From positions 1 to 64,000 of the forward strand of contig JAOQAG010000051.1 in the NCBI GenBank assembly GCA_025963715.1: DNA of 64,000 bases. The letters are read 5' to 3'. Both the position numbers and the translations under genes were made by a program. This stretch comes from Bacteroidota bacterium. Lineage in GTDB: Bacteria > Bacteroidota > Bacteroidia > 2-12-FULL-35-15. Of the stretch, positions 1-64,000 are shown piece after piece. A model generated the notes under the pieces. That model saw nothing but the letters and a program-made list of their open reading frames with translations, searched no databases and was not told where the DNA came from. How positions within the stretch are numbered: position 1 is the stretch's first letter; each line of letters starts with the position of its first letter.

Positions 1-2
1 TG

Positions 3-86
3 TCGGTACGCGCTATTTTGTTTATGATCGCGGGGCATACCACGCACCACATGAATGTGATCAGGATTAATTATTTGCTGGATTAA
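3..86 (+). CDS. DinB-family protein, C-terminal fragment (cut by window start)
   Basis: Frame 3 is open from the window edge to a TAA at 84-86 and encodes 27 residues ending in AGHTTHHMNVIRINYLLD. The pattern GH-x-x-HH-x-N-x-x-R-x-x-Y-L is the typical last helix of DinB/YfiT-like metal-dependent four-helix-bundle proteins, where the His residues help to bind a divalent metal. Function (thiol transferase or damage-inducible protein) cannot be told from the tail. Only the C-terminus is in the window. It is recognised by motif only, so the family call is probable rather than certain. Confidence 0.6.
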   Translation, partial: SVRAILFMIAGHTTHHMNVIRINYLLD

Positions 87-638
87 AAAAAAGTTCAAAG
101 TTTCAAAGTTTAATTTTGCTGGATGGCTCCTTCGGAGCGTTTTTTTACCACTAAGGCACTCAGGGCACTGAGAAAAAAAAGAAGAAAAAGAGTTTTTGCT
201 GTGTGGCTCCTTCGGAGCGGAATTTTACCACGAAGACGCGGAGACGCAAAGAAGAGAAAAAGGTTAATTAGTTTTTAATTGACTTTTGGTAGCACGGATT
301 GATAAAAAGAGTTTAAAATTGTTACGTGCACTGGGATTTGTACGTTGATCTTCCTTCGGAGTTGTCATCCCGGGCCTGACCCGGGATCTCATAAACGTTT
401 GTAAGATGTTATTTTTAGTCTTTAATTAACCGATCCCGCAACATTGCGGGATGACATACTAAAATAAAATTGCACTCCGAATTAAACACAGTAAATATCC
501 AGATTAGTATATTGGTATTAATTGGTATTTAGTAGATTGGTATTTAGTAGATCACACAGATTCGTAAAATTCGTTCCTGTTCGCTATCCGTACAACACAG
601 ATTAGTAGATTCGTATTAATTGGTATTTAGTAGATGTA
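87..638. repeat. Intergenic region packed with short REP-like repeats
   Basis: No gene is supported here. The stretch contains two copies of the palindrome GCTCCTTCGGAGC (126-138, 206-218), fragments of the type CACTAAGGCACT and GACGCGGAGACGCAAAG, two CGGGAT hairpins (about 364-390 and 432-455), and several copies of a TTGGTATTTAGTAGAT motif (about 500-635). The same ingredients recur at 2556-3058, 6480-6845, 14980-15315 and 61040-61529, so this is a dispersed intergenic repeat family of the genome. Confidence 0.8.
347..455. repeat. 109-bp direct repeat, copy 1
   Basis: This segment matches 2760-2868 over its full length with only about a dozen substitutions by eye. Both copies contain two hairpins in the same order: ATCCCGGG...CCCGGGAT and ATCCCGCAACATTGCGGGAT. 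The two copies bracket the S15-type hydrolase gene in direct orientation. Confidence 0.85.
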
Positions 639-2555
639 CTATTGCTTTACAAATTTTTTATTCACAACCCCATCCCCTGATCTTACTTCCACCACATACA
701 TTCCGTTCGCGAAAGCGCTGGTATTTATTTTTGTATTTGCGGTAAATTTCTGAGAGAAAATTTGTTCCCCAATTAAATTATAAACGGTTACAACGCATTC
801 TTCCTGTATCCCCGTTTCTATCGTCAATGCATCTGTAAAAGGATTCGGATATATTGCGATCTTGCTTTCGTTTAATTCGCTGATGCCGGTGGTGAAACCT
901 ACCAATGGTAATGTAATGTAAGACGTTTGTGTTGCATTTGTATAAACGGTATTTGCAGCAATTTGCGGACTTACCAATACATCCATGTTATTGCCGGGAT
1001 ACATGGCAGCACCTGTATTCATGTTGCGGTTAAAACGCGGATAATTGGATGAGCTCACATCCACTCTTATTTTATGTCCGGTTAAAAAGGTAATGGCAGT
1101 ATTCGGCAGGTTGATCACACAATCGTAAATTTGATTGGGAACAATTACAGCAGTATCTGCGGCACTTATACCATTCCTGAAACGCATGCGGAAAGTTCCA
1201 TCGTTTACCAGCATGGAGCGACCATCAGGATACACATCCGTTAAACGGATATCAAAATCCGTATCCAAACGATCGGATGCAATTTTCATGTGAACAGCTG
1301 CACTGCCTTTTAATACAGCATTCTGCGGAAGGGTTGCCGTTGTGAAAATTAACAGATCATTCCTGCTTTCCACCGTATCTTTTTGATCCCATGGACCTTG
1401 TTTTAAATCGGCCCGCAGCGTTGGCCCGCCGTACGTGGGCGAAGGATCATTCGGATCGTAATTAAAAGTCAGCTGATCGGTGGTGTTGGACGGAATTACC
1501 GTTGATAATGATCCATCCTGATGAAAGTAAAAACTGGTACTGCTTGTTCCGGTTGCAGGCCATGCGCTGGTGGATTGCCATGTGTTTTCGCCCATCTGGT
1601 AGTATTGAATGTAGGGCGTGGTATTCCATCCGTTGGAAATAGTACGGAGGTGATAATCAAAAAACATAAGCGCGAGTGAATCGTTCCAGTGCGCGGCATT
1701 GGCATACGTTAATTCTCCCTGGTTGGCGGTGCCTACCGATGCAGTTGAATGTCCGCCATGCTCCCATGGCCCCATGAGCAGACGATGTTCGTTTCTTACA
1801 GCTGTAGGTGATGAGCTGCGGATCTCGTTAAAGAACGGCAGCATTTTTTCGATGTTGTGATCATACCAGCCGCCGATCATAAAGCAGGGAACTTGTATGC
1901 TCGAGGGATAATCATTCAGATTTTCTACATACGTCCATAAGGTATTGTGTACCGGGTTTGCCATTAATGTGGCGGATAATCCAAAGCCAAGCGCATCCAA
2001 TTGTTCAACATATTCGGTGCGTAAATCACCATTCGGAAAATATTCTTCATACTCAAATTGCGGGCCTGCAACCAAGGGACAAATGCAGGTAAGGTGAGGC
2101 GGATTTTCTTTTGCTGTTTTGTATTGTACATCTCCCAATGCCGATGGTCCCCAGGTGCCTACTTTTCCATTGCTCCAGGTTTGTGCCGCGATCCATTCCA
2201 CGGTACTTTTTCCATCAACGCCGGTTGTTGGGGCACCGGCATAAGCTGCTGCGGCTGAGCCATAAAAGCCGCGCCAATCAGCGATCACAAAAATATAATT
2301 GCTGCTGTTGAGCGCCATGCTAATTCCTAAGGGCAATCCTAAAAAACGGTAATAGACACGGTTGTAAGGCGTTTGAATTAATATCACCGGGCCGGAGGTC
2401 ATGCCTGATGGAATGTACACATCGGCAGCTAATTTTCTTCCATCGCTCATCGGGACTGAATCCACAATGGGAGAAAGCTGCGCGGAAATTTGTTGACTAG
2501 CTGCAGTAAGAATGGAGAAAAATAATAAGAGGCGAAGGGAGTAGGGATGTTTCAT
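639..2555 (-). CDS. T9SS-secreted CocE/NonD (S15) family hydrolase
   Basis: 638 aa. A signal peptide (residues 1-26, ending ISAQ) is followed by an alpha/beta-hydrolase of the X-Pro dipeptidyl-peptidase S15/CocE family. The nucleophile elbow is GPSALG (Ser138), the acid is probably Asp232 in GGWYDH, and the base is His266 in GPWEHGGH. The beta-sandwich domain typical of CocE follows at about 330-550. From about residue 565 (IAIYPNPFTDALTIETG) there is a T9SS type A sorting domain, so the enzyme should be exported across the outer membrane and then surface-anchored or released. Family members cleave Xaa-Pro peptides or esters/beta-lactam acyl bonds; the substrate here is unknown. It stands alone between repeat-rich spacers that share a direct repeat. 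The stop is TAG at 639-641. Confidence 0.88.
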   Translation of the reverse strand: MKHPYSLRLLLFFSILTAASQQISAQLSPIVDSVPMSDGRKLAADVYIPSGMTSGPVILIQTPYNRVYYRFLGLPLGISMALNSSNYIFVIADWRGFYGSAAAAYAGAPTTGVDGKSTVEWIAAQTWSNGKVGTWGPSALGDVQYKTAKENPPHLTCICPLVAGPQFEYEEYFPNGDLRTEYVEQLDALGFGLSATLMANPVHNTLWTYVENLNDYPSSIQVPCFMIGGWYDHNIEKMLPFFNEIRSSSPTAVRNEHRLLMGPWEHGGHSTASVGTANQGELTYANAAHWNDSLALMFFDYHLRTISNGWNTTPYIQYYQMGENTWQSTSAWPATGTSSTSFYFHQDGSLSTVIPSNTTDQLTFNYDPNDPSPTYGGPTLRADLKQGPWDQKDTVESRNDLLIFTTATLPQNAVLKGSAAVHMKIASDRLDTDFDIRLTDVYPDGRSMLVNDGTFRMRFRNGISAADTAVIVPNQIYDCVINLPNTAITFLTGHKIRVDVSSSNYPRFNRNMNTGAAMYPGNNMDVLVSPQIAANTVYTNATQTSYITLPLVGFTTGISELNESKIAIYPNPFTDALTIETGIQEECVVTVYNLIGEQIFSQKFTANTKINTSAFANGMYVVEVRSGDGVVNKKFVKQ

Positions 2556-3058
2556 AAAAGTTCAAAGTTTAAAGTTTGTGGTACGGATAACAAACAGAAG
2601 CGAATATTGCGAATCTGTAGGTTTGCTGTGTGGCTCCTTCGGAGCAGTTTTCACTATGACGCAAAGAAAAAGAGAATGTTAAGTTCTAATGTTAATTTTT
2701 ATTAAAAGAGTTTATTAAGGCTCAATTTTGCTCTGTCTGCCGATGTTATTTGTAATGCTGATCTTTCTTCGGAGTTGTCATCCCGGGCTTGACCCGGGAT
2801 CTCATAAATGCTTGCAGAATGTTATTTTCGTCTTTAATTAACCGATCCCGCAACATTGCGGGATGACAGTCTGATTTAAAGATGCACTTTCTTTTATAGA
2901 TTCGTAATTACACACAGAAAATACACAGATTAGTACATTAGTACAAATTGGTATTTAGTAGATACACAGATTGGTAGTTTCGTTCCTGTTCCTGCCCGAA
3001 TCGTTCAGGCGGGCGTTATCCGTACCACCCAGATTAGTATATTCGTATTAATTGGTAT
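2556..3058. repeat. Intergenic region with REP-like repeats
   Basis: Non-coding spacer between murB and the hydrolase gene. It holds GCTCCTTCGGAGC (2633-2645), the second 109-bp direct repeat (2760-2868), GTACGGATAAC and CGTTCCTGTTC fragments also found near 15080, and TTGGTATTTAGTAGAT copies. The last of these runs into the murB stop codon (TAA read from 3059-3061), so the repeat supplies the stop. Confidence 0.8.
2760..2868. repeat. 109-bp direct repeat, copy 2
   Basis: Second copy of the segment at 347-455, in the same orientation and without length change. It contains the same two CGGGAT stem-loops. Confidence 0.85.
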
Positions 3059-4078
3059 TTAGTAGATAATATTCACTTCCCTTTCCAATTCCACACCAAA
3101 TCTCTCCTTTACGGAATCCATTATTTTCTGAGAGAGATCATAAATCTCATTTCCTTTTGCATTGGCATAATTAACGAGTACCAATGCCTGCAATTTATGG
3201 ACACCGGCATCGCCGAATGTTTTTCCTTTCCAGCCGCATTGTTCAATGAGCCAGCCAGCCGCTAATTTTACATTGCCGTTTTCCAGGTCATAACCGACAA
3301 TAGCAGGAAACTCGTTTTTTAATTGTTCGAATATAGTTCTGCTGATCTCCGGATTTTTAAAAAAACTTCCGGCATTGCCGATCTCGGCAGGGTTTGGGAG
3401 TTTGCTGCTGCGGATATTGATTACTGCCTGGCTGATGTTTTGAATGTTTACTTCCTTTGCGCCCATGGCTTCCAGCTCTTTTTCAATGGCGCCGTAGGTT
3501 GTATTTAAAATTGGTTTTTTGTGCAGTTTGAATGTCACGGAAGTGATGACGAACTGATTTTTTAATTCGCGTTTAAAAACACTTTCGCGGTAGCCGAATT
3601 TGCAATCGGTATTGTTAAATATATGAATTGTTTGATCTGCAATTTTTAATGCTTCCAGCTCAAAAAACGAATCTTTTATTTCCACGCCGTAAGCGCCGAT
3701 GTTTTGCATGGGGCTTGCGCCAACGTTGCCCGGAATGAGCGATAAATTTTCGAGCCCTGCATAATTGTGCGCAATGCAATACATCACAAACGTATGCCAT
3801 ACTTCACCTGCAGCGGCTTTTACATAATAAAAACGGGCATCTTCATTTACGAGTTCAATTCCTTTCAGGTTATTTTTTAAAACAAGGCCTTTAAAATCAG
3901 TAGTGAACAATAAATTGCTGCCGCCGCCAAGGATCAGTTTCGGTGTGTTTGAAAATGCCGGATCGGAAAGTAGTTGTTTTAATTCTTCCACGCTGGAAAA
4001 TTCGCTGAAAAAGCGCGCTGACGCATCGATCCCGAAGGTGTTTAGTTTTTTTAACGATTGATTTTCCCGGATGTTCAT
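3059..4078 (-). CDS. murB: UDP-N-acetylmuramate dehydrogenase
   Basis: 339 aa, the usual length of type I (E. coli-like) MurB. It reduces UDP-GlcNAc-enolpyruvate to UDP-MurNAc with NADPH and FAD in cytoplasmic peptidoglycan synthesis. Visible motifs are the FAD-binding LGGGSNLLF (about 51-59), the loop IPGNVGASPMQNIGAYG, and GSFFKNP near residue 240, which carries the catalytic Ser. The gene is divergent from the glycosyltransferase operon, with 124 nt between the start codons. Its stop lies inside a repeated intergenic motif. No neighbouring mur gene is present. Confidence 0.95.
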   Translation of the reverse strand: MNIRENQSLKKLNTFGIDASARFFSEFSSVEELKQLLSDPAFSNTPKLILGGGSNLLFTTDFKGLVLKNNLKGIELVNEDARFYYVKAAAGEVWHTFVMYCIAHNYAGLENLSLIPGNVGASPMQNIGAYGVEIKDSFFELEALKIADQTIHIFNNTDCKFGYRESVFKRELKNQFVITSVTFKLHKKPILNTTYGAIEKELEAMGAKEVNIQNISQAVINIRSSKLPNPAEIGNAGSFFKNPEISRTIFEQLKNEFPAIVGYDLENGNVKLAAGWLIEQCGWKGKTFGDAGVHKLQALVLVNYANAKGNEIYDLSQKIMDSVKERFGVELEREVNIIY

Positions 4079-4177
4079 GTGCAGTATTTAAGATACTCAA
4101 AATTCATGAATAGAACGCAGGCAATCAATATGTTCAATAAAAAGTTATTCATAGCGTTATACACATTTTATAATCTT

Positions 4178-4185
4178 TATCTTCG
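4178..4185 (+). promoter_or_regulatory. Possible -7 element of the glycosyltransferase operon
   Basis: TATCTTCG resembles the Bacteroidota -7 consensus TAnnTTTG with one mismatch and lies 17 nt before the GTG start. No clear -33 TTTG is seen, so this is tentative. Confidence 0.3.
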
Positions 4186-4202
4186 CAAAGCAAAGCCAAA
4201 AC

Positions 4203-5324
4203 GTGAAAAAAGCAATTGTATCCGTCATCAACGACCTGAGCACCGATCAGCGTGTACACAAGGTTTCCCTTACATTGCATCAGTTGGGTTACAATGTAAC
4301 GCTGGTGGGAAGAAAGCAACGCAAAAGCCTGCCGCTTGCTCCACGCGATTACACTACCAAACGGATGTTTTTGCTGTTCGAAAAAGGACCGCTTTTTTAT
4401 GCAGAATATCAATTCCGTTTATTCCTTTATTTATTATTTCACAAAGCCAGTGTGTTGGTGGCGAACGATCTGGATACGCTGTTGCCGAATTATTTAATAT
4501 CGAGGTTAAAAGGCAGTAACCTGGTGTATGATAGTCACGAATTATTTTGCGAAGTACCCGAGTTGCAAAACAATCCGCGGAAAAAAAACACCTGGAAACG
4601 CCTGGAGCGCTGGGTCTTCCCGAAATTAAAAAATGTATTTACGGTGAATGATTCCATCGCAAAAATTTACAGCGAAGAATATCATGTGGAGGTAAAAGTA
4701 CTGCGGAACATTCCCTTGCTTGCCAATCAGCAAAATTTTAAAAAAGCAAGCAGGGAAGAGTTGGAAATTGCGACTGATAAAAAAATAATTGTATTGCAGG
4801 GTGCAGGAATTAACATCGACAGGGGAGCGGAGGAAGCCGTACAAGCGATGCAATTTGTAGAAAATGCCGTGTTGCTGATCATTGGCAGCGGTGATGTGAT
4901 GGAAATATTAAAACAAATGGTGAATGAATTGAAGCTGAAAGAAAAAGTAACATTCATCGGGAAAGTTCCGTTTGAAAAATTATTGCAATACACGCACCAT
5001 GCGGATCTGGGCCTGACTCTCGACAAAGACACGAATATTAATTACCGTTACAGCTTACCGAATAAATTATTTGATTACATCCATGCAGGCGTTCCGGTGC
5101 TGGCATCGGGACTTGTAGAGATCAAAAAAATAATTACGGATTATAAAGTCGGCGATTGTATTGAAAATCACAATCCAACACACATTGCGGATAAAATAAA
5201 TGCGATCCTGAATAATGAACAATTGCTGGCTGACTGGAAAAAAAACTGTAAAATTGCAGCCGAAAAACTAAACTGGGAAACAGAGCAATTGCAGTTGATC
5301 AGTGTGTACAAACAATTTTTATAA
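4203..5324 (+). CDS. Glycosyltransferase, GT4-like (GT-B fold)
   Basis: 373 aa with a GTG start. No better ATG is available, and the N-terminus KKAIVSVINDLSTDQRVHK is the normal start of this family. N-terminal Rossmann half: VANDLDTLLPNY at about 87-98 and a YDSHELF motif. C-terminal donor-binding half: about 190-373, with LQGAGINIDRGAEEAVQAM, VLLIIGSGD and the SLPNKLFDYIHAGVPVLAS segment, which corresponds to the nucleotide-sugar-binding ExFxxxxxE region of GT4 enzymes. It probably transfers a sugar in surface polysaccharide, LPS or glycoprotein synthesis; the acceptor is unknown. A second glycosyltransferase follows after 39 nt. Confidence 0.88.
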   Translation: MKKAIVSVINDLSTDQRVHKVSLTLHQLGYNVTLVGRKQRKSLPLAPRDYTTKRMFLLFEKGPLFYAEYQFRLFLYLLFHKASVLVANDLDTLLPNYLISRLKGSNLVYDSHELFCEVPELQNNPRKKNTWKRLERWVFPKLKNVFTVNDSIAKIYSEEYHVEVKVLRNIPLLANQQNFKKASREELEIATDKKIIVLQGAGINIDRGAEEAVQAMQFVENAVLLIIGSGDVMEILKQMVNELKLKEKVTFIGKVPFEKLLQYTHHADLGLTLDKDTNINYRYSLPNKLFDYIHAGVPVLASGLVEIKKIITDYKVGDCIENHNPTHIADKINAILNNEQLLADWKKNCKIAAEKLNWETEQLQLISVYKQFL

Positions 5325-5363
5325 AACTCTCCAAACTCAATAATTTACCGGGGGGCAAACCAA

Positions 5364-6479
5364 ATGGAGCAAAAGCATTTACATATTATTTCTTTCGATG
5401 TGCCTTATCCCGCCAATTACGGTGGCGTGATCGATGTGTATTACAAATTGAAAGCGCTGTATGCACAGGGAATAAAAATTTATCTGCATTGTTTTGAATA
5501 CGGCCGGGCAGAAGCATTGAGCCTCGAAAGCATTTGTGAAAAAGTATATTATTACAAACGCAGCATGGATCGCATGTTGTTGCTCAATCCATTGCCATTT
5601 GTGGTGGTTACGCGTGCTTCCGAAAAATTAATGGAGAATTTATTGCGCGATCAGCATCCTGTTTTATTTGAAGGTTTGCATTCCTGTTTTCATTTGAATG
5701 ATGATCGTTTGAAAGACCGCGTAAAAATTGTACGCACGCACAATATTGAGCACGATTATTATACCAACCTGCAAAAAGTAGAAAAATCGTTTTTTAAAAA
5801 GATCTACTTTGGAATGGAAGCAAAAAAACTGGAACGCTTCGAAAAGGTCTTGAACAAAGCGAGTCATATTGCGGCCATTTCCCGCGCAGATGCGGAGCAA
5901 TTAAGCGCACGTTATAAAAATGTACATCACATTACGGCATTTCATCCCAATGAAGAAGTAAAGATCAAAGAAGGAACCGGCAATTTTTGTTTGTATCACG
6001 GAAATTTAGAAGTGGGTGAAAACAATGAAGCGGCTTTGTTTTTAGTAAATGAAGTGTTTGCCAAAATCAGGATCCCGCTGATCATTGCAGGGAAAAAACC
6101 TTCTGCCGAATTGATCGCAGCAGCAACCGATTATTCTCAGATCAGCATAAAACCAAATATCAATACACAGGACATTGATGACCTGATCAAAAATGCACAG
6201 ATCAATGTGTTGCCGACGTTCCAGGCAACAGGCATTAAATTAAAATTACTGGCAGCCTTGTTTACCGGTCGTCATTGCATTGTAAATACTCCAATGGTGA
6301 GTAATACCGGTTTGGAACAATTGTGTTCCATTAAGGATTCCGCTGAAGAAATGATAGCAGAAATTTCGCGCTTATTTACGGTTTCGTTTGATATGAATGA
6401 AAAGGAAAAACGGGAATCTGTTTTACTGGAAGATTTTTCGAATGTGAAAAATGTAAAGAAATTGATTGAACTTATTTAG
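5364..6479 (+). CDS. Glycosyltransferase, GT4-like
   Basis: 371 aa with an ATG start, 39 nt after the previous glycosyltransferase, so the two are likely cotranscribed. The N-terminal half starts IISFDVPYPANYGGVIDVYY, a glycine-rich acceptor-side loop common in GT4-type enzymes. VRTHNIEHDYY (about residues 125-135) and AAISRADAE follow. The C-terminal half has YHGNLEVGENNEAALFLV, IIAGKKPS and NVLPTFQATGIKLKLLAAL, the last in the position of the donor-binding loop, but its acidic residues are weakly conserved. Sugar and acceptor are unknown. Convergent with the ftsE-like gene across a large inverted repeat. Confidence 0.83.
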   Translation: MEQKHLHIISFDVPYPANYGGVIDVYYKLKALYAQGIKIYLHCFEYGRAEALSLESICEKVYYYKRSMDRMLLLNPLPFVVVTRASEKLMENLLRDQHPVLFEGLHSCFHLNDDRLKDRVKIVRTHNIEHDYYTNLQKVEKSFFKKIYFGMEAKKLERFEKVLNKASHIAAISRADAEQLSARYKNVHHITAFHPNEEVKIKEGTGNFCLYHGNLEVGENNEAALFLVNEVFAKIRIPLIIAGKKPSAELIAAATDYSQISIKPNINTQDIDDLIKNAQINVLPTFQATGIKLKLLAALFTGRHCIVNTPMVSNTGLEQLCSIKDSAEEMIAEISRLFTVSFDMNEKEKRESVLLEDFSNVKNVKKLIELI

Positions 6480-6845
6480 TTTAAAGTTCAAGGTTGGAAA
6501 GTTTAAAGTTTGCTGTGTGTGCTCCTTCGGAGCGGCTTTCACCACTAAGAAAGCACTAAGAAGGAAAAGAAGAAAAAGAGCTTTTGCTTTGTGCGCCCCC
6601 AAAAATCTACCACATAAGACACAAAAGAAAACATAAGGTGTTGCTTAAAAAGGTTTACTTTTTATACACAGTTATTCCGGATCTAGCCTTATGTTTTCTT
6701 TTGTGTCTTATGTGGTGGAAATTTTTTTATTTTTTTACGCTCCGAAGGAGCCACACAGCAAAGCTCTTTTTCTTCTTAGTGCCTTAGTGGTGAAAGCCGC
6801 TCCGAAGGAGCACACAGCAAATCCCAATTCCTTAATCCCAAATCC
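6480..6845. repeat. Nested long inverted repeat between convergent genes
   Basis: The whole spacer is one imperfect cruciform. Outer arms 6509-about 6590 and about 6735-6821 are inverted copies containing TTTGCTGTGTG, the palindrome GCTCCTTCGGAGC (6521-6533; 6739-6751 and 6799-6811 on the other side) and CACTAAG-type repeats. Inside, 6609-6638 and 6687-6716 form a perfect 30-bp inverted repeat with a 48-nt loop. It may act as a bidirectional terminator for the converging transcripts, or be a non-autonomous mobile element. No open reading frame in it looks real. Confidence 0.85.
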
Positions 6846-7526
6846 CTAATTGTTAAGGGAATCCACCAGCTTTCCATTCTCACACTTGATCGTGCGGGAA
6901 GGAAACTTATCAAACATCATAATATCGTGTGTGGCAATTAAAACGGCCCTTCCGTTTTTGGAGATCTCCATCAGTAAATTCATGATCCCTTCCGATGTTT
7001 CCGGATCAAGGTTCCCGGTAGGCTCATCGGCCAAAATCAATTCGGGATCATTCAGCAATGCACGCGCAATGGATACGCGTTGCTGCTCGCCACCCGAAAG
7101 CTCGTGCGGCATTTTGAAACCTTTGGTATTTAAATTTACTTTATCGAGCACTTCCTGCATGCGTTTTTGCATGGCCGCTTTGTCTTTCCAGCCGGTTGCT
7201 TTCAGCACAAACAGTAGATTATCGTTCACACTTCTATCCGTCAGCAATTGAAAATCCTGGAATACAATACCCAGCTTTCTTCTTAAAAATGGAATGTCTT
7301 TTCGTTTGATGGTTTTGAGGTCAAACCCCGCAACAGTTGCAGCGCCTTCCGTCAGGTTCAGGTCCGCATACAGCGTTTTCAGCAAGCTGCTTTTTCCGCT
7401 GCCGGTTTTACCAAGCAGGTATACAAACTCACCTTTGTCGACGTTGAGCGTGACATTGGTAAGCACCAGGTTATGCTTTTGAAAAATAGAAACTTTATCT
7501 AAACTAATAATGCTGTCTAATGCCAT
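6846..7526 (-). CDS. ftsE: FtsE-like ABC transporter ATP-binding protein
   Basis: 226 aa from the ATG at 7526 ([12 protein letters not shown]). An upstream in-frame ATG at 7616 would add 30 unconserved residues, so the shorter start is preferred. Motifs: Walker [10 protein letters not shown] (39-47), Q-loop Gln90 in VFQDFQ, signature LSGGEQQR (143-150), Walker [10 protein letters not shown] with Glu168, and H-loop His200 in ATHD. Length and sequence match FtsE/MacB-type ATPases. FtsE works with the membrane protein FtsX to control peptidoglycan hydrolases at division. FtsX is not adjacent, which is common in Bacteroidota, so assignment to FtsE rather than a LolD/MacB-type exporter is likely but not certain. 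Confidence 0.8.
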
Positions 7527-7796
7527 GAGCTGCTGATTTGATGTGCATTGCTGATCCTGATCTGCCGGAACGGTTGTGAAGATTGCTCTACAACGTTTCC
7601 GCGATGTTGATCCCAAAATACAGAATGCATTTTTCCTGCCGGAAATTTCATCCGAAAATTACTTCTAAAAATCATCAGGCGATTTTACTTTATAGCAATA
7701 CTTTCAACATCCTTGCGTTAATAACTTGCAAAACCCACAACTGCATGATGCATCTATCCGCGTTAATTTTACACAATTCATTCTTTAATACATCTG

Positions 7797-10700
7797 ATGA
7801 ACAAGCTAAAAGTAATTGTATTAGCAGTAGGGTTTTTATTTTCATTCACATGCAGCACACATTTGTTTGCACAGCAAACAATGATCTACGTGCACGAGGA
7901 TGCCGAATTTAAAACTGCGATCGAACTCTTCCAGAAAGAGAAGTATGGCGCCGCGCAAAAAAGTTTTGTCAAAATCATCGAATCCCATTCTGATCCAAAA
8001 TCGCTTGTGCGGATAGATGCAGAATATTACAATGCGATCTGCGCCATTGAATTATTCAACAAGGATGGCGAATTATTCCTGAAACAATTTGTAAAAGATC
8101 ATCCGGAAAGCCCGAAAGTAAAATCTGCATATTTTTATTTAGGAAAATACAATTACCGCAAAAAGAAATGGAAAGATGCGCTGGATTGGTTTGCTAAAGT
8201 GGACATTTACGATCTGACCACGGAAGAGCTTCCTGAATTTTATTTCAAACGTGGGTATAGTTATTTCAGCACCGACAAATTCACGGAAGCAAAAAAAGAT
8301 CTGTATGAGATCAAGGATGTGGATAATAAATATGCAGGCGCTGCAAAGTATTATTATGCGCACATTGCATACACCGAAAAAAATTACGAAACGGCGCTTA
8401 CCGATTTTTTAAAGCTGCAGCAGAACGAAACATTCGGGCCGGTGGTGCCTTATTACATTGCGCAGATCTACTATTTACAAGGGAAATACGATCTGGTGAT
8501 CACGTATGCGCCCGCCCTGCTGGATTCGGCAAACACCAAACGTGCGCCGGAAATAGCGCGCATTTTAGGCGAATCGTATTACCGCACCGGCAAATACGGG
8601 GAGGCAATTCCCTTCCTGAAAAAATATGAAAAAGCTGCCGGTAAACTGCCACGCGGTGATCAGTATGAATTGGGATATGCATTTTACCAGGTAAAAAGCT
8701 ACGATGATGCGATCGATTATTTTACCGGCGTAACCAACATTGATGATTCGCTGGCGCAGAATGCCTATTATCATTTGGGCGATTGTTATTTGAAAACAAA
8801 TAATAAACAAAATGCACGTACGGCATTCGGACAGGCTTCCAAGCTGGATTTTGATAAATCGATCCAGGAAGACGCCTTGTACAGTTATGCAAAGCTGTGT
8901 TACGAGCTGGCATACAATCCATATAACGAAGCGATCAAAGCTTTCCAGACGTATATTAATAATTATCCGGACTCGCCGCACCTGGATGAAGCATACACGT
9001 ATTTAGTGAATGTATTTACCACCACGCACAATTACAAAGGCGCTATCGAAGCCATTGAAGCGATCAAAGTGCCGACGCCGGAATTAAAACAAGCGCATCA
9101 GAAGGTGGCGTATTTCCGTGGTGTGGATCTGTTTAACAACGGTGAGTTTGCTAACGCGATCCAGCTGTTTGATAAGTCAATGACCTATAAATTTGATAAA
9201 TTAATTACCGCGCAGGCCATTTACTGGAAAGGCGAATCGTATTACAGGCTGAAACAATATTCCAAAGCAATTGAAAATTACCAGGCATACATTGCAGAGC
9301 CGGGCGCTATTGGTAAAAGCGAATTGAGCGATGCCAATTACAATATCGGCTACGCGTATTACAAACAAAACGATTACGATAACAGTAATTTATGGTTCCG
9401 CAAATTTGTAACGTTTAAGCCGCAAGCCGATCAAAAGAAAATAAACGACGCGCTGAACCGTATTGGCGACGGGTATTTTAAGAAGAATGATTATTCCAAC
9501 GCAGCAGATTATTACGATCAGTCCTACAAAATGAAATTGCTGGATGCAGATTATGCTTTGCTTCAAAAATCTTTGGCAAACGGCGTTCAGAAAAAATATC
9601 CGGTGGAGATCAATGATCTGCAAATGCTTATCAGCAACTACCCGAAATCGGGGCAGGTGCAGCAGGCAAAACTTGAACTGGCAAAGGCGTATGAAAAAAA
9701 TAATCAGACGGATCTTGCCCTGGATGCGTATCAAAAATTTACTACAGAATATCCAAACAGTAAAGAGATGTCTATTGCGCTGAGCAAGATCGGTTTGATC
9801 TATTTTCAGCGGAAAGAAGATGATAAAGCATTTACCTATTTTGATAAGCTGATCAAATACAACCGTACATCAAATGAAGCATTAGCTGCGATCAACAGTG
9901 TGAAACAGATCTATACCGCAAAAGGCGATATTGCAGGATTGGAAACCTGGATGAGCTCCGTTGGCGCTTCGTTCCCACAGATGGAAAAAGATTCGCTGGC
10001 ATTTAATGTTGGAAAAAAACACTATGTTTTTGGAGAATACAAAAACGCATCGGTAGATTTTGATAAATACATCGCAGAATTTCCGGGCGGATTTTTCCTG
10101 CTGCAGGCATTGGGAATGAAAGCCGATGCGGATGATCAGCTTGGAAATACCGATGCTGCACTGGCAGGTTATACAGCTATCATTGCGAAAAGTAAAAATG
10201 AATATACCGAGCAGGCTTTGTATCGTGCGTCTGACATAACGTATAAAAAACAAAATTATACGCAGGCATTGGACTGGTACAAACAGCTGGAGCAACTGGC
10301 AGAAAATCCAAGAAGTATCACTGCGGCTAAGATCGGCTTGATGCGCTGCAATTACCAGCTGAAAAATTATGCAGATGCTGTGACGTATGCTAATAAAGTT
10401 TTATCGCTGGAAAAACTGAGTAACGAGCTGAAAAATGAAGCGCATTACGTGATCGCACAATCGGATTTTGCTACTGAAAAATACGACGATGCTTTCGCCG
10501 AATTTAAAGCGCTTTCCAATACAGCAAAAAATGAAATGGGTGCAGAAGCCGGATATAATGTGGCCTACATCTATTATCTGAAAAACGAATACAAACAATC
10601 GCAAAAAACAATTTATGATTTTGCAGGCGAAAGCGATTACGAATATTGGGTATCAAAAGCCGTGATCTTATTGGCCGATGATTTTGTAGCAATGAAAGAT

Positions 10701-10940
10701 CTGTTCCAGGCAAAAACAACATTAAAAGGCGTTATCAGCGATTCGAAAACGCCGGAGCTGATAAAAATTGCGCAAACAAAACTGGATAAGATCATTGCAG
10801 ATGAAGAAGCCGCCAAACAAATAAAGCTGGCGCCGGAGCCTATAAAAGTCGAATTTCAGGGCGATTCCACCGAACAGAAAAAATTATTTAACGAGCCTGT
10901 GGTTGTTCCGCAAGGCGATGCACCGAAACAAGAAAATTAA
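7797..10940 (+). CDS. Secreted tetratricopeptide-repeat protein, about 1000 aa
   Basis: 1047 aa with a signal peptide (residues 1-25, ending THLFAQ), so it is periplasmic or outer-membrane associated. Nearly the whole length consists of TPR-type helical hairpins of about 34-37 residues, with signatures such as YFKRGYSYF, YYLQGKYDL, AYYHLGDCYLK and YYIAQIYY. It has an acidic, Gln-rich tail. Similar long TPR proteins are common in Bacteroidota and often sit directly upstream of a beta-barrel gene, as here: the next gene's preferred start is 10 nt after this stop. This suggests a scaffold working with the outer-membrane protein. No enzymatic motif is seen. Confidence 0.85.
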   Translation: MNKLKVIVLAVGFLFSFTCSTHLFAQQTMIYVHEDAEFKTAIELFQKEKYGAAQKSFVKIIESHSDPKSLVRIDAEYYNAICAIELFNKDGELFLKQFVKDHPESPKVKSAYFYLGKYNYRKKKWKDALDWFAKVDIYDLTTEELPEFYFKRGYSYFSTDKFTEAKKDLYEIKDVDNKYAGAAKYYYAHIAYTEKNYETALTDFLKLQQNETFGPVVPYYIAQIYYLQGKYDLVITYAPALLDSANTKRAPEIARILGESYYRTGKYGEAIPFLKKYEKAAGKLPRGDQYELGYAFYQVKSYDDAIDYFTGVTNIDDSLAQNAYYHLGDCYLKTNNKQNARTAFGQASKLDFDKSIQEDALYSYAKLCYELAYNPYNEAIKAFQTYINNYPDSPHLDEAYTYLVNVFTTTHNYKGAIEAIEAIKVPTPELKQAHQKVAYFRGVDLFNNGEFANAIQLFDKSMTYKFDKLITAQAIYWKGESYYRLKQYSKAIENYQAYIAEPGAIGKSELSDANYNIGYAYYKQNDYDNSNLWFRKFVTFKPQADQKKINDALNRIGDGYFKKNDYSNAADYYDQSYKMKLLDADYALLQKSLANGVQKKYPVEINDLQMLISNYPKSGQVQQAKLELAKAYEKNNQTDLALDAYQKFTTEYPNSKEMSIALSKIGLIYFQRKEDDKAFTYFDKLIKYNRTSNEALAAINSVKQIYTAKGDIAGLETWMSSVGASFPQMEKDSLAFNVGKKHYVFGEYKNASVDFDKYIAEFPGGFFLLQALGMKADADDQLGNTDAALAGYTAIIAKSKNEYTEQALYRASDITYKKQNYTQALDWYKQLEQLAENPRSITAAKIGLMRCNYQLKNYADAVTYANKVLSLEKLSNELKNEAHYVIAQSDFATEKYDDAFAEFKALSNTAKNEMGAEAGYNVAYIYYLKNEYKQSQKTIYDFAGESDYEYWVSKAVILLADDFVAMKDLFQAKTTLKGVISDSKTPELIKIAQTKLDKIIADEEAAKQIKLAPEPIKVEFQGDSTEQKKLFNEPVVVPQGDAPKQEN

Positions 10941-10950
10941 AATCATCGAT

Positions 10951-12627
10951 ATGATTCCGTCCATTAAAAGAATAACAATTTTGCTTTGTGTACTTGTCCT
11001 GCACGAGTGTAATTTGTTTGCGCAATCAAGAAAAACAGATACCATTAATTATACAACCGAAGGGTCCGGGACTTACTATGCTCATATCGCGGATGCGAAT
11101 AAAATAAACAATAACCCGGAGGTAAAAGATTCCACGCAAAAAATTGCAGTTGGACCTTACGGGATCCATTCGCAGCGCATCAATACACCGTATGCGATAG
11201 ATCCGATCATCCCGGCGCAAATGGTAGGCGAGCCGCTCACCAAGCTGTACAGTGGTTTGGTAAAAGTGGGTTACGGTAATTACAACATGCCTTACGGCGA
11301 AGTGTGGTACAACAACCTGCGCTCGAAAGAATACGCATACGGCATTCACATGAAGCATTTGTCGTCCACATCCACGCTGAAAGATTATGGCAACAGCAGC
11401 TTTAGCGATAACGAATTGGGTTTGTACGGAAAAAAATTCCTGAAAGAACATACACTGCTGGGTAATTTTGATTACAACCGCAACGTGGTACATTTTTACG
11501 GATACGATCCTGTTTTGCATCGCCTGGAAAAAGATGAAACCGTGCAGCGTTTTAATTTATTTACGGCGGGCGCCGAGCTGCAAAGTCATTATACCAAGCC
11601 GGAACGTTTCAATCACGATATCCGCCTGAGCTATTATAATTTAATGGACCTGTACAAATCATCTGAAAACAACATCAATGCAAATGGCTTTGTACAAACG
11701 GCCATACAGGGCGAATTGTTGAAAGTAAATGCCGGTGTGGATTATTACAATTACAAAACAAAAACGGATACCACCAACAATACCATCATCACACTGAATC
11801 CTAATTTTATTGCTACCGGCGAAAAATACCGCGCCAGCATTGGAATTACAGCGGCCGTGGATGTGCAGCCGTCCAGCTCCAAATTTTATTTTTATCCGAA
11901 TGTGGAATTGAGCTACAATATTTTTGAAGACATCATTATCCCGTATGCAGGTGTTACCGGCGGTTTGAAAAAGAACAGCTTTAAATCACTGACAGATGAA
12001 AATCCCTTTGTATTGTCGGCACTGCAAACAAAAAACAGCAATACCAAATACGAATTGTTTGGCGGTTTGCGTGGCACGTTATCATCTAAAATTGCTTACA
12101 CCACGCGCGTTTCGTATGCAAGTGTGAACAATATGGCTTTGTATGTAAACGATTACGAGCAGCTGTTGCAAAACCGTTTTGGCGTGATCTACGACAATGC
12201 AGAAGTATTGAATGTACGCGGAGAAGTATCGTACCAGGCGCGCGAAAAATTGCGCATCAACATCCGGGGCGATTATTTTAATTACAAAATGGAGAACGAG
12301 ATCCGCGCCTGGTTTAAGCCGCAGGTGAAATTCACGCTTTCGGGAAATTACAACCTGAAAGATAAAATTGTGGTAAAAGCCGACTTGTTTTACATCGATA
12401 GCCAGTATGCAAAAATAATTACAGAAGATGCATTCGGAAAACAAACCATTACCGCAAAAGAGCTAAAAGGCGTATTTGATGCGAATATCGGGGTGGAATA
12501 CCGCTATACCAAAAAGCTTGGCTTTTTTGTTAACCTGAACAACATCGCGGCACAGCGCTACAACAGGTGGTATAAATACCCAACGCAAAAATTCGGTTTT
12601 ATGGCCGGGTTATCCTATTCTTTTTAA
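10951..12627 (+). CDS. Outer-membrane beta-barrel protein (TonB-receptor-like barrel without plug)
   Basis: 558 aa from the ATG at 10951 (MIPSIKRITILLC), which gives a normal signal peptide ending NLFAQ. An in-frame ATG at 10903 would overlap the preceding gene and add 16 charged residues. After about residue 75 the chain is an alternating amphipathic beta-strand pattern rich in Tyr, Asn and Gly (VKVGYGNYNMPYGEVWYNN, LFGGLRGTLSSKIAYTTRVSY). The protein ends in a strand closing with Phe (FGFMAGLSYSF), a usual outer-membrane barrel signature. No TonB box or plug domain is visible. It forms an operon with the TPR gene. Substrate unknown. Confidence 0.78.
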   Translation: MIPSIKRITILLCVLVLHECNLFAQSRKTDTINYTTEGSGTYYAHIADANKINNNPEVKDSTQKIAVGPYGIHSQRINTPYAIDPIIPAQMVGEPLTKLYSGLVKVGYGNYNMPYGEVWYNNLRSKEYAYGIHMKHLSSTSTLKDYGNSSFSDNELGLYGKKFLKEHTLLGNFDYNRNVVHFYGYDPVLHRLEKDETVQRFNLFTAGAELQSHYTKPERFNHDIRLSYYNLMDLYKSSENNINANGFVQTAIQGELLKVNAGVDYYNYKTKTDTTNNTIITLNPNFIATGEKYRASIGITAAVDVQPSSSKFYFYPNVELSYNIFEDIIIPYAGVTGGLKKNSFKSLTDENPFVLSALQTKNSNTKYELFGGLRGTLSSKIAYTTRVSYASVNNMALYVNDYEQLLQNRFGVIYDNAEVLNVRGEVSYQAREKLRINIRGDYFNYKMENEIRAWFKPQVKFTLSGNYNLKDKIVVKADLFYIDSQYAKIITEDAFGKQTITAKELKGVFDANIGVEYRYTKKLGFFVNLNNIAAQRYNRWYKYPTQKFGFMAGLSYSF

Positions 12628-12885
12628 GCATTGGAACAATCTTGAAATTCAGGAATTGGGATTTAGGATGTAGGATTGGAACTGTGTTTGCAAAAAAAAT
12701 ACACTTTTTCCTGAGTAAGAAAGCCCTGAAAAGACCCATTCTTTTTTTAATTGTTTCAGCACGTCAGCAACCACAGCTTCAATCCTGAATCCCAATTCCT
12801 GAATCCCAATTCCTGAATCTTAAATTTTAACCACATCTGCACATCATTTCAGCTATAAAAAATCGACAAATCTGCCAAAAAAACG

Positions 12886-12930
12886 AAGCCTTATTTTTAT
12901 TAACATTTAGTTAATAAATAAGGCTTTTTT
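12886..12930 (+). terminator. Rho-independent terminator
   Basis: AAGCCTTATTT...GTTAATAAATAAGGCTT forms a 17-bp stem (two extra T in the left arm) followed by T5. It lies 260 nt after the beta-barrel gene and 82 nt before gyrB, and would isolate gyrB from read-through. Confidence 0.8.
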
Positions 12931-12966
12931 GTGTGCTTCTTTCTCGCTATTTTCAAGGGAATTCGC

Positions 12967-12974
12967 TATATTTG
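12967..12974 (+). promoter_or_regulatory. gyrB promoter -7 element
   Basis: TATATTTG fits the Bacteroidota -7 consensus TAnnTTTG exactly and lies 38 nt upstream of the ATG. The -33 TTTG is not obvious at the expected spacing. The same octamer precedes the collagen-like genes of this window. Confidence 0.55.
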
Positions 12975-13008
12975 TTAGCCTTAAAAAAAAGCAAAAATTA
13001 TATTATAA

Positions 13009-14979
<1,971 letters not shown>

Positions 14980-14990
14980 GAAATAATTTT

Positions 14991-15038
14991 ATTACATAAA
15001 AAAAGGCGGAATGAGAATTTCGCCTTTTTTTATGTAAT
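14991..15038 (+). terminator. gyrB terminator
   Basis: Perfect 18-bp inverted repeat (14991-15008 and 15021-15038) with a 12-nt loop. The right arm contains T7. It starts 11 nt after the gyrB stop. Confidence 0.88.
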
Positions 15039-15265
15039 AAAGTTCAAAGTTTAAGGTTCAAAAGTTTAAAGTTTGCTGTGTACGGATAACGAACAGGAAC
15101 GAAACTACGAATCTGTGTTTGCTGAAAAAAATCAATTCATTATTTCAGGCTGTCATCCCGTCTGCCGCGGCGGACGGGATCTGTTTATTGAAGACTGTAT
15201 GCTACAATTAGTTCAGCAAAAAAAAATCCGTTTAAATCTGCTCCATCCGCCTCATCCGCGTTCCA

Positions 15266-15290
15266 TAAAAAAAGCCGCATTAACGCGGCT
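15266..15290 (-). terminator. Terminator at the end of the surface-protein locus
   Basis: Read on the minus strand, AGCCGCGTTAATGCGGCT is followed by T7. It lies 25 nt after the stop of the 96-aa gene, and so ends the collagen-like/small-protein transcript. Confidence 0.78.
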
Positions 15291-15315
15291 CTTTTGTCAG
15301 TTATCTAATTCAGTA

Positions 15316-15606
15316 TTAATATTGTTTCTTCGGATCAATGATCGCCGGTTGTGCTTTGGAGGATGAGGGCTGTGTACCTGAAGCAGGCGTATTATTACCA
15401 GCATCTGCAGGAGGAGTATAAACGCTCTGCTGATTTTTTCCGGCCCTGGAAATTGTTCCACGGGGCGTTGTATCATGCGAACTGCTTACTGAGTCAGTAT
15501 TAACTACAGCAGATTGTTCTTTTCCCGTTTTAGCCTGGCTTTGAGCAAAGGAATGTGAAATACAGAAAAAGGGTAATCCGGCGAAAAGCAAAAAATATTT
15601 TTTCAT
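15316..15606 (-). CDS. Small secreted hypothetical protein (paired with collagen-like gene)
   Basis: 96 aa. Signal peptide MKKYFLLFAGLPFFCISHSFAQ (about 1-22), then a low-complexity, Pro/Ser/Thr/Gln-rich disordered chain without cysteine in the mature part, ending IIDPKKQY. It starts only 8 nt after the stop of the 552-aa collagen-like gene, so it is very probably translated from the same mRNA. The 84-aa gene at 22666-22920 has the same size, composition and position after another collagen-like gene. No known domain is recognised. A chaperone, linker or surface-matrix role is only a guess from context. Confidence 0.65.
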   Translation of the reverse strand: MKKYFLLFAGLPFFCISHSFAQSQAKTGKEQSAVVNTDSVSSSHDTTPRGTISRAGKNQQSVYTPPADAGNNTPASGTQPSSSKAQPAIIDPKKQY

Positions 15607-15614
15607 AATTTGAA

Positions 15615-17273
15615 TTATTGATAAATTAACTGCACAGAGATCATTCCCTGTCTGATGTCACCAACGGCTCCGCTAACAGCGGCGTTACAGCTTCCCGTTA
15701 ATTGTTGCCAGCAACGAAGGTCATACGTATATGTACCTGCAGTCAGTGTTTCGATGATTTCCATGCTTGGATTTCCCCATAGATTATTTTCGTCAAGATC
15801 GATAAGAGCGTCGCCAAGATAAGTACGTTTAAAGCCACCATTAGTAGTTAATACTGCATTCCGGTAGATCGCAACATCCGTTCCGCTGATCCCGCCGTTT
15901 GTTGCGCAATTGGTCAATATGCCTACTTCAGCATGCACCATAGCTTTTGCCGTCATACCTGCAGGAATGGTTACTGTTATGGTCAACCCCGGAAGATTCT
16001 GCCACGTTGTGCTTGTTGTCACAGTGGCGGTACCATATGCTACTAATACATCATTAAAAAGGATGCCTGTAGGCCCTGTAATACCTGTAGCTCCCGTTGT
16101 TCCTGTAGATCCGGTTATTCCGGCAACTCCGGTACTGCCGGTTACCCCGGTTATTCCGATAGGGCCTGCTGCACCTGTTGCTCCGGTTGCGCCAATAGCA
16201 CCTGTTGCTCCGGTAACACCTGTTGTTCCTGCAACTCCTGTACTGCCGGTTGTTCCGGTTATTCCGATAGGGCCTGTTGCACCTGTAGTCCCTGTAACAC
16301 CAGTAGCTCCTGCAATTCCTGTACTACCGGTTACGCCTGTGGTTCCTATAGCACCCGTTACACCTGTTGTTCCGGTAATACCTGTAGTTCCTGCAATTCC
16401 AGTACTACCTGTTACTCCGGTAGTTCCTATAATACCCGTTGCACCGGTAGTTCCGGTAACACCTGTTGTTCCTGCAATTCCAGTATTACCTGTTATTCCT
16501 GTTGGTCCGATATCGCCTGTAGTCCCGGTAACACCTGTTGTGCCTGTATTACCTGCAATACCTGTAGCTCCGATTGCACCGGTTGGCCCGATATCACCTG
16601 TAGCTCCTGTAATTCCCGTTGTTCCTGCAATTCCTGTAGGCCCTATATCACCGGTAGCGCCCATACTTCCAGTTGCGCCGGTCGGTCCAATATCACCTGT
16701 TGCTCCTGTAGTTCCTGCAATTCCTGTAGGCCCTATATCACCCGTAGCGCCTGTACTTCCAATTGCACCGGTTGGTCCAATATCACCTGTGGCTCCTGTA
16801 GTTCCTGCAACTCCTGTAGGTCCGATATCGCCTGTTGCACCTGTTATTCCTGCAACTCCGGTGGTACCTGTACTTCCAATCGCTCCGGTTGCGCCAATAT
16901 CACCTGTAGCACCGGTATTTCCGATTGCTCCCACTGTTCCTGCAGCACCCGTGGCTCCGGTTGCACCTATGGTTCCGCTACCTGATATAGCGCACAAAGA
17001 TACCCATACTGAGATGGGTTGATTGTAAAAGAAAAAACAGGAAGAATCCGTATTGTAAATTAATAATGCATTGGCAGGTGCTGTAATTGCATTCATTGCC
17101 GCAGTATTCATTCGTGGAACCAAGACTCCTTTATTGGAAGATTGCATTTCCAGGATGGAGCTCGCATCCGGTGTGGTTGTTCCTATACCAACGTTATTCT
17201 GTGCGGAGGTACTGTTTGAAAGAATAGCAAGAAAAGTAAGAACAATAAATGTCCGGTGTAGTAGCAGTTTCAT
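15615..17273 (-). CDS. Collagen-like Gly-X-Thr repeat surface protein (552 aa)
   Basis: The start is the ATG at 17273, giving a signal peptide that ends NSTSAQ; an in-frame ATG at 17372 would add 33 residues that do not look like a leader. Residues about 25-97 form the conserved Bacteroidota N-terminal module ([41 protein letters not shown]). Residues about 98-403 are about 100 uninterrupted Gly-X-Y triplets, with Thr dominating the Y position ([10 protein letters not shown]). The last 149 residues are a beta-rich jelly-roll-like domain ([33 protein letters not shown]), resembling C1q/TNF-type trimerisation heads. It is probably a trimeric fibre on the cell surface. No T9SS sorting domain is visible. 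A 96-aa gene follows directly. Confidence 0.82.
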
Positions 17274-17295
17274 AGTGAGTATAATTTTTCCATGG

Positions 17296-17303
17296 TAAAT
17301 ATA
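17296..17303 (-). promoter_or_regulatory. Possible -7 element, 552-aa collagen-like gene
   Basis: On the minus strand TATATTTA (one change from TATATTTG) lies 23 nt upstream of the start at 17273, matching the position of the box before the other collagen-like genes. Confidence 0.45.
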
Positions 17304-17383
17304 GTCCAATTTTATTACAAAGCGACAAATACAGCATGTAGTTGGAATACATAATTCTGCTGTTTGTCCCAAAAAAAATAAAG

Positions 17384-17414
17384 AAGGCTTGGGGTTTTAG
17401 CTCCGGCCTTTGTA
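17384..17414 (-). terminator. Possible terminator of the 803-aa gene
   Basis: On the minus strand an imperfect stem AAGGCCGGAG...AGCCTT is followed by a T-rich run (CTTTATTTTTTTT). It lies 20-50 nt after the stop at 17435. The stem is weak. Confidence 0.4.
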
Positions 17415-17434
17415 AATATCTGCATAAAGCAGTA

Positions 17435-19846
17435 CTATCGTACTATAATTCCTGGAGCATTATATCCCGAACCGTTATATCTTGCATTGCTAACTGCTGA
17501 AGAATTATTTTTTGCAGGTGCATGATCAAATCTGATTTGAGAACCATCCCACCACAAAGAAGTAGGGGTCTCGCTGGTGTTGTTATCGTTAAACATAACA
17601 CCGCTCATTTTTCCATCAAAATCACTTGCAGATACTTCCGGTGGAACAATTGCACTCATGTTGGTGTATCCTTTTACGGTTACCACCGCAATCCATGAGA
17701 TCTGTACGCTGGATGTTCCACCGTTGTTTTCCATTACTGTAAACCCGTTTGCAGTCACCGACGAAACATATACGCCGTTTGTGCTTCCGCGGGGAGTAAC
17801 AGTGATCACCAGATCCTGGGGATCGGAGATCAGTTTCATAAATTCAGGACTGAATTGGATAAATGCCTGTCCACTCATCATTTGCGCATTTCCTCTTGAT
17901 TGTACATCGGCACTCATGCCCATTGTAGCCTGTGCAGCAACTCTTGTATTTTCACCCACATTGATCAGTTGCGTGATCGGACTGTTTGTAAAAGTGGTAC
18001 CGTCTACATATAAACCGTAGCGGTTCCCTTTTGCATGCAGGCCATATTCAAGGCCGCGTACCCAGCCTCCCATCACGCCACCGTAAATACCCATACCAAT
18101 TTGTGTATTTTGTTGTGTCAAAGGATTGTTAGCGCTCAGCGATCTTGTTTCGCTTCCGCCATAGGTGGTTAAACCGGTTGCAATTCCAGCCTGGTAAGCA
18201 GCACCGAAACCATATACACCATAATCAATACCTGTAGCGGCATAATAACCCAAACCACCGGCTGCAACTCCAAAATCATCACCGTATACGGCGCCGCAAC
18301 GGATAGAAGTAGAGGCAAATGAGCCATAAACACCAAAAGTAAAGGTTCCGGAATTAGCGGTTGTACTTCCGTTCACTCCCACACGGGGGCCGGTTGCCGC
18401 CAGTGTACGGAAACCTGTTCCGGCTACTGTACTTGCATTGATCCCTCTTACACCGGCAGTATTGAAAGCGCCGGTTCCGTTGTACTCGCCCTGTACACCT
18501 GCAAAAATGGTTGTTCCGCCCATGATACCGCCATAAACGGCACCACCGTTAAAGCTGCTGTATCCGTTCACAGCCCAGGGGAAGGTAGCATTTGAAACGC
18601 CGTTCATTAAATCGCCTGTAAGTGTCGTATTTAATGTACCAACAAAAAACTCACCTAGCTGGCTGAAACGCGCTCTGTAAATATTGTTCGTTCTGATGTC
18701 AATATTTTGTGCATCGGTTGTACCAATAAAATTGGTACCGGCAGTGGTAGTGTTACCGCCGTTTGTTCCTGCATTACCTGTGATGGTCCAGTGGGTATTC
18801 AAATCTGCACCGGTAGCACCTGTAGCGCCGGTAGCACCAATAGTCCCCGCCGTTCCGGTACTTCCTGTAACACCTGCAATTCCGGTTGCGCCTGTTGTTC
18901 CTGCAGCTCCGGTTGCACCTGTGGTTCCTGCAATTCCGGTAACGCCTGTAGTGCCAACAGCGCCTGTTGCACCGGTTATTCCTGTATTGCCAGCCACTCC
19001 CGTATTTCCTGTAACGCCTGTAGCTCCTGCAACTCCGGTTGATCCGGTAGTTCCAACGGCACCTGTAGTACCGGTGGTTCCTGTATTACCAGCAAGCCCT
19101 GTACTTCCTGTAACACCTGTAGTTCCTGCAATTCCGGTGCTTCCTGTTGCTCCGGTAGTACCGGTTGTGCCAGGTGTTCCTAATCCAACACCTGTAGGTC
19201 CAACGAGGCCTGTTGCCCCGGTTGCACCTGTTGTTCCCGCAATTCCAAGGCCTGTAGCACCTGTTGTTCCGGTTGCTCCTGTAGCGCCAATATCACCGGT
19301 TGGCCCCGTAGTTCCTGCAATACCGGTTGCCCCGATATCGCCTGTAGTACCTGTTATGCCTGTAGTTCCGGCTGCACCTGTAGCGCCAATATCTCCGGTA
19401 GCACCTGTGATACCTGCAACACCCGTTGCTCCGATATCACCTGTTGCACCTGTAACGCCAGCTGTACCGGTTGTCCCGATACCGCCTGTAGCGCCGGTAA
19501 TGCCCGCAGTCCCTGTCGCTCCGGTAGCTCCAACAGTTCCTGTGCCTGTTGTGGAGCACAAGGAGATCCATACAGCGGAAGGCTGACGATAGAAAAAGAA
19601 ACACATTGAATCGGTATTGTAGATCAGCAACGAATTGGCTGGTGCTGCAATGGCATTTATCCCGGCTGTATTCATGCGCGGTACCAATACACCTTTGTTG
19701 GTGGACAGCATTTCTAAAATGGCACTTGGATCAGGAGCTGTAGTTCCGATACCAACGTTATCCTGTGCAGATAATTTTGCGACACTAACAATTAACATAA
19801 TTGCAGAAATGATCGCAGTCCTGGAGATATTGTAGCTTATCTTCAT
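17435..19846 (-). CDS. Collagen-like Gly-X-Thr protein with GVYG-rich C-terminal half (803 aa)
   Basis: Signal peptide 1-28 (ending AKLSAQ), then the shared N-terminal module ([32 protein letters not shown]). A Gly-X-Y region spans about 101-350, with Thr in Y and a local break [14 protein letters not shown]. The second half has glycine-rich pseudo-repeats ([41 protein letters not shown]). Such repeats occur in large secreted Bacteroidota proteins. A beta-rich C-terminal domain follows ([39 protein letters not shown]), clearly related to the tail of the 753-aa paralogue. Probably an extracellular fibre with a head domain. Its own TATATTTG box lies 27 nt upstream. Confidence 0.8.
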
Positions 19847-19872
19847 AGTAAAGTTTTTGTTTTAGTCTATAA

Positions 19873-19880
19873 CAAATATA
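19873..19880 (-). promoter_or_regulatory. -7 element, 803-aa collagen-like gene
   Basis: Minus-strand TATATTTG, exact to the Bacteroidota -7 consensus, 27 nt before the ATG at 19846. Confidence 0.55.
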
Positions 19881-20105
19881 AAATAAAATTTGACTTAGCC
19901 TAATACTAACTTTTAGTTTTTCGAATAGGAAGTGATAAACTGAGGCTTTTGTGTCTGAACAACATTCGTTTCGCAAAAATGTGAATCTGTAAAAACACAA
20001 ACACTAAAATCATAATCGTTACTGCCGTTTCTTCCACCGCGGCGGACTCGAAATGACAGTTGGTAATCCTGTCGAAATTTTGTTCTGTTATTTCAGCATA
20101 GCGCA

Positions 20106-20137
20106 AAAAAAATCCGGAGCATGCTCCGGATTTTTTT
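20106..20137 (-). terminator. Rho-independent terminator (bidirectional hairpin)
   Basis: Perfect 16-bp palindrome AAAAAAATCCGGAGCA/TGCTCCGGATTTTTTT, with T7 on either strand. It follows the 753-aa gene by about 155 nt and precedes the 803-aa promoter. Confidence 0.78.
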
Positions 20138-20154
20138 AATGATTTAAAATAATA

Positions 20155-20284
20155 GGTTATGTTGTAGAATAATGTTGCTATGGAAAACGGAAATACTTTT
20201 CTGATCTGTCATCCCGCAACAGGTGCGGGATGACAGTATTGTTCATGAGTATCGTAAAAAACAACATCTTATTACAACATAACC
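20155..20284. repeat. 130-bp element with terminal inverted repeats
   Basis: Terminal 12-bp perfect inverted repeats GGTTATGTTGTA (20155-20166) and TACAACATAACC (20273-20284), with inner arms AATAATGTTG/CAACATCTTATT also inverted. The core holds a perfect 13-bp hairpin CTGTCATCCCGCA/TGCGGGATGACAG (20206-20218, 20224-20236). The layout is like a miniature inverted-repeat element. It lies 8 nt after the stop of the 753-aa gene. Confidence 0.65.
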
Positions 20285-20292
20285 AAATAATA

Positions 20293-22554
20293 TTATTTGA
20301 TCCCTGTGATCGTTCTTTCTTTTGGCTGTTTTGAAATTGCTTCCTGTGGAGGAATTGCTTTAGAGAAACGCTCTTTCGAGAATACAAATGTGGTTCCGTT
20401 TACAGTTTGATCAGCACGGTTTGCAACCACATGGTAAGAGAATTTTACGTTAGAATTTCCTGCCTGTAATTCTGTTACATCAAAACCGTTTCCTGATTTA
20501 TTGGTTACATACACACCTTTGCAATCGCCTTCTACCTGGATGTATACGCGTAACGGATGTTCGCTGCTCACCACAATATTTTTTGCGAAAATAGGATCCA
20601 GTTCAATGTGAATGGTTCCGTTTACCAATGTAGCGCTTCCGTAATCTTCAAATAAATCCTCCGGTGCTTCAGGGCAGCTCAATACTACCCATTGGTCGTT
20701 CATGTCTTTTACAACAGTGTTTACCGTACCGATACCTTCGATCTTACGTGCAACTATACCGTTACCGGTAACGCCTGCATTGGACATCGCGCCCACGTAT
20801 GCCCATGTAGAGAATGTTGGCGTAGCAGCACCGTTTGATCCGGAAGTAAAATAACCACCTGTACGGATCTGTGTTCCTGCTGCTGAGGTGCTCAATGCAT
20901 TTCCATATACACCAATGCTTGTACCGCTACCGGTTACACCCGAACCGGATGGAGAAAATACCGATCCCAATCCTCCGGATGATCCTACCACTGCAGCACC
21001 TGTAGCATTAGAGTTTACGCCCCAGATCCCGAAGGTAGTTCCTGCAAAGTTGGTGAATGCATCCATACCATCGCCGCTTGTTGTTCCCATATCTGCATAA
21101 AGGCCAACACCTAAATTTCCGGCTGTACCAAATACCCCGATACCGTCATCGCCGTTAGTTCCGGCAACACCAATACCTGCAGCAGCACCGGTTCCGTTGT
21201 TTGTTCCGAATACACCAATTCCGTTTACAGTAGAGCTGTAACCGGCAATTGCACGAACACCCAAACCGTTGATCGCACCTGTAGATCCTGTTCCGTATGC
21301 GGAGAATACATCGGTAGCTGCAGCTGTTGTATTGTTCACAACCGTTTGTCCGGCAGCAAGTACTCTTATGCGCTCGTTTGCAGCAGCAACGCCGCCTGTT
21401 TTAATGATGAATGCCTGTGCATCGTTTGTTCCGATATAATTTGTTCCGGCTGTAGTACCAGTGTTTCCGGTAGTAAGCCATGCAGCTGTAGTCGTCGTAA
21501 GTGGCCCGCCCGATCCGGCAGTTCCGTTCAACGTAAGTGTACCGCTTGTATTGTAAGCAAGTGTAGACAGTGTCCATGTAGGGCCTGTTGCTCCTGTGCT
21601 TCCTGCAGCACCTGCAATTCCGGTACTTCCTGTAACACCAGTGGCGCCAGCTGCTCCAGTGGCTCCAGTTGTTCCGTTAGCTCCTGTGGCGCCTGCAACT
21701 CCGGTTGAACCGGTAGTTCCGTTAGCGCCAGTAGCACCTGTTGTTCCATTTACACCTGTAGCGCCTGTATTACCAGCTACGCCTGTGCTTCCTGTAACAC
21801 CTGTTGTTCCGGCAATACCAGTAGCACCTGTTGTTCCGTTTGCACCGGTAGCGCCTGTATTACCAGCTACGCCTGTGCTTCCTGCAACGCCTGTTGTTCC
21901 GGCAATACCAGTAGCTCCTGTAGCACCTGTTGTTCCTGTAGCTCCCGGGGTACCAGCTCCGAATCCTGTAGGGCCAACCAACCCGGTTGCACCCGTAGTA
22001 CCTGCAATACCTGTAGCTCCAACATCACCTGTTGTACCAGTAGCGCCATTTGTTCCGTTCGCTCCTGTAGCACCGGTTGCGCCTGCTGTTCCTGCGCAAT
22101 CTGCGGCATTCCATGAGCCATCGCCGTTTGTATCTTCTGATGGATCATTAACGCCGTTACCATTGGTGTCCCAGCAATGAATGCCATTTGTACCGGCAAC
22201 ACCAGCTGCTCCTGTAGCACCAGTTGCGCCGGGCGCTCCGGAGCCGCCTGCTGCCAATGCGCACAGGGATACCCATGTGGAAGATGGCTGACGGTAAAAG
22301 AAATAACACATTGAATCTGTGTTGTAAATCAATAATGAGTTGGCAGGAGCTGCAATTGCATTCATGCCGACTGTGTTCATCCGCGGAACCAAAACACCTT
22401 TGTTAGCGGAGAGAATTTCCAATATCGCGCTTGCATCGGGTGTATTTGTTCCAATTCCGACATTGTCCTGCGCTGATAATTTACCTGGAGAGAGTACAGC
22501 TGTAATTACGGTCATACCAAAAATGACAGCTGATTTAAGTAAGTTTGATTTCAT
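20293..22554 (-). CDS. Collagen-like protein with Ca-binding insert and GVYG-rich C-terminal half (753 aa)
   Basis: Signal peptide 1-28 (ending GKLSAQ) and the shared N-terminal module ([32 protein letters not shown]). The Gly-X-Y region starts near residue 105. It is interrupted by a Cys-bounded acidic segment [15 protein letters not shown]...[13 protein letters not shown], whose DxNGxG loops look like Ca2+-binding EF-hand/dockerin-type loops. It then continues as GATGANG triplets, with the break [11 protein letters not shown]. The C-terminal half has glycine-rich pseudo-repeats ([28 protein letters not shown]) and a final domain ([41 protein letters not shown]) widespread in long secreted proteins. 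Transcription is probably its own: an exact TATATTTG box lies 28 nt upstream. Confidence 0.82.
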
Positions 22555-22581
22555 TGGTTTTTATTTGGGTTTTCTATATAA

Positions 22582-22589
22582 CAAATATA
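22582..22589 (-). promoter_or_regulatory. -7 element, 753-aa collagen-like gene
   Basis: Minus-strand TATATTTG, 28 nt upstream of the ATG at 22554. Confidence 0.55.
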
Positions 22590-22611
22590 AAAAAATAACG
22601 GCACAAAAAAG

Positions 22612-22642
22612 AAAAGCCACCAATAATAAATTGGTGGCTTTT
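22612..22642 (-). terminator. Terminator of the 390-aa/84-aa pair
   Basis: Perfect 12-bp stem AAAAGCCACCAA/TTGGTGGCTTTT with a 7-nt loop and a T-rich 3' end on the minus strand. It starts 23 nt after the stop of the 84-aa gene. Confidence 0.8.
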
Positions 22643-22665
22643 ATGCTGATGGAAAGGTGTTTTAT

Positions 22666-22920
22666 TTATTCCGGTTTTTTTCGCCCGCTTGTTGTTTTTT
22701 CTTCTCCTGCGGCGGGAACCGCCTGTTGTTGCGGTGCCGGATCGGTGCTTGCATTTTTACTCATCGAAACCACTTTTTGTGTTGCCGGATGTTCGGCTGC
22801 GGTGGTATCGTTTTTTGCCGGTTCGGACGCAGGTGTTTTTCCTGTTGTAACAGCAGTTTGTGCAAGCCCTAAAAGGGTAAAACATGCAAACGAAAGTGTG
22901 ATGATTAATTTCTTTTTCAT
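22666..22920 (-). CDS. Small secreted hypothetical protein (paired with collagen-like gene)
   Basis: 84 aa. Signal peptide MKKKLIITLSFACFTLLGLAQ, then a disordered Thr/Pro/Ala/Lys-rich chain ending TTSGRKKPE. It starts 4 nt after the stop of the 390-aa collagen-like gene, so translation is likely coupled; a terminator follows. It resembles the 96-aa protein at 15316-15606 in size, composition and gene order, though alignment outside the leader is weak (shared TGK, DTT/NDTT-like and TP/P-rich patches). No known family is recognised. Confidence 0.65.
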   Translation of the reverse strand: MKKKLIITLSFACFTLLGLAQTAVTTGKTPASEPAKNDTTAAEHPATQKVVSMSKNASTDPAPQQQAVPAAGEEKTTSGRKKPE

Positions 22921-22924
22921 GTTT

Positions 22925-24097
22925 TTAGTTCAGGATTAAAATGGTCATTTCGCCGGGATTAACATCTGTTGTTGCATTTCCACCGATATCAACTGTAGAG
23001 GTGCTACCCGCAAGGCGCAGCGTTCTGAGCTCGATCGTGTGTGTACCTGCTGCAAGCGTAAAGCTGGTATTGATCGCGCAAGTGTTGAATGAATTGGTAC
23101 TGGATGGATTGGTTACCTGGAAACGGTTCCAACCGCCCAATGGTAAAAAAGCCCCGTCCAGGTACACGATCATATCCACGTTGGCATAATTGGCATTGCC
23201 GGTTCCTGTGGTTCTTCCGCCGATGGTGGCCCACACAATCACGGTAGTAGCAGTTGCTGTGGTAAATGTTTGCGTTAAACCGGGCTGCAATGTAGGAGTA
23301 GCGGTTGCCACGGCAAGCCTTCCGGCTGTTCCGTATAAATGAAATTTTTGAATGATCCCTGTCGCGCCTGTGATTCCTGTCGCTCCCGTTGTTCCGTTAG
23401 CACCTGCAACTCCTGTTGCACCTGCCACGCCGGTAGCTCCTGCTGCACCATTAGTTCCGGCAGCACCTGTAGGACCTGTATCTCCGGTGGCACCTGTTAC
23501 TCCGGCAACGCCGGTCGGGCCGATGTCGCCTGTAGCACCTGTAGTTCCTGCAATACCTGTAGCGCCTACATCACCTGTTGCACCTGTTGTTCCGATCGCG
23601 CCGGTAGCGCCAATATCACCGGTAACGCCTGTAACTCCCGTAGCACCTGCAATACCGGTTGCACCGATATCACCTGTAGGGCCTGTGGCGCCGGGTGTAC
23701 CAGATCCAAAACCTGTAGGACCTACAAGGCCTGTTGCACCTGTACTACCTGTATTACCGGTAGCACCTGTTGCTCCGGCAGTACCGCTGCCGCCTCCACT
23801 CATGGAGCAAAGTGAGATCCAGGAGCTGGATGGCTGCCGGTAGAAAAAATAGCACATAGAATCCGTATCATACACCAATAATGAATTTGCAGGTGTAGCA
23901 ATGGCAAGCCGTTGTATAGCTGTCATGCGCGGGATCAGGATCCCTTTGCTATTCGATACGATTTCGAGAGATGAAGTGGGATCCGGCGTGTTTGTACCGA
24001 TCCCGACGTTGTTTTGGGCAGTGGCCTTTGTTGACAGGAAAATAGAAAAAAAGGCAATTGCACCCAATACAGAGAGTTTACGTAGAGTTTGTTTCAT
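22925..24097 (-). CDS. Collagen-like Gly-X-Thr protein, short form (390 aa)
   Basis: Signal peptide 1-27 (ending TKATAQ), then the shared N-terminal module ([48 protein letters not shown]). The Gly-X-Y stretch is about 105-250 with Thr-rich Y positions and the break [11 protein letters not shown]. The C-terminal head of about 135 residues is beta-rich ([48 protein letters not shown]), again jelly-roll-like. It is probably a trimeric surface fibre. It is followed immediately by the 84-aa gene. A TATATTTG box lies 27 nt before the start. Confidence 0.8.
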
Positions 24098-24123
24098 GCG
24101 AAGGTTAGTTTGTTTATCCTAAA

Positions 24124-24131
24124 CAAATATA
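24124..24131 (-). promoter_or_regulatory. -7 element, 390-aa collagen-like gene
   Basis: Minus-strand TATATTTG, 27 nt upstream of the ATG at 24097. Confidence 0.55.
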
Positions 24132-24185
24132 AGAAAATCATCCGTAATAGCTAATTTTCCTATACTTGTTTTAGGTTAAACGCAG

Positions 24186-27100
24186 CTATTTTACAATGGT
24201 TACAGTACCAATGTAGTTATGTTTTTTGCCAAACACATCCGTAAGTTTTACTTTCCATACATATACGTCCTGCTGCGCCATTTCCGAACCGTGGTTTGCT
24301 TTACCATCCCATGGTTTGCTCAATGAATCGGTATCGAAGATCAGGTTGCCCCAACGATCGAAAATATACATTTCATATTTATCAATGCCAATACCGGCAC
24401 CGTTAAAATAATCGTTGATCCCGTCGTTGTTGGGCGTAAATGCATTTGGAATGTAGAAGGTAAATTCCGGGCCAATGTCGATGGTATGCGTTACTGTTGC
24501 ATAACACTGATGGTTGTTGTGTATTGTTAATGTTGCGTTGTAGCTGGAAGCCACCGCATTCGGATACGTATGTACGGGATTCTGCGTAAGCGGTGCCAGT
24601 GTATCGCCATCGCCAAAGCTCCAGTACCAGTATACGGCGTCGGAGGAAGACTGATCTGTGAAATTTACCGTTGAGTTTAAAACGGATGCAGGATTTGGCG
24701 TTGTTGTAAATTCGGCATCGGGCAATGCATACGCATCTATCGTGTTTACATTGGTATAGGTTGCAGAGCAGCCTGCGGCCGATGAAACAGTAAGTGAAAT
24801 GGAATACAAACCTGCAATGTTAAAACAATGTGTTGCCGGATTTTGTGCCGAAGCTGTTCCATCACCGCCAAAATCCCATGCCCAGTTGGTGATGGTGCCG
24901 CTGGCAATGGTGGACGAATCGGTAAAATTAACGCACAGCGGTACGCAACCTGAAGTAACATCTGCAGCAAATGCCACAACCGGTACCGGTAATAATGTAA
25001 CAGTAACGCTGTCAATAGCCGGAGGTGTTCCGCAGTTGTCGGTTGCAATTACGGTGTAAGTGGTAGTAGCGTTTGGCGCAACAGTTACGGGCGATCCGGC
25101 CGGAGTGCCGATTGGCCCCCAGGTATAGGTATATGGCCCGCCGTTACCACCGGCAGCTACTGCGGAGATAGGAGTAGTGGTGCCCGGACAGATGGATGTG
25201 GCACCTGCCGCAACCACTGTTAACGGTGGGTTTACATTCACTGTTGCTATCACAGGAGGAGCGGTACAGCCATTGGCATCTGTTACATTTACTGTATAGC
25301 TGGTTGTTACAACCGGCGATACGGTAACACTTGCCACATCCCCGCCGGTGCCCGCTGGCAGCCAGTTGTAATGATAAGTGCTGTTTCCGCCCGAAGGCAC
25401 AGCTGTAATGGTTGTGCTGCTGCCGATACAAATGGTAACGGCCGGAATTGGCGGTATCACTACCGGTGTGGGTTGAATGATGGTTACATGTGCTGTATCC
25501 TGGCAACCGTGCGAATCGCTTACTGTTACAATATAAGCGCCAGCGCATAACGCGGTGGCAGCGCTTACTGGTTGTGCCGGAACTGAATTCCATGAATAAG
25601 CATAACCGGCTCCCGGTGTTCCGCCATTGGCAGATGCTGTGGCTGTTCCATCGCATACGGCGTTACAGCTGGTGGCCGTTTGGCCAGTGATCAGGGCGTT
25701 TACGGCCGTAGGTTCCGATACGGTTGTATCTGCAGCAGCGGTACATCCCCATGAATCGGTAACAGTAACGGTATACGAGCCGGGACACAAGCCGGTGCAG
25801 GATGCCGTGGTGCAGCCGCTGGTCCAGCTATAGGTAAACACGCCGGAACCACCGTTCGGGATTACAATGGTTTGCCCGTTGCAGGCGCCATTGCAGGTCA
25901 CATCAATGGCTGTTTTTGCGATCGTGATCTGCGGATCGGAGTAAATGGTGACGTTATCAGAACCAACACAACCGTTTGCATCCGTAATGGTTACGGTGTA
26001 ATTGGTAGTAGTGGCCGGATTTGCAGTTGGGTTATATGTATTGGTATTATTTAAACCTGTAGCTGCCGCCCAGCTGTAAGTATAACCTGCACCATTTGGT
26101 GTGGCGTTCAATACCGTGCTGCCGTTAAAACAAATGGTATCATCAGGCCCCGCACTGGCAATTACATCCGGGTTTACCGTAATGGTATACGTGGCCGGTG
26201 TTCCGCTGCAGGTATTGGCTGCAGGCGTTACCGTGATGGTTGCAACCAGCGGTGTTGTTCCGCTGTTGGTGCCGTTAAATGTTGGAATGTCGCCTATGCC
26301 GCTGGTACCAAGGCCGATAGAGGCGTTGGAATTTGTCCAGCCGAAAGTTGCTCCCGTTACATTGCTTGTAAAATTAGTTGCGGCAATGCTGCTCCCGTTA
26401 CACACCGCAATGTTTGCAGGTACAGTTACGTTGGGAGTTGGGTTTACAGTAATGGTGTAAGAGTTGGGCGTACCCGGACAACCTGCAGCCGGTGTTACCG
26501 TGATGGTTGCGGTAATGGCCGCTGTACCTGCGTTTGTTGCATTAAATGTTGCAATATTCCCAATCCCGCTTGCCGCGATGCCAATGGTGGGGTCACTGTT
26601 CGTCCATGTAAATGTAGCGCCTGTAACCGGGCTTGTAAAGCTGGTTGCAGCAATACTTGCACCGTTACAAACTGTGATGTTTGCAGGAACTGTTACTGTC
26701 GGGATCGGATTTACAGTGATCGTGTAGGTTGTAGGCGTGCCGGGGCAAGTGTTGGCTGTAGGCGTTACAGTAACTGTTCCGCTGATTCCAACTGCGCCGC
26801 TGTTGGTTCCGGTAAATGTAGGTGTATTTCCAATCCCGTTTGCACCAAGGCCGATAGTATTATTGGAATTGGCCCAGGCAAAGGTGGTTCCGGTGGTAGT
26901 GCTTGTAAAATTAGATGCCGGAATGCTGGTGCCATCACAAACCGTTATGTTCGCAGGTACGGTTACATCCGGTGTAGGGTTTACTGTTATGGTGTAGGAG
27001 CTTGGTGTGCCCGGACAACCCGCAGCGGGTGTTACTGTAATTGTGGCAGTGATGGGTGCTGCACCAGTATTGGTTCCTGTAAATGCTGCAATGTCGCCGT

Positions 27101-29627
27101 TACCGCTTGCCGCGATGCCGATGGCGGGATTGCTGTTCGTCCATGAAAATGTAGCGCCTGTAACCGGGCTTGTAAAGCTGGTTGCAGCAATGTTGGAACC
27201 GTTACAAACCGTGATGTTTGCAGGTACGGTCACTGTCGGGATCGGATTTACAGTGATCGTATATGTTGCGGGTGTGCCCGGGCATGTATTAGCAGTGGGC
27301 GTTACGGTAATGGTTCCGGAAATTCCTGCTGCACCGGTATTGGTTCCGGTAAATGTGGGTGTGTTCCCAATTCCGCTGCCACCAAGGCCGATAGCCGGAT
27401 TAGAGTTAGTCCATGCAAAGGTGGTTCCGGTGGTGGTACTTGTATAATTGGATGCTGCAATGCTGGCACCATTGCAAACAGTGATGTTTGCGGGTACGGT
27501 TACATCCGGTGTAGGATTTACGGTAATGGTGTAGGAGCTGGGCGTGCCCGGACAACCGTTAGCAGTAGGCGTTACCGTGATGGTGGCTGTGATGGGCGCC
27601 GTGCTGGTATTGGTACCGCTGAATGCTGCAATGTTCCCGATTCCGCTCGCGCCAAGGCCGATAGCGGAATTGGAGTTGGTCCATGCAAAAGTGGTGCCGG
27701 TGGTGGTACTGGTGAAATTTGCTGCAGCAACGGTGCTCCCGTTACAAACAGTGCTATTGGCAGGTACTACTACTACAGGCGTAGGATTTACGGTAATGGT
27801 ATACGTTGCCGGTGTGCCCGGACATCCGGCTAACGTAGGTGTTACCGAGATAGTTGCTGTAATGGGATTTGCAGTGGCATTGGTTGCCGTAAATGATGCA
27901 ATGTTGTTAATTCCGTTTGCAGCAAGGCCTATCGCGGGATTAGAGTTGGTCCATGCATAGGTGGCACCGGTTGGCGTGCTTGTAAATACAGCTGCCGGAA
28001 CGCTGGCTCCATTACAAACAGTACTATTGGCGGGAACAGTAACGGTAGGCACGGGGTTAATGGTAACGGTAGTGGTAGCGCTGCTGATGCAGCCGCCAAC
28101 ATTGGCAGTTACGGTATACACGCCGCTTGCAGCTGTTGTTACACTTGTGATAGAAGGATTTTGAACGGCAGATGCAAATGAGTTAGGGCCGGTCCAGCTA
28201 TAGGCAGCGCCTGCAACAGTGGACGATGTTAAATTTAATGTTCCGCCTTCACACACAGGGCTATTGCTGCCCGGTACAGGAGGCGCTCCGCCTGCAACGC
28301 CGCCAACGGTAACGGTGTTGGTTGATAAACAATTCAATACATTGGTTAATGAAACGGTATATACGCCCGGTGTTAAGCCGGTAGCGGTGTTTGCGCCTGC
28401 AACGCCTGTTGAGGTAGAAACAACTGTTCCGGAGGAATTTGTCCAGGAATAATCATAAGGTCCGGAAACTCCTACGGGTGTTGCGGTTGCGGTTCCATCA
28501 TTTCCGGCACAGGTGGCTGCAACGGATGTCATGGTAGGCGGACAGCAGGAACCAACGGCATTGAACGGTGTTGCCGGATCGGTGGAACAGCCTGCGCTGG
28601 TCCATGGGCCGGATTCTCCGTCGCCGGAAGTATTGATGGTGACACTTAAATTGGAGCCGGGGCTGCAACCGTTGGCTACGGTTACATCAAAACAAAAATT
28701 CCAGGTGCCTGCGGGAATGGTATGTACCAGCTGATCGTTGGTTGTGTTGGCGGTAATGTGATCGCCAAAATTGTTTCCGGGAATTCCATCGGCGGCAGTC
28801 CCACCGCCCAAAGGGTTGCAGGTCCTGTTAAAATAAAATCCGGCAGGCCATGGCTGCCCGGACGGATCCGTGATCCCACCGGGATAATACGTCCAGGTGC
28901 CGCAATCATAGGATGTTACAGGCGAAGCCACAACGGATGCTACGTTCCATCCCGATCCTAATCCAACCTGAACGCCATGCAGCCAGTTGGTATTGATCTC
29001 TGCATAAGTGCTGATGTGATAACAAAAATGGACGGTTTGCCCGGGGTTGTACATTCCGTTTACAGGCAATGGGGAAACGCTGAGCGTAGTAGAATTGATA
29101 CAATCGGTGCAGCTTTTATTGTTTTTTACGCTGATGTTGAATGTTCCTGTTTGGCCAACGTTACCGCTTACCTGCAGGTAATAGGTGGTTCCGATCACCA
29201 TCTGCTCTACAGTAAGTGTAACGGTACCGCCGGTTCCAACGGCACAACCGCCAACCCCGCCGCCTAAGCTGGCGCAGGAACCTGCATACATGGCCACGTT
29301 TGGATTTGCAAATGTACTGTTAATGGTGATCACAGCTTCGTAACCGCTGGCAACAAAGGAATACCAGACATCCGATGCCGGAACGCCCATGTTGGGGCCA
29401 CCGGCGCCGCTACACCCGTTTTGATAAACATACGGATTGCTGGAAGTTGCCGCTACCAATGTTCCGGCCGCGGTTGCCGCTATGCCAACGCCGCTTGGAC
29501 AGGCGGCAGGAGCAGGCAAGGTTCCTAAGTTTTGTGCGGTAGCGCATTCGTCGTTAGCTGGTTGGGCAAATGCCTGCTTGTTTAAAAGGGAAATTAAACA
29601 GATGATCAGAAGTACATATTTTTTCAT
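24186..29627 (-). CDS. Giant T9SS type B surface protein with seven PKD-like repeats (1813 aa)
   Basis: Signal peptide 1-21 (ending KQAFAQ). The N-terminal domain (PANDECATAQNLG ... DVWYSFVASG ... YYLQVSG) is the lectin/PPC-like module common in such proteins. A middle region has an SprB-type unit (VAATCAGNDGTATATP) and an Ig-like unit (PVCEGGTLNLTSS). Seven tandem units of about 89 aa begin P-x-V-T-V-P-A-N-x-T-V-C-N-G and end PATYTITVNP (DNA 26180-28060). Two further SprB repeats (VTCNGACNGQ, TSCNAVCDGT) and PKD domains (WDFGGDGTASAQNPATH, WYWSFGDGD) follow. The last about 95 residues (FTFYIPNAFTPNNDGIND, FDRWGNLIF, DVYVWKVKLTD) are the gliding-motility-associated C-terminal domain (CHU_C, T9SS type B sorting signal). 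Probably a cell-surface adhesin exported by T9SS. The 124-aa gene lies 102 nt upstream. Confidence 0.88.
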   Translation of the reverse strand: MKKYVLLIICLISLLNKQAFAQPANDECATAQNLGTLPAPAACPSGVGIAATAAGTLVAATSSNPYVYQNGCSGAGGPNMGVPASDVWYSFVASGYEAVITINSTFANPNVAMYAGSCASLGGGVGGCAVGTGGTVTLTVEQMVIGTTYYLQVSGNVGQTGTFNISVKNNKSCTDCINSTTLSVSPLPVNGMYNPGQTVHFCYHISTYAEINTNWLHGVQVGLGSGWNVASVVASPVTSYDCGTWTYYPGGITDPSGQPWPAGFYFNRTCNPLGGGTAADGIPGNNFGDHITANTTNDQLVHTIPAGTWNFCFDVTVANGCSPGSNLSVTINTSGDGESGPWTSAGCSTDPATPFNAVGSCCPPTMTSVAATCAGNDGTATATPVGVSGPYDYSWTNSSGTVVSTSTGVAGANTATGLTPGVYTVSLTNVLNCLSTNTVTVGGVAGGAPPVPGSNSPVCEGGTLNLTSSTVAGAAYSWTGPNSFASAVQNPSITSVTTAASGVYTVTANVGGCISSATTTVTINPVPTVTVPANSTVCNGASVPAAVFTSTPTGATYAWTNSNPAIGLAANGINNIASFTATNATANPITATISVTPTLAGCPGTPATYTITVNPTPVVVVPANSTVCNGSTVAAANFTSTTTGTTFAWTNSNSAIGLGASGIGNIAAFSGTNTSTAPITATITVTPTANGCPGTPSSYTITVNPTPDVTVPANITVCNGASIAASNYTSTTTGTTFAWTNSNPAIGLGGSGIGNTPTFTGTNTGAAGISGTITVTPTANTCPGTPATYTITVNPIPTVTVPANITVCNGSNIAATSFTSPVTGATFSWTNSNPAIGIAASGNGDIAAFTGTNTGAAPITATITVTPAAGCPGTPSSYTITVNPTPDVTVPANITVCDGTSIPASNFTSTTTGTTFAWANSNNTIGLGANGIGNTPTFTGTNSGAVGISGTVTVTPTANTCPGTPTTYTITVNPIPTVTVPANITVCNGASIAATSFTSPVTGATFTWTNSDPTIGIAASGIGNIATFNATNAGTAAITATITVTPAAGCPGTPNSYTITVNPTPNVTVPANIAVCNGSSIAATNFTSNVTGATFGWTNSNASIGLGTSGIGDIPTFNGTNSGTTPLVATITVTPAANTCSGTPATYTITVNPDVIASAGPDDTICFNGSTVLNATPNGAGYTYSWAAATGLNNTNTYNPTANPATTTNYTVTITDANGCVGSDNVTIYSDPQITIAKTAIDVTCNGACNGQTIVIPNGGSGVFTYSWTSGCTTASCTGLCPGSYTVTVTDSWGCTAAADTTVSEPTAVNALITGQTATSCNAVCDGTATASANGGTPGAGYAYSWNSVPAQPVSAATALCAGAYIVTVSDSHGCQDTAHVTIIQPTPVVIPPIPAVTICIGSSTTITAVPSGGNSTYHYNWLPAGTGGDVASVTVSPVVTTSYTVNVTDANGCTAPPVIATVNVNPPLTVVAAGATSICPGTTTPISAVAAGGNGGPYTYTWGPIGTPAGSPVTVAPNATTTYTVIATDNCGTPPAIDSVTVTLLPVPVVAFAADVTSGCVPLCVNFTDSSTIASGTITNWAWDFGGDGTASAQNPATHCFNIAGLYSISLTVSSAAGCSATYTNVNTIDAYALPDAEFTTTPNPASVLNSTVNFTDQSSSDAVYWYWSFGDGDTLAPLTQNPVHTYPNAVASSYNATLTIHNNHQCYATVTHTIDIGPEFTFYIPNAFTPNNDGINDYFNGAGIGIDKYEMYIFDRWGNLIFDTDSLSKPWDGKANHGSEMAQQDVYVWKVKLTDVFGKKHNYIGTVTIVK
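26180..28060 (-). repeat. Tandem array of seven PKD-like units, about 268 bp each
   Basis: Seven successive in-frame units in the 1813-aa gene. Units 3 and 5, and 4 and 6, are most alike. GGGATCGGATTTACAGTGAT recurs at 26701 and 27238, so the array grew partly as two-unit blocks of about 537 bp. Confidence 0.85.
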
Positions 29628-29729
29628 GCGAATGAAATTTTATATAAGATTTTTTTGTCTGCGTGCAGGTATCCGATCCGGGATCTCCCCGGTCTTTGTT
29701 TGCTCCAGAAACATTAAGGTTTAACGGAT

Positions 29730-30104
29730 CTAGCGGTCGGTTTTTGTAACCGGTTTGTGCATTTCCATGATGTAGTTGTTCTGGCCGAGCGAGAACACGG
29801 GTTCCTGCCGGGAAGAATCAAAACTATCGGGATAATCGGCGAGGTCGATGTGTTTACCGGCTGCGATGAGCTCGGAAGCGGAAAACAATTCAACTTTTAC
29901 ACCGGTATCAAAAATGATGGTGTAGCGGGAGTTTTTCAAGCGGTGGTATTTCATGTTGGCGGCGTTCAGCGCATTGATGTAGGGCTGAACGTCCCTGATA
30001 CTGCCGTTGTCGGTAATGCGATAAGTAACGTTGATTTGTTCCTGGCCTTTCATTGAAAGTGTAAGGCAGAACAAAAAAGGAATGAAGAGTGAGAGAGCTT
30101 TCAT
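29730..30104 (-). CDS. Small secreted hypothetical protein upstream of the 1813-aa gene
   Basis: 124 aa. Signal peptide 1-20 (ending SMKGQ), then a mixed alpha/beta chain (INVTYRITDNG, YINALNAANMKYHRLKNSRYTIIFDTGVKVELFSASELIA) and a polar tail. No recognised domain; no cysteine or metal motif in the mature part. It lies 102 nt upstream of the 1813-aa T9SS gene on the same strand. The 142-aa gene stands in the same position before the 4868-aa gene, which suggests a linked role such as a periplasmic partner, but sequence similarity between the two small proteins is not convincing. Confidence 0.6.
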   Translation of the reverse strand: MKALSLFIPFLFCLTLSMKGQEQINVTYRITDNGSIRDVQPYINALNAANMKYHRLKNSRYTIIFDTGVKVELFSASELIAAGKHIDLADYPDSFDSSRQEPVFSLGQNNYIMEMHKPVTKTDR

Positions 30105-30350
30105 TGATTTTTGTTTTAGTTTTTCGTGAAGGTAGATTATAGCTACTCACAAAGCAATACACAAAAAACCGCTTTATTAGGTTTCGGATTCTGTAGCATT
30201 TCTGAAGAAGAAAAAGGGGGTGTTTTTTGCCCGGTTTTAAATGCTTGTGTTTTTGATGTTTACAATCCCTTGTTAGGAGTCGTGTCTCGCTGCGTCAGCT
30301 TGACCGGGATTAAGGTTTTTTTGCTGCGCCTATGCTGAATTTGTAACGTA

Positions 30351-30421
30351 ATGCCGTAGGCGCTAGGCTCTGCCTGGTGACAAATACAGCGTCACTAGGC
30401 AGAGCCTAGCGCCTACGACAT
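30351..30421. repeat. Long near-perfect hairpin
   Basis: Arms 30351-30381 and 30391-30421 pair over 31 bp with two G-U-type mismatches around a 9-nt loop. The arms contain GTAGGCGCTAGGCTCTGCC. It lies 130 nt beyond the stop of the 4868-aa gene, with no T-run. Probably a REP-type dispersed element or transcript-stabilising hairpin. Confidence 0.8.
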
Positions 30422-30530
30422 ACTGCAAACATATAAATGACTTTCAACACCCGGCAAATCAGAAATCGTGAAAACCTTTGTTAGACGCTACGACCCCCAG
30501 CGTATACACCGTACTCATTAAACTTATTCA

Positions 30531-30567
30531 AACAAGAAAGGGAAGCATCGCGCTTCCCTTTCTTGTT
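30531..30567 (-). terminator. Terminator of the 4868-aa gene
   Basis: Perfect 16-bp stem AACAAGAAAGGGAAGC/GCTTCCCTTTCTTGTT with a 5-nt loop, abutting the stop codon at 30568. On the minus strand the right half ends CTTTCTTGTTTG rather than in a long T-run. Confidence 0.75.
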
Positions 30568-33500
30568 TTATTTTACAATGCTCACATGCCCGAAATAATC
30601 ATGGGCGTTTCCACGGTAATCCCTGGTTTTGACTTTCCAGACGTATACGTCGATCTGTGCAATGTTGGTGCCTCCGTTGGCTTTTCCATCCCAGCCTTTG
30701 TTCACGTCGGTGGTTTTATAGATCATGTTGCCCCAACGATCGAAGATCTCCATTTCAAAATCATCCGGGTTGATGCCTACACCTGTAACCATAAACATGT
30801 CGTTTAATCCGTCGTGGTTATTTGGTGTAAATGCGTTTGGTGCATAAAACACGTATTCCGGAACCACTTCCACATTGTTGTAAGCGGTATCGCTACAGCC
30901 GTAGCTGTTGGTTACTACCTGCTGCACTACATAAATACCGGTATCCGGGTAGGAGAAGCTGGTGTTTTGCAGCGTGTCGGTATAAAACCCGTTTGGAATT
31001 GGTGACGTGTAAACAAAATCCCAATGCCATTGGTTGGCGCCCAGCGACTGATCTGTGAAGCTTACCAGCGGCGTGGTAGACGTTGCCGGTGACGTGGATG
31101 TAAATCCTGCGGTAGGTGCAGGGTACACATCTATAAAGCCGTTATTGGTTACGGACGATACACAACCGAGGGCCGTTGTAACGGTAAGTGTTACGTTATA
31201 GGCTCCGGATACGGTGTACAGGTGCGATGTAACAGCTCCTGTTCCTGTGCTGCCGTCGCCGAAATTCCATGCATACGTTACGCCGATGTTGCTCAGGGCT
31301 GTAAACTGTGCGTTAAAATCCTCACAACCTGCAGTATCTGCTGCGGTAATAAAGGATACTGCCAGCGGATGAACAATAACAGTGGATACATCCGTGATGG
31401 AGATCGAGCAGCCTCCGTCGTTAGCAGTAACAGTATAATCTGCCGGAGAAGCGCCAATTCCCGGGCTCACCGTTTGCGATTGTCCGTTTACGCCATTGCT
31501 CCAGGAGTACGTGTACGGCCCGCCTGTTCCGCCGGAAGCAGAAGCAGAGATCAGTACGGAACTGCCATCACATACAGTGGTATCGCTGGCATGCACCTGG
31601 ATCTGCGGATTCACAAATACAGTGGTAGTCTGGTTTGTAGAAATACAGCCGTGTGCATCTGTTGCAACAACGGTATAACTTGTTGTTGTAATAGGGTTTA
31701 CCGTTGTTGGGCCTGCGCCTGTTACTGTTGCAGGGTTCCAAACGTATGTGTAAGGCGCTGTTCCACCGTATCCAACTGCGTAGATCTGGCTCAGCTGTCC
31801 GATACAAATGGTATCCGTAGGGCTTACGATCACTTGCGTGATTGCTGGTTCGGAGAATGAGATCACACCTTGTACCGTGCAATGGTTGGCATCTGAAACC
31901 GTAACGGTGTACGTTCCTGCCGTAAGTGCTGTTGCTGTTTGTGTGATCTGTGCACCGGTTCCCGACCATAAGTAGGAATACGAAGGTGTACCGGCATTAG
32001 CAATTACAGTAGCGGTTCCGGTAGGAGTGCCGTTACAAAGCGGTTCGGTGTAAGTAATGTTGCTGATCACAGGGCCTGCAATATCCGATACGGTGGAGCT
32101 GGAGCTGGCGGTACAGCCGTTGTTATCGGTAACGGTAACGCCGTATACACCGGCGGCAACGTTGGTGATGATGGCCGTGGCGCTGCTGCCCGGTGTCCAC
32201 AGATACGTATATAACGGAACTCCGCCCGCTACTGTAACACCGGCGCTTCCATTGCTGTTGCCGCAGGTGCTTGGGTTGGAGTTAGGCGTAAGTACCAGTG
32301 CTGCCGGTTCGGTGATCTCGAAGATCGAGGTTTTCGAACAGCCGTGTGCATCGGTTACAAGCACGGTATAAGTTCCGGAAGTTAAGTTGGTTACCAACGG
32401 TCCGGAGCCTACGTTTGGTGTCCAGGTATAGGAATAACCCGGTGAGCCGCCTGCAACTACAATACTGATAGATCCGTTGTTACCGGCGTTACAGGTTACG
32501 TTGGTGGATGCAACCAGGGTTACGTTTAATGCAGCAGGTTGTGTTAATGTAGCTACACTCTGGCTGGTACAGCCGTTTGCATCGGTAACGGTTGCTGTAT
32601 ACGATTGTGCACACAGTCCGTTTGCGGTGGTGGTGGTTTGTGTGGCACCGTCGTTCCATAAGTAAGTATACGGTGTGGTTCCGCCGCCTGCAAGCACTGT
32701 GGCTGTTCCGTCGCAGGACAGGTTACAGCTTACATTGGTGGTAGCAACAACGGTGCTTACCAGTGTAGCAGGTTCGCTGATGGTAACGGAAGATGATCCC
32801 GTACAACCTGCTGAATCGGTTACGACCATTGAATAAATGCCGCCCGATAAGCCGTTGATGAATGCCGTGTTTTGTGCGCCCGGCAACCAGTTGATGGTGT
32901 ATGGTACAATACCACCGCTGATGCTGCCCTGTGCACTACCGTTGGCTGCACCAAAGCAGGTTACGTTTGTGCTGGTTGGGATGGTTACTACCGGAGCGTT
33001 GATATCGTTCACGTTGGCTACGTTGGTAACACTACAGCCATGTCCATCGGTAATGGTGATGGTATATGCACCTGCATTTAATCCATATGCGCAGCTGGTG
33101 GCCTGTGTTCCGGGGTCATTCCATGAGTATATGAACGGAGGACTGCCGCCTACGATGGCGGAGCAGGCACTACCATTTGCCGTTCCACAATTGGAATTGG
33201 TAGTGGTGGTGGTTACTGCAAGCAATGTTGGTTGTGTAATAGCTACGGATGCGTTGGCTGTACATCCGTGCGAATCGGTTACGGTTAAGCTGTGAACGCC
33301 TGCACACAAGGCTGTTGCCGTTGGTGTGGTGATCAGCGACGGTGTCCATAAGAATGTGTACGGGCCGGTGCCGCCGTTGTACACTGCTGTTGCCTGCGCA
33401 TCACAAGCATTATAGCAGGTCACATTTGTATTGGTGATGGATGCTGTTAATGCATTTGGTTGTGTGATGGTAACAATGGCAATGGCTGTACATCCATTTG

Positions 33501-36500
33501 CATCGGTAACTGTTACGGTGTAGGTATCGGCACATAAGTTATTTACGGATGCGCCTGCTGTTCCGCCCGGCATCCAGTTGAAGCTGTATGGAGCAGATCC
33601 GCCGGTAACGCTTGCTTGTGCAAAACCGTCGCATGCATTGTAACAGGTTACGTTGCCGGACGAAACAATGGAAGCCGTCATAGCATTCGGTGTTGTAACC
33701 GTAGCACTTGCTGTGGCCGAACATCCGTTTGCATCGGTTACCGTTACGGTATAGTTACCAGCGCATAAGCCGGTTGCCACTTGTGTGGTTTGTGCATTGA
33801 TGTCGTTCCAATGGTACGTGAACGGGCCGGTTCCTGTTGTTGGGTTTGCCGTTGCTGTTCCGTTGCACAATCCGTTGCAGGTGATGTTGGTTGCTGTGGT
33901 ACTTGCAGTAACTGCAGCCGGGTTGGTAAGGAGTACGTTGGTTTGGTTGGTACAGTTGTGTGCATCGGTTACCAATACGGTATAAGATGCTGCTCCTAAT
34001 CCGGTTACGTTTTGGGTGGTAGCGCCTCCCGGTGTCCAGGAATAGGTATACGGAGTTGTTCCGCCCGTGCTGTTGGTACTGATGGTTCCATCGGTAGCAC
34101 CGTTACAGCTTGGGTTTGTAAATCCGTAAGTGGTAGTCAGCACAGCCGGTTCGGTGATCACCGCCGAGGTGGATGCCACACATCCGTTTACATCGGTTGC
34201 TGTTAATGTATACGTTCCTGCAGGCAAATTAGTAGCGCTTGGAAGCGTCTGGCCGTTGGTCCATACAAATGTATATGGGTTGGTGCCGCCGCTGATAAGT
34301 ACTGTGGCACTACCATCGCTTAAGCCGTTGCAGGAAACATTGTTGGTTGCAAAAATGGAAGCAACCGGTCCTGCAAGGTTATCAATGGTTACAGACAATG
34401 TTTGCGTACAGCTGTTGCCATCCGTAACGGTTACCACATATGTGTTGGAAGCCAAACCTGTTGCTGTTGCTGTGTTTTGAACCGGTGCTGTGCTCCATGA
34501 ATACGTGTATGGGCCTACGCCACCGGCAACGTTTACGGTTGCGCTGCCATTTGACTGGTTACAGTTTGCATCCACATGCGTGGAGGTAAGCGTCATTCCG
34601 GTTGGTTGTGTAATGGCGGTGCTTGCTGTTTTGATACAACCGTTGTTGTCGGTGATGGTGCAGGTGTATGTGTTTGCAGCAAGGTTCACAGCGGTTGGTG
34701 TAGTTTGTCCGCCCGGTGTCCACATGTATAAATACGGAGGAGTACCGCCCGCAGGTGTTGCTGTGGATGTTCCATTTGCTCCGGTGAAGCACGATACGTT
34801 TGTATTTGCAAATGTATTGGTGATGATGGTCGGTTGTGTGATCACCGTGCTTGCCATAGCAATACAGCCATTGCCATCGGTAACGGTTACAGAATAAGTT
34901 CCCGGCGCTAAACCGGTTGCTGTAACAGTTGTTTGGCTGGATGGCGTCCATGCATACGAGAAGGATGGTGTTGCGCCTGCACCCATGGATACGGTTGCCG
35001 ATCCGTCGTTAGCGCCTGTACAGGTTACATTGCTGCTGGAGGAGATGGTCGCGTTTCCGCCTGCATCTGCACCTACTGTAATGTTTGCTGTTTGCGTACA
35101 TCCGTTAAAATCAGTAACCAGTACCGAATAATTTCCGGCGATGACGTTGCTTGCGGTTGGGGTTATTTGTCCGCCCGGCGCCCATAAGTAGCTATACAAA
35201 GGTGTAGCGCCTGCTGCAACCACCGTTGCCGAACCGTTTGCAGCGGTACAGATGGCGTTGGTAGCGGATGTTGTTAATGTTAATGCTGTTGGCTGTGTGA
35301 TGGTAACCGGTACGGTAACTGTACATCCGTTTCCATCTTTTATCACCACCGGATGCGACCCGGCGTTGAGTCCGGTGAATGTTGCACTTGCTCCAAATGT
35401 GCCTCCATCAACAGAATAGCTGTATGCAGGAGTAGTACCGCCGCTTGCGCTTACAGTAACAGCTCCGGTGCTGGCGCCAAAACAGTTGATGTTGGTTTGT
35501 GTAGCAATCACACCTGCAAGTAACGATGGTTCGGTGATGGTAACCGGTATCGGGAATGTACATCCGTTCCCGTCTTTTGCAGTGATAGTATATGTACCGG
35601 CTGCTAATCCGCTAAATGTTCCGCTTCCGCCAAATGCGCCTGCATTAAATGCATAGCTGTATGGTGCGGTAGATCCGGATGCTGTAACGGTAACGCTTCC
35701 GTTCGTTCCTGCATTACAGCTTACGTTGGTCTGCGCTGTAACGGATGCTGTTAATCCGCTCAGGTCGATAATGGTAGCAGATGAGGTGAATGTACAACCG
35801 TTTGCATCTTTCACGATTACGCTATAGGTATTTGCCAGCATGCCGCTGTAAGTGGTGGTTGCGGTAAACGGACTGCCATTTACGGAATACGTATAAGGAG
35901 AAGTTCCGCCGGTGGTTGTACCAATGGTAATACTACCGTTGGCACCGCCGCAGGTAGAATTGGTTACTGTTGTAGCTACGGCTGTAGGCCCCGGAATGTT
36001 GGTAATGGTAGCGCTTGTAGTAAATGTACACAGGTTGGCATCCTGTACAATTACCGGGTATGTTCCTGCTGCTAAGCCCGGATAGCTGGTGGTTGCCGTA
36101 AAGCCGCCACCGTTAAAAGAATACAGATATGTTGCAGTACCGCCGGTTGTTAAGCCCACGTTCACTGTTCCGTTTGCATTTCCACAGGTAGAGCTGTTTG
36201 TTGTAACTGCCAATCCTGTTGGGCCGGGCGTGTTGGTAATGTTTACGCTGGTAGTGAATGTACATCCGTTTGCATCTTTCACTACAATGCTGTAAGCACC
36301 TGCAGCAAGTGATGTATAGGATGTGGTAGCTGTAAATGCACTGCCATTGAATGAATAGAGGTAAGCCGGTGTTCCGCCTGTCACTGTTCCAATCGCCACA
36401 GCGCCGTTACTGTTACCGCAGGTGGTGTTTGTAATGGTTGTTGCCACAGCCGTAGGCCCCGGTACATCAATGATAGTAGCTGTTGTAGTAAATGTACAAC

Positions 36501-39500
36501 CGTTCGCATCTTTTACCACGATGTTGTAAGTGCCTGCAACCAATGCTGTGTAACTGGTGGTTGCTGTAAATGCACTTGCGTTTACAGAGTAAATATACGT
36601 TGCTGTACCGCCTGTAACCGCGCCAATTGTTAATGTTCCGTTAGCCGCGCCGCAGGTGGTATTTGTTGCGGTTACTGCTAAAGCGGATGGTCCCGGAATA
36701 TTGGAGATGGTAACAGAAGTAGTGAATGTACAACCATTTGCATCTTTCACGATCACGGCATACGTTCCTGCTGCCAAGCCGGTGTAAGCGGTAGTTGTTG
36801 AGAAAGGCGCGCCGTTAAATGAATAGGACAATGGCAATACGCCGCCGGTGGTTGCACCGATGGTGGCTGTACCGTTACTGTTTCCGCAGGTTGCATCGGT
36901 TTGTGTGAGCGCTAAAGCTGTTGGTCCGCTGGAGTTATTTACAATTGCGCTGGTGGTAAACTGGCAACCGTTTGCATCCTGCACAATTACGGGATACGTG
37001 TTAGCTGCTAATCCTGTATAAGAAGTAGTGGCTGCAAATCCGCCTCCGTTGAAGGAATACGTGTATGCAGCAGTTCCGCCGGTGGTTGCACCAATGGTGG
37101 CTGTTCCGTTGCTCGATCCGCAGGAAGAATTGGTAGTAGTGGTTGCTAAAGCAGTTGGGCCGGGTGTATTGGCAACTGTTCTGTTTACCGTAAACTGGCA
37201 ACCGTTGGCATCCTGCACAATTACTGGATAGGCACCTGCGGCTAATCCGGTATAAGAAGTGGTAGCTGTAAATCCGCCTCCGTTAAAAGAATACGTATAA
37301 GCCGGTGTTCCGCCGGTAGTGGCACCAATGCTGATCACACCATTGCTGTTACCGCAGGTGGAGTTGGTTATCGTAGTTGCTAAAGTCGTAGGCCCAGGTG
37401 TGTTTGTCAATACCGCTGATGTGGTAAATGTACAACCGTTTGCATCTTTCACAATGACCGGATACGTTCCGGCTGCTAAACCGCTGTAGGTGGTGGTGGT
37501 TGTGAACGGGCTGCCGTTGAATGAATACGAGTATGCCGATGTTCCGCCGGTTACTGTTCCCAGTACGACTGATCCGTTGCTGTTACCGCAGGTAGTATTT
37601 GTTAATGTTGTTGCAATGGCTGTTGGCCCCGGTACATCAATAATGGTAGCTGTTGTAGTAAATGTACAACCGTTTGCATCTTTTACTACTACGTTGTAAG
37701 TGCCTGCTACTAAAGCGGTGTAGCTCGTTGTCCCAGTAAATGCACTTGCGTTTACAGAATACGTGTAAGTAGTTGTTCCGCCTGTAACCGCACCTATTGT
37801 TAATGTTCCGTTAGCCGCGCCGCAGGTGGTGTTGGTGGATGTTACCGCTAATGCCGTTGGCCCTGCAATGTTTGCAATGGTTACAGAGGTAGTAAATGTA
37901 CATCCGTTTGCATCTTTCACGATCACGGAGTAGCTTCCGGCTGCCAGTGCAGTATAGGAAGTAGTAGTAGAGAAAGGCGAACCGTTGAATGAATAGGATA
38001 ATGGCAATGCGCCTCCGGTAGTTGCACCAATGCTGGCTGTACCGTTTGTGTTTCCGCAGGTTGCATCAGTATGTGTAACGGTCAGGCCGATAGGGCCGCT
38101 GGAATTGCTGATGATGGCGGTGGTTGTAAACTGACAGCCGTTTGCATCCTGCACAATTACAGGGTAGGAGTTGGCGGCTAAACCTGTGTAAGTTGTTGTT
38201 GTAGAAAAACCACCTCCGTTAAATGAATACGTGTAGGATGCTGTTCCACCGGTAGTTGTACCGATGGTAGCACTACCGTTGCTCGCTCCGCAGGAAGCGT
38301 TGGTGGTAGTGGTTGCCAAAGCAGTTGGGCCTGGTGTGTTGGCAACTGTTCTGCTAATTGTGAATTGGCAGCCATTTGCATCCTGCACAATGATCGGGTA
38401 TGTACCTGTCGCTAATCCCGTATAAGAAGTAGTAGCAGTAAATCCTCCTCCGTTGAAGGAATAAGTATATACAGGTGTTCCGCCGGTGGTAGCGCCAATG
38501 GTAATTCCGCCGTTGCTGTTGCCGCAGGTCGAATTAATAATGCTGGTTGCTAAAGCAGTTGGTCCAGGTGTGTTGATTAATATTGCCGATGTAGTGAATG
38601 TACAACCGTTTGCATCTTTTACGATGATCGGATACGTTCCTGCTGCTAATCCACTGTACGTAGTGGTTGCAGTAAACGGACTGCCGTTGAATGAATACGT
38701 GTATGCCGATGTTCCGCCGGTTACTGTTCCCAGCACAACCGATCCGTTGCTGTTGCCGCAAGTGGTATTTGTTAAGGTGGTTGCGATGGCTGTTGGTCCC
38801 GGAACGTTAATAATGGTAGCTGTTGTGCTGAACTGGCAACCGTTTGCATCTTTCACGATCACGGTATACGTTCCTGCTGCAAATGCAGTGTAGGAAGTAC
38901 TTCCGGTAAACGGGCTTCCGTTCACAGAATACGTGTATGCCGCTGTACCGCCTGTAACTGCACCAATGGTAATGGTTCCGTTGCTTGCGCCGCAGGTTGC
39001 ATTGCCGGTTGTAAAGGCAAGCGCCGTAGGCCCTGTTGTAGGGTTTACAGTTGCAGTAGTAGAAAAGGTACAACCGTTTGCATCTTTCACGATCACTGTG
39101 TAAGTGCCCGCTGCAAATGAAGTATAGCTTGTAGCTGGAGCAAATGCACTGGCATTCACCGAATAGGTATAAGAAGGAACGCCGCCTGTAACCGCACCAA
39201 TAGTAATGGTTCCGGTACTTGCACCGCAGGCTGCATTGGTTGTATTTACTACTAAAGCAGTAGGCCCGGTGGAGTTATTTACAGTGGCTGTGGTGCTGAA
39301 TGTACATCCGTTTGCATCTTTAATTACAACCGGATATGTATTTGCAGGTAAGCCGGTATAGCTTGTGGTAGTGGTAAACGGACTACCATTCACCGAATAT
39401 GAATACGGTAATGTTCCGCCTGTTCCCGCACCAATCGTAATGCTTCCGTTGCTTGCTCCGCAGGATGCGTTGCCTGTGGTGGTTGCTACAGCCGTAGGTC

Positions 39501-42500
39501 CCGGTACGTTTGTGATGGTTCTGCTGCCGGTAAACTGGCAACCGTTCGCATCCTGAACAATAATAGGATAAGTACCCGCTGCTAAGCCTGTATAGGCAGT
39601 TGTAGCTGTAAATCCACCCCCGTTAAATGAATATGTGAACGGACCAACGCCGCCTGTTGTTGCACCAATGGTAATCGTTCCGTTGCTGTTTCCGCAGGTT
39701 GGGTTGGTAAAGGAAGTTCCCAGTGCAGTTGGTCCCGGAGTGTTTGCAACGGTTCTGTTAACAGTAAACTGACAACCGTTTGCATCCTGAACAATGATCG
39801 GGTAAGATCCGGCCGCTAAGCCGGTATAAGAAATAGTGGCCGTGAACGGGCTGCCGTTAAATGAATATACATACGATGGCGTTCCGCCGGTGGTAGCACC
39901 AATAGTAATGGTTCCGTTTGCATTACCGCAGGTGGAATTACCGGGTGTGGTTGCCAGTGCTGTGGGACCTGCTGTATTTGCTACGATCGCCGATGTGGTG
40001 AATGTACAACCGTTTGCATCTTTCACGATCACGGTATACGTACCTGCACCAAAGCCGGTGTAGCTGGTTGTTGTTGTAAACGGACTTCCATTTACAGAAT
40101 ATGTATAAGCAGGTGATCCGCCGGTTACCACACCGATATTGATCACGCCGTTTGCATTGCCGCAGGTGGAATTAACCGTGCTGGTTGCCAATGCTGTTGG
40201 CCCGGGCGAATTGATTATGGTTGCTGTGGTGCTGAATGTACATCCGTTTACATCTTTTACGATCACGGTATACGTTCCTGCTGCCATTGATCCGTAAGTG
40301 GTTGTGGTAGTAAACGCACTTGCATTTACCGAATAGGTATAAGCAGGTGATCCTCCTGTAACCGCGCCAATCGTGATCACACCGTTGCTTGCGCCGCAGG
40401 TGGAATTTGTAGTTGTAGTTGCCAGTGCCGTAGGCGCCGCATTGGATCCTACTGTCACGGAAGTACTGAACGTACAACCGTTCGCATCTTTTACAATTAC
40501 GGTATACGTTCCCGAAGCAAGTGTTGTATAGGAAGTAGTGGAGGTGAACGGACTGCCGTTGAATGAATATGTATAAGCAGCAACGCCACCTGTAACTGCA
40601 CCAATGGTGGCTGTTCCGGTAGACGATCCGCAGCTTGCATTGGTGGAAGATACTGCCAGTGCTGTTGGCCCGCTTGCATTATTGATGGTTGCCGATGTAG
40701 TGAATGTACAGCCGTTTGCATCTTTTACAACTACGGAATACGTACCTGCTGCAAAGCCTGTATAAGAGGTAGTTGCTGTAAATGCACCGCCGTTCACAGA
40801 ATACGTGTAAGTTGAAGTTCCGCCTGTAACTATACCAATGGTAATGGTTCCGTTGCTCGATCCGCAGCTGGAATTTGTAACGCTGGTAGCCAGTGCCGTA
40901 GGTCCCGGTACGTTTGTAACCACTACCGAAGTAGTGAATGTACAACCGTTCGCATCTTTTACGATCACGCTGTAAGTGCCCGCTGCTAAAGATCCGTAGG
41001 TGGTAGTGGCTGTAAACGGACTACCGTTAAATGAATATACATACGCCGCCGTACCGCCTGTTGTAGCGCCAATGGTAACGCTTCCGTTGGATCCGCCGCA
41101 GGTTGCATTTACGTGTGTAGTAGCCAGTGCGGTAGGTCCGGGTGTATTTACGATCGTTGCCGATGTAGTGAATGTACAACCGTTTGCATCTTTTACAATA
41201 ATGGTGTATGTGCCTGCTGCCAATGATCCGTAAGTGGTGGTTGCTGTGAATGCGCTTGCATTTACAGAATACGTGTAAGGAGCTGTACCGCCTGTAACTG
41301 CGCCAATGTTAATGGTTCCGTTTGCATTTCCGCAAGTGGAGTTAACGGTGGTAGTCGCTAAAGCCGTAGGTCCCGCCGAGTTGCTGATGATAGCGGAAGT
41401 AGTAAATGTACAACCGTTTGCATCTTTCACGATCACGGTATAGGTTCCTGCCGCCATTGATCCGTAAGTGATGCTGGTGGTAAACGCGCTTGCATTCACA
41501 GAATAGGAATAAGGAGCTGTACCGCCTGTAACTGCGCCAATGTTAATGGTTCCGTTGCTGGCGCCGCAGGTGGAATTAATAGTTGTTGTTGCCAAAGCGG
41601 TTGGCCCCGCTGTGTTTACCACTGTAATAGAAGTGGTGTACGTACATCCGTTCACATCTTTTACAACTACGGAATAGGTACCTGCAACCAGGCCTGTGTA
41701 GCTTGCTGTGGAAGAAAAAGCGCCGCCGTTAAATGAATAGGTATAAGCAGGTGATCCGCCTGTGGTAACCCCAATGCTTACGGTTCCGTTACTGGCGCCG
41801 CAGGTGGAATTGGTAGATGTTACTGCCAGTGCTGTAGGGCCGCTGGAGCTGCTCACCGTGATGGATGTAGTATAAGTACATCCGTTTGCATCTTTTACAA
41901 CCACCGTGTATGTTCCTGCTGCATAGCCTGTATAAGCGGTGGTAGCTGTAAACGGACTACCATTTACGGAATATGTATACGGCGCTGTTCCGCCTGTAAC
42001 CACACCCAGTGTAATGGTTCCGTTGCTCGATCCGCAGGTGGCATTGGTATGCGATCCTGCCATGGCTGTTGGACCCGGTGAGTTTGCAACGTTAGGATTT
42101 ACTGTAAATGCACATCCGTTTGCATCGTGCACGATCACCGTGTGTGCGCCCGATGATAATCCTGTGTAGCTGGTTGTTGTTGTAAATCCGCTTCCATCCA
42201 GTGAATACGTGTAAGGTGCAGTTCCGCCGGTTGTTGCACCGATGTTGATTACCCCGTTGCTGTTACCGCAGGTTGCATTTGTTGTGGTTGTTGCCTGTGC
42301 TGTTGGTCCGGCCGAGTTTGCCACCGTTGCCGAAGTTGTAAATGCACATCCGTTTACATCGTGTACAATTACCGAATAAGTTCCTGCTGCAAATCCAGTG
42401 TAACTTGTGGTGGTTGTAAATCCGCTTCCGTTTACGGAATAGGTGTATGGTGCTGTTCCACCGGTAGTAGCGCCAATGTTAATGGTTCCGTTTGATCCGC

Positions 42501-45174
42501 CGCAGGTTGCATTTACCGTTGTGGTTGCTTGTGCGGTAGGGCCTGTAGATGTTGGCACCGTAACCGTTGTGGTAAACTGGCAACCGTTTGCATCCTGTAC
42601 AATCACGGTATGGCTTCCTGCTGCTTGTCCTGTATAGGAAAGTGTTCCGGAAAATCCGCCGCCGTTTACCGAATAGGTATACGGCGCTGTTCCGCCTACA
42701 CCGCTTGTAATAGTTATGGTTCCGTTACTTGCGCCGCAGGTTGCTGCTGTAGTGCTGGATGTTAATCCTGTTGGAGGCGGGTAAATAGTAATATTGGAAG
42801 TGGTAGTAGAAGTACAACCACCCGTTGCAGTAACAGTGTGTGTTACTGTGTAAGTTCCTGCCGGTGAAAATGTAACACCCGTAGGGCTTACTGCCGCAGA
42901 GGATGCCGGAGTTCCGTTGGGGAAGGTCCAGGTTTGCGATGCACCGCTTACGCCCGTATTGGTAAAGGTAAATGAGTTGCCCGTTAAACACTGGTTTGCC
43001 GATTGTGTGTAAGTGGATGTCGGTTGCGGGTTAACAGTAATGGTGTACGTTATGGGTGTTCCTGTGCAGCCTGTAAGTGTTGGCGTTACCGTAATGGTAG
43101 ACGTGATTGGGCTGGCTGTGGCATTGGTTGCTGTAAATGAGGGAACAGAAGTTATTCCACTGGTTGCCAATCCAATAGCGCCATTGGAATTGGTCCAGGC
43201 AATGGTAGCTCCGGCAGGTGTGCTGGTAAAAGTTTGTGCCGCAATTGTTGCTCCGGCGCAGACTGCAATATTGCTGGGTGGGGTGATCACCGGTAAAGGA
43301 TTCACAACCACTGTAGTAGTAGCCGTACAGTTTACAGCGCCATTGGTTACTGTAACGGTGTACGTTCCTGCCATTGCGGCTGTAGCACCTGTTCGTGTAG
43401 GATTTTGAGCGGTAGAGGTAAATCCTCCCGGCCCGGCCCAGCTATAGGTTCCACCGCCGCCACCGTTCAGCTGAATTGTTCCTCCGGCACAATAGGCACC
43501 GGTATTGGTAGCTGTAGGGTTACATGTATTACAAGGTGCGGGTGCCGTATAAGGCTGCGTAAGCATACAGGTGGCATCGGCCGAAAAGCCTGCAGTAAGG
43601 GTACATCCGGCACCGGTAGATGTTAAGCCAGGCAATGTATAGTTGATCGGGCTTACCCATGGGCTGGGAATGGTAACGCTTCCACCGCAGCTGCTGCTTA
43701 CGGTAAGTGTTCCGCTTGTCGGCGGATATTGAAATGTGATCTGTCCGGTTACGGAATACGTATTGGTAGCAGGTACGCAGGCACCCGGTGTTGCCGTTAG
43801 CGCCGTCATGTTACATAATACATTACAGTTGGTGGTAGCGGCTCCGGCACTGTTGGTAAATGTGATCGTTCCTGCCTGGTTGGAATAGTTGGTAAGCAAA
43901 AGAATGTAAAACTGGCCTGTGGTTGCTCCGGTAATATCGGCATCTTCCTGGGCGGCGATCGAATAACTGCAATCCACATTTGGGGCAGTGCCCGCTTGTA
44001 TGGCTGCACAACCCGCAGCTTGTGAAGTAAATGGCCCCCAAAGGTTAAAATCCACATCAATCCCGGTTCCACCTGCATTTGTTTGCGAAATGTGGATCGT
44101 TAAATTTCCCGGGTTCTGGATCTGCATAAAATACCACACCGGATTTGGTGTTAAGATAAGGCAGTTGATGGTTCCTAAGCTGGGCTGCCCGGTATTGTTA
44201 GGAAAAGTATAGGTTGTACCGGTACAAAACGGGTTGGCCGAAGCACATATATCTCCCGGGCCCGGAGGCGGTGGCGTGATCACACAGATAGTAAATGCAG
44301 GTGTAGTGGTAGTTGTGCTGCTGTAATCGTACACACGTACCCAGTAGGTAGCTCCAACGGTAAGCCCGGAGATCTGATTGCTTCCGGCGGCTCCATAAGG
44401 GTAAGAAGCATCGTTACAGTTAATGGTAGTAAGTGCACCGCAGGCAGTTCCCGAAAAAACCTGGACCACAGGATCCATGCTTGCTCCCGGAGTAACGTTG
44501 ATCTGTTGGGTTGTTGAAGCGGCTACAAACGAATACCACACATCGTCTTCGGCAGTACCAAGGCATCCGGCAAGGGATTGTGTTGCTCCGGCCACTGTTC
44601 CCGATGTAGGCGTACAGGTTGTTGCTGTTGCACTCAGGGAAATAGCACCGCAGGCATTGTCATTAGCTGGCGGTGGCGGAGGTGTAGTGATACAGATCCC
44701 GAAGGTTCCCGTTCCTGAAGTGTATTTCCAAAAACGCACATAATAGGTTGCTCCCGCTGTTAAGCCTGTTTGTGTGATCTGCGACATGGTCCCGATCGCG
44801 TCATCATTACAGGCGATCGACGTTGGTGTTGCACATGGGCCGGAGTATAAGCCCATACCGCTATCTGTGATTGTTCCTGCCGATGAGGTGATGATCACCG
44901 ATCCGCCTGAAGGAGCAACAAAGCTGTACCAAACATCGGGCGCACCCGGTAATGCACAACTAGGTGTGCCGCCATTGGCTGCATTATTTTGATAGGTTGC
45001 ACCCACGGTGGTTCCGTTGGTTACGGTACATACACCGGCGGTATTAACCGTTAAGGCTGTAGCTGTACAGGGTGTATTGCCCTGCGCATGCAATAGATTT
45101 GCTCCGGAAAAAAGAAGGCCGGAAAAACAAAGAACAATTTTCAGTAAAAAAAGAGAGTAGCGATTTGATTTCAT
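30568..45174 (-). CDS. Giant SprB-repeat T9SS type B surface protein (4868 aa)
   Basis: Signal peptide 1-30 (ending NLLHAQ). The N-terminus has two PPC/lectin-like domains (PDVWYSFVAPSGG, DDVWYSFVAAS), then the CTGTTYTFPNNTG domain shared with the 3025- and 998-aa paralogues. One TGTLTVSSSCGG module, one Ig-like and one PKD-like module follow. The core has 47 SprB-type modules: 30 of exactly 78 aa (GPTALATTTTNSTCGxSNG ... YTYSVNGSPFT ... VIVKDANGCTFTTSA), then 17 more divergent ones with TNVTCNGxxDG and PYTYLWxxG motifs. Each carries two conserved Cys. PKD domains (YAWNFGDGSTGTG) and a CHU_C T9SS type B sorting domain (YAPNAFTPNNHDGLND, FDRWGNMIY) end the chain. SprB of Flavobacterium is a mobile gliding adhesin; this architecture suggests a long surface filament adhesin. 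The 142-aa gene lies 52 nt upstream. Confidence 0.9.
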   Translation of the reverse strand: MKSNRYSLFLLKIVLCFSGLLFSGANLLHAQGNTPCTATALTVNTAGVCTVTNGTTVGATYQNNAANGGTPSCALPGAPDVWYSFVAPSGGSVIITSSAGTITDSGMGLYSGPCATPTSIACNDDAIGTMSQITQTGLTAGATYYVRFWKYTSGTGTFGICITTPPPPPANDNACGAISLSATATTCTPTSGTVAGATQSLAGCLGTAEDDVWYSFVAASTTQQINVTPGASMDPVVQVFSGTACGALTTINCNDASYPYGAAGSNQISGLTVGATYWVRVYDYSSTTTTTPAFTICVITPPPPGPGDICASANPFCTGTTYTFPNNTGQPSLGTINCLILTPNPVWYFMQIQNPGNLTIHISQTNAGGTGIDVDFNLWGPFTSQAAGCAAIQAGTAPNVDCSYSIAAQEDADITGATTGQFYILLLTNYSNQAGTITFTNSAGAATTNCNVLCNMTALTATPGACVPATNTYSVTGQITFQYPPTSGTLTVSSSCGGSVTIPSPWVSPINYTLPGLTSTGAGCTLTAGFSADATCMLTQPYTAPAPCNTCNPTATNTGAYCAGGTIQLNGGGGGTYSWAGPGGFTSTAQNPTRTGATAAMAGTYTVTVTNGAVNCTATTTVVVNPLPVITPPSNIAVCAGATIAAQTFTSTPAGATIAWTNSNGAIGLATSGITSVPSFTATNATASPITSTITVTPTLTGCTGTPITYTITVNPQPTSTYTQSANQCLTGNSFTFTNTGVSGASQTWTFPNGTPASSAAVSPTGVTFSPAGTYTVTHTVTATGGCTSTTTSNITIYPPPTGLTSSTTAATCGASNGTITITSGVGGTAPYTYSVNGGGFSGTLSYTGQAAGSHTVIVQDANGCQFTTTVTVPTSTGPTAQATTTVNATCGGSNGTINIGATTGGTAPYTYSVNGSGFTTTTSYTGFAAGTYSVIVHDVNGCAFTTSATVANSAGPTAQATTTTNATCGNSNGVINIGATTGGTAPYTYSLDGSGFTTTTSYTGLSSGAHTVIVHDANGCAFTVNPNVANSPGPTAMAGSHTNATCGSSNGTITLGVVTGGTAPYTYSVNGSPFTATTAYTGYAAGTYTVVVKDANGCTYTTSITVSSSSGPTALAVTSTNSTCGASNGTVSIGVTTGGSPAYTYSFNGGAFSSTASYTGLVAGTYSVVVKDVNGCTYTTSITVVNTAGPTALATTTINSTCGASNGTINIGAVTGGTAPYSYSVNASAFTTSITYGSMAAGTYTVIVKDANGCTFTTSAIISNSAGPTALATTTVNSTCGNANGTINIGAVTGGTAPYTYSVNASAFTATTTYGSLAAGTYTIIVKDANGCTFTTSATIVNTPGPTALATTHVNATCGGSNGSVTIGATTGGTAAYVYSFNGSPFTATTTYGSLAAGTYSVIVKDANGCTFTTSVVVTNVPGPTALATSVTNSSCGSSNGTITIGIVTGGTSTYTYSVNGGAFTATTSYTGFAAGTYSVVVKDANGCTFTTSATINNASGPTALAVSSTNASCGSSTGTATIGAVTGGVAAYTYSFNGSPFTSTTSYTTLASGTYTVIVKDANGCTFSTSVTVGSNAAPTALATTTTNSTCGASNGVITIGAVTGGSPAYTYSVNASAFTTTTTYGSMAAGTYTVIVKDVNGCTFSTTATIINSPGPTALATSTVNSTCGNANGVINIGVVTGGSPAYTYSVNGSPFTTTTSYTGFGAGTYTVIVKDANGCTFTTSAIVANTAGPTALATTPGNSTCGNANGTITIGATTGGTPSYVYSFNGSPFTATISYTGLAAGSYPIIVQDANGCQFTVNRTVANTPGPTALGTSFTNPTCGNSNGTITIGATTGGVGPFTYSFNGGGFTATTAYTGLAAGTYPIIVQDANGCQFTGSRTITNVPGPTAVATTTGNASCGASNGSITIGAGTGGTLPYSYSVNGSPFTTTTSYTGLPANTYPVVIKDANGCTFSTTATVNNSTGPTALVVNTTNAACGASTGTITIGAVTGGVPSYTYSVNASAFAPATSYTSFAAGTYTVIVKDANGCTFSTTATVNPTTGPTALAFTTGNATCGASNGTITIGAVTGGTAAYTYSVNGSPFTGSTSYTAFAAGTYTVIVKDANGCQFSTTATIINVPGPTAIATTLTNTTCGNSNGSVVLGTVTGGTSAYTYSFNGSPFTATTTYSGLAAGTYPIIVKDANGCTFTTSAILINTPGPTALATSIINSTCGNSNGGITIGATTGGTPVYTYSFNGGGFTATTSYTGLATGTYPIIVQDANGCQFTISRTVANTPGPTALATTTTNASCGASNGSATIGTTTGGTASYTYSFNGGGFSTTTTYTGLAANSYPVIVQDANGCQFTTTAIISNSSGPIGLTVTHTDATCGNTNGTASIGATTGGALPLSYSFNGSPFSTTTSYTALAAGSYSVIVKDANGCTFTTSVTIANIAGPTALAVTSTNTTCGAANGTLTIGAVTGGTTTYTYSVNASAFTGTTSYTALVAGTYNVVVKDANGCTFTTTATIIDVPGPTAIATTLTNTTCGNSNGSVVLGTVTGGTSAYSYSFNGSPFTTTTTYSGLAAGTYPVIVKDANGCTFTTSAVLTNTPGPTTLATTITNSTCGNSNGVISIGATTGGTPAYTYSFNGGGFTATTSYTGLAAGAYPVIVQDANGCQFTVNRTVANTPGPTALATTTTNSSCGSSNGTATIGATTGGTAAYTYSFNGGGFAATTSYTGLAANTYPVIVQDANGCQFTTSAIVNNSSGPTALALTQTDATCGNSNGTATIGATTGGVLPLSYSFNGAPFSTTTAYTGLAAGTYAVIVKDANGCTFTTSVTISNIPGPSALAVTATNTTCGAANGTLTIGAVTGGTATYIYSVNASAFTATTSYTALVAGTYNIVVKDANGCTFTTTATIIDVPGPTAVATTITNTTCGNSNGAVAIGTVTGGTPAYLYSFNGSAFTATTSYTSLAAGAYSIVVKDANGCTFTTSVNITNTPGPTGLAVTTNSSTCGNANGTVNVGLTTGGTATYLYSFNGGGFTATTSYPGLAAGTYPVIVQDANLCTFTTSATITNIPGPTAVATTVTNSTCGGANGSITIGTTTGGTSPYTYSVNGSPFTATTTYSGMLANTYSVIVKDANGCTFTSSATIIDLSGLTASVTAQTNVSCNAGTNGSVTVTASGSTAPYSYAFNAGAFGGSGTFSGLAAGTYTITAKDGNGCTFPIPVTITEPSLLAGVIATQTNINCFGASTGAVTVSASGGTTPAYSYSVDGGTFGASATFTGLNAGSHPVVIKDGNGCTVTVPVTITQPTALTLTTSATNAICTAANGSATVVAAGATPLYSYLWAPGGQITPTASNVIAGNYSVLVTDFNGCTQTANITVGADAGGNATISSSSNVTCTGANDGSATVSMGAGATPSFSYAWTPSSQTTVTATGLAPGTYSVTVTDGNGCIAMASTVITQPTIITNTFANTNVSCFTGANGTSTATPAGGTPPYLYMWTPGGQTTPTAVNLAANTYTCTITDNNGCIKTASTAITQPTGMTLTSTHVDANCNQSNGSATVNVAGGVGPYTYSWSTAPVQNTATATGLASNTYVVTVTDGNSCTQTLSVTIDNLAGPVASIFATNNVSCNGLSDGSATVLISGGTNPYTFVWTNGQTLPSATNLPAGTYTLTATDVNGCVASTSAVITEPAVLTTTYGFTNPSCNGATDGTISTNSTGGTTPYTYSWTPGGATTQNVTGLGAASYTVLVTDAHNCTNQTNVLLTNPAAVTASTTATNITCNGLCNGTATANPTTGTGPFTYHWNDINAQTTQVATGLCAGNYTVTVTDANGCSATASATVTTPNAMTASIVSSGNVTCYNACDGFAQASVTGGSAPYSFNWMPGGTAGASVNNLCADTYTVTVTDANGCTAIAIVTITQPNALTASITNTNVTCYNACDAQATAVYNGGTGPYTFLWTPSLITTPTATALCAGVHSLTVTDSHGCTANASVAITQPTLLAVTTTTTNSNCGTANGSACSAIVGGSPPFIYSWNDPGTQATSCAYGLNAGAYTITITDGHGCSVTNVANVNDINAPVVTIPTSTNVTCFGAANGSAQGSISGGIVPYTINWLPGAQNTAFINGLSGGIYSMVVTDSAGCTGSSSVTISEPATLVSTVVATTNVSCNLSCDGTATVLAGGGTTPYTYLWNDGATQTTTTANGLCAQSYTATVTDANGCTSQSVATLTQPAALNVTLVASTNVTCNAGNNGSISIVVAGGSPGYSYTWTPNVGSGPLVTNLTSGTYTVLVTDAHGCSKTSIFEITEPAALVLTPNSNPSTCGNSNGSAGVTVAGGVPLYTYLWTPGSSATAIITNVAAGVYGVTVTDNNGCTASSSSTVSDIAGPVISNITYTEPLCNGTPTGTATVIANAGTPSYSYLWSGTGAQITQTATALTAGTYTVTVSDANHCTVQGVISFSEPAITQVIVSPTDTICIGQLSQIYAVGYGGTAPYTYVWNPATVTGAGPTTVNPITTTSYTVVATDAHGCISTNQTTTVFVNPQIQVHASDTTVCDGSSVLISASASGGTGGPYTYSWSNGVNGQSQTVSPGIGASPADYTVTANDGGCSISITDVSTVIVHPLAVSFITAADTAGCEDFNAQFTALSNIGVTYAWNFGDGSTGTGAVTSHLYTVSGAYNVTLTVTTALGCVSSVTNNGFIDVYPAPTAGFTSTSPATSTTPLVSFTDQSLGANQWHWDFVYTSPIPNGFYTDTLQNTSFSYPDTGIYVVQQVVTNSYGCSDTAYNNVEVVPEYVFYAPNAFTPNNHDGLNDMFMVTGVGINPDDFEMEIFDRWGNMIYKTTDVNKGWDGKANGGTNIAQIDVYVWKVKTRDYRGNAHDYFGHVSIVK
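31850..35757 (-). repeat. Array of 17 divergent SprB modules (4868-aa protein)
   Basis: Seventeen units of about 230 bp with TNVTCNG-like starts. They match one-to-one and in the same order the 17 units of the 3025-aa paralogue. Confidence 0.82.
35758..42775 (-). repeat. Array of 30 homogeneous SprB units with a 234-bp period
   Basis: Counted from the translation as 30 consecutive units, each starting GPTA(L/V/I/Q); total length divided by 30 gives 234 bp (78 aa). ACAACCGTTTGCATC recurs once per unit. Within it, 36460-37629 and 37630-38799 are homologous five-unit blocks. Confidence 0.88.
36460..38799 (-). repeat. Five-unit higher-order duplication (2 x 1170 bp)
   Basis: Units 18-22 (37630-38799) and 23-27 (36460-37629) correspond pairwise, for example both first units read GPTAIATTLTNTTCGNSNG and both fifth units CGAANGTLTIGAVTGG. 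The start positions of units 18, 23 and 28 (38799, 37629, 36459) are spaced exactly 1170 bp. Confidence 0.85.
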
Positions 45175-45226
45175 GAAGAGAGGTATTACAGAAAAAAATA
45201 GTGGTTTCTTATCGGTATACTAAATG

Positions 45227-45655
45227 TTAGTTGTGGTATGTAGCCTGTTTATAGCTTATCATTCGTAAATGATACGCATCCATCAGCGCTTTAATTTCGG
45301 CAATGTGTTCTTGTTCCATTTGTTTTTCGGTTTCTTTTGGAAACTGAACGTTCACTGTCATGTTCATTAAGTCAACACTACAGTTGATCACTCCGCTGAT
45401 ATTTTTAATTCCCGCAACCAGCTGCTCTTTGTATTTTGATGCAACAGATGCATCGTCAAAACTGATAGAATACTGCTCGTAAATTTTGTAAAAAGCAGGC
45501 AATCCGTTTTTTTGATTCTGCGACATTAATTTTGAAAGCGCGTCTGTATCCATCGGCAGGCCTCCCTGTGCGCGGAGTGTAACGCTGAAGCTAAAAAAAA
45601 TAAAAAGTAAAAATGCAGTTTTAAAAACGCGTTGAAGAGAGTCGGTCATGCGCAT
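45227..45655 (-). CDS. Small secreted protein upstream of the 4868-aa gene, HMA-like fold suggested
   Basis: 142 aa. Signal peptide about 1-30 (ending VTLRAQ); the start could also be the ATG six nt further in (45649). The mature part has a beta-alpha-beta-beta-alpha-beta feel: YSISFDD, KEQLVAGIKNISGVINCSVDLMN, MTVNVQFPKETEKQ, EIKALMDAYHL. The ISGVINCSVDLMNMTVNVQF segment resembles heavy-metal-associated (HMA) domains, but the metal-binding CxxC is absent. It is separated by 52 nt from the 4868-aa gene and is probably cotranscribed. Function unknown; a periplasmic helper for the giant protein is an inference from position. Confidence 0.6.
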   Translation of the reverse strand: MRMTDSLQRVFKTAFLLFIFFSFSVTLRAQGGLPMDTDALSKLMSQNQKNGLPAFYKIYEQYSISFDDASVASKYKEQLVAGIKNISGVINCSVDLMNMTVNVQFPKETEKQMEQEHIAEIKALMDAYHLRMISYKQATYHN

Positions 45656-45850
45656 AGTTTTAGTTTTTGTGAATACGTTGTATAGTTCCGTTAAACACTT
45701 GTTAAAACTAATTTTACATTAGAAGCAATGCAGCATATTTTCTGCTTAAAAAAATAATTTGCAACCGGGATAGAGAGTAAAAAAAGTATTAGTGTTTAAA
45801 AGTTTGTGTTTCAGCTATAAAGATATTATTTTATTGTTAATGTGCAAATA

Positions 45851-45879
45851 AAAAAGAGGGACAATTTGTCCCTCTTTTT
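45851..45879 (-). terminator. Terminator-like hairpin, copy 1
   Basis: AAAAAGAGGGACAA-T-TTGTCCCTCTTTTT, a 14-bp palindrome with T5 on either strand. Identical to 47125-47153, but without a gene ending next to it. Confidence 0.7.
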
Positions 45880-46360
45880 CCCCAATTTGCTTGGAGTTTT
45901 GATCTAACCAGGCTGTTTTTGCTATATGAACCGATAAACCAATTCTGTGTATTGGAATGTGGATCAAAAATAATTTTTATGATGTGCAATGAGCCGGTAA
46001 ACTAATCCTGTGTATAGGAACACAGATCAAAAATGATTTTTATGATGTAAAAGATCGCCTGTGGCGCTTATGATTTTTTTATGATCTGATTTTAGTACAA
46101 ATCTATCAACTTGCTTATGTGCGTCGTCACGCACAATAACACACAGCAATGAAATCACCATTAAAGACGATGTTCACCCGGGTAGACGCTTTTGGCCTTG
46201 TTCAGTAATAGCGGTAAAAAATCGCCCCGTGATCAATATTGAGAAAAGTAACATTTAATAGTATCAAATGAAGGGATGATATATACTGGCGATTATTTAT
46301 CCGTGGTTGTCAGGCCACGCCAGTGGCAGGACAAATTACCTTACAAGGCTAAAAGGTTTT

Positions 46361-46523
46361 TTGTTACTTTTTGGCCGCCAAAAAGTAAGAAGATAAAAAT
46401 GAATAGAAATTCTGAATGTGTACAAAATCATACCGCCGAAGTCCTGTGTATCGGAACGCGGATCAAAAATGATTTTTATGATGTAAAAAAGATCGCCTGT
46501 GGCGCTTATGATTAAATTATGAT
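46361..46523. repeat. 163-bp direct repeat, copy A
   Basis: It begins TTGTTACTTTTTGGCCGCC, with the palindrome ACTTTTTGGCCGCCAAAAAGT, and ends ATTAAATTATGAT. It differs from copy B at 46812-46975 by one substitution and one inserted A. Confidence 0.88.
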
Positions 46524-46811
46524 TTGATTCTACTACTAATTTATAATACAGGTATTAAATTGTAAACTGATTACACATAGTAATACAAAGTAATAGAATC
46601 ATAATTAAAAACGATACTCACCCGGGTAGACGTTTTTGATCTTGTGCAGCAATAGCGGGAATGATCGCCGGGCGCATGTTTCCGAAACAAAATCATATTT
46701 CCAAATATATCAAATCAGTGTCGAGAATTAATTGGCGATCATTAGCCGCGGTTCTTCTGAGCGAGAGCGGAAGAAGAAATTGCCTTACAAGATCGTCCCG
46801 CACGTGCGGGA

Positions 46812-46975
46812 TTGTTACTTTTTGGCCGCCAAAAAGTAAGAAGATAAAAATGAATGGAAATTCTGAATGTGTACAAAATCATACCGCCGAAGTCCTGTGT
46901 ATCGGAACGCGGATCAAAAATGATTTTTATGATGTAAAAAAAGATCGCCTGTGGCGCTTATGATTAAATTATGAT
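46812..46975. repeat. 164-bp direct repeat, copy B
   Basis: Second copy of 46361-46523, 451 bp downstream, same orientation, nearly identical. Confidence 0.88.
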
Positions 46976-47124
46976 CTGATTTTAGTACAAATTTTTCAAA
47001 CAGGTAATTAATAATAATTCAACCTGTATATGAATCACACAGTAAATACATTGCAACCAATGAACAATTGAACAAGTAAACTAATGCTGCGTATTGTCGC
47101 CCAAAAGCAGAAGATAAAAAATAA

Positions 47125-47153
47125 AAAAAGAGGGACAATTTGTCCCTCTTTTT
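47125..47153 (-). terminator. Terminator of the 3025-aa gene (hairpin copy 2)
   Basis: Same 29-nt palindrome as 45851-45879. It lies 22 nt after the stop codon of the 3025-aa gene, with T5 on the minus strand. Confidence 0.82.
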
Positions 47154-47174
47154 CTTCTGTTAATTTATAACTCT

Positions 47175-50100
47175 TTATTTCACAATCGATACATGACCTA
47201 AATACGAGTGATTTTGTCCTCTTGTATCTTTCGTTTTAATTTTCCAAACGTACACATCGATCTGTGCAATATTGCTGCCGCCATTTGCTTTTCCATCCCA
47301 ACCTTTGTTCACATCGGTGGTTTTGAAAATCATATTGCCCCAACGGTCAAAGATCGTCATCTCAAAATTATCAGGATCAATACCTACACCCTGTGGCATA
47401 AACGTATCGTTCAATCCGTCATGGTTATTTGGTGTAAATGCGTTTGGCGCATACAGTACATATTCCGGAATGATCTCTACATTGTTATAAGCAATATCGG
47501 TACAACCGTAACTGTTGGTAACAATTTGCTGCACTACATAAATACCTGTATCAGGGTAAGAGAAGGAAGTGTTTTCCAATGTGTCGGTAAACAATCCGTT
47601 TGCGATCGGGTAGGTGTAATCAAAATCCCAATGCCATTCTGTTCCGCCAATTGATTGATCCGTAAACGTTACCACAGGTGTTGTTTGCGAAGCCGGATTT
47701 GGCGAGAATGTGAATCCTGCAGTTGGAGCCGGATATACCGTGATCAGTCCGTTATCGGTGATCGATGAAACGCAGCCCAGTGCCGTTGTAACAGTAAGTG
47801 TTACATTGTACACACCCGGTGTGGTATAAAGGTGCGATATACTTGTACCCGTACCGGTGCTGCCGTCGCCGAAATTCCACGCATACGATACGCCGATGTT
47901 GCTTAACCCGGAGAACTGTGCATTGAAATCTTCACAACCCGCACTGTCAGGTACGGTGATGAACGATACAGCCAGCGGGTTCACTGTAACTGTAGATACA
48001 TCCGTGATGGCGATCGAACAACCGTCGTTTGCAGTTACCGTATAATTTACCGGCGACGCACCGATTGGCGGTGTTACTGTTTGAGAAGCACCGGAAGCGC
48101 CGTTGCTCCATGTGTAAGTGTATGGTCCGCCATTACCGCCGGATGCCGCTGCCGAAATTCCAACCGGGTTACCGTCACACACCGAAACATCGGTTGCCGT
48201 TACAGCAATTTGTGGATTTACAAATACTGTTGCGATCACGTTTGGCGAAACACAACCATGTGAATCCGTTGCTGCTACCGTGTAGCTTGTGGTGGTGGTA
48301 GGCGTTACCGCAAATGGTCCTGCCGTTGTTCCGATCGAGCTTGGGTTCCATACATAACTGTAAGGAGGCGTTCCGCCGTAACCTGCACCGTAGATCTGGC
48401 TCAATTGGCCGATACAAATTGTGTCCGCAGGATTTGCGATCACCGACATCGGCGAAGGCTCTGTTACTACAACTGTTCCTGTAACCGTACAGTGATTTGC
48501 ATCCGATATTGTTACATTGTATGTTCCTGCCGGTAATGCCGATGCGGTTGCGGTAGTTTGAGCACCCGGGCCCGACCATGCATAAGAATATGCCGGTTGT
48601 CCGCCCGTTGCCACTACCGTAGTGGTACCGTTAGATAATCCGCTGCAGGATGGCATTGTAGCCGTGATGCCGCTGATCAACGGACCTGCAAGATCTGATA
48701 CCGTTGAGCTTGCATTTGCAATACAACCGTTTGCATCCGTTACAGTAACGTTATAGGTTCCTGCCGGTACATTCGGAATAATAGCGGTGCTCAATGCGGT
48801 TGGCGACCAGAAATAAATGTATGGAGTTGTTCCGCCAGCCACGCTAACACCCGCGCTGCCGTTTGCGTTCCCGCAAGTGCTTGGGTTGGAGTTTGGTGTA
48901 AGCACCATAGCACCTGGTTCCGTAACATCAAACATTGCTGTTTTTGAACAACCGTGCTGATCTGTAACCGTTAATGTATATGTTCCTGCAACCAGGTTGG
49001 TGATCGTTGAGCTGGAACCTGCCGGGCTCCATGCATACGTATAACCCGGGGTTCCACCGGAAACACTTACAGAAAGCTGTCCATTGTTGCCGCCGTTACA
49101 TGAAACGTTGGTTGTAGAAACCAATGTTATTACCAGTGGCGCAGGTTCTGAAATTACCGCTACGCTGGTGCTGCTGCAACCGTTTGCATCTGTAGTTGTA
49201 ACCGTGTATGATTGCGCGCACAAGTTACTGGCTGTAGATGTTGTTTGTGTTGCCACATCATTCCACAAATAAGTGAATGGTGCCGTTCCGCCGCCTGCCA
49301 GCACCGTTGCCGATCCGTCGCAGGACAAGCTACAGCTGGTGTTGAAAGAAGATACAATACCGCTGATAAGTGTGGATGGCTCCTGGATAGTTACCGATGC
49401 CGATCCTACACAACCAACTGAATCGGTTACGACCATCGAGTAAATACCGCCTGATAAGTTATTTGCAAACAATGTTGTTTGTCCGCTTGGTGTCCAGTTG
49501 ATCGCATACGGTAAAATACCGCCGCTGATGCTTCCCTGTGCACTTCCGTTTGCCAGTCCGCCGCAAGTTACATTGGTGCTTGTAGGGATAGTTACAACCG
49601 GTGCAGTGTTATCATTTACGTTGGCCACATTGGTTACGCTGCAACCATTGTTATCGGTAATCGAGATGGTGTATACACCTGCATTTAATGAATTGGCGCA
49701 GCTGGTAGCTTGTGTGGCAGGGTCGTTCCATGAATAAATGAACGGAGGCACACCGCCGATTACGCTTGCACAGGCCGTTCCGTCGGCAGTACCGCAATTG
49801 GAATTTGTGGTGGTTGTACTTACCGCAAGCACGGTAGGTTCTGTTACCACTACTGATGCACTTGCTGTACAACCATGTGAATCCGTAATGGCAAGGTTTT
49901 GCACACCTGCACACAATGCAGTTGCAGTTGGCGTGGTTTGCAGCGATGGTGTCCATAAGAATGTATACGGACCGGTACCGCCATTGTATACTGCAGTTGC
50001 CTGTGCATCACATGCATGGTAGCAGGTAACGTTGGTGCTGGTGATCGATGCTGTTAATGCATTTGGTTGTGTGATCAGTACGGTTGCTGTAGCCGAACAG

Positions 50101-53100
50101 CCGTTGGCATCCGTTGCAGTTACCGTGTATGTTCCGGCACATAAGTTATTTACAGATGCTCCGGCAGTTCCGCCCGGCATCCAGTTATAGTTATAAGGTG
50201 CAGATCCGCCGGTTACGGCAACTGTTGCATAACCGTCGCAGGCATTAAAGCAGCTCACGTTGCCTGATGAAGTAATATTTGCAATTAAAGATACAGGGCT
50301 TGTAACGTTTGCTACTGCCTGCGCGCTACATCCGTGCAGATCGGTAACTGTAACCGTGTAGGTTCCGCCGCACAATCCATTTGCAACCTGTGTGGTTTGT
50401 GCACTTGCATCCGTCCATGCATAGGTGAAAGGTCCTGTACCGGTTAATGCATTTGCTGTGGCGGTTCCGTTACACAATCCGCTGCAGGTAACATTGGTTG
50501 CTGTTGTGTTTGCAGTGATGGCAACAGGATCCGTGAGATCCACATTTTTAAATACGGTACAGTTATGTGCATCCGTTACCTGTAAGGTATAGCTTCCTGC
50601 ACACAATCCGCTCACGTTGGCAGTTGTTAATCCGCCAGGAGTCCATAAGTAAGAATAAGGAGTCGTTCCGCCGTTGGTAGTGGTGGTTACGCTTGCATCG
50701 CAAACGCCTGCACAACTTGGGTTTGTTCCTACAAAAGAAGTGTTCAGTAATAAAGGCTCGCTGATGTTTACCGATGTGGAAGTTGCACATCCGGCTGCAT
50801 CGGTTACGCCCAGGATATAGTTTCCTGAATATAAATTAGTTGCTGTTGGTAAAATTCCACCGGCAGGCGACCATGCGTACTGGAATGGTGGGGTTCCGCC
50901 TGAAACTACGCCTGTGGCACTACCATCGTTCAATCCATTACAGGAAACATCATTGCTGCTGGTGATTGCAACAGTTGGGCCTGCAAGGTTGTTTACAGTT
51001 GAAGGTAAATTTTGCTGACAGCCGTTTGCATCTGTTACCTGTACCACGTATGTGTTGGCCGCTAAAGCTGTTGCCGTTGCTGTGATTTGCGCTGGTGTGC
51101 TGCTCCATAAATAAGAGTATGGGCCTACGCCACCCGCCACCGAAACAGTAGCGCTACCATTCGACTGGCTGCAGTTTGCATCTATGTGTGATTCTGTTAA
51201 CACCATACCGGTAGGCTGAGTGATGCTTGTAGTAGCTGTTTTGGTACATCCGTGTAAATCGGTAACCGTTACAGTATACGTTCCTGCACCCAGGCCGCTT
51301 GCTGTTTGTGTGGTTTGGCCAATGCCAGTCCAGAAATAAGTGTAAGGAGATGTTCCGCCGGTAGGGTTAACCGTTGCCGATCCGTTGGTGCCGTTAAAGC
51401 AGGATACATTTACATCGGTAAACGACGTGTTGATCACCGTCGGTTCTGTTACCAGCGTAGTTGTGGAAGCAATACATCCGTTGTTATCTGTTACTGTAAC
51501 TGTATAGCCGCCAGCACCAAGTCCGGTAGCCGTTACTGTAGTTTGTGAGTTGCTCCATGCGTAGGTAAACGGAGGTGTGGATGCACCACCCATCGATACT
51601 GTGGCTGTACCATCTGCAGCACCGTTGCAGGAAACATTTATGGTAGACGATATGGTTGCCGCTCCTCCCGGGCTGGCTCCTACACTTACGTTTGCCGTTT
51701 GTGTACAACCGTTAAAGTCGGTTACCAGTACGGAATAGTTACCCGCAGGAATGTTATTTGCGAGAGAACCTGTTCCGCCGATTGGTGCCCATAAGTAAGT
51801 ATAAGCAGGTGTAGCGCCCGAAGCAACAACTGTTGCCGATCCGTTGGAAGCGGTACAGATTGCATTTACAGACGATGTTACCAGTGTTAATGCTGTTGGT
51901 TGTGTGATCGTAACCGGTACGTTCACCGTACATCCTTTCGAATCTTTTATTACAACCGTGTGTGTGGTAGCGTTCAGGCCTGTAAAAGAAGCACTGCCGG
52001 CAAATGCGCCACCGTCAATAGAATAAGTATAGGTTGGTGTTCCGCCGCCAGCTGTTACTGTTACAGCTCCGGTAGTTCCACCAAAGCAGCTTACGTTGGT
52101 TTGCGTTGCAATTACTCCCGTTAATACTGCCGGTTGTGCAATGGTTACCGGTACTACAATCGTACATCCGTTTCCGTCTTTTGCAGTAACGGTGTATGTT
52201 CCGGCTGTTAAAGTTCCAAATGTTCCGCTACCTGCAAATGCGCCGCCGTTAAATGAATAGCTGTACGGTGCAGTAGAACCGCTGGCTGTAACTGTTACCG
52301 ATCCGTTGTTACCGCCGTTACAGCTTACGTTTGTTTGTGTGGTAATAGAAGCAGCCAAACCGCTTAAATCGGTAATCACTGCCGAAGTGGTAAACTGGCA
52401 ACCGTTTGCATCCTGAACTACTACCGGGTAGGTATTCGCTGCAAGGCCGGTGTAAGAAGTTGTGCTGGTAAACGGACTTCCATTTACAGAATAGGTATAT
52501 GGTCCGGTACCGCCTGTTACTGCGCCCAATGTAATGGATCCATTGGTTCCGCCACAAGTAGAGCTTACTGTAGTTCTAATAATGGCTGTTGGTCCGGGAG
52601 TGTTTCCTACGTTCGGATTTACCGTGAAGGTACATCCGTTCGCATCTTTTACAATTACTGCATGTGGGCCGGAAGCTAAGCCGGTGTAGTTGGTGGTTGC
52701 TGTAAATCCACCTGCATCAAATGAGTAAGTATAAGGAGGCGTACCACCGGTAGTTACACCAATGTTCACTGTTCCGTTTGAATTGCCGCAAGTTGCATTG
52801 GTAGTAGTAGTTGCCTGTGCTGTTGGCCCCGGGGTGTTGGATACGATCGGGTTTACCGTAAAGGTACAACCGTTTGCATCTTTAACGGTAACAGTATAAG
52901 TAGTAGCTGCTAATCCTGTAAAGTTAACCGTAGAGCCAAATGCTCCTCCGTTGAATGAATACGTGTATGGGCTGGTTCCGCCAGTAGTAGTACCGATCGT
53001 TACAGTTCCGTTCGCATTTCCGCAGGTGGAGTTGGTTGTTGATGTTGCCTGTGCTGTTGGGCCAGGTGTATTGGCAACCACAGGGTTGATCGTGAACGTA

Positions 53101-56100
53101 CATCCGTTTGCATCTTTTACGGTAATGGTGTATGTATTTGCAGCCAAGCCTGTAAAGCTGGTTGTAGAGCCAAATGCGCCTGCGTTAAATGAATAGGTAT
53201 ACGTTGCCGTTCCGCCTGTTACAGCACCCAGCGTGATCACACCGTTTGCGTTTCCGCAGGTAGAGTTAGTTGTAGTGCTTGCCAGTGCGGTAGGCCCTGG
53301 CGTGTTCGCGATGGTTACTGTTGTAGCAAACGTACATCCGTTCGCATCTTTTACAGATACGTTGTAAGTACCTGCCGGTTGGCCGGTGTAGCTGGTTGTG
53401 GAAGAATAAGCTCCTGCGTTGTAAGAATAAGTATAAGTTGGAAGTCCGCCTGTAGTAGCGCCAATGGTAACTGTTCCGTTGCTCGCACCGCAGTTTGCAG
53501 CTGTAGATGTTACCGCCAGCGCAGTTGGCCCGGTGGAGTTATTTACAGTAGCCGTAGTTGTGAAGGTACATCCGTTTGCATCTTTTACGATAATGGTGTA
53601 AGGCCCTGCTGCAAATCCTGTATAAGCAGTTGTTCCGCTAAATGCACTTGCATTTACCGAATACGTGTAAGGGGGCACACCGCCGGTTACCGCTCCCAGT
53701 GTAATGGTACCGTTACTGGCGCCGCAGCTCGAGTTTCCGGTAGTAGCAGCAATGGCTGTAGGCCCTGCCGAGTTGTTTACAATTACTGTTGTGGTAAATG
53801 TACATCCGTTCGCATCTTTTACTATAATAGTATAGGTGCCTGCTGCAAACCCGGTATACGTTGTAGTTGCTGTAAATGCGCTTGCTGCAACAGAATACGT
53901 ATAAGGTGCTGTTCCACCTGTAGTAGCGCCAATATTAATGCCGCCGTTGCTGTTTCCGCAGGTAGAGTTGGTACTGGTTACCACCAGCGCTGTTGGCCCT
54001 GCGCTATTAGATACAACCGGGTTTACGGTAAATGCACATCCGTTTGCATCGTGTACAATTACGGTATAAGTACCTGCTGCCAGTCCTGTATAGCTGGTAG
54101 TGCTTGTATAGGCACTTCCGTTGAAAGAATAAGTATAAGATGGTGTTCCGCCGGTTGCTGCTCCAACGGTTACTGTTCCGTTGCTTGCGCCACAAGTAGA
54201 GTTGGCTGTTGTTGTTGCCAGTGCCGTAGGGCCCGGTGTATTTGTAACGGTAACGGTGGTAGTAAATGTACATCCGCTGGCATCTTTTACAATTACAGTA
54301 TAAGTACCCGCTGCAAAGCCTGTGTAGCTGGTTGTAGCTGTAAACGCGCTTGCATTTACCGAATACGTATATGGTGCAGCACCGCCGGTTGTAGCGCCAA
54401 TGTTAATGATCCCGTTGCTGTTTCCGCAGGTGGAGTTAACGCTGGTTACAGCCAGTGCGGTAGGTCCGGATGATGTAGCCACAGTTACTGTTATAGTAAA
54501 TGTACATCCGTTTGCATCTTTCACCGTAATGGTGTGGCTGCCAGCTGCTTGTCCTGTATAGCTGAGTGTTCCCGAAAATGCGCCTCCGTTTACCGAATAC
54601 GTATAAGGAGCCGATCCGCCGGTAGCGCCGGTGATCGTGATGGTTCCATTGCTTGCACCGCAGGTTGCAGGACCAGTAGTAGCTGTGATGGCTGTTGGTG
54701 CTGCAAAAATAATTACGTTAGAAGTAGTAGTAGATGTACATCCGCCGGTTGCCGTTACCACATGCGTTACTGTGTAAGTTCCCGGTGTGGCATAGGTAAT
54801 GCCGGTAGGGCTTACTGCTGTGGAAGTGGATGGCGTACCGCCTGTAAATGTCCAGTTTTGGGATGCGCCGCCGGTTCCTGTATTGGTAAAGTTAAAGGTG
54901 TTGCCCGTTAAACACTGGTTTCCTGATTGTGTGAAGGTAGATGTTGGCTGTGGGTTAATGGTGATCGTATAGGTTACCGGCGTTCCTACGCATGTTCCAA
55001 TAGTAGGCGTTACCGTGATGGTTCCTGTAATAGGACTGGCGGTGGCATTGGTACCTGTAAATGTAGGAACGGTAGTACTTCCTGATGTAGCCAGTCCGAT
55101 TGCTCCATTGGAGTTGGTCCATGCAAATGTAGCTCCTGCCGGAGTACTGGTAAAGCTTTGTGCAGGTATGGATGTTCCGGCGCAAACGGCAACGTTTGCC
55201 GGTGCTGTCATGGTAGGCACTGCATTTACAACCACAGTGGTAGTAGCAGTACAGGTAGCAGCACCATTGGTAACTGTTACGGTATACGTACCGGCCATTG
55301 CGGCGGTAGCACCTGCACGTGTAGGGTTTTGAGCGGTAGAGGTAAAGCCTCCGGGGCCCGACCAGCTGTAGGTTCCACCGCCGGTTGAATTCAGCTGTAT
55401 GGTTGCTCCGGCACAATAGGCGCCGGTGTTACTGGCTGTAGCCGCACAGGTATTACATGCGGCGGGGGCTGTATAGGTTTTGGTAAGTACACAGGTGGCA
55501 TCCGCAGAAAACGAGGCCGTAATGGTACATCCCGCACCGTTGGCGGTAATACCGGGTATGGTATAATTTATAGGACTGGTAAAGGGTGGGGAATACGTGA
55601 CACTGCCGCCGCAGGAACTACTGACCGTGAGCGTTCCCGTTGTGGGAGGATGAGTAACCGTAACCGCTCCCGTGACCGAATACTGCCCGGTGGCGGGGGT
55701 ACATGCACTCGGAACAGCTGTTAAAGCTGTGATATTACAAAGTACCGCGCAATTGGTTGTTCCTGTACCGCTGGTTTGTGAAAATGCAAGCGTTCCTGAT
55801 GCTCCGTTATAATTAGTCATTAAAACCAGGTAAAACTGGCCGGTTGTGGCTCCTGTAATATCAAGTACCTCGGTAGCTGCTGTAGAATAACTGCAATCCA
55901 CAATGTTCCCGGCATTGTAACCCGCACACATGGCTGCCTGGTTGGCAAAAGGTCCCCAGCAAACAAAATCCACATCAATACCGGATCCGGAACCATTGGT
56001 TTGATTGATCGTAATATGCAAGGCTCCCGGATTCAGGATCTCCATAAAATACCAAACCGGGTTAGGAGTAGAACCTAAACATCCATAAGCTCCACCGCCG

Positions 56101-56252
56101 CCTAATGAGGCAATCCCTGTGTTATTAGGAAAGGAATAGCTGGTTCCTGTACAAAAAGGTGCTGCATTCGCACAATTGTCGCCGGATTGAGCATGTGCTG
56201 TGCCAATAAGCAAAATGCAAAAGTTAATGAGGAGTAGGAGTTTCTTCATCAT
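47175..56252 (-). CDS. Giant SprB-repeat T9SS type B surface protein (3025 aa)
   Basis: Signal peptide 1-21 (ending GTAHAQ). The N-terminal domain is NCANAAPFCTGTSYSFPNNTG ... PVWYFMEI. One TGTLTVSSSCGG module, one Ig-like (YCAGATIQLNSTGGG) and one PKD-like unit (NVAVCAGTSIPAQSF) follow. Then come 10 homogeneous 78-aa SprB units (GPTALAVTSVNSTCGNSNG type) and 17 divergent SprB units. PKD domains (YAWNFGDGSTGTG) and a CHU_C T9SS type B sorting domain (YAPNAFTPNNHDGLND, FDRWGNMIF, DVYVWKIKTKD) close the chain. It is the closest paralogue of the 4868-aa protein, lacking the two extra N-terminal domains and 20 of the homogeneous units. It lies 91 nt downstream of the 998-aa gene and is probably cotranscribed with it. 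Probable role: surface adhesin. Confidence 0.9.
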   Translation of the reverse strand: MMKKLLLLINFCILLIGTAHAQSGDNCANAAPFCTGTSYSFPNNTGIASLGGGGAYGCLGSTPNPVWYFMEILNPGALHITINQTNGSGSGIDVDFVCWGPFANQAAMCAGYNAGNIVDCSYSTAATEVLDITGATTGQFYLVLMTNYNGASGTLAFSQTSGTGTTNCAVLCNITALTAVPSACTPATGQYSVTGAVTVTHPPTTGTLTVSSSCGGSVTYSPPFTSPINYTIPGITANGAGCTITASFSADATCVLTKTYTAPAACNTCAATASNTGAYCAGATIQLNSTGGGTYSWSGPGGFTSTAQNPTRAGATAAMAGTYTVTVTNGAATCTATTTVVVNAVPTMTAPANVAVCAGTSIPAQSFTSTPAGATFAWTNSNGAIGLATSGSTTVPTFTGTNATASPITGTITVTPTIGTCVGTPVTYTITINPQPTSTFTQSGNQCLTGNTFNFTNTGTGGASQNWTFTGGTPSTSTAVSPTGITYATPGTYTVTHVVTATGGCTSTTTSNVIIFAAPTAITATTGPATCGASNGTITITGATGGSAPYTYSVNGGAFSGTLSYTGQAAGSHTITVKDANGCTFTITVTVATSSGPTALAVTSVNSTCGNSNGIINIGATTGGAAPYTYSVNASAFTATTSYTGFAAGTYTVIVKDASGCTFTTTVTVTNTPGPTALATTTANSTCGASNGTVTVGAATGGTPSYTYSFNGSAYTSTTSYTGLAAGTYTVIVHDANGCAFTVNPVVSNSAGPTALVVTSTNSTCGNSNGGINIGATTGGTAPYTYSVAASAFTATTTYTGFAAGTYTIIVKDANGCTFTTTVIVNNSAGPTAIAATTGNSSCGASNGTITLGAVTGGVPPYTYSVNASAFSGTTAYTGFAAGPYTIIVKDANGCTFTTTATVNNSTGPTALAVTSTAANCGASNGTVTIGATTGGLPTYTYSYNAGAYSSTTSYTGQPAGTYNVSVKDANGCTFATTVTIANTPGPTALASTTTNSTCGNANGVITLGAVTGGTATYTYSFNAGAFGSTTSFTGLAANTYTITVKDANGCTFTINPVVANTPGPTAQATSTTNSTCGNANGTVTIGTTTGGTSPYTYSFNGGAFGSTVNFTGLAATTYTVTVKDANGCTFTVNPIVSNTPGPTAQATTTTNATCGNSNGTVNIGVTTGGTPPYTYSFDAGGFTATTNYTGLASGPHAVIVKDANGCTFTVNPNVGNTPGPTAIIRTTVSSTCGGTNGSITLGAVTGGTGPYTYSVNGSPFTSTTSYTGLAANTYPVVVQDANGCQFTTSAVITDLSGLAASITTQTNVSCNGGNNGSVTVTASGSTAPYSYSFNGGAFAGSGTFGTLTAGTYTVTAKDGNGCTIVVPVTIAQPAVLTGVIATQTNVSCFGGTTGAVTVTAGGGTPTYTYSIDGGAFAGSASFTGLNATTHTVVIKDSKGCTVNVPVTITQPTALTLVTSSVNAICTASNGSATVVASGATPAYTYLWAPIGGTGSLANNIPAGNYSVLVTDFNGCTQTANVSVGASPGGAATISSTINVSCNGAADGTATVSMGGASTPPFTYAWSNSQTTVTATGLGAGGYTVTVTDNNGCIASTTTLVTEPTVINTSFTDVNVSCFNGTNGSATVNPTGGTSPYTYFWTGIGQTTQTASGLGAGTYTVTVTDLHGCTKTATTSITQPTGMVLTESHIDANCSQSNGSATVSVAGGVGPYSYLWSSTPAQITATATALAANTYVVQVTDANGCQQNLPSTVNNLAGPTVAITSSNDVSCNGLNDGSATGVVSGGTPPFQYAWSPAGGILPTATNLYSGNYILGVTDAAGCATSTSVNISEPLLLNTSFVGTNPSCAGVCDASVTTTTNGGTTPYSYLWTPGGLTTANVSGLCAGSYTLQVTDAHNCTVFKNVDLTDPVAITANTTATNVTCSGLCNGTATANALTGTGPFTYAWTDASAQTTQVANGLCGGTYTVTVTDLHGCSAQAVANVTSPVSLIANITSSGNVSCFNACDGYATVAVTGGSAPYNYNWMPGGTAGASVNNLCAGTYTVTATDANGCSATATVLITQPNALTASITSTNVTCYHACDAQATAVYNGGTGPYTFLWTPSLQTTPTATALCAGVQNLAITDSHGCTASASVVVTEPTVLAVSTTTTNSNCGTADGTACASVIGGVPPFIYSWNDPATQATSCANSLNAGVYTISITDNNGCSVTNVANVNDNTAPVVTIPTSTNVTCGGLANGSAQGSISGGILPYAINWTPSGQTTLFANNLSGGIYSMVVTDSVGCVGSASVTIQEPSTLISGIVSSFNTSCSLSCDGSATVLAGGGTAPFTYLWNDVATQTTSTASNLCAQSYTVTTTDANGCSSTSVAVISEPAPLVITLVSTTNVSCNGGNNGQLSVSVSGGTPGYTYAWSPAGSSSTITNLVAGTYTLTVTDQHGCSKTAMFDVTEPGAMVLTPNSNPSTCGNANGSAGVSVAGGTTPYIYFWSPTALSTAIIPNVPAGTYNVTVTDANGCIANASSTVSDLAGPLISGITATMPSCSGLSNGTTTVVATGGQPAYSYAWSGPGAQTTATASALPAGTYNVTISDANHCTVTGTVVVTEPSPMSVIANPADTICIGQLSQIYGAGYGGTPPYSYVWNPSSIGTTAGPFAVTPTTTTSYTVAATDSHGCVSPNVIATVFVNPQIAVTATDVSVCDGNPVGISAAASGGNGGPYTYTWSNGASGASQTVTPPIGASPVNYTVTANDGCSIAITDVSTVTVNPLAVSFITVPDSAGCEDFNAQFSGLSNIGVSYAWNFGDGSTGTGTSISHLYTTPGVYNVTLTVTTALGCVSSITDNGLITVYPAPTAGFTFSPNPASQTTPVVTFTDQSIGGTEWHWDFDYTYPIANGLFTDTLENTSFSYPDTGIYVVQQIVTNSYGCTDIAYNNVEIIPEYVLYAPNAFTPNNHDGLNDTFMPQGVGIDPDNFEMTIFDRWGNMIFKTTDVNKGWDGKANGGSNIAQIDVYVWKIKTKDTRGQNHSYLGHVSIVK
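48455..52355 (-). repeat. Array of 17 divergent SprB modules (3025-aa protein)
   Basis: Seventeen units of about 230 bp, from TQTNVSCNGGNNG to MPSCSGLSNG, collinear with the 17 units at 31850-35757. Confidence 0.82.
52356..54695 (-). repeat. Array of 10 homogeneous SprB units, 234-bp period
   Basis: Ten consecutive 78-aa units; total length 2340 bp. Same unit type as the 30-unit array of the 4868-aa gene. Confidence 0.85.
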
Positions 56253-56343
56253 ACAGAGAGTTAAAGATTAATTTGTTTAGTTTGAGAGCCTTGAGTCTTT
56301 TATTGACTCTTTTCTTGTGCAAAAAGTTGCACGTTCATTTTTG

Positions 56344-59340
56344 TTATTCTACGATTGTTACATGTCCAAGTAATTTTTTGTGTTTGCCTTTCAGATCTTT
56401 ATAGCTGATTTTGTATACATATACGTCCTGTTGCACCAGATCCCCGTGATTGTTCATCGCCCCGTTCCATCCTTCATACAGGTTGTTTGTTTTTAAAACC
56501 CGGTTGCCCCAGCGGTCGAAGATCAGCATCTCAAAATCATCGGGTGAAACCCCGTGTGAGCTGATATTAAAAACATCATTATTTCCATCGCTGTTAGGTG
56601 TAAATGCATTTGGAATATAAATGGTGGAAATATCATTGATCACCACGTAATTTGTTGCAGAATCAATACAATTACCAATTCCGGATGCATACAGCGTTAC
56701 AGCGTAGGTTCCGATCTCCGGATAGGTATGCGCCGGGTTTTCAGAAATTCCATTGGTACCGTCCCCAAAATTCCAAAGCCAGAAAGTGGAATGGCCCGAA
56801 AGATTATGAAATTCAGCATTCGGGTTTAAAATATCAATTTCCGACGGGCTTATATAAAATGCTGCGTCCGGCTGAGGGTATACATTTACCATGCAAACAA
56901 TCGAATCGGTGGAAGAACATCCCGGGTAAAAGCTAGCCGTAAGTATTACAGTATGACAGCCATCAGCGGTATAATCATGCGCAATGCTGATACCTGTTCC
57001 GGTAGTGCCATCTCCAAAATTCCAGTCGTAGTAAGCGCCTGCATTGCCTGTTCCATCTGCAATAAAATGAGCAACCACGGGATTACAACCGCTTTGTACA
57101 TCGGATATAAAACTTACGGTTGGCGGAGCGGTGGTAGTTACGGTAGCAATTGCACTATCGGCACAGCCGGTGGAAGCTGCACCGTAAACAGTATAAGTAG
57201 CTGCTGTGCCGGGAACGGTAAGTGTTGTTGTGATTGCTCCGGTCGACCATAGATAATTTTGTCCGCCAGCAGCTGTAAGCGTAACGGGCATGCCTGCGCA
57301 GGTAACCGGCGAATTAACAGTTACTACAGGGTTCGGATTGATCGTAACAGCAGTTAATGAAGCGCTGGTACAAGGTATTCCACCCGGTACATTTACGGAA
57401 ACAGAATAGTTTCCTTCCATGGCCAGCGTTACACTGGTAAGCACCGGATTTTGCAAAGCAGATATAAATCCTGCCGGTCCGGTCCAGCTATACGTTGCTC
57501 CCGGTACTGTTGTAGCGGTAAGGTTTACAGTTTGTCCTTCACATGCCGGGCCTGTATTTCCGGCGGTAACCGGACATAAGGAACAGGAAGCAGGTGCAGT
57601 ATAACCTTGTGTAGCCGTACATCCGGCATCATCCGAAAAGGCTGCTGTTATTGTACAGGCCGCCCCGTCGGATGTAAATCCGGTAATGGTATAGGCCTGC
57701 GGGTTTGTTGTAAAAGGTGCGTTAAATGTTTGCGAAATGCCGCCGCAGCTGCTGGAAACTGTTAATGTTCCGGTAGAAGGTGCATTTACAAAGGTGACCA
57801 ATCCGCTTACTGCGTAATTATTTGTTGATGGATCGCAGGTGGATGGTACGGCCGTTAACCCGCTGATGGAGCAGGTGATGATACAAGGCGCCGGAGCGGT
57901 ATATGTTTGTGTGGAGGTGCAGGTAGCATCGGCAGAAAACACAGCGATGACGCTGCAGCTGGCACTGTTGGAGCTTAATCCTGTAAAGGAATATGCAGCC
58001 GGACTGGTGAACGGCGCGTTCAACACTATCGGTGTTCCGCCACAGGAGTTGGTGATCGTTAATGTTCCTGTTGTAGGCGCATTTACAAAATTCACATTCC
58101 CGTTTACAATGTATTGTTGTGTGAGGCTGTTACATGGAGTGGGCGTTGCCGTTACCGATGTAATGGCGCAGGTAATAGGGCAGGGTGCCGGTGCGGTATA
58201 GGCTTGTGTATAAGTACAGGCTGCATTTGCCGAAAATACTGCCGTGATGGAGCAGGCTGCGCTGTTGGATGTTAATCCTGTGAAGCTGAATGCAGCAGGG
58301 CTTGCGAACGGTGCGTTCAGCACTACCGGTGTTCCGCCGCAGGAATTGGTAATTGTTAATGTGCCTGTTGCAGGCGCATTTATAAAGGTTACAGAACCTC
58401 CGTTGATATCGTACAATTGTGTGGCGCTGTTACAAACGGGCGCTGTAAAAGAAATTCCGGAGATGGCGCAGGTAACCGTACAAGCCGGTGGCGCTGTAAA
58501 GTTGCTGGTATACGTACAGGCTGCATCGCCCGAAAAAACGGCGGTAACAGAGCAGGCAGCTCCATTGGATGGCAATCCTGCAAGGGTGTAGCTGGTGCTG
58601 CCAGCTGCAAAAGGCGCATTAAAAACCTGTGTGGCGCTATTGCAGCTGTTGGTTACCGTAAGTGTTCCGGTGGTGGGTGCATCGGTATAGCTGATGGTTC
58701 CCATTAACGGATAGGTATTGGTAGCAATATCACAGGCGCCTGTGAGCGCTGTTAAGCCGGTCATGTTACAAAGGATATTGCAATTGGTGGACCCGGCACC
58801 GGCACCTGTATTGGATTGTGAAAAGGTAATGTTGGAAGGTACATCGGCATAATTGGTAAGCATGAGCATATACCACTGGCCTGCTACAGCGGCCGGGATT
58901 CCACATACTTCAGATGCCGAACCCGAGAAGCTGCAATCCACAATGTTGCCGCTGCATCCATAATTGCTGGATAAAGGATTGCTTCCCGGCCCATTGCAAT
59001 CTCCGGTTAAACCGGTACAGGTAGAAACCTGGTCAGGGAAAGGTCCATAGCAGATAAAATCGACATCGTTTTGTGATCCGGAAGCATCCGCGCTGTTGAT
59101 ATTGATCACAATATCGCCGTTGCTACCCACCTGTAGAAAATACCAGGCAGGGTTGGGTTGGGAGCCAAGGCAGCCATAATCAGGACCGGTTTGTGCATTG
59201 GTGCCCCCGGTTGTAGCCGGAAAAGTATACGTGGAACCTGTACAAAAAGCATCTGCAGATGCACAGTCGGAACCTTGCGCTTGCAGTGTATAGTGCGTAG
59301 TTAAAAGAAACAGCAAAAAGAGAAAAGTAACTTTTTTCAT
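56344..59340 (-). CDS. T9SS type B surface protein with four TGTLT modules and PKD domains (998 aa)
   Basis: The start is the ATG at 59340 (MKKVTFLFLLFLL), giving a signal peptide ending YTLQAQ. An ATG seven codons upstream (59361) is possible but splits the leader. The N-terminal domain is SDCASADAFCTGSTYTFPATTG ... PAWYFLQVG, shared with the two SprB giants. Then come four tandem units of about 99 aa (DNA about 57590-58775) with the core TGTLT(V/I)xxSC, NAPF and TAPAPC motifs. An Ig-like unit (PACEGQTVNLTATT), PKD domains (YDWNFGDGTTGTG, WLWNFGDGTNG) and a CHU_C T9SS type B sorting domain (YIPNAFTPNSDGNND, FDRWGNRVL) follow. It is the first gene of the minus-strand locus and is divergent from mdh. 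Confidence 0.87.
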   Translation of the reverse strand: MKKVTFLFLLFLLTTHYTLQAQGSDCASADAFCTGSTYTFPATTGGTNAQTGPDYGCLGSQPNPAWYFLQVGSNGDIVININSADASGSQNDVDFICYGPFPDQVSTCTGLTGDCNGPGSNPLSSNYGCSGNIVDCSFSGSASEVCGIPAAVAGQWYMLMLTNYADVPSNITFSQSNTGAGAGSTNCNILCNMTGLTALTGACDIATNTYPLMGTISYTDAPTTGTLTVTNSCNSATQVFNAPFAAGSTSYTLAGLPSNGAACSVTAVFSGDAACTYTSNFTAPPACTVTCAISGISFTAPVCNSATQLYDINGGSVTFINAPATGTLTITNSCGGTPVVLNAPFASPAAFSFTGLTSNSAACSITAVFSANAACTYTQAYTAPAPCPITCAITSVTATPTPCNSLTQQYIVNGNVNFVNAPTTGTLTITNSCGGTPIVLNAPFTSPAAYSFTGLSSNSASCSVIAVFSADATCTSTQTYTAPAPCIITCSISGLTAVPSTCDPSTNNYAVSGLVTFVNAPSTGTLTVSSSCGGISQTFNAPFTTNPQAYTITGFTSDGAACTITAAFSDDAGCTATQGYTAPASCSLCPVTAGNTGPACEGQTVNLTATTVPGATYSWTGPAGFISALQNPVLTSVTLAMEGNYSVSVNVPGGIPCTSASLTAVTINPNPVVTVNSPVTCAGMPVTLTAAGGQNYLWSTGAITTTLTVPGTAATYTVYGAASTGCADSAIATVTTTAPPTVSFISDVQSGCNPVVAHFIADGTGNAGAYYDWNFGDGTTGTGISIAHDYTADGCHTVILTASFYPGCSSTDSIVCMVNVYPQPDAAFYISPSEIDILNPNAEFHNLSGHSTFWLWNFGDGTNGISENPAHTYPEIGTYAVTLYASGIGNCIDSATNYVVINDISTIYIPNAFTPNSDGNNDVFNISSHGVSPDDFEMLIFDRWGNRVLKTNNLYEGWNGAMNNHGDLVQQDVYVYKISYKDLKGKHKKLLGHVTIVE
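57590..58775 (-). repeat. Tandem array of four TGTLT modules, about 296 bp each
   Basis: Four in-frame units with conserved Cys pairs. A single copy of the same module occurs near the N-terminus of the 3025- and 4868-aa proteins. Confidence 0.8.
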
Positions 59341-59551
59341 GTGGTATGCAATTGAATTCAAAAATGTGGTTATAAAAATAATAAAAACTTGAAAATATCA
59401 AAATAGCTAAGTCCTGTTTAAAAGTATGATTTTTATTTGATTAGCTATTAAAAGGGATGAAAAAAGTGCGTTTTAAGTTGCATCGGTTTTTAAATTGTTA
59501 GTAATTGTGAATTCTGTTGAAAAAAAACATTCCGGATATAGGTTTCTTTCC

Positions 59552-59559
59552 TAATTTAG
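59552..59559 (+). promoter_or_regulatory. Possible -7 element of mdh
   Basis: TAATTTAG differs by one base from TAnnTTTG and lies 38 nt before the ATG, the same distance as the gyrB box. No clear -33 element. Confidence 0.35.
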
Positions 59560-59597
59560 CACACGAAAATTTAATAACCCATTAAAATCCATATACA

Positions 59598-60542
59598 ATG
59601 AAAGTAACAGTAGTAGGAGCTGGTAATGTAGGCGCAACATGTGCTGATGTTATTGCTCAAAAAGAATTGGTAAATGAAGTTGTTTTACTTGATATTAAAG
59701 AAAATTTTGCAGAAGGAAAAGCGCTTGATATCTGGCAGACAGCACCTGTAAACCTGTATGATACACGTATCACCGGTTCTACAAACGATTATTCCAAAAC
59801 AGCAAATTCCGATGTTGTTGTAATTACTTCCGGTTTACCACGTAAACCGGGCATGAGCCGTGATGACCTTATTTCAACCAATGCGGGCATTGTGAAAACA
59901 GTGACTGAAAATATTTTAAAACATTCTCCGAATACCATCATTATCATTGTTTCCAATCCGTTGGATGTAATGACGTATTGTGCATATTTAACTGCAAAAA
60001 TTGATCCCAGCCGCGTATTCGGTATGGCTGGCATCCTTGATACGGCCCGTTACCGTGCATTTTTAGCAGAAGAATTAAACTGCTCTCCAAAAGATATCCA
60101 GGCGGTATTGATGGGCGGACATGGTGATACAATGGTTCCATTGCCACGCTACACAACTGTTGCAGGGATCCCGGTAACGGAGCTGATCTCGAAAGAAAAA
60201 TTAGATGCGATCATTGACCGTACTAAAAAAGGCGGCGGAGAAATTGTAAATTTATTAGGTACTTCTGCATGGTATGCACCGGGTGCATCTGCAGCTCAAA
60301 TGGTGGAAGCGATCATTCGCGATCAAAAACGCATTTTCCCTGTTTGCGCATGGTTGCAAGGAGAATACGGTTTGAAAAACATTTACCTTGGTGTACCTGT
60401 TAAATTAGGTAAAAAAGGAATTGAGCAAATCATTGAATTGAAGCTGAACGACGAAGAGAAAAAATTGCTTGCTGATTCTGCAAAAGCAGTAAAAGAAGTA
60501 ATGGATGTACTCGACAACATGAACGCTTCCGTTGCAAAATAA
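59598..60542 (+). CDS. mdh: Malate dehydrogenase
   Basis: 314 aa, LDH-like NAD-dependent MDH (type 3). It interconverts malate and oxaloacetate in the TCA cycle in the cytoplasm. NAD-binding VGAGNVGA (6-13) with Asp32 selecting NAD. The substrate loop has Arg82 and Arg88 (PRKPGMSR), where Arg rather than Gln at the selectivity position indicates malate, not lactate. Asn120 in VSNPLDVMTY, Asp148/Arg151 in DTARYR and the proton relay His175 in GGHGDTMV are all present. ATG start; strong terminator directly after the gene. Confidence 0.95.
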   Translation: MKVTVVGAGNVGATCADVIAQKELVNEVVLLDIKENFAEGKALDIWQTAPVNLYDTRITGSTNDYSKTANSDVVVITSGLPRKPGMSRDDLISTNAGIVKTVTENILKHSPNTIIIIVSNPLDVMTYCAYLTAKIDPSRVFGMAGILDTARYRAFLAEELNCSPKDIQAVLMGGHGDTMVPLPRYTTVAGIPVTELISKEKLDAIIDRTKKGGGEIVNLLGTSAWYAPGASAAQMVEAIIRDQKRIFPVCAWLQGEYGLKNIYLGVPVKLGKKGIEQIIELKLNDEEKKLLADSAKAVKEVMDVLDNMNASVAK

Positions 60543-60561
60543 AAATAAAGCACACACTGAG

Positions 60562-60589
60562 AGTCCCGCAACATGCGGGACTTTTTTTT
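60562..60589 (+). terminator. mdh terminator
   Basis: Perfect 9-bp GC-rich stem AGTCCCGCA/TGCGGGACT with a 3-nt loop followed by T7, 20 nt after the mdh stop. Confidence 0.9.
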
Positions 60590-60607
60590 ACCCGTAAAAA
60601 TAAAAGT

Positions 60608-61039
60608 ATGACGACTTCCATTCCCTTTAAAATTTTATCGCTCGACGGTGAAGGATTTCATCTGATGCTGAAATTGTATATTAATAAAAAAGTGGCAAAT
60701 GTGATCATCGATACAGGCGCTTCCAAAACGGTGCTGGATCTGACGCTCACAAAAAAGTATGTGGCGGAGAAAAATTTTGATGTACATGATAAATTATCAA
60801 GTGGGTTGGGAACCAATACCATGGCAAGTCAAACCACGCTCATAAAAAAAATAAAGATCGGCGAGATCGAAATTGAAAATTATACAACTGTATTGCTGGA
60901 TCTTTCGCATGTGAATACATCCTATGAACAGATCGGATTAAAGCCGGTAGTAGGCGTTTTGGGAAGTGATATTCTTTTGAAATACAATGCGGTGATCGAT
61001 TATGAGAAGAAGATTTTGAAGCTGAAGTATAAAAAATAG
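60608..61039 (+). CDS. Retropepsin-like aspartyl protease domain protein (143 aa)
   Basis: Single clan AA-type domain. The catalytic loop is VIIDTGASKTVLD (Asp35-Thr-Gly-Ala-Ser), and the later hydrophobic-Gly motif is VVGVLGSDILL, which matches retropepsin topology. The family works as a dimer, each chain giving one Asp. No signal peptide or membrane segment, so it is cytoplasmic. The substrate is unknown. It begins 18 nt after the mdh terminator and seems a separate unit. Confidence 0.8.
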   Translation: MTTSIPFKILSLDGEGFHLMLKLYINKKVANVIIDTGASKTVLDLTLTKKYVAEKNFDVHDKLSSGLGTNTMASQTTLIKKIKIGEIEIENYTTVLLDLSHVNTSYEQIGLKPVVGVLGSDILLKYNAVIDYEKKILKLKYKK

Positions 61040-61529
61040 TTCAAAGTTTAAGGTTCAAAGTTTGCTGTGTGTGATGCTGTGTATTTTTTACCGCAAAGGC
61101 GCAAAGGGCAAAGAAAAACGCAGAGGAGTTGCTGTGTTGGTTAAATGATTTTTGCAATGTTAATGCTATTCACAAATGAATAGTGATTCGTGAACAGCAT
61201 TATTTTTTGTGCTTATTTTAGAATCAATTGATATTGATTCGTGTGACCAAACATAATTATTTCTTCAAATAACTTTTTTTCTTTGCGTCTTCCTTTGCGC
61301 CTTTGCGGTTAAATTCTGCTCCGCAGGAGCCACACTGCATCTTCTCTTTTTCTCTCCTTTTTTCTTAGTGCCTTAGTGGTAAAAAACAATCGCGCAAGCG
61401 ATTCACACAGCAAACTTTAAACGCAGCATCCGCGCAAAGCACACTAATGAACCATTGAACAAGTAAACTAATGAACACACAGTATCTGCACGCAGCAAAC
61501 TTTAAGCTTTTGAACTTTAAACTTTGAAC
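61040..61529. repeat. 490-bp spacer with inverted CGCAAAGG repeats
   Basis: No gene. A perfect 18-bp inverted repeat ACCGCAAAGGCGCAAAGG (61090-61107) / (61292-61309) encloses about 180 nt and extends imperfectly as GCAAAGAAAAACGC/TTTTTTTCTTTGCGTC. Also present are the palindrome GCTCCGCAGGAGC (61318-61330), CTTAGTGCCTTAGTGGT and several AACTTTAAACTTTGAAC copies. It has the same repeat stock as 87-638 and 6480-6845. Confidence 0.8.
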
Positions 61530-63002
61530 TTACTTTTTAGCTACTGAATACGGATCCACCGACACTTCAATTTTTTTATCCGCCGTGCCCGTAAAATTCT
61601 TTACCGTTTCCAGCGTATTGATATCAATAAAAGTCACGTAACCGTTTCTTCCGCCACAGGCATTGGCATGATGAGGTGCGGGACCGTCCGTAGAAAAATT
61701 CCGGTTTGCCACAATCACCAGATTCCGTTCATCATCCACAATAATTCCATGCGGCTGCCAGCCGGTATAGATCGCTTTTTTAAAAGTGTTGTTCACATAA
61801 TCGATCACAGCAACCGATCCGCGCTGGCCTGGGAACGTGAGTGTATCCTCCGTACAGCTTACAAATAAATTATTGGAATGCAGCGAAAAGCTCATTTCTG
61901 TCGGTGATGCACCCACAGGAATGATCGCAAGCAGGCGGTCGGTTCCTGTTTCAAAAACCCTCACATCCGAAGACGATTGGCAGGTTACAAAATATTTGCT
62001 GTGATCCGGCGCAAAAATAACTTCATGCGGATTAAGATAAAGTACCGGCGGCGTACCGGCATATAAATTTACATTTGATAATGCTGAAAAATCGGCGATG
62101 GGAACTTTATACAATTGATTGCTTCCAACCTGTTGTGTGATGTAAAGCGTATCATCGGCAGCATCCAGCGCCATGCCATGCGGATAATTAAACGGTTGTA
62201 ATGTATACGATGTTAATGCATCCAGGTTAACGATCGCTACTTTTCCGGAGCTGATGTCGCTCATATCGCTGCAATAAGCCGTATGCGAATCGCTCGAAAT
62301 AGTAAATGCATTCCAGTAACCCGGGCCGATCGTGGCTTTGCCCGTGAGCTGATCTGTTGTAGTACTGTATTGTTCCAGGTACAAACCGTCCAGCGATAAT
62401 ACATACCAGTATTTTTTATCCGGCGAAACTCTTACCATGTGCGGCGCTTCCGTTCCTGCTGTTTGTCCAACATTTACCATGCGCATCTGCAGGCCTGTTT
62501 CCGCATCAAATACGGTTACCACATCACAACCCTGGTTGGTTACATAATATTTGGAACGGTTGGGATTGTCCGAAAATTTCACAAAGTTTTCTTTGCTCGG
62601 TGCGCCTGCATCTATCCAGTTTTTTAACAGCAGTACTTCATCACGCGTTAGCGGCGTTCTGCCATACGGCATGGTTGGCCCGATGATAGTTCCCAGGTCC
62701 GAAAAGGTATTGGTGAAATAACACATCGTGCTAAAATCGCTTCTGTAGGGAATTACGGCAGCACCGCTGTGCCCGCCTTTAAATAAGGATTCCCAGCTTT
62801 CCATCGATAAACCGCCCGCCGCTTCTTTGCTTGCATCTGTATGGCAACCGGCAGTGGCGCATTTTGTATAAACTAATTTTCCCACTTCATCCGGGTAACC
62901 GTTAAAAGTAGGTGTTGCTTTTTCGTAAGTACAGGTACTTAAAAAACAGCATCCCGCAAGGAGGAAGAAAAAAATAAATACACGCGGTTTGAGCAGTTTC
63001 AT
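61530..63002 (-). CDS. Lipoprotein with CX4CH haem motif and YncE-like beta-propeller
   Basis: 490 aa. Lipoprotein leader with possible lipobox Cys at 18 (LLAGC) or 24 (LSTC). The N-terminal cytochrome-like module has YTKCATAGCHTD (Cys48, Cys53, His54: CX4CH), GGLSMESWESLFKGG, a likely distal Met in GPTMPYGRTPL, and LLLKNWIDAGAPS. It resembles planctomycete-type cytochrome (PSCyt1) domains. Residues about 140-480 form a YVTN/YncE-type beta-propeller (KYYVTNQGCDVVTVFDAETG, KYFVTCQSSSDVRVFETG, GWQPHGIIVDDERNLVIVANRN). Its role could be electron transfer or ligand binding at the cell surface. The order in the transcript is after the 115-aa cytochrome, with 17 nt between them. Confidence 0.78.
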   Translation of the reverse strand: MKLLKPRVFIFFFLLAGCCFLSTCTYEKATPTFNGYPDEVGKLVYTKCATAGCHTDASKEAAGGLSMESWESLFKGGHSGAAVIPYRSDFSTMCYFTNTFSDLGTIIGPTMPYGRTPLTRDEVLLLKNWIDAGAPSKENFVKFSDNPNRSKYYVTNQGCDVVTVFDAETGLQMRMVNVGQTAGTEAPHMVRVSPDKKYWYVLSLDGLYLEQYSTTTDQLTGKATIGPGYWNAFTISSDSHTAYCSDMSDISSGKVAIVNLDALTSYTLQPFNYPHGMALDAADDTLYITQQVGSNQLYKVPIADFSALSNVNLYAGTPPVLYLNPHEVIFAPDHSKYFVTCQSSSDVRVFETGTDRLLAIIPVGASPTEMSFSLHSNNLFVSCTEDTLTFPGQRGSVAVIDYVNNTFKKAIYTGWQPHGIIVDDERNLVIVANRNFSTDGPAPHHANACGGRNGYVTFIDINTLETVKNFTGTADKKIEVSVDPYSVAKK

Positions 63003-63019
63003 CGTGTTGATTTTAATGA

Positions 63020-63367
63020 TTAATTATTTGCACTGCCGTTGTTCATCCAGCATTTTATTTGCTTGCGCTGATCAAGTGATAATCCACCTGATGGCGGCAT
63101 GGAATTGTTGGTGATCGTTTCGCGCTGCAAGCCCCCGTTATCCGATGCCGCTTTTAATCCGGCATAGGTTGTAAAATCACCGTTGGCCGAACCGGCAACG
63201 TGGCAGCCCGATACAGCGCAGGTGCTTGTTACAAGTGGTTTTATATTTATACTGTAAGTAGCCGGAATAGAAGAGCAATCCAGGTTTTTAAAATCATCCT
63301 TTTTACAGGTTTGAAAAGTGATCAACGTAAAAAAGAGAAGAGCGGCAATTAAAAAAAACTTTTTCAT
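63020..63367 (-). CDS. Small lipoprotein c-type cytochrome with CX4CH motif
   Basis: 115 aa. Lipoprotein leader MKKFFLIAALLFFTLITFQTC (lipobox Cys21). The haem site is TCAVSGCHVAG (Cys50, Cys55, His56), with four instead of two residues between the cysteines. NNSMPPSGG (Met90) gives a likely sixth ligand, and KQIKCWMNNG is the usual closing helix. Likely an outer-membrane-anchored or periplasmic electron carrier. It lies between two beta-propeller genes on the same strand, 17 nt before the 490-aa gene. Confidence 0.75.
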   Translation of the reverse strand: MKKFFLIAALLFFTLITFQTCKKDDFKNLDCSSIPATYSINIKPLVTSTCAVSGCHVAGSANGDFTTYAGLKAASDNGGLQRETITNNSMPPSGGLSLDQRKQIKCWMNNGSANN

Positions 63368-63437
63368 TCGAAGAGAAAATTGATACTCAAAGTTAATAAA
63401 TATAAAAGAGCATTCCTACTAATCGGCGGAGCTGCAT

Positions 63438-64000
63438 TTATTTTTTCGCAACCGAATACGGATCTACCGAAACCTCAATTTTTTTATCCGCCGTACCTGT
63501 AAAATTCTTTATCATTTCCAGTGTATTCAAATCAATGAATGTGATATAGCCGTTTCTTCCGCCGCAGGCATTGGCATGATGAGGCGCGGGGCCATCCGTT
63601 GTATAATTTTCGTTCGCCACCACCACTACTTTTTGTGCATCGTCCACCGCAATTCCATGCGGCTGCCAACCGGTGTAAATAGTTTTTACAAGCAAATTGG
63701 TAGTGTAATCAATTACCGCAACCGATCCTCTTTGTTCGGGATAATGAGCCAGGTCTTCCGTACAGGTAACAAACAAATAAGGCGTTGTTGTGGAGAGGCT
63801 CATCTCGGAGGGAGATGCGCCAACATGGATAATATTGAGCAGATTGTCTGTGCTTGTTTCAAAAACCCGTACTTCAGAATTCCCCTGGCACGTTACAAAA
63901 TATTTACTGTTGTCAGGTGTAAAAAGTATTTCATGTGAACTTAAAAATAAGGGACTAACCGGCTCATTTCCTGTTGTAAATAAGGGAAAGCTGATTAAAT
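63438..64000 (-). CDS. YncE-like beta-propeller protein, C-terminal part (cut by window end)
   Basis: The frame is open from the TAA at 63438 to the window edge. The ATG at 63803 is internal, since the upstream residues (SPLFLSSHEILFTPDNSKYF, VTCQGNSEVRVFETSTDNLL) align with the 490-aa paralogue. At least 187 residues of beta-propeller are present; the last 18 (TADKKIEVSVDPYSVAKK) are identical to those of the 490-aa protein. By analogy the missing N-terminus probably carries the same cytochrome-like module. It lies upstream of the small cytochrome, in the same direction, 70 nt away. Confidence 0.8.
   Translation of the reverse strand, partial: LISFPLFTTGNEPVSPLFLSSHEILFTPDNSKYFVTCQGNSEVRVFETSTDNLLNIIHVGASPSEMSLSTTTPYLFVTCTEDLAHYPEQRGSVAVIDYTTNLLVKTIYTGWQPHGIAVDDAQKVVVVANENYTTDGPAPHHANACGGRNGYITFIDLNTLEMIKNFTGTADKKIEVSVDPYSVAKK

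Follow-up and report, generated by a model that had tools for sequence, protein, structure and literature searches.

A giant SprB-repeat T9SS type B surface protein of a Bacteroidota bacterium, with cysteines that probably staple neighbouring modules

In Bacteroidota, giant proteins of the SprB type are the drivers of gliding and attachment, and possibly of the capture of prey, while the way in which load is borne by chains of thousands of residues is unsettled. The question is raised by P0001, a protein of 4868 residues encoded in the window analysed here, i.e., a stretch of 64,000 nucleotides of the contig JAOQAG010000051.1 (assembly GCA_025963715.1, genome G000), in which each of the repeated modules carries two cysteines: with which partners are these cysteines bonded? 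An earlier note on this DNA had described 47 SprB-type modules in the largest gene of the window and had suggested a stiff, disulfide-stabilised rod, by implication with the bond inside each unit. The open reading frame was recovered exactly, from ATG to stop, on the minus strand, which the note had left out, and it is the largest one in the window. The SprB assignment of the repeats was likewise confirmed, with PF13573 matching 39 stretches at an E-value of 1e-266 (860 bits against a curated cut-off of 28). The curated cut-offs were also exceeded by PKD, CHU_C and TIGR04131, the latter being the T9SS type B sorting domain with 44.1 bits against the NCBIfam cut-off of 35.

From the N to the C terminus, P0001 consists of a signal peptide, a jelly-roll-like head, Ig-like domains, 48 SprB modules, PKD domains and the T9SS sorting domain (Table 1), which amounts to about 54 modules (three Ig-like, 48 SprB and three Ig/PKD). 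Pfam places a galactose-binding-like domain close to the N terminus. The model of the head reached a pLDDT of 65.5, with weak matches to jelly-roll, CBM and CUB-like folds, and on the strength of this model a binding head is probable. In its own genome, which holds 57 type B sorting domains, 17 PorP/SprF genes and at least 150 SprB matches, the protein belongs to an ordinary family; P0001 is thus an ordinary-family, but very large, member of the known SprB-repeat T9SS type B adhesins.

Table 1. Features of P0001 and of the neighbouring type B genes, in positions of the window
Feature	Position	Strand	Basis
Whole gene P0001, 4868-aa SprB-repeat T9SS type B surface protein	30568..45174	minus	ORF; Pfam SprB, PKD_4, CHU_C, GBD_T9SS_assoc
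Signal peptide region, residues 1-30, probable cleavage before Q of ..LLHA|QGN	45085..45174	minus	inferred by reading the sequence
N-terminal head, residues 37-450: two GBD_T9SS_assoc-like domains and a third domain common to the paralogue	43825..45066	minus	PF23759, 2 stretches; alignment; low-confidence jelly-roll-like model
Ig/PKD-like domains preceding the array, residues 555-798, Cys layout as in SprB modules	42781..43512	minus	phmmer to GhpA shaft, E 3.6e-99; Cys walk
30 SprB modules, each exactly 78 aa, residues 799-3138	35761..42780	minus	Cys-pair scan; identity analysis; units 24-27 modelled with AlphaFold
18 divergent SprB modules, residues 3139-4530; extra Cys pair in several of them	31585..35760	minus	Cys-pair scan; Cys walk
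Ig/PKD domains preceding the sorting signal, residues 4531-4777; in the last one FG Cys present, AB Cys absent	30844..31584	minus	PKD_4; Cys walk
T9SS type B C-terminal sorting domain (CTD), residues 4778-4865, without Cys	30580..30843	minus	TIGR04131; PF13585
Tandem paralogue P0002, 3025 aa; 26 SprB modules by the scan, of which 12 belong to the 78-aa kind; C-terminal layout as in P0001	47175..56252	minus	
Neighbour P0003, T9SS type B protein with PKD-like repeats, 1813 aa	24186..29627	minus	
Neighbour of 1005 aa, a T9SS type B protein containing PKD domains	56344..59361	minus	

The paralogue P0002 is located upstream of P0001 and has its third head domain in common with it, and the two divergent module series pair one to one. 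The C-terminal 93 residues of the 1005-residue neighbour are 49% identical to those of P0001, and the type B CTDs of the window are generally alike (44-75%). The same strand carries, at 15615-24097, four adjoining genes of 585, 803, 753 and 390 residues with collagen-like GXX repeats (PF01391). Between the two giant genes (45926-46970) lies an interspersed repeat, about 75-110 bp long, which has 44 matches in the genome.

The units of P0001 were counted by a scan of the translation for cysteine pairs within a spacing window. The scan found 47 of them, the first 30 all of 78 residues with a Cys-Cys distance of 52, and the following 17 mostly of 75-79 residues with distances of 50-53, so that the two cysteines do stand at fixed places, as had been claimed. 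One more unit, near residues 4383-4432 between the 46th and the 47th, fell outside the spacing window of the scan, and therefore 48 modules is a better count than 47, with 18 instead of 17 divergent ones. The description of the first 30 as nearly uniform holds for their length; it fails for their sequence, with a mean pairwise amino acid identity of 0.65 (range 0.46-0.94), a nucleotide mean of 0.65 as well, and 13 invariant columns out of 78, both cysteines included.

The possibility of a misassembled array, either collapsed or chimeric, is brought up by the draft state of the genome (51 contigs) and by the orthologous arrays of two sister species, G010 and G019, which stop at contig ends at nearly the same unit (L129 at the end of G010:C7 and L141 at the start of G010:C5; L130 at the end of G019:C34). 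However, the longest exact repeat within the gene, 47 bp, is shorter than the ordinary short-read length, which makes a collapse unlikely, and the mean nucleotide identity between units points the same way. Furthermore, the identity of the P0001 units to their counterparts at the same position in G010 is 0.815, against 0.655 for units at other positions, with the best match at the same position in 14 of 18 cases; an artefact is accordingly rated as most improbable, and the order of the units as old and kept. The same was found for the paralogue and its G010 counterpart (0.830 against 0.547; best match at the same position in 11 of 12). The ends of the broken sister contigs are joined by no long exact repeat, and the middle of the array in G010 and G019 may differ. 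Inside P0001, a block of five units occurs twice (units 18-22 and 23-27; nucleotide identity 0.815, dS 0.92, dN 0.06), and these distances indicate that the duplication is old. Recent amplification of the array, or its concerted evolution, was considered and rejected, because units at equal positions in P0001 and in the sister species resemble each other more than units within the gene do, and because of the age of this block.

The AlphaFold model of four consecutive units (24-27) represents, with a mean pLDDT of 95.8, a chain of seven-stranded beta sandwiches, in which C15 is situated between the strands 3-11 and 20-29, and C67 between the strands 55-62 and 68-75, i.e., after strand A in the AB loop and before strand G in the FG loop, respectively. 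Domains of the FN3/Ig fold have one of these loops at either pole. From the strand order and this rule, the two cysteines of one module are placed at opposite poles, so that the prediction for consecutive units sets them, by topology, far apart. In the Foldseek search with the four-unit model, the best matches were eight entries of GhpA, the grappling hook protein of Aureispira sp. CCB-QB1 (PDB 9FLP, 9FLS, 9FLU, 9FLV, 9FLW, 9FLX, 9FLY and 9G8B), with E-values from 1e-12 to 5e-11; VIA-align gave Z of 10.6-11.7 for GhpA and 10.8 for fibronectin type III. GhpA was the best sequence match as well, over the Ig-like region and the C terminus, and residues 559-825 of P0001 matched it by phmmer with an E-value of 3.6e-99, whereas a single-domain query of 90 residues did not reach GhpA. 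In the aligned GhpA stretch the cysteines occupy the same two loops (LCEGDRV, LDGCITD, TICEGTS, QGCNSD). The suggestion of a rod of linked modules is thus supported by the model and by the matches to the GhpA shaft, which is the closest solved structure.

The relatives of P0001 provide the pattern by which the wiring may be read. Both cysteines are kept in 1490 of 1509 modules, and the exceptions are mostly at the array ends, these end cases coming from few gene families and being not all independent. In the first module directly after the signal peptide, the AB cysteine is present and the FG cysteine absent in 13 of 13 module-like cases found by cysteine spacing, several of which are close relatives, so that the independent events are fewer than 13. 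They include a protein of Roseivirga pacifica (L073), three small proteins of the present genome (L157), and PKD-type proteins from Chitinophagaceae as well as from other lineages; a further first module with the AB cysteine only was found in L085. Three apparently rule-breaking first modules (L009, L088_m1662 and L092_m386) were dropped by eye, their sequences not being module-like. At the other end, the last domain before the CTD carries the FG cysteine in all 60 non-redundant type B proteins, with no other cysteine in 41 of them and only two others in six more; among the exceptions are three proteins in which this domain has a cysteine in the AB position (L036, and L064 twice), and others have odd extra cysteines. 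With the FG cysteine in none of 14 first modules and in 1500 of 1509 modules, Fisher's test gives a p of 2e-28, which ignores kinship, and the pattern is preferred over this value.

The same order is observed within single chains. The walk along the cysteines of P0001 from residue 562 gave 53 AB and 54 FG cysteines in strict alternation, and under a rule in which the AB cysteine of a module is bonded to the FG cysteine of the next one, those without a partner are the first FG cysteine (616) and one extra cysteine (3505). For the small protein L157_p8240 of the same genome, all array cysteines are accounted for by this rule. The three paralogous SprB/PKD proteins of that locus (L157, G000:C10:26000-38000) look like minimal, fully paired cases. 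The joint loss of cysteines was also considered as a test of pairing. As a positive control, the extra cysteines at positions 19 and 53 co-occur with a phi of 0.82 within a module against 0.37 between neighbours; the co-loss of the two main cysteines gave a phi of 0.19 inside the module and about 0 between neighbours, internal losses being too rare for the test, which was replaced by that at the array ends.

Three wirings may be weighed against these observations. A disulfide inside each unit, as first implied, with the stiffness derived from module packing, agrees with the retention of both cysteines in nearly all modules and with the spacing of exactly 52 residues in the uniform units. However, it would have to span the two poles of the module, and it leaves one conserved cysteine unpaired in every first module and in nearly every last domain, thus explaining neither array end; this wiring is considered very unlikely, and of the earlier proposal of a disulfide-stabilised rod the part that survives is the rod, with its bonds moved from the units to the joints between them. 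Bonds between the nearest cysteines in sequence, FG of module n and AB of module n+1, would have the shortest spacing, constantly 26 residues in the uniform array, but first modules with the FG and without the AB cysteine are then predicted, which is the opposite of what was found, and the conserved FG cysteine of the last domain is left partnerless, since the CTD of P0001 has no cysteine; such bonds are highly improbable. The bond from the AB cysteine of module n to the FG cysteine of module n+1 explains both ends. This pairing between modules, which is what the present analysis adds, appears well supported by the cysteine patterns, and a rod stapled in this manner at the cell surface, with an N-terminal head and a C-terminal anchor, is regarded as the probable arrangement of P0001. 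Its extension to a general rule for SprB-repeat and PKD-type T9SS proteins, perhaps including GhpA, is modestly favoured. In the literature searched, outside of which the GhpA paper itself lay, nothing relevant was found on such a bonding rule or on inter-domain disulfides in these adhesins.

According to the arrangement proposed, the signal peptide would direct the chain to the periplasm, and the type B CTD through the T9SS. The C terminus would then be retained at the outer membrane by a carrier of the PorP/SprF type, the gene of which lies elsewhere in the genome, while the rod of about 54 Ig-like modules would project outwards with the jelly-roll-like binding head at its far N-terminal end. 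Each module would present its AB cysteine at the C-terminal pole and its FG cysteine at the N-terminal one, so that every joint would be stapled, with 53 staples in P0001 and 33 in the paralogue, and a second cysteine pair would be closed inside some of the divergent modules. An Ig-like module is usually 3.5-4 nm long, and about 54 modules would extend to roughly 0.2 micrometres. The orthologous giants in other genomes (L132 and L133 in G009, L134 in G033, L136 in G006, L137 in G026; that of G006 of about 5500 residues) have the kind of stalk in common but differ in the N-terminal head that it carries, and such variation of the head with the stalk kept is as would be expected of an adhesin with exchangeable tips. 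In this respect, P0001 may be compared with the periscope proteins, i.e., surface proteins that vary in length via near-identical repeats: it resembles them by its long repeat stalk with an N-terminal head, and differs in that its units are only 65% identical and are conserved by position between species.

As to the role of the rod, P0001 is similar to SprB, the gliding adhesin of Flavobacterium johnsoniae with 6497 residues (PMC9870892, PMC9143113), in its features, namely SprB repeats, a type B CTD, giant size and the T9SS as the route of secretion. That P0001 is the gliding adhesin of its own organism, moved by the GldJ/GldK track as SprB is, would agree with these repeats and this CTD, and with SprA, GldM and GldJ, all of which score above their cut-offs in this genome; GldM exceeds its curated cut-off at two loci, on the contigs C18 and C29. 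Unlike SprB, however, P0001 lacks a sprF-like carrier gene next to it: the 17 PorP/SprF genes of the genome are all outside the window, and the surroundings of the orthologues in four related genomes (G003, G009, G010 and G033) yielded none either. Other large SprB-repeat genes of the genome, on C29 and C16, adjoin PorP/SprF genes and are better candidates, so that the gliding role is rather doubtful and motility is only a candidate function of P0001. Another possibility is a lateral association of the chains into a multimeric appendage comparable to the grappling hook of GhpA, whose assembly is heptameric (PMC13319060). It is suggested by GhpA being the best match both of the four-unit model and of the sequence, P0001 being likewise a rod of Ig-like modules. 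However, P0001 consists mostly of SprB modules, the N-terminal region of GhpA (about 1,100 residues, before position 1138 or so) has no significant match in it, with negative scores, and module folds in common do not imply multimers; such an appendage is decidedly unlikely.

The situation with the carrier resembles that of the orphan substrates of F. johnsoniae, Fjoh_1123, Fjoh_1720 and Fjoh_4934, which also have type B CTDs without a neighbouring sprF-like gene, use one common carrier and have CTDs more than 44% alike (PMC12618676). Since the type B CTDs of the window resemble each other too, one carrier common to its type B proteins is likely. Disulfides of envelope proteins have been shown in F. 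johnsoniae (PMC12635249). In the genome G000, which is 98.5% complete, no match to DsbB or VKOR was found, yet more than 50 bonds are predicted per chain of P0001, which poses the question of the oxidant; hundreds of disulfides are predicted in the surface proteins encoded by this genome as a whole.

Stapling of every joint, if true, would make the filament resistant to bending and to slippage of its modules, and responsive to reducing conditions. The staple rule also lets the order and the ends of such arrays be read from the sequence alone.
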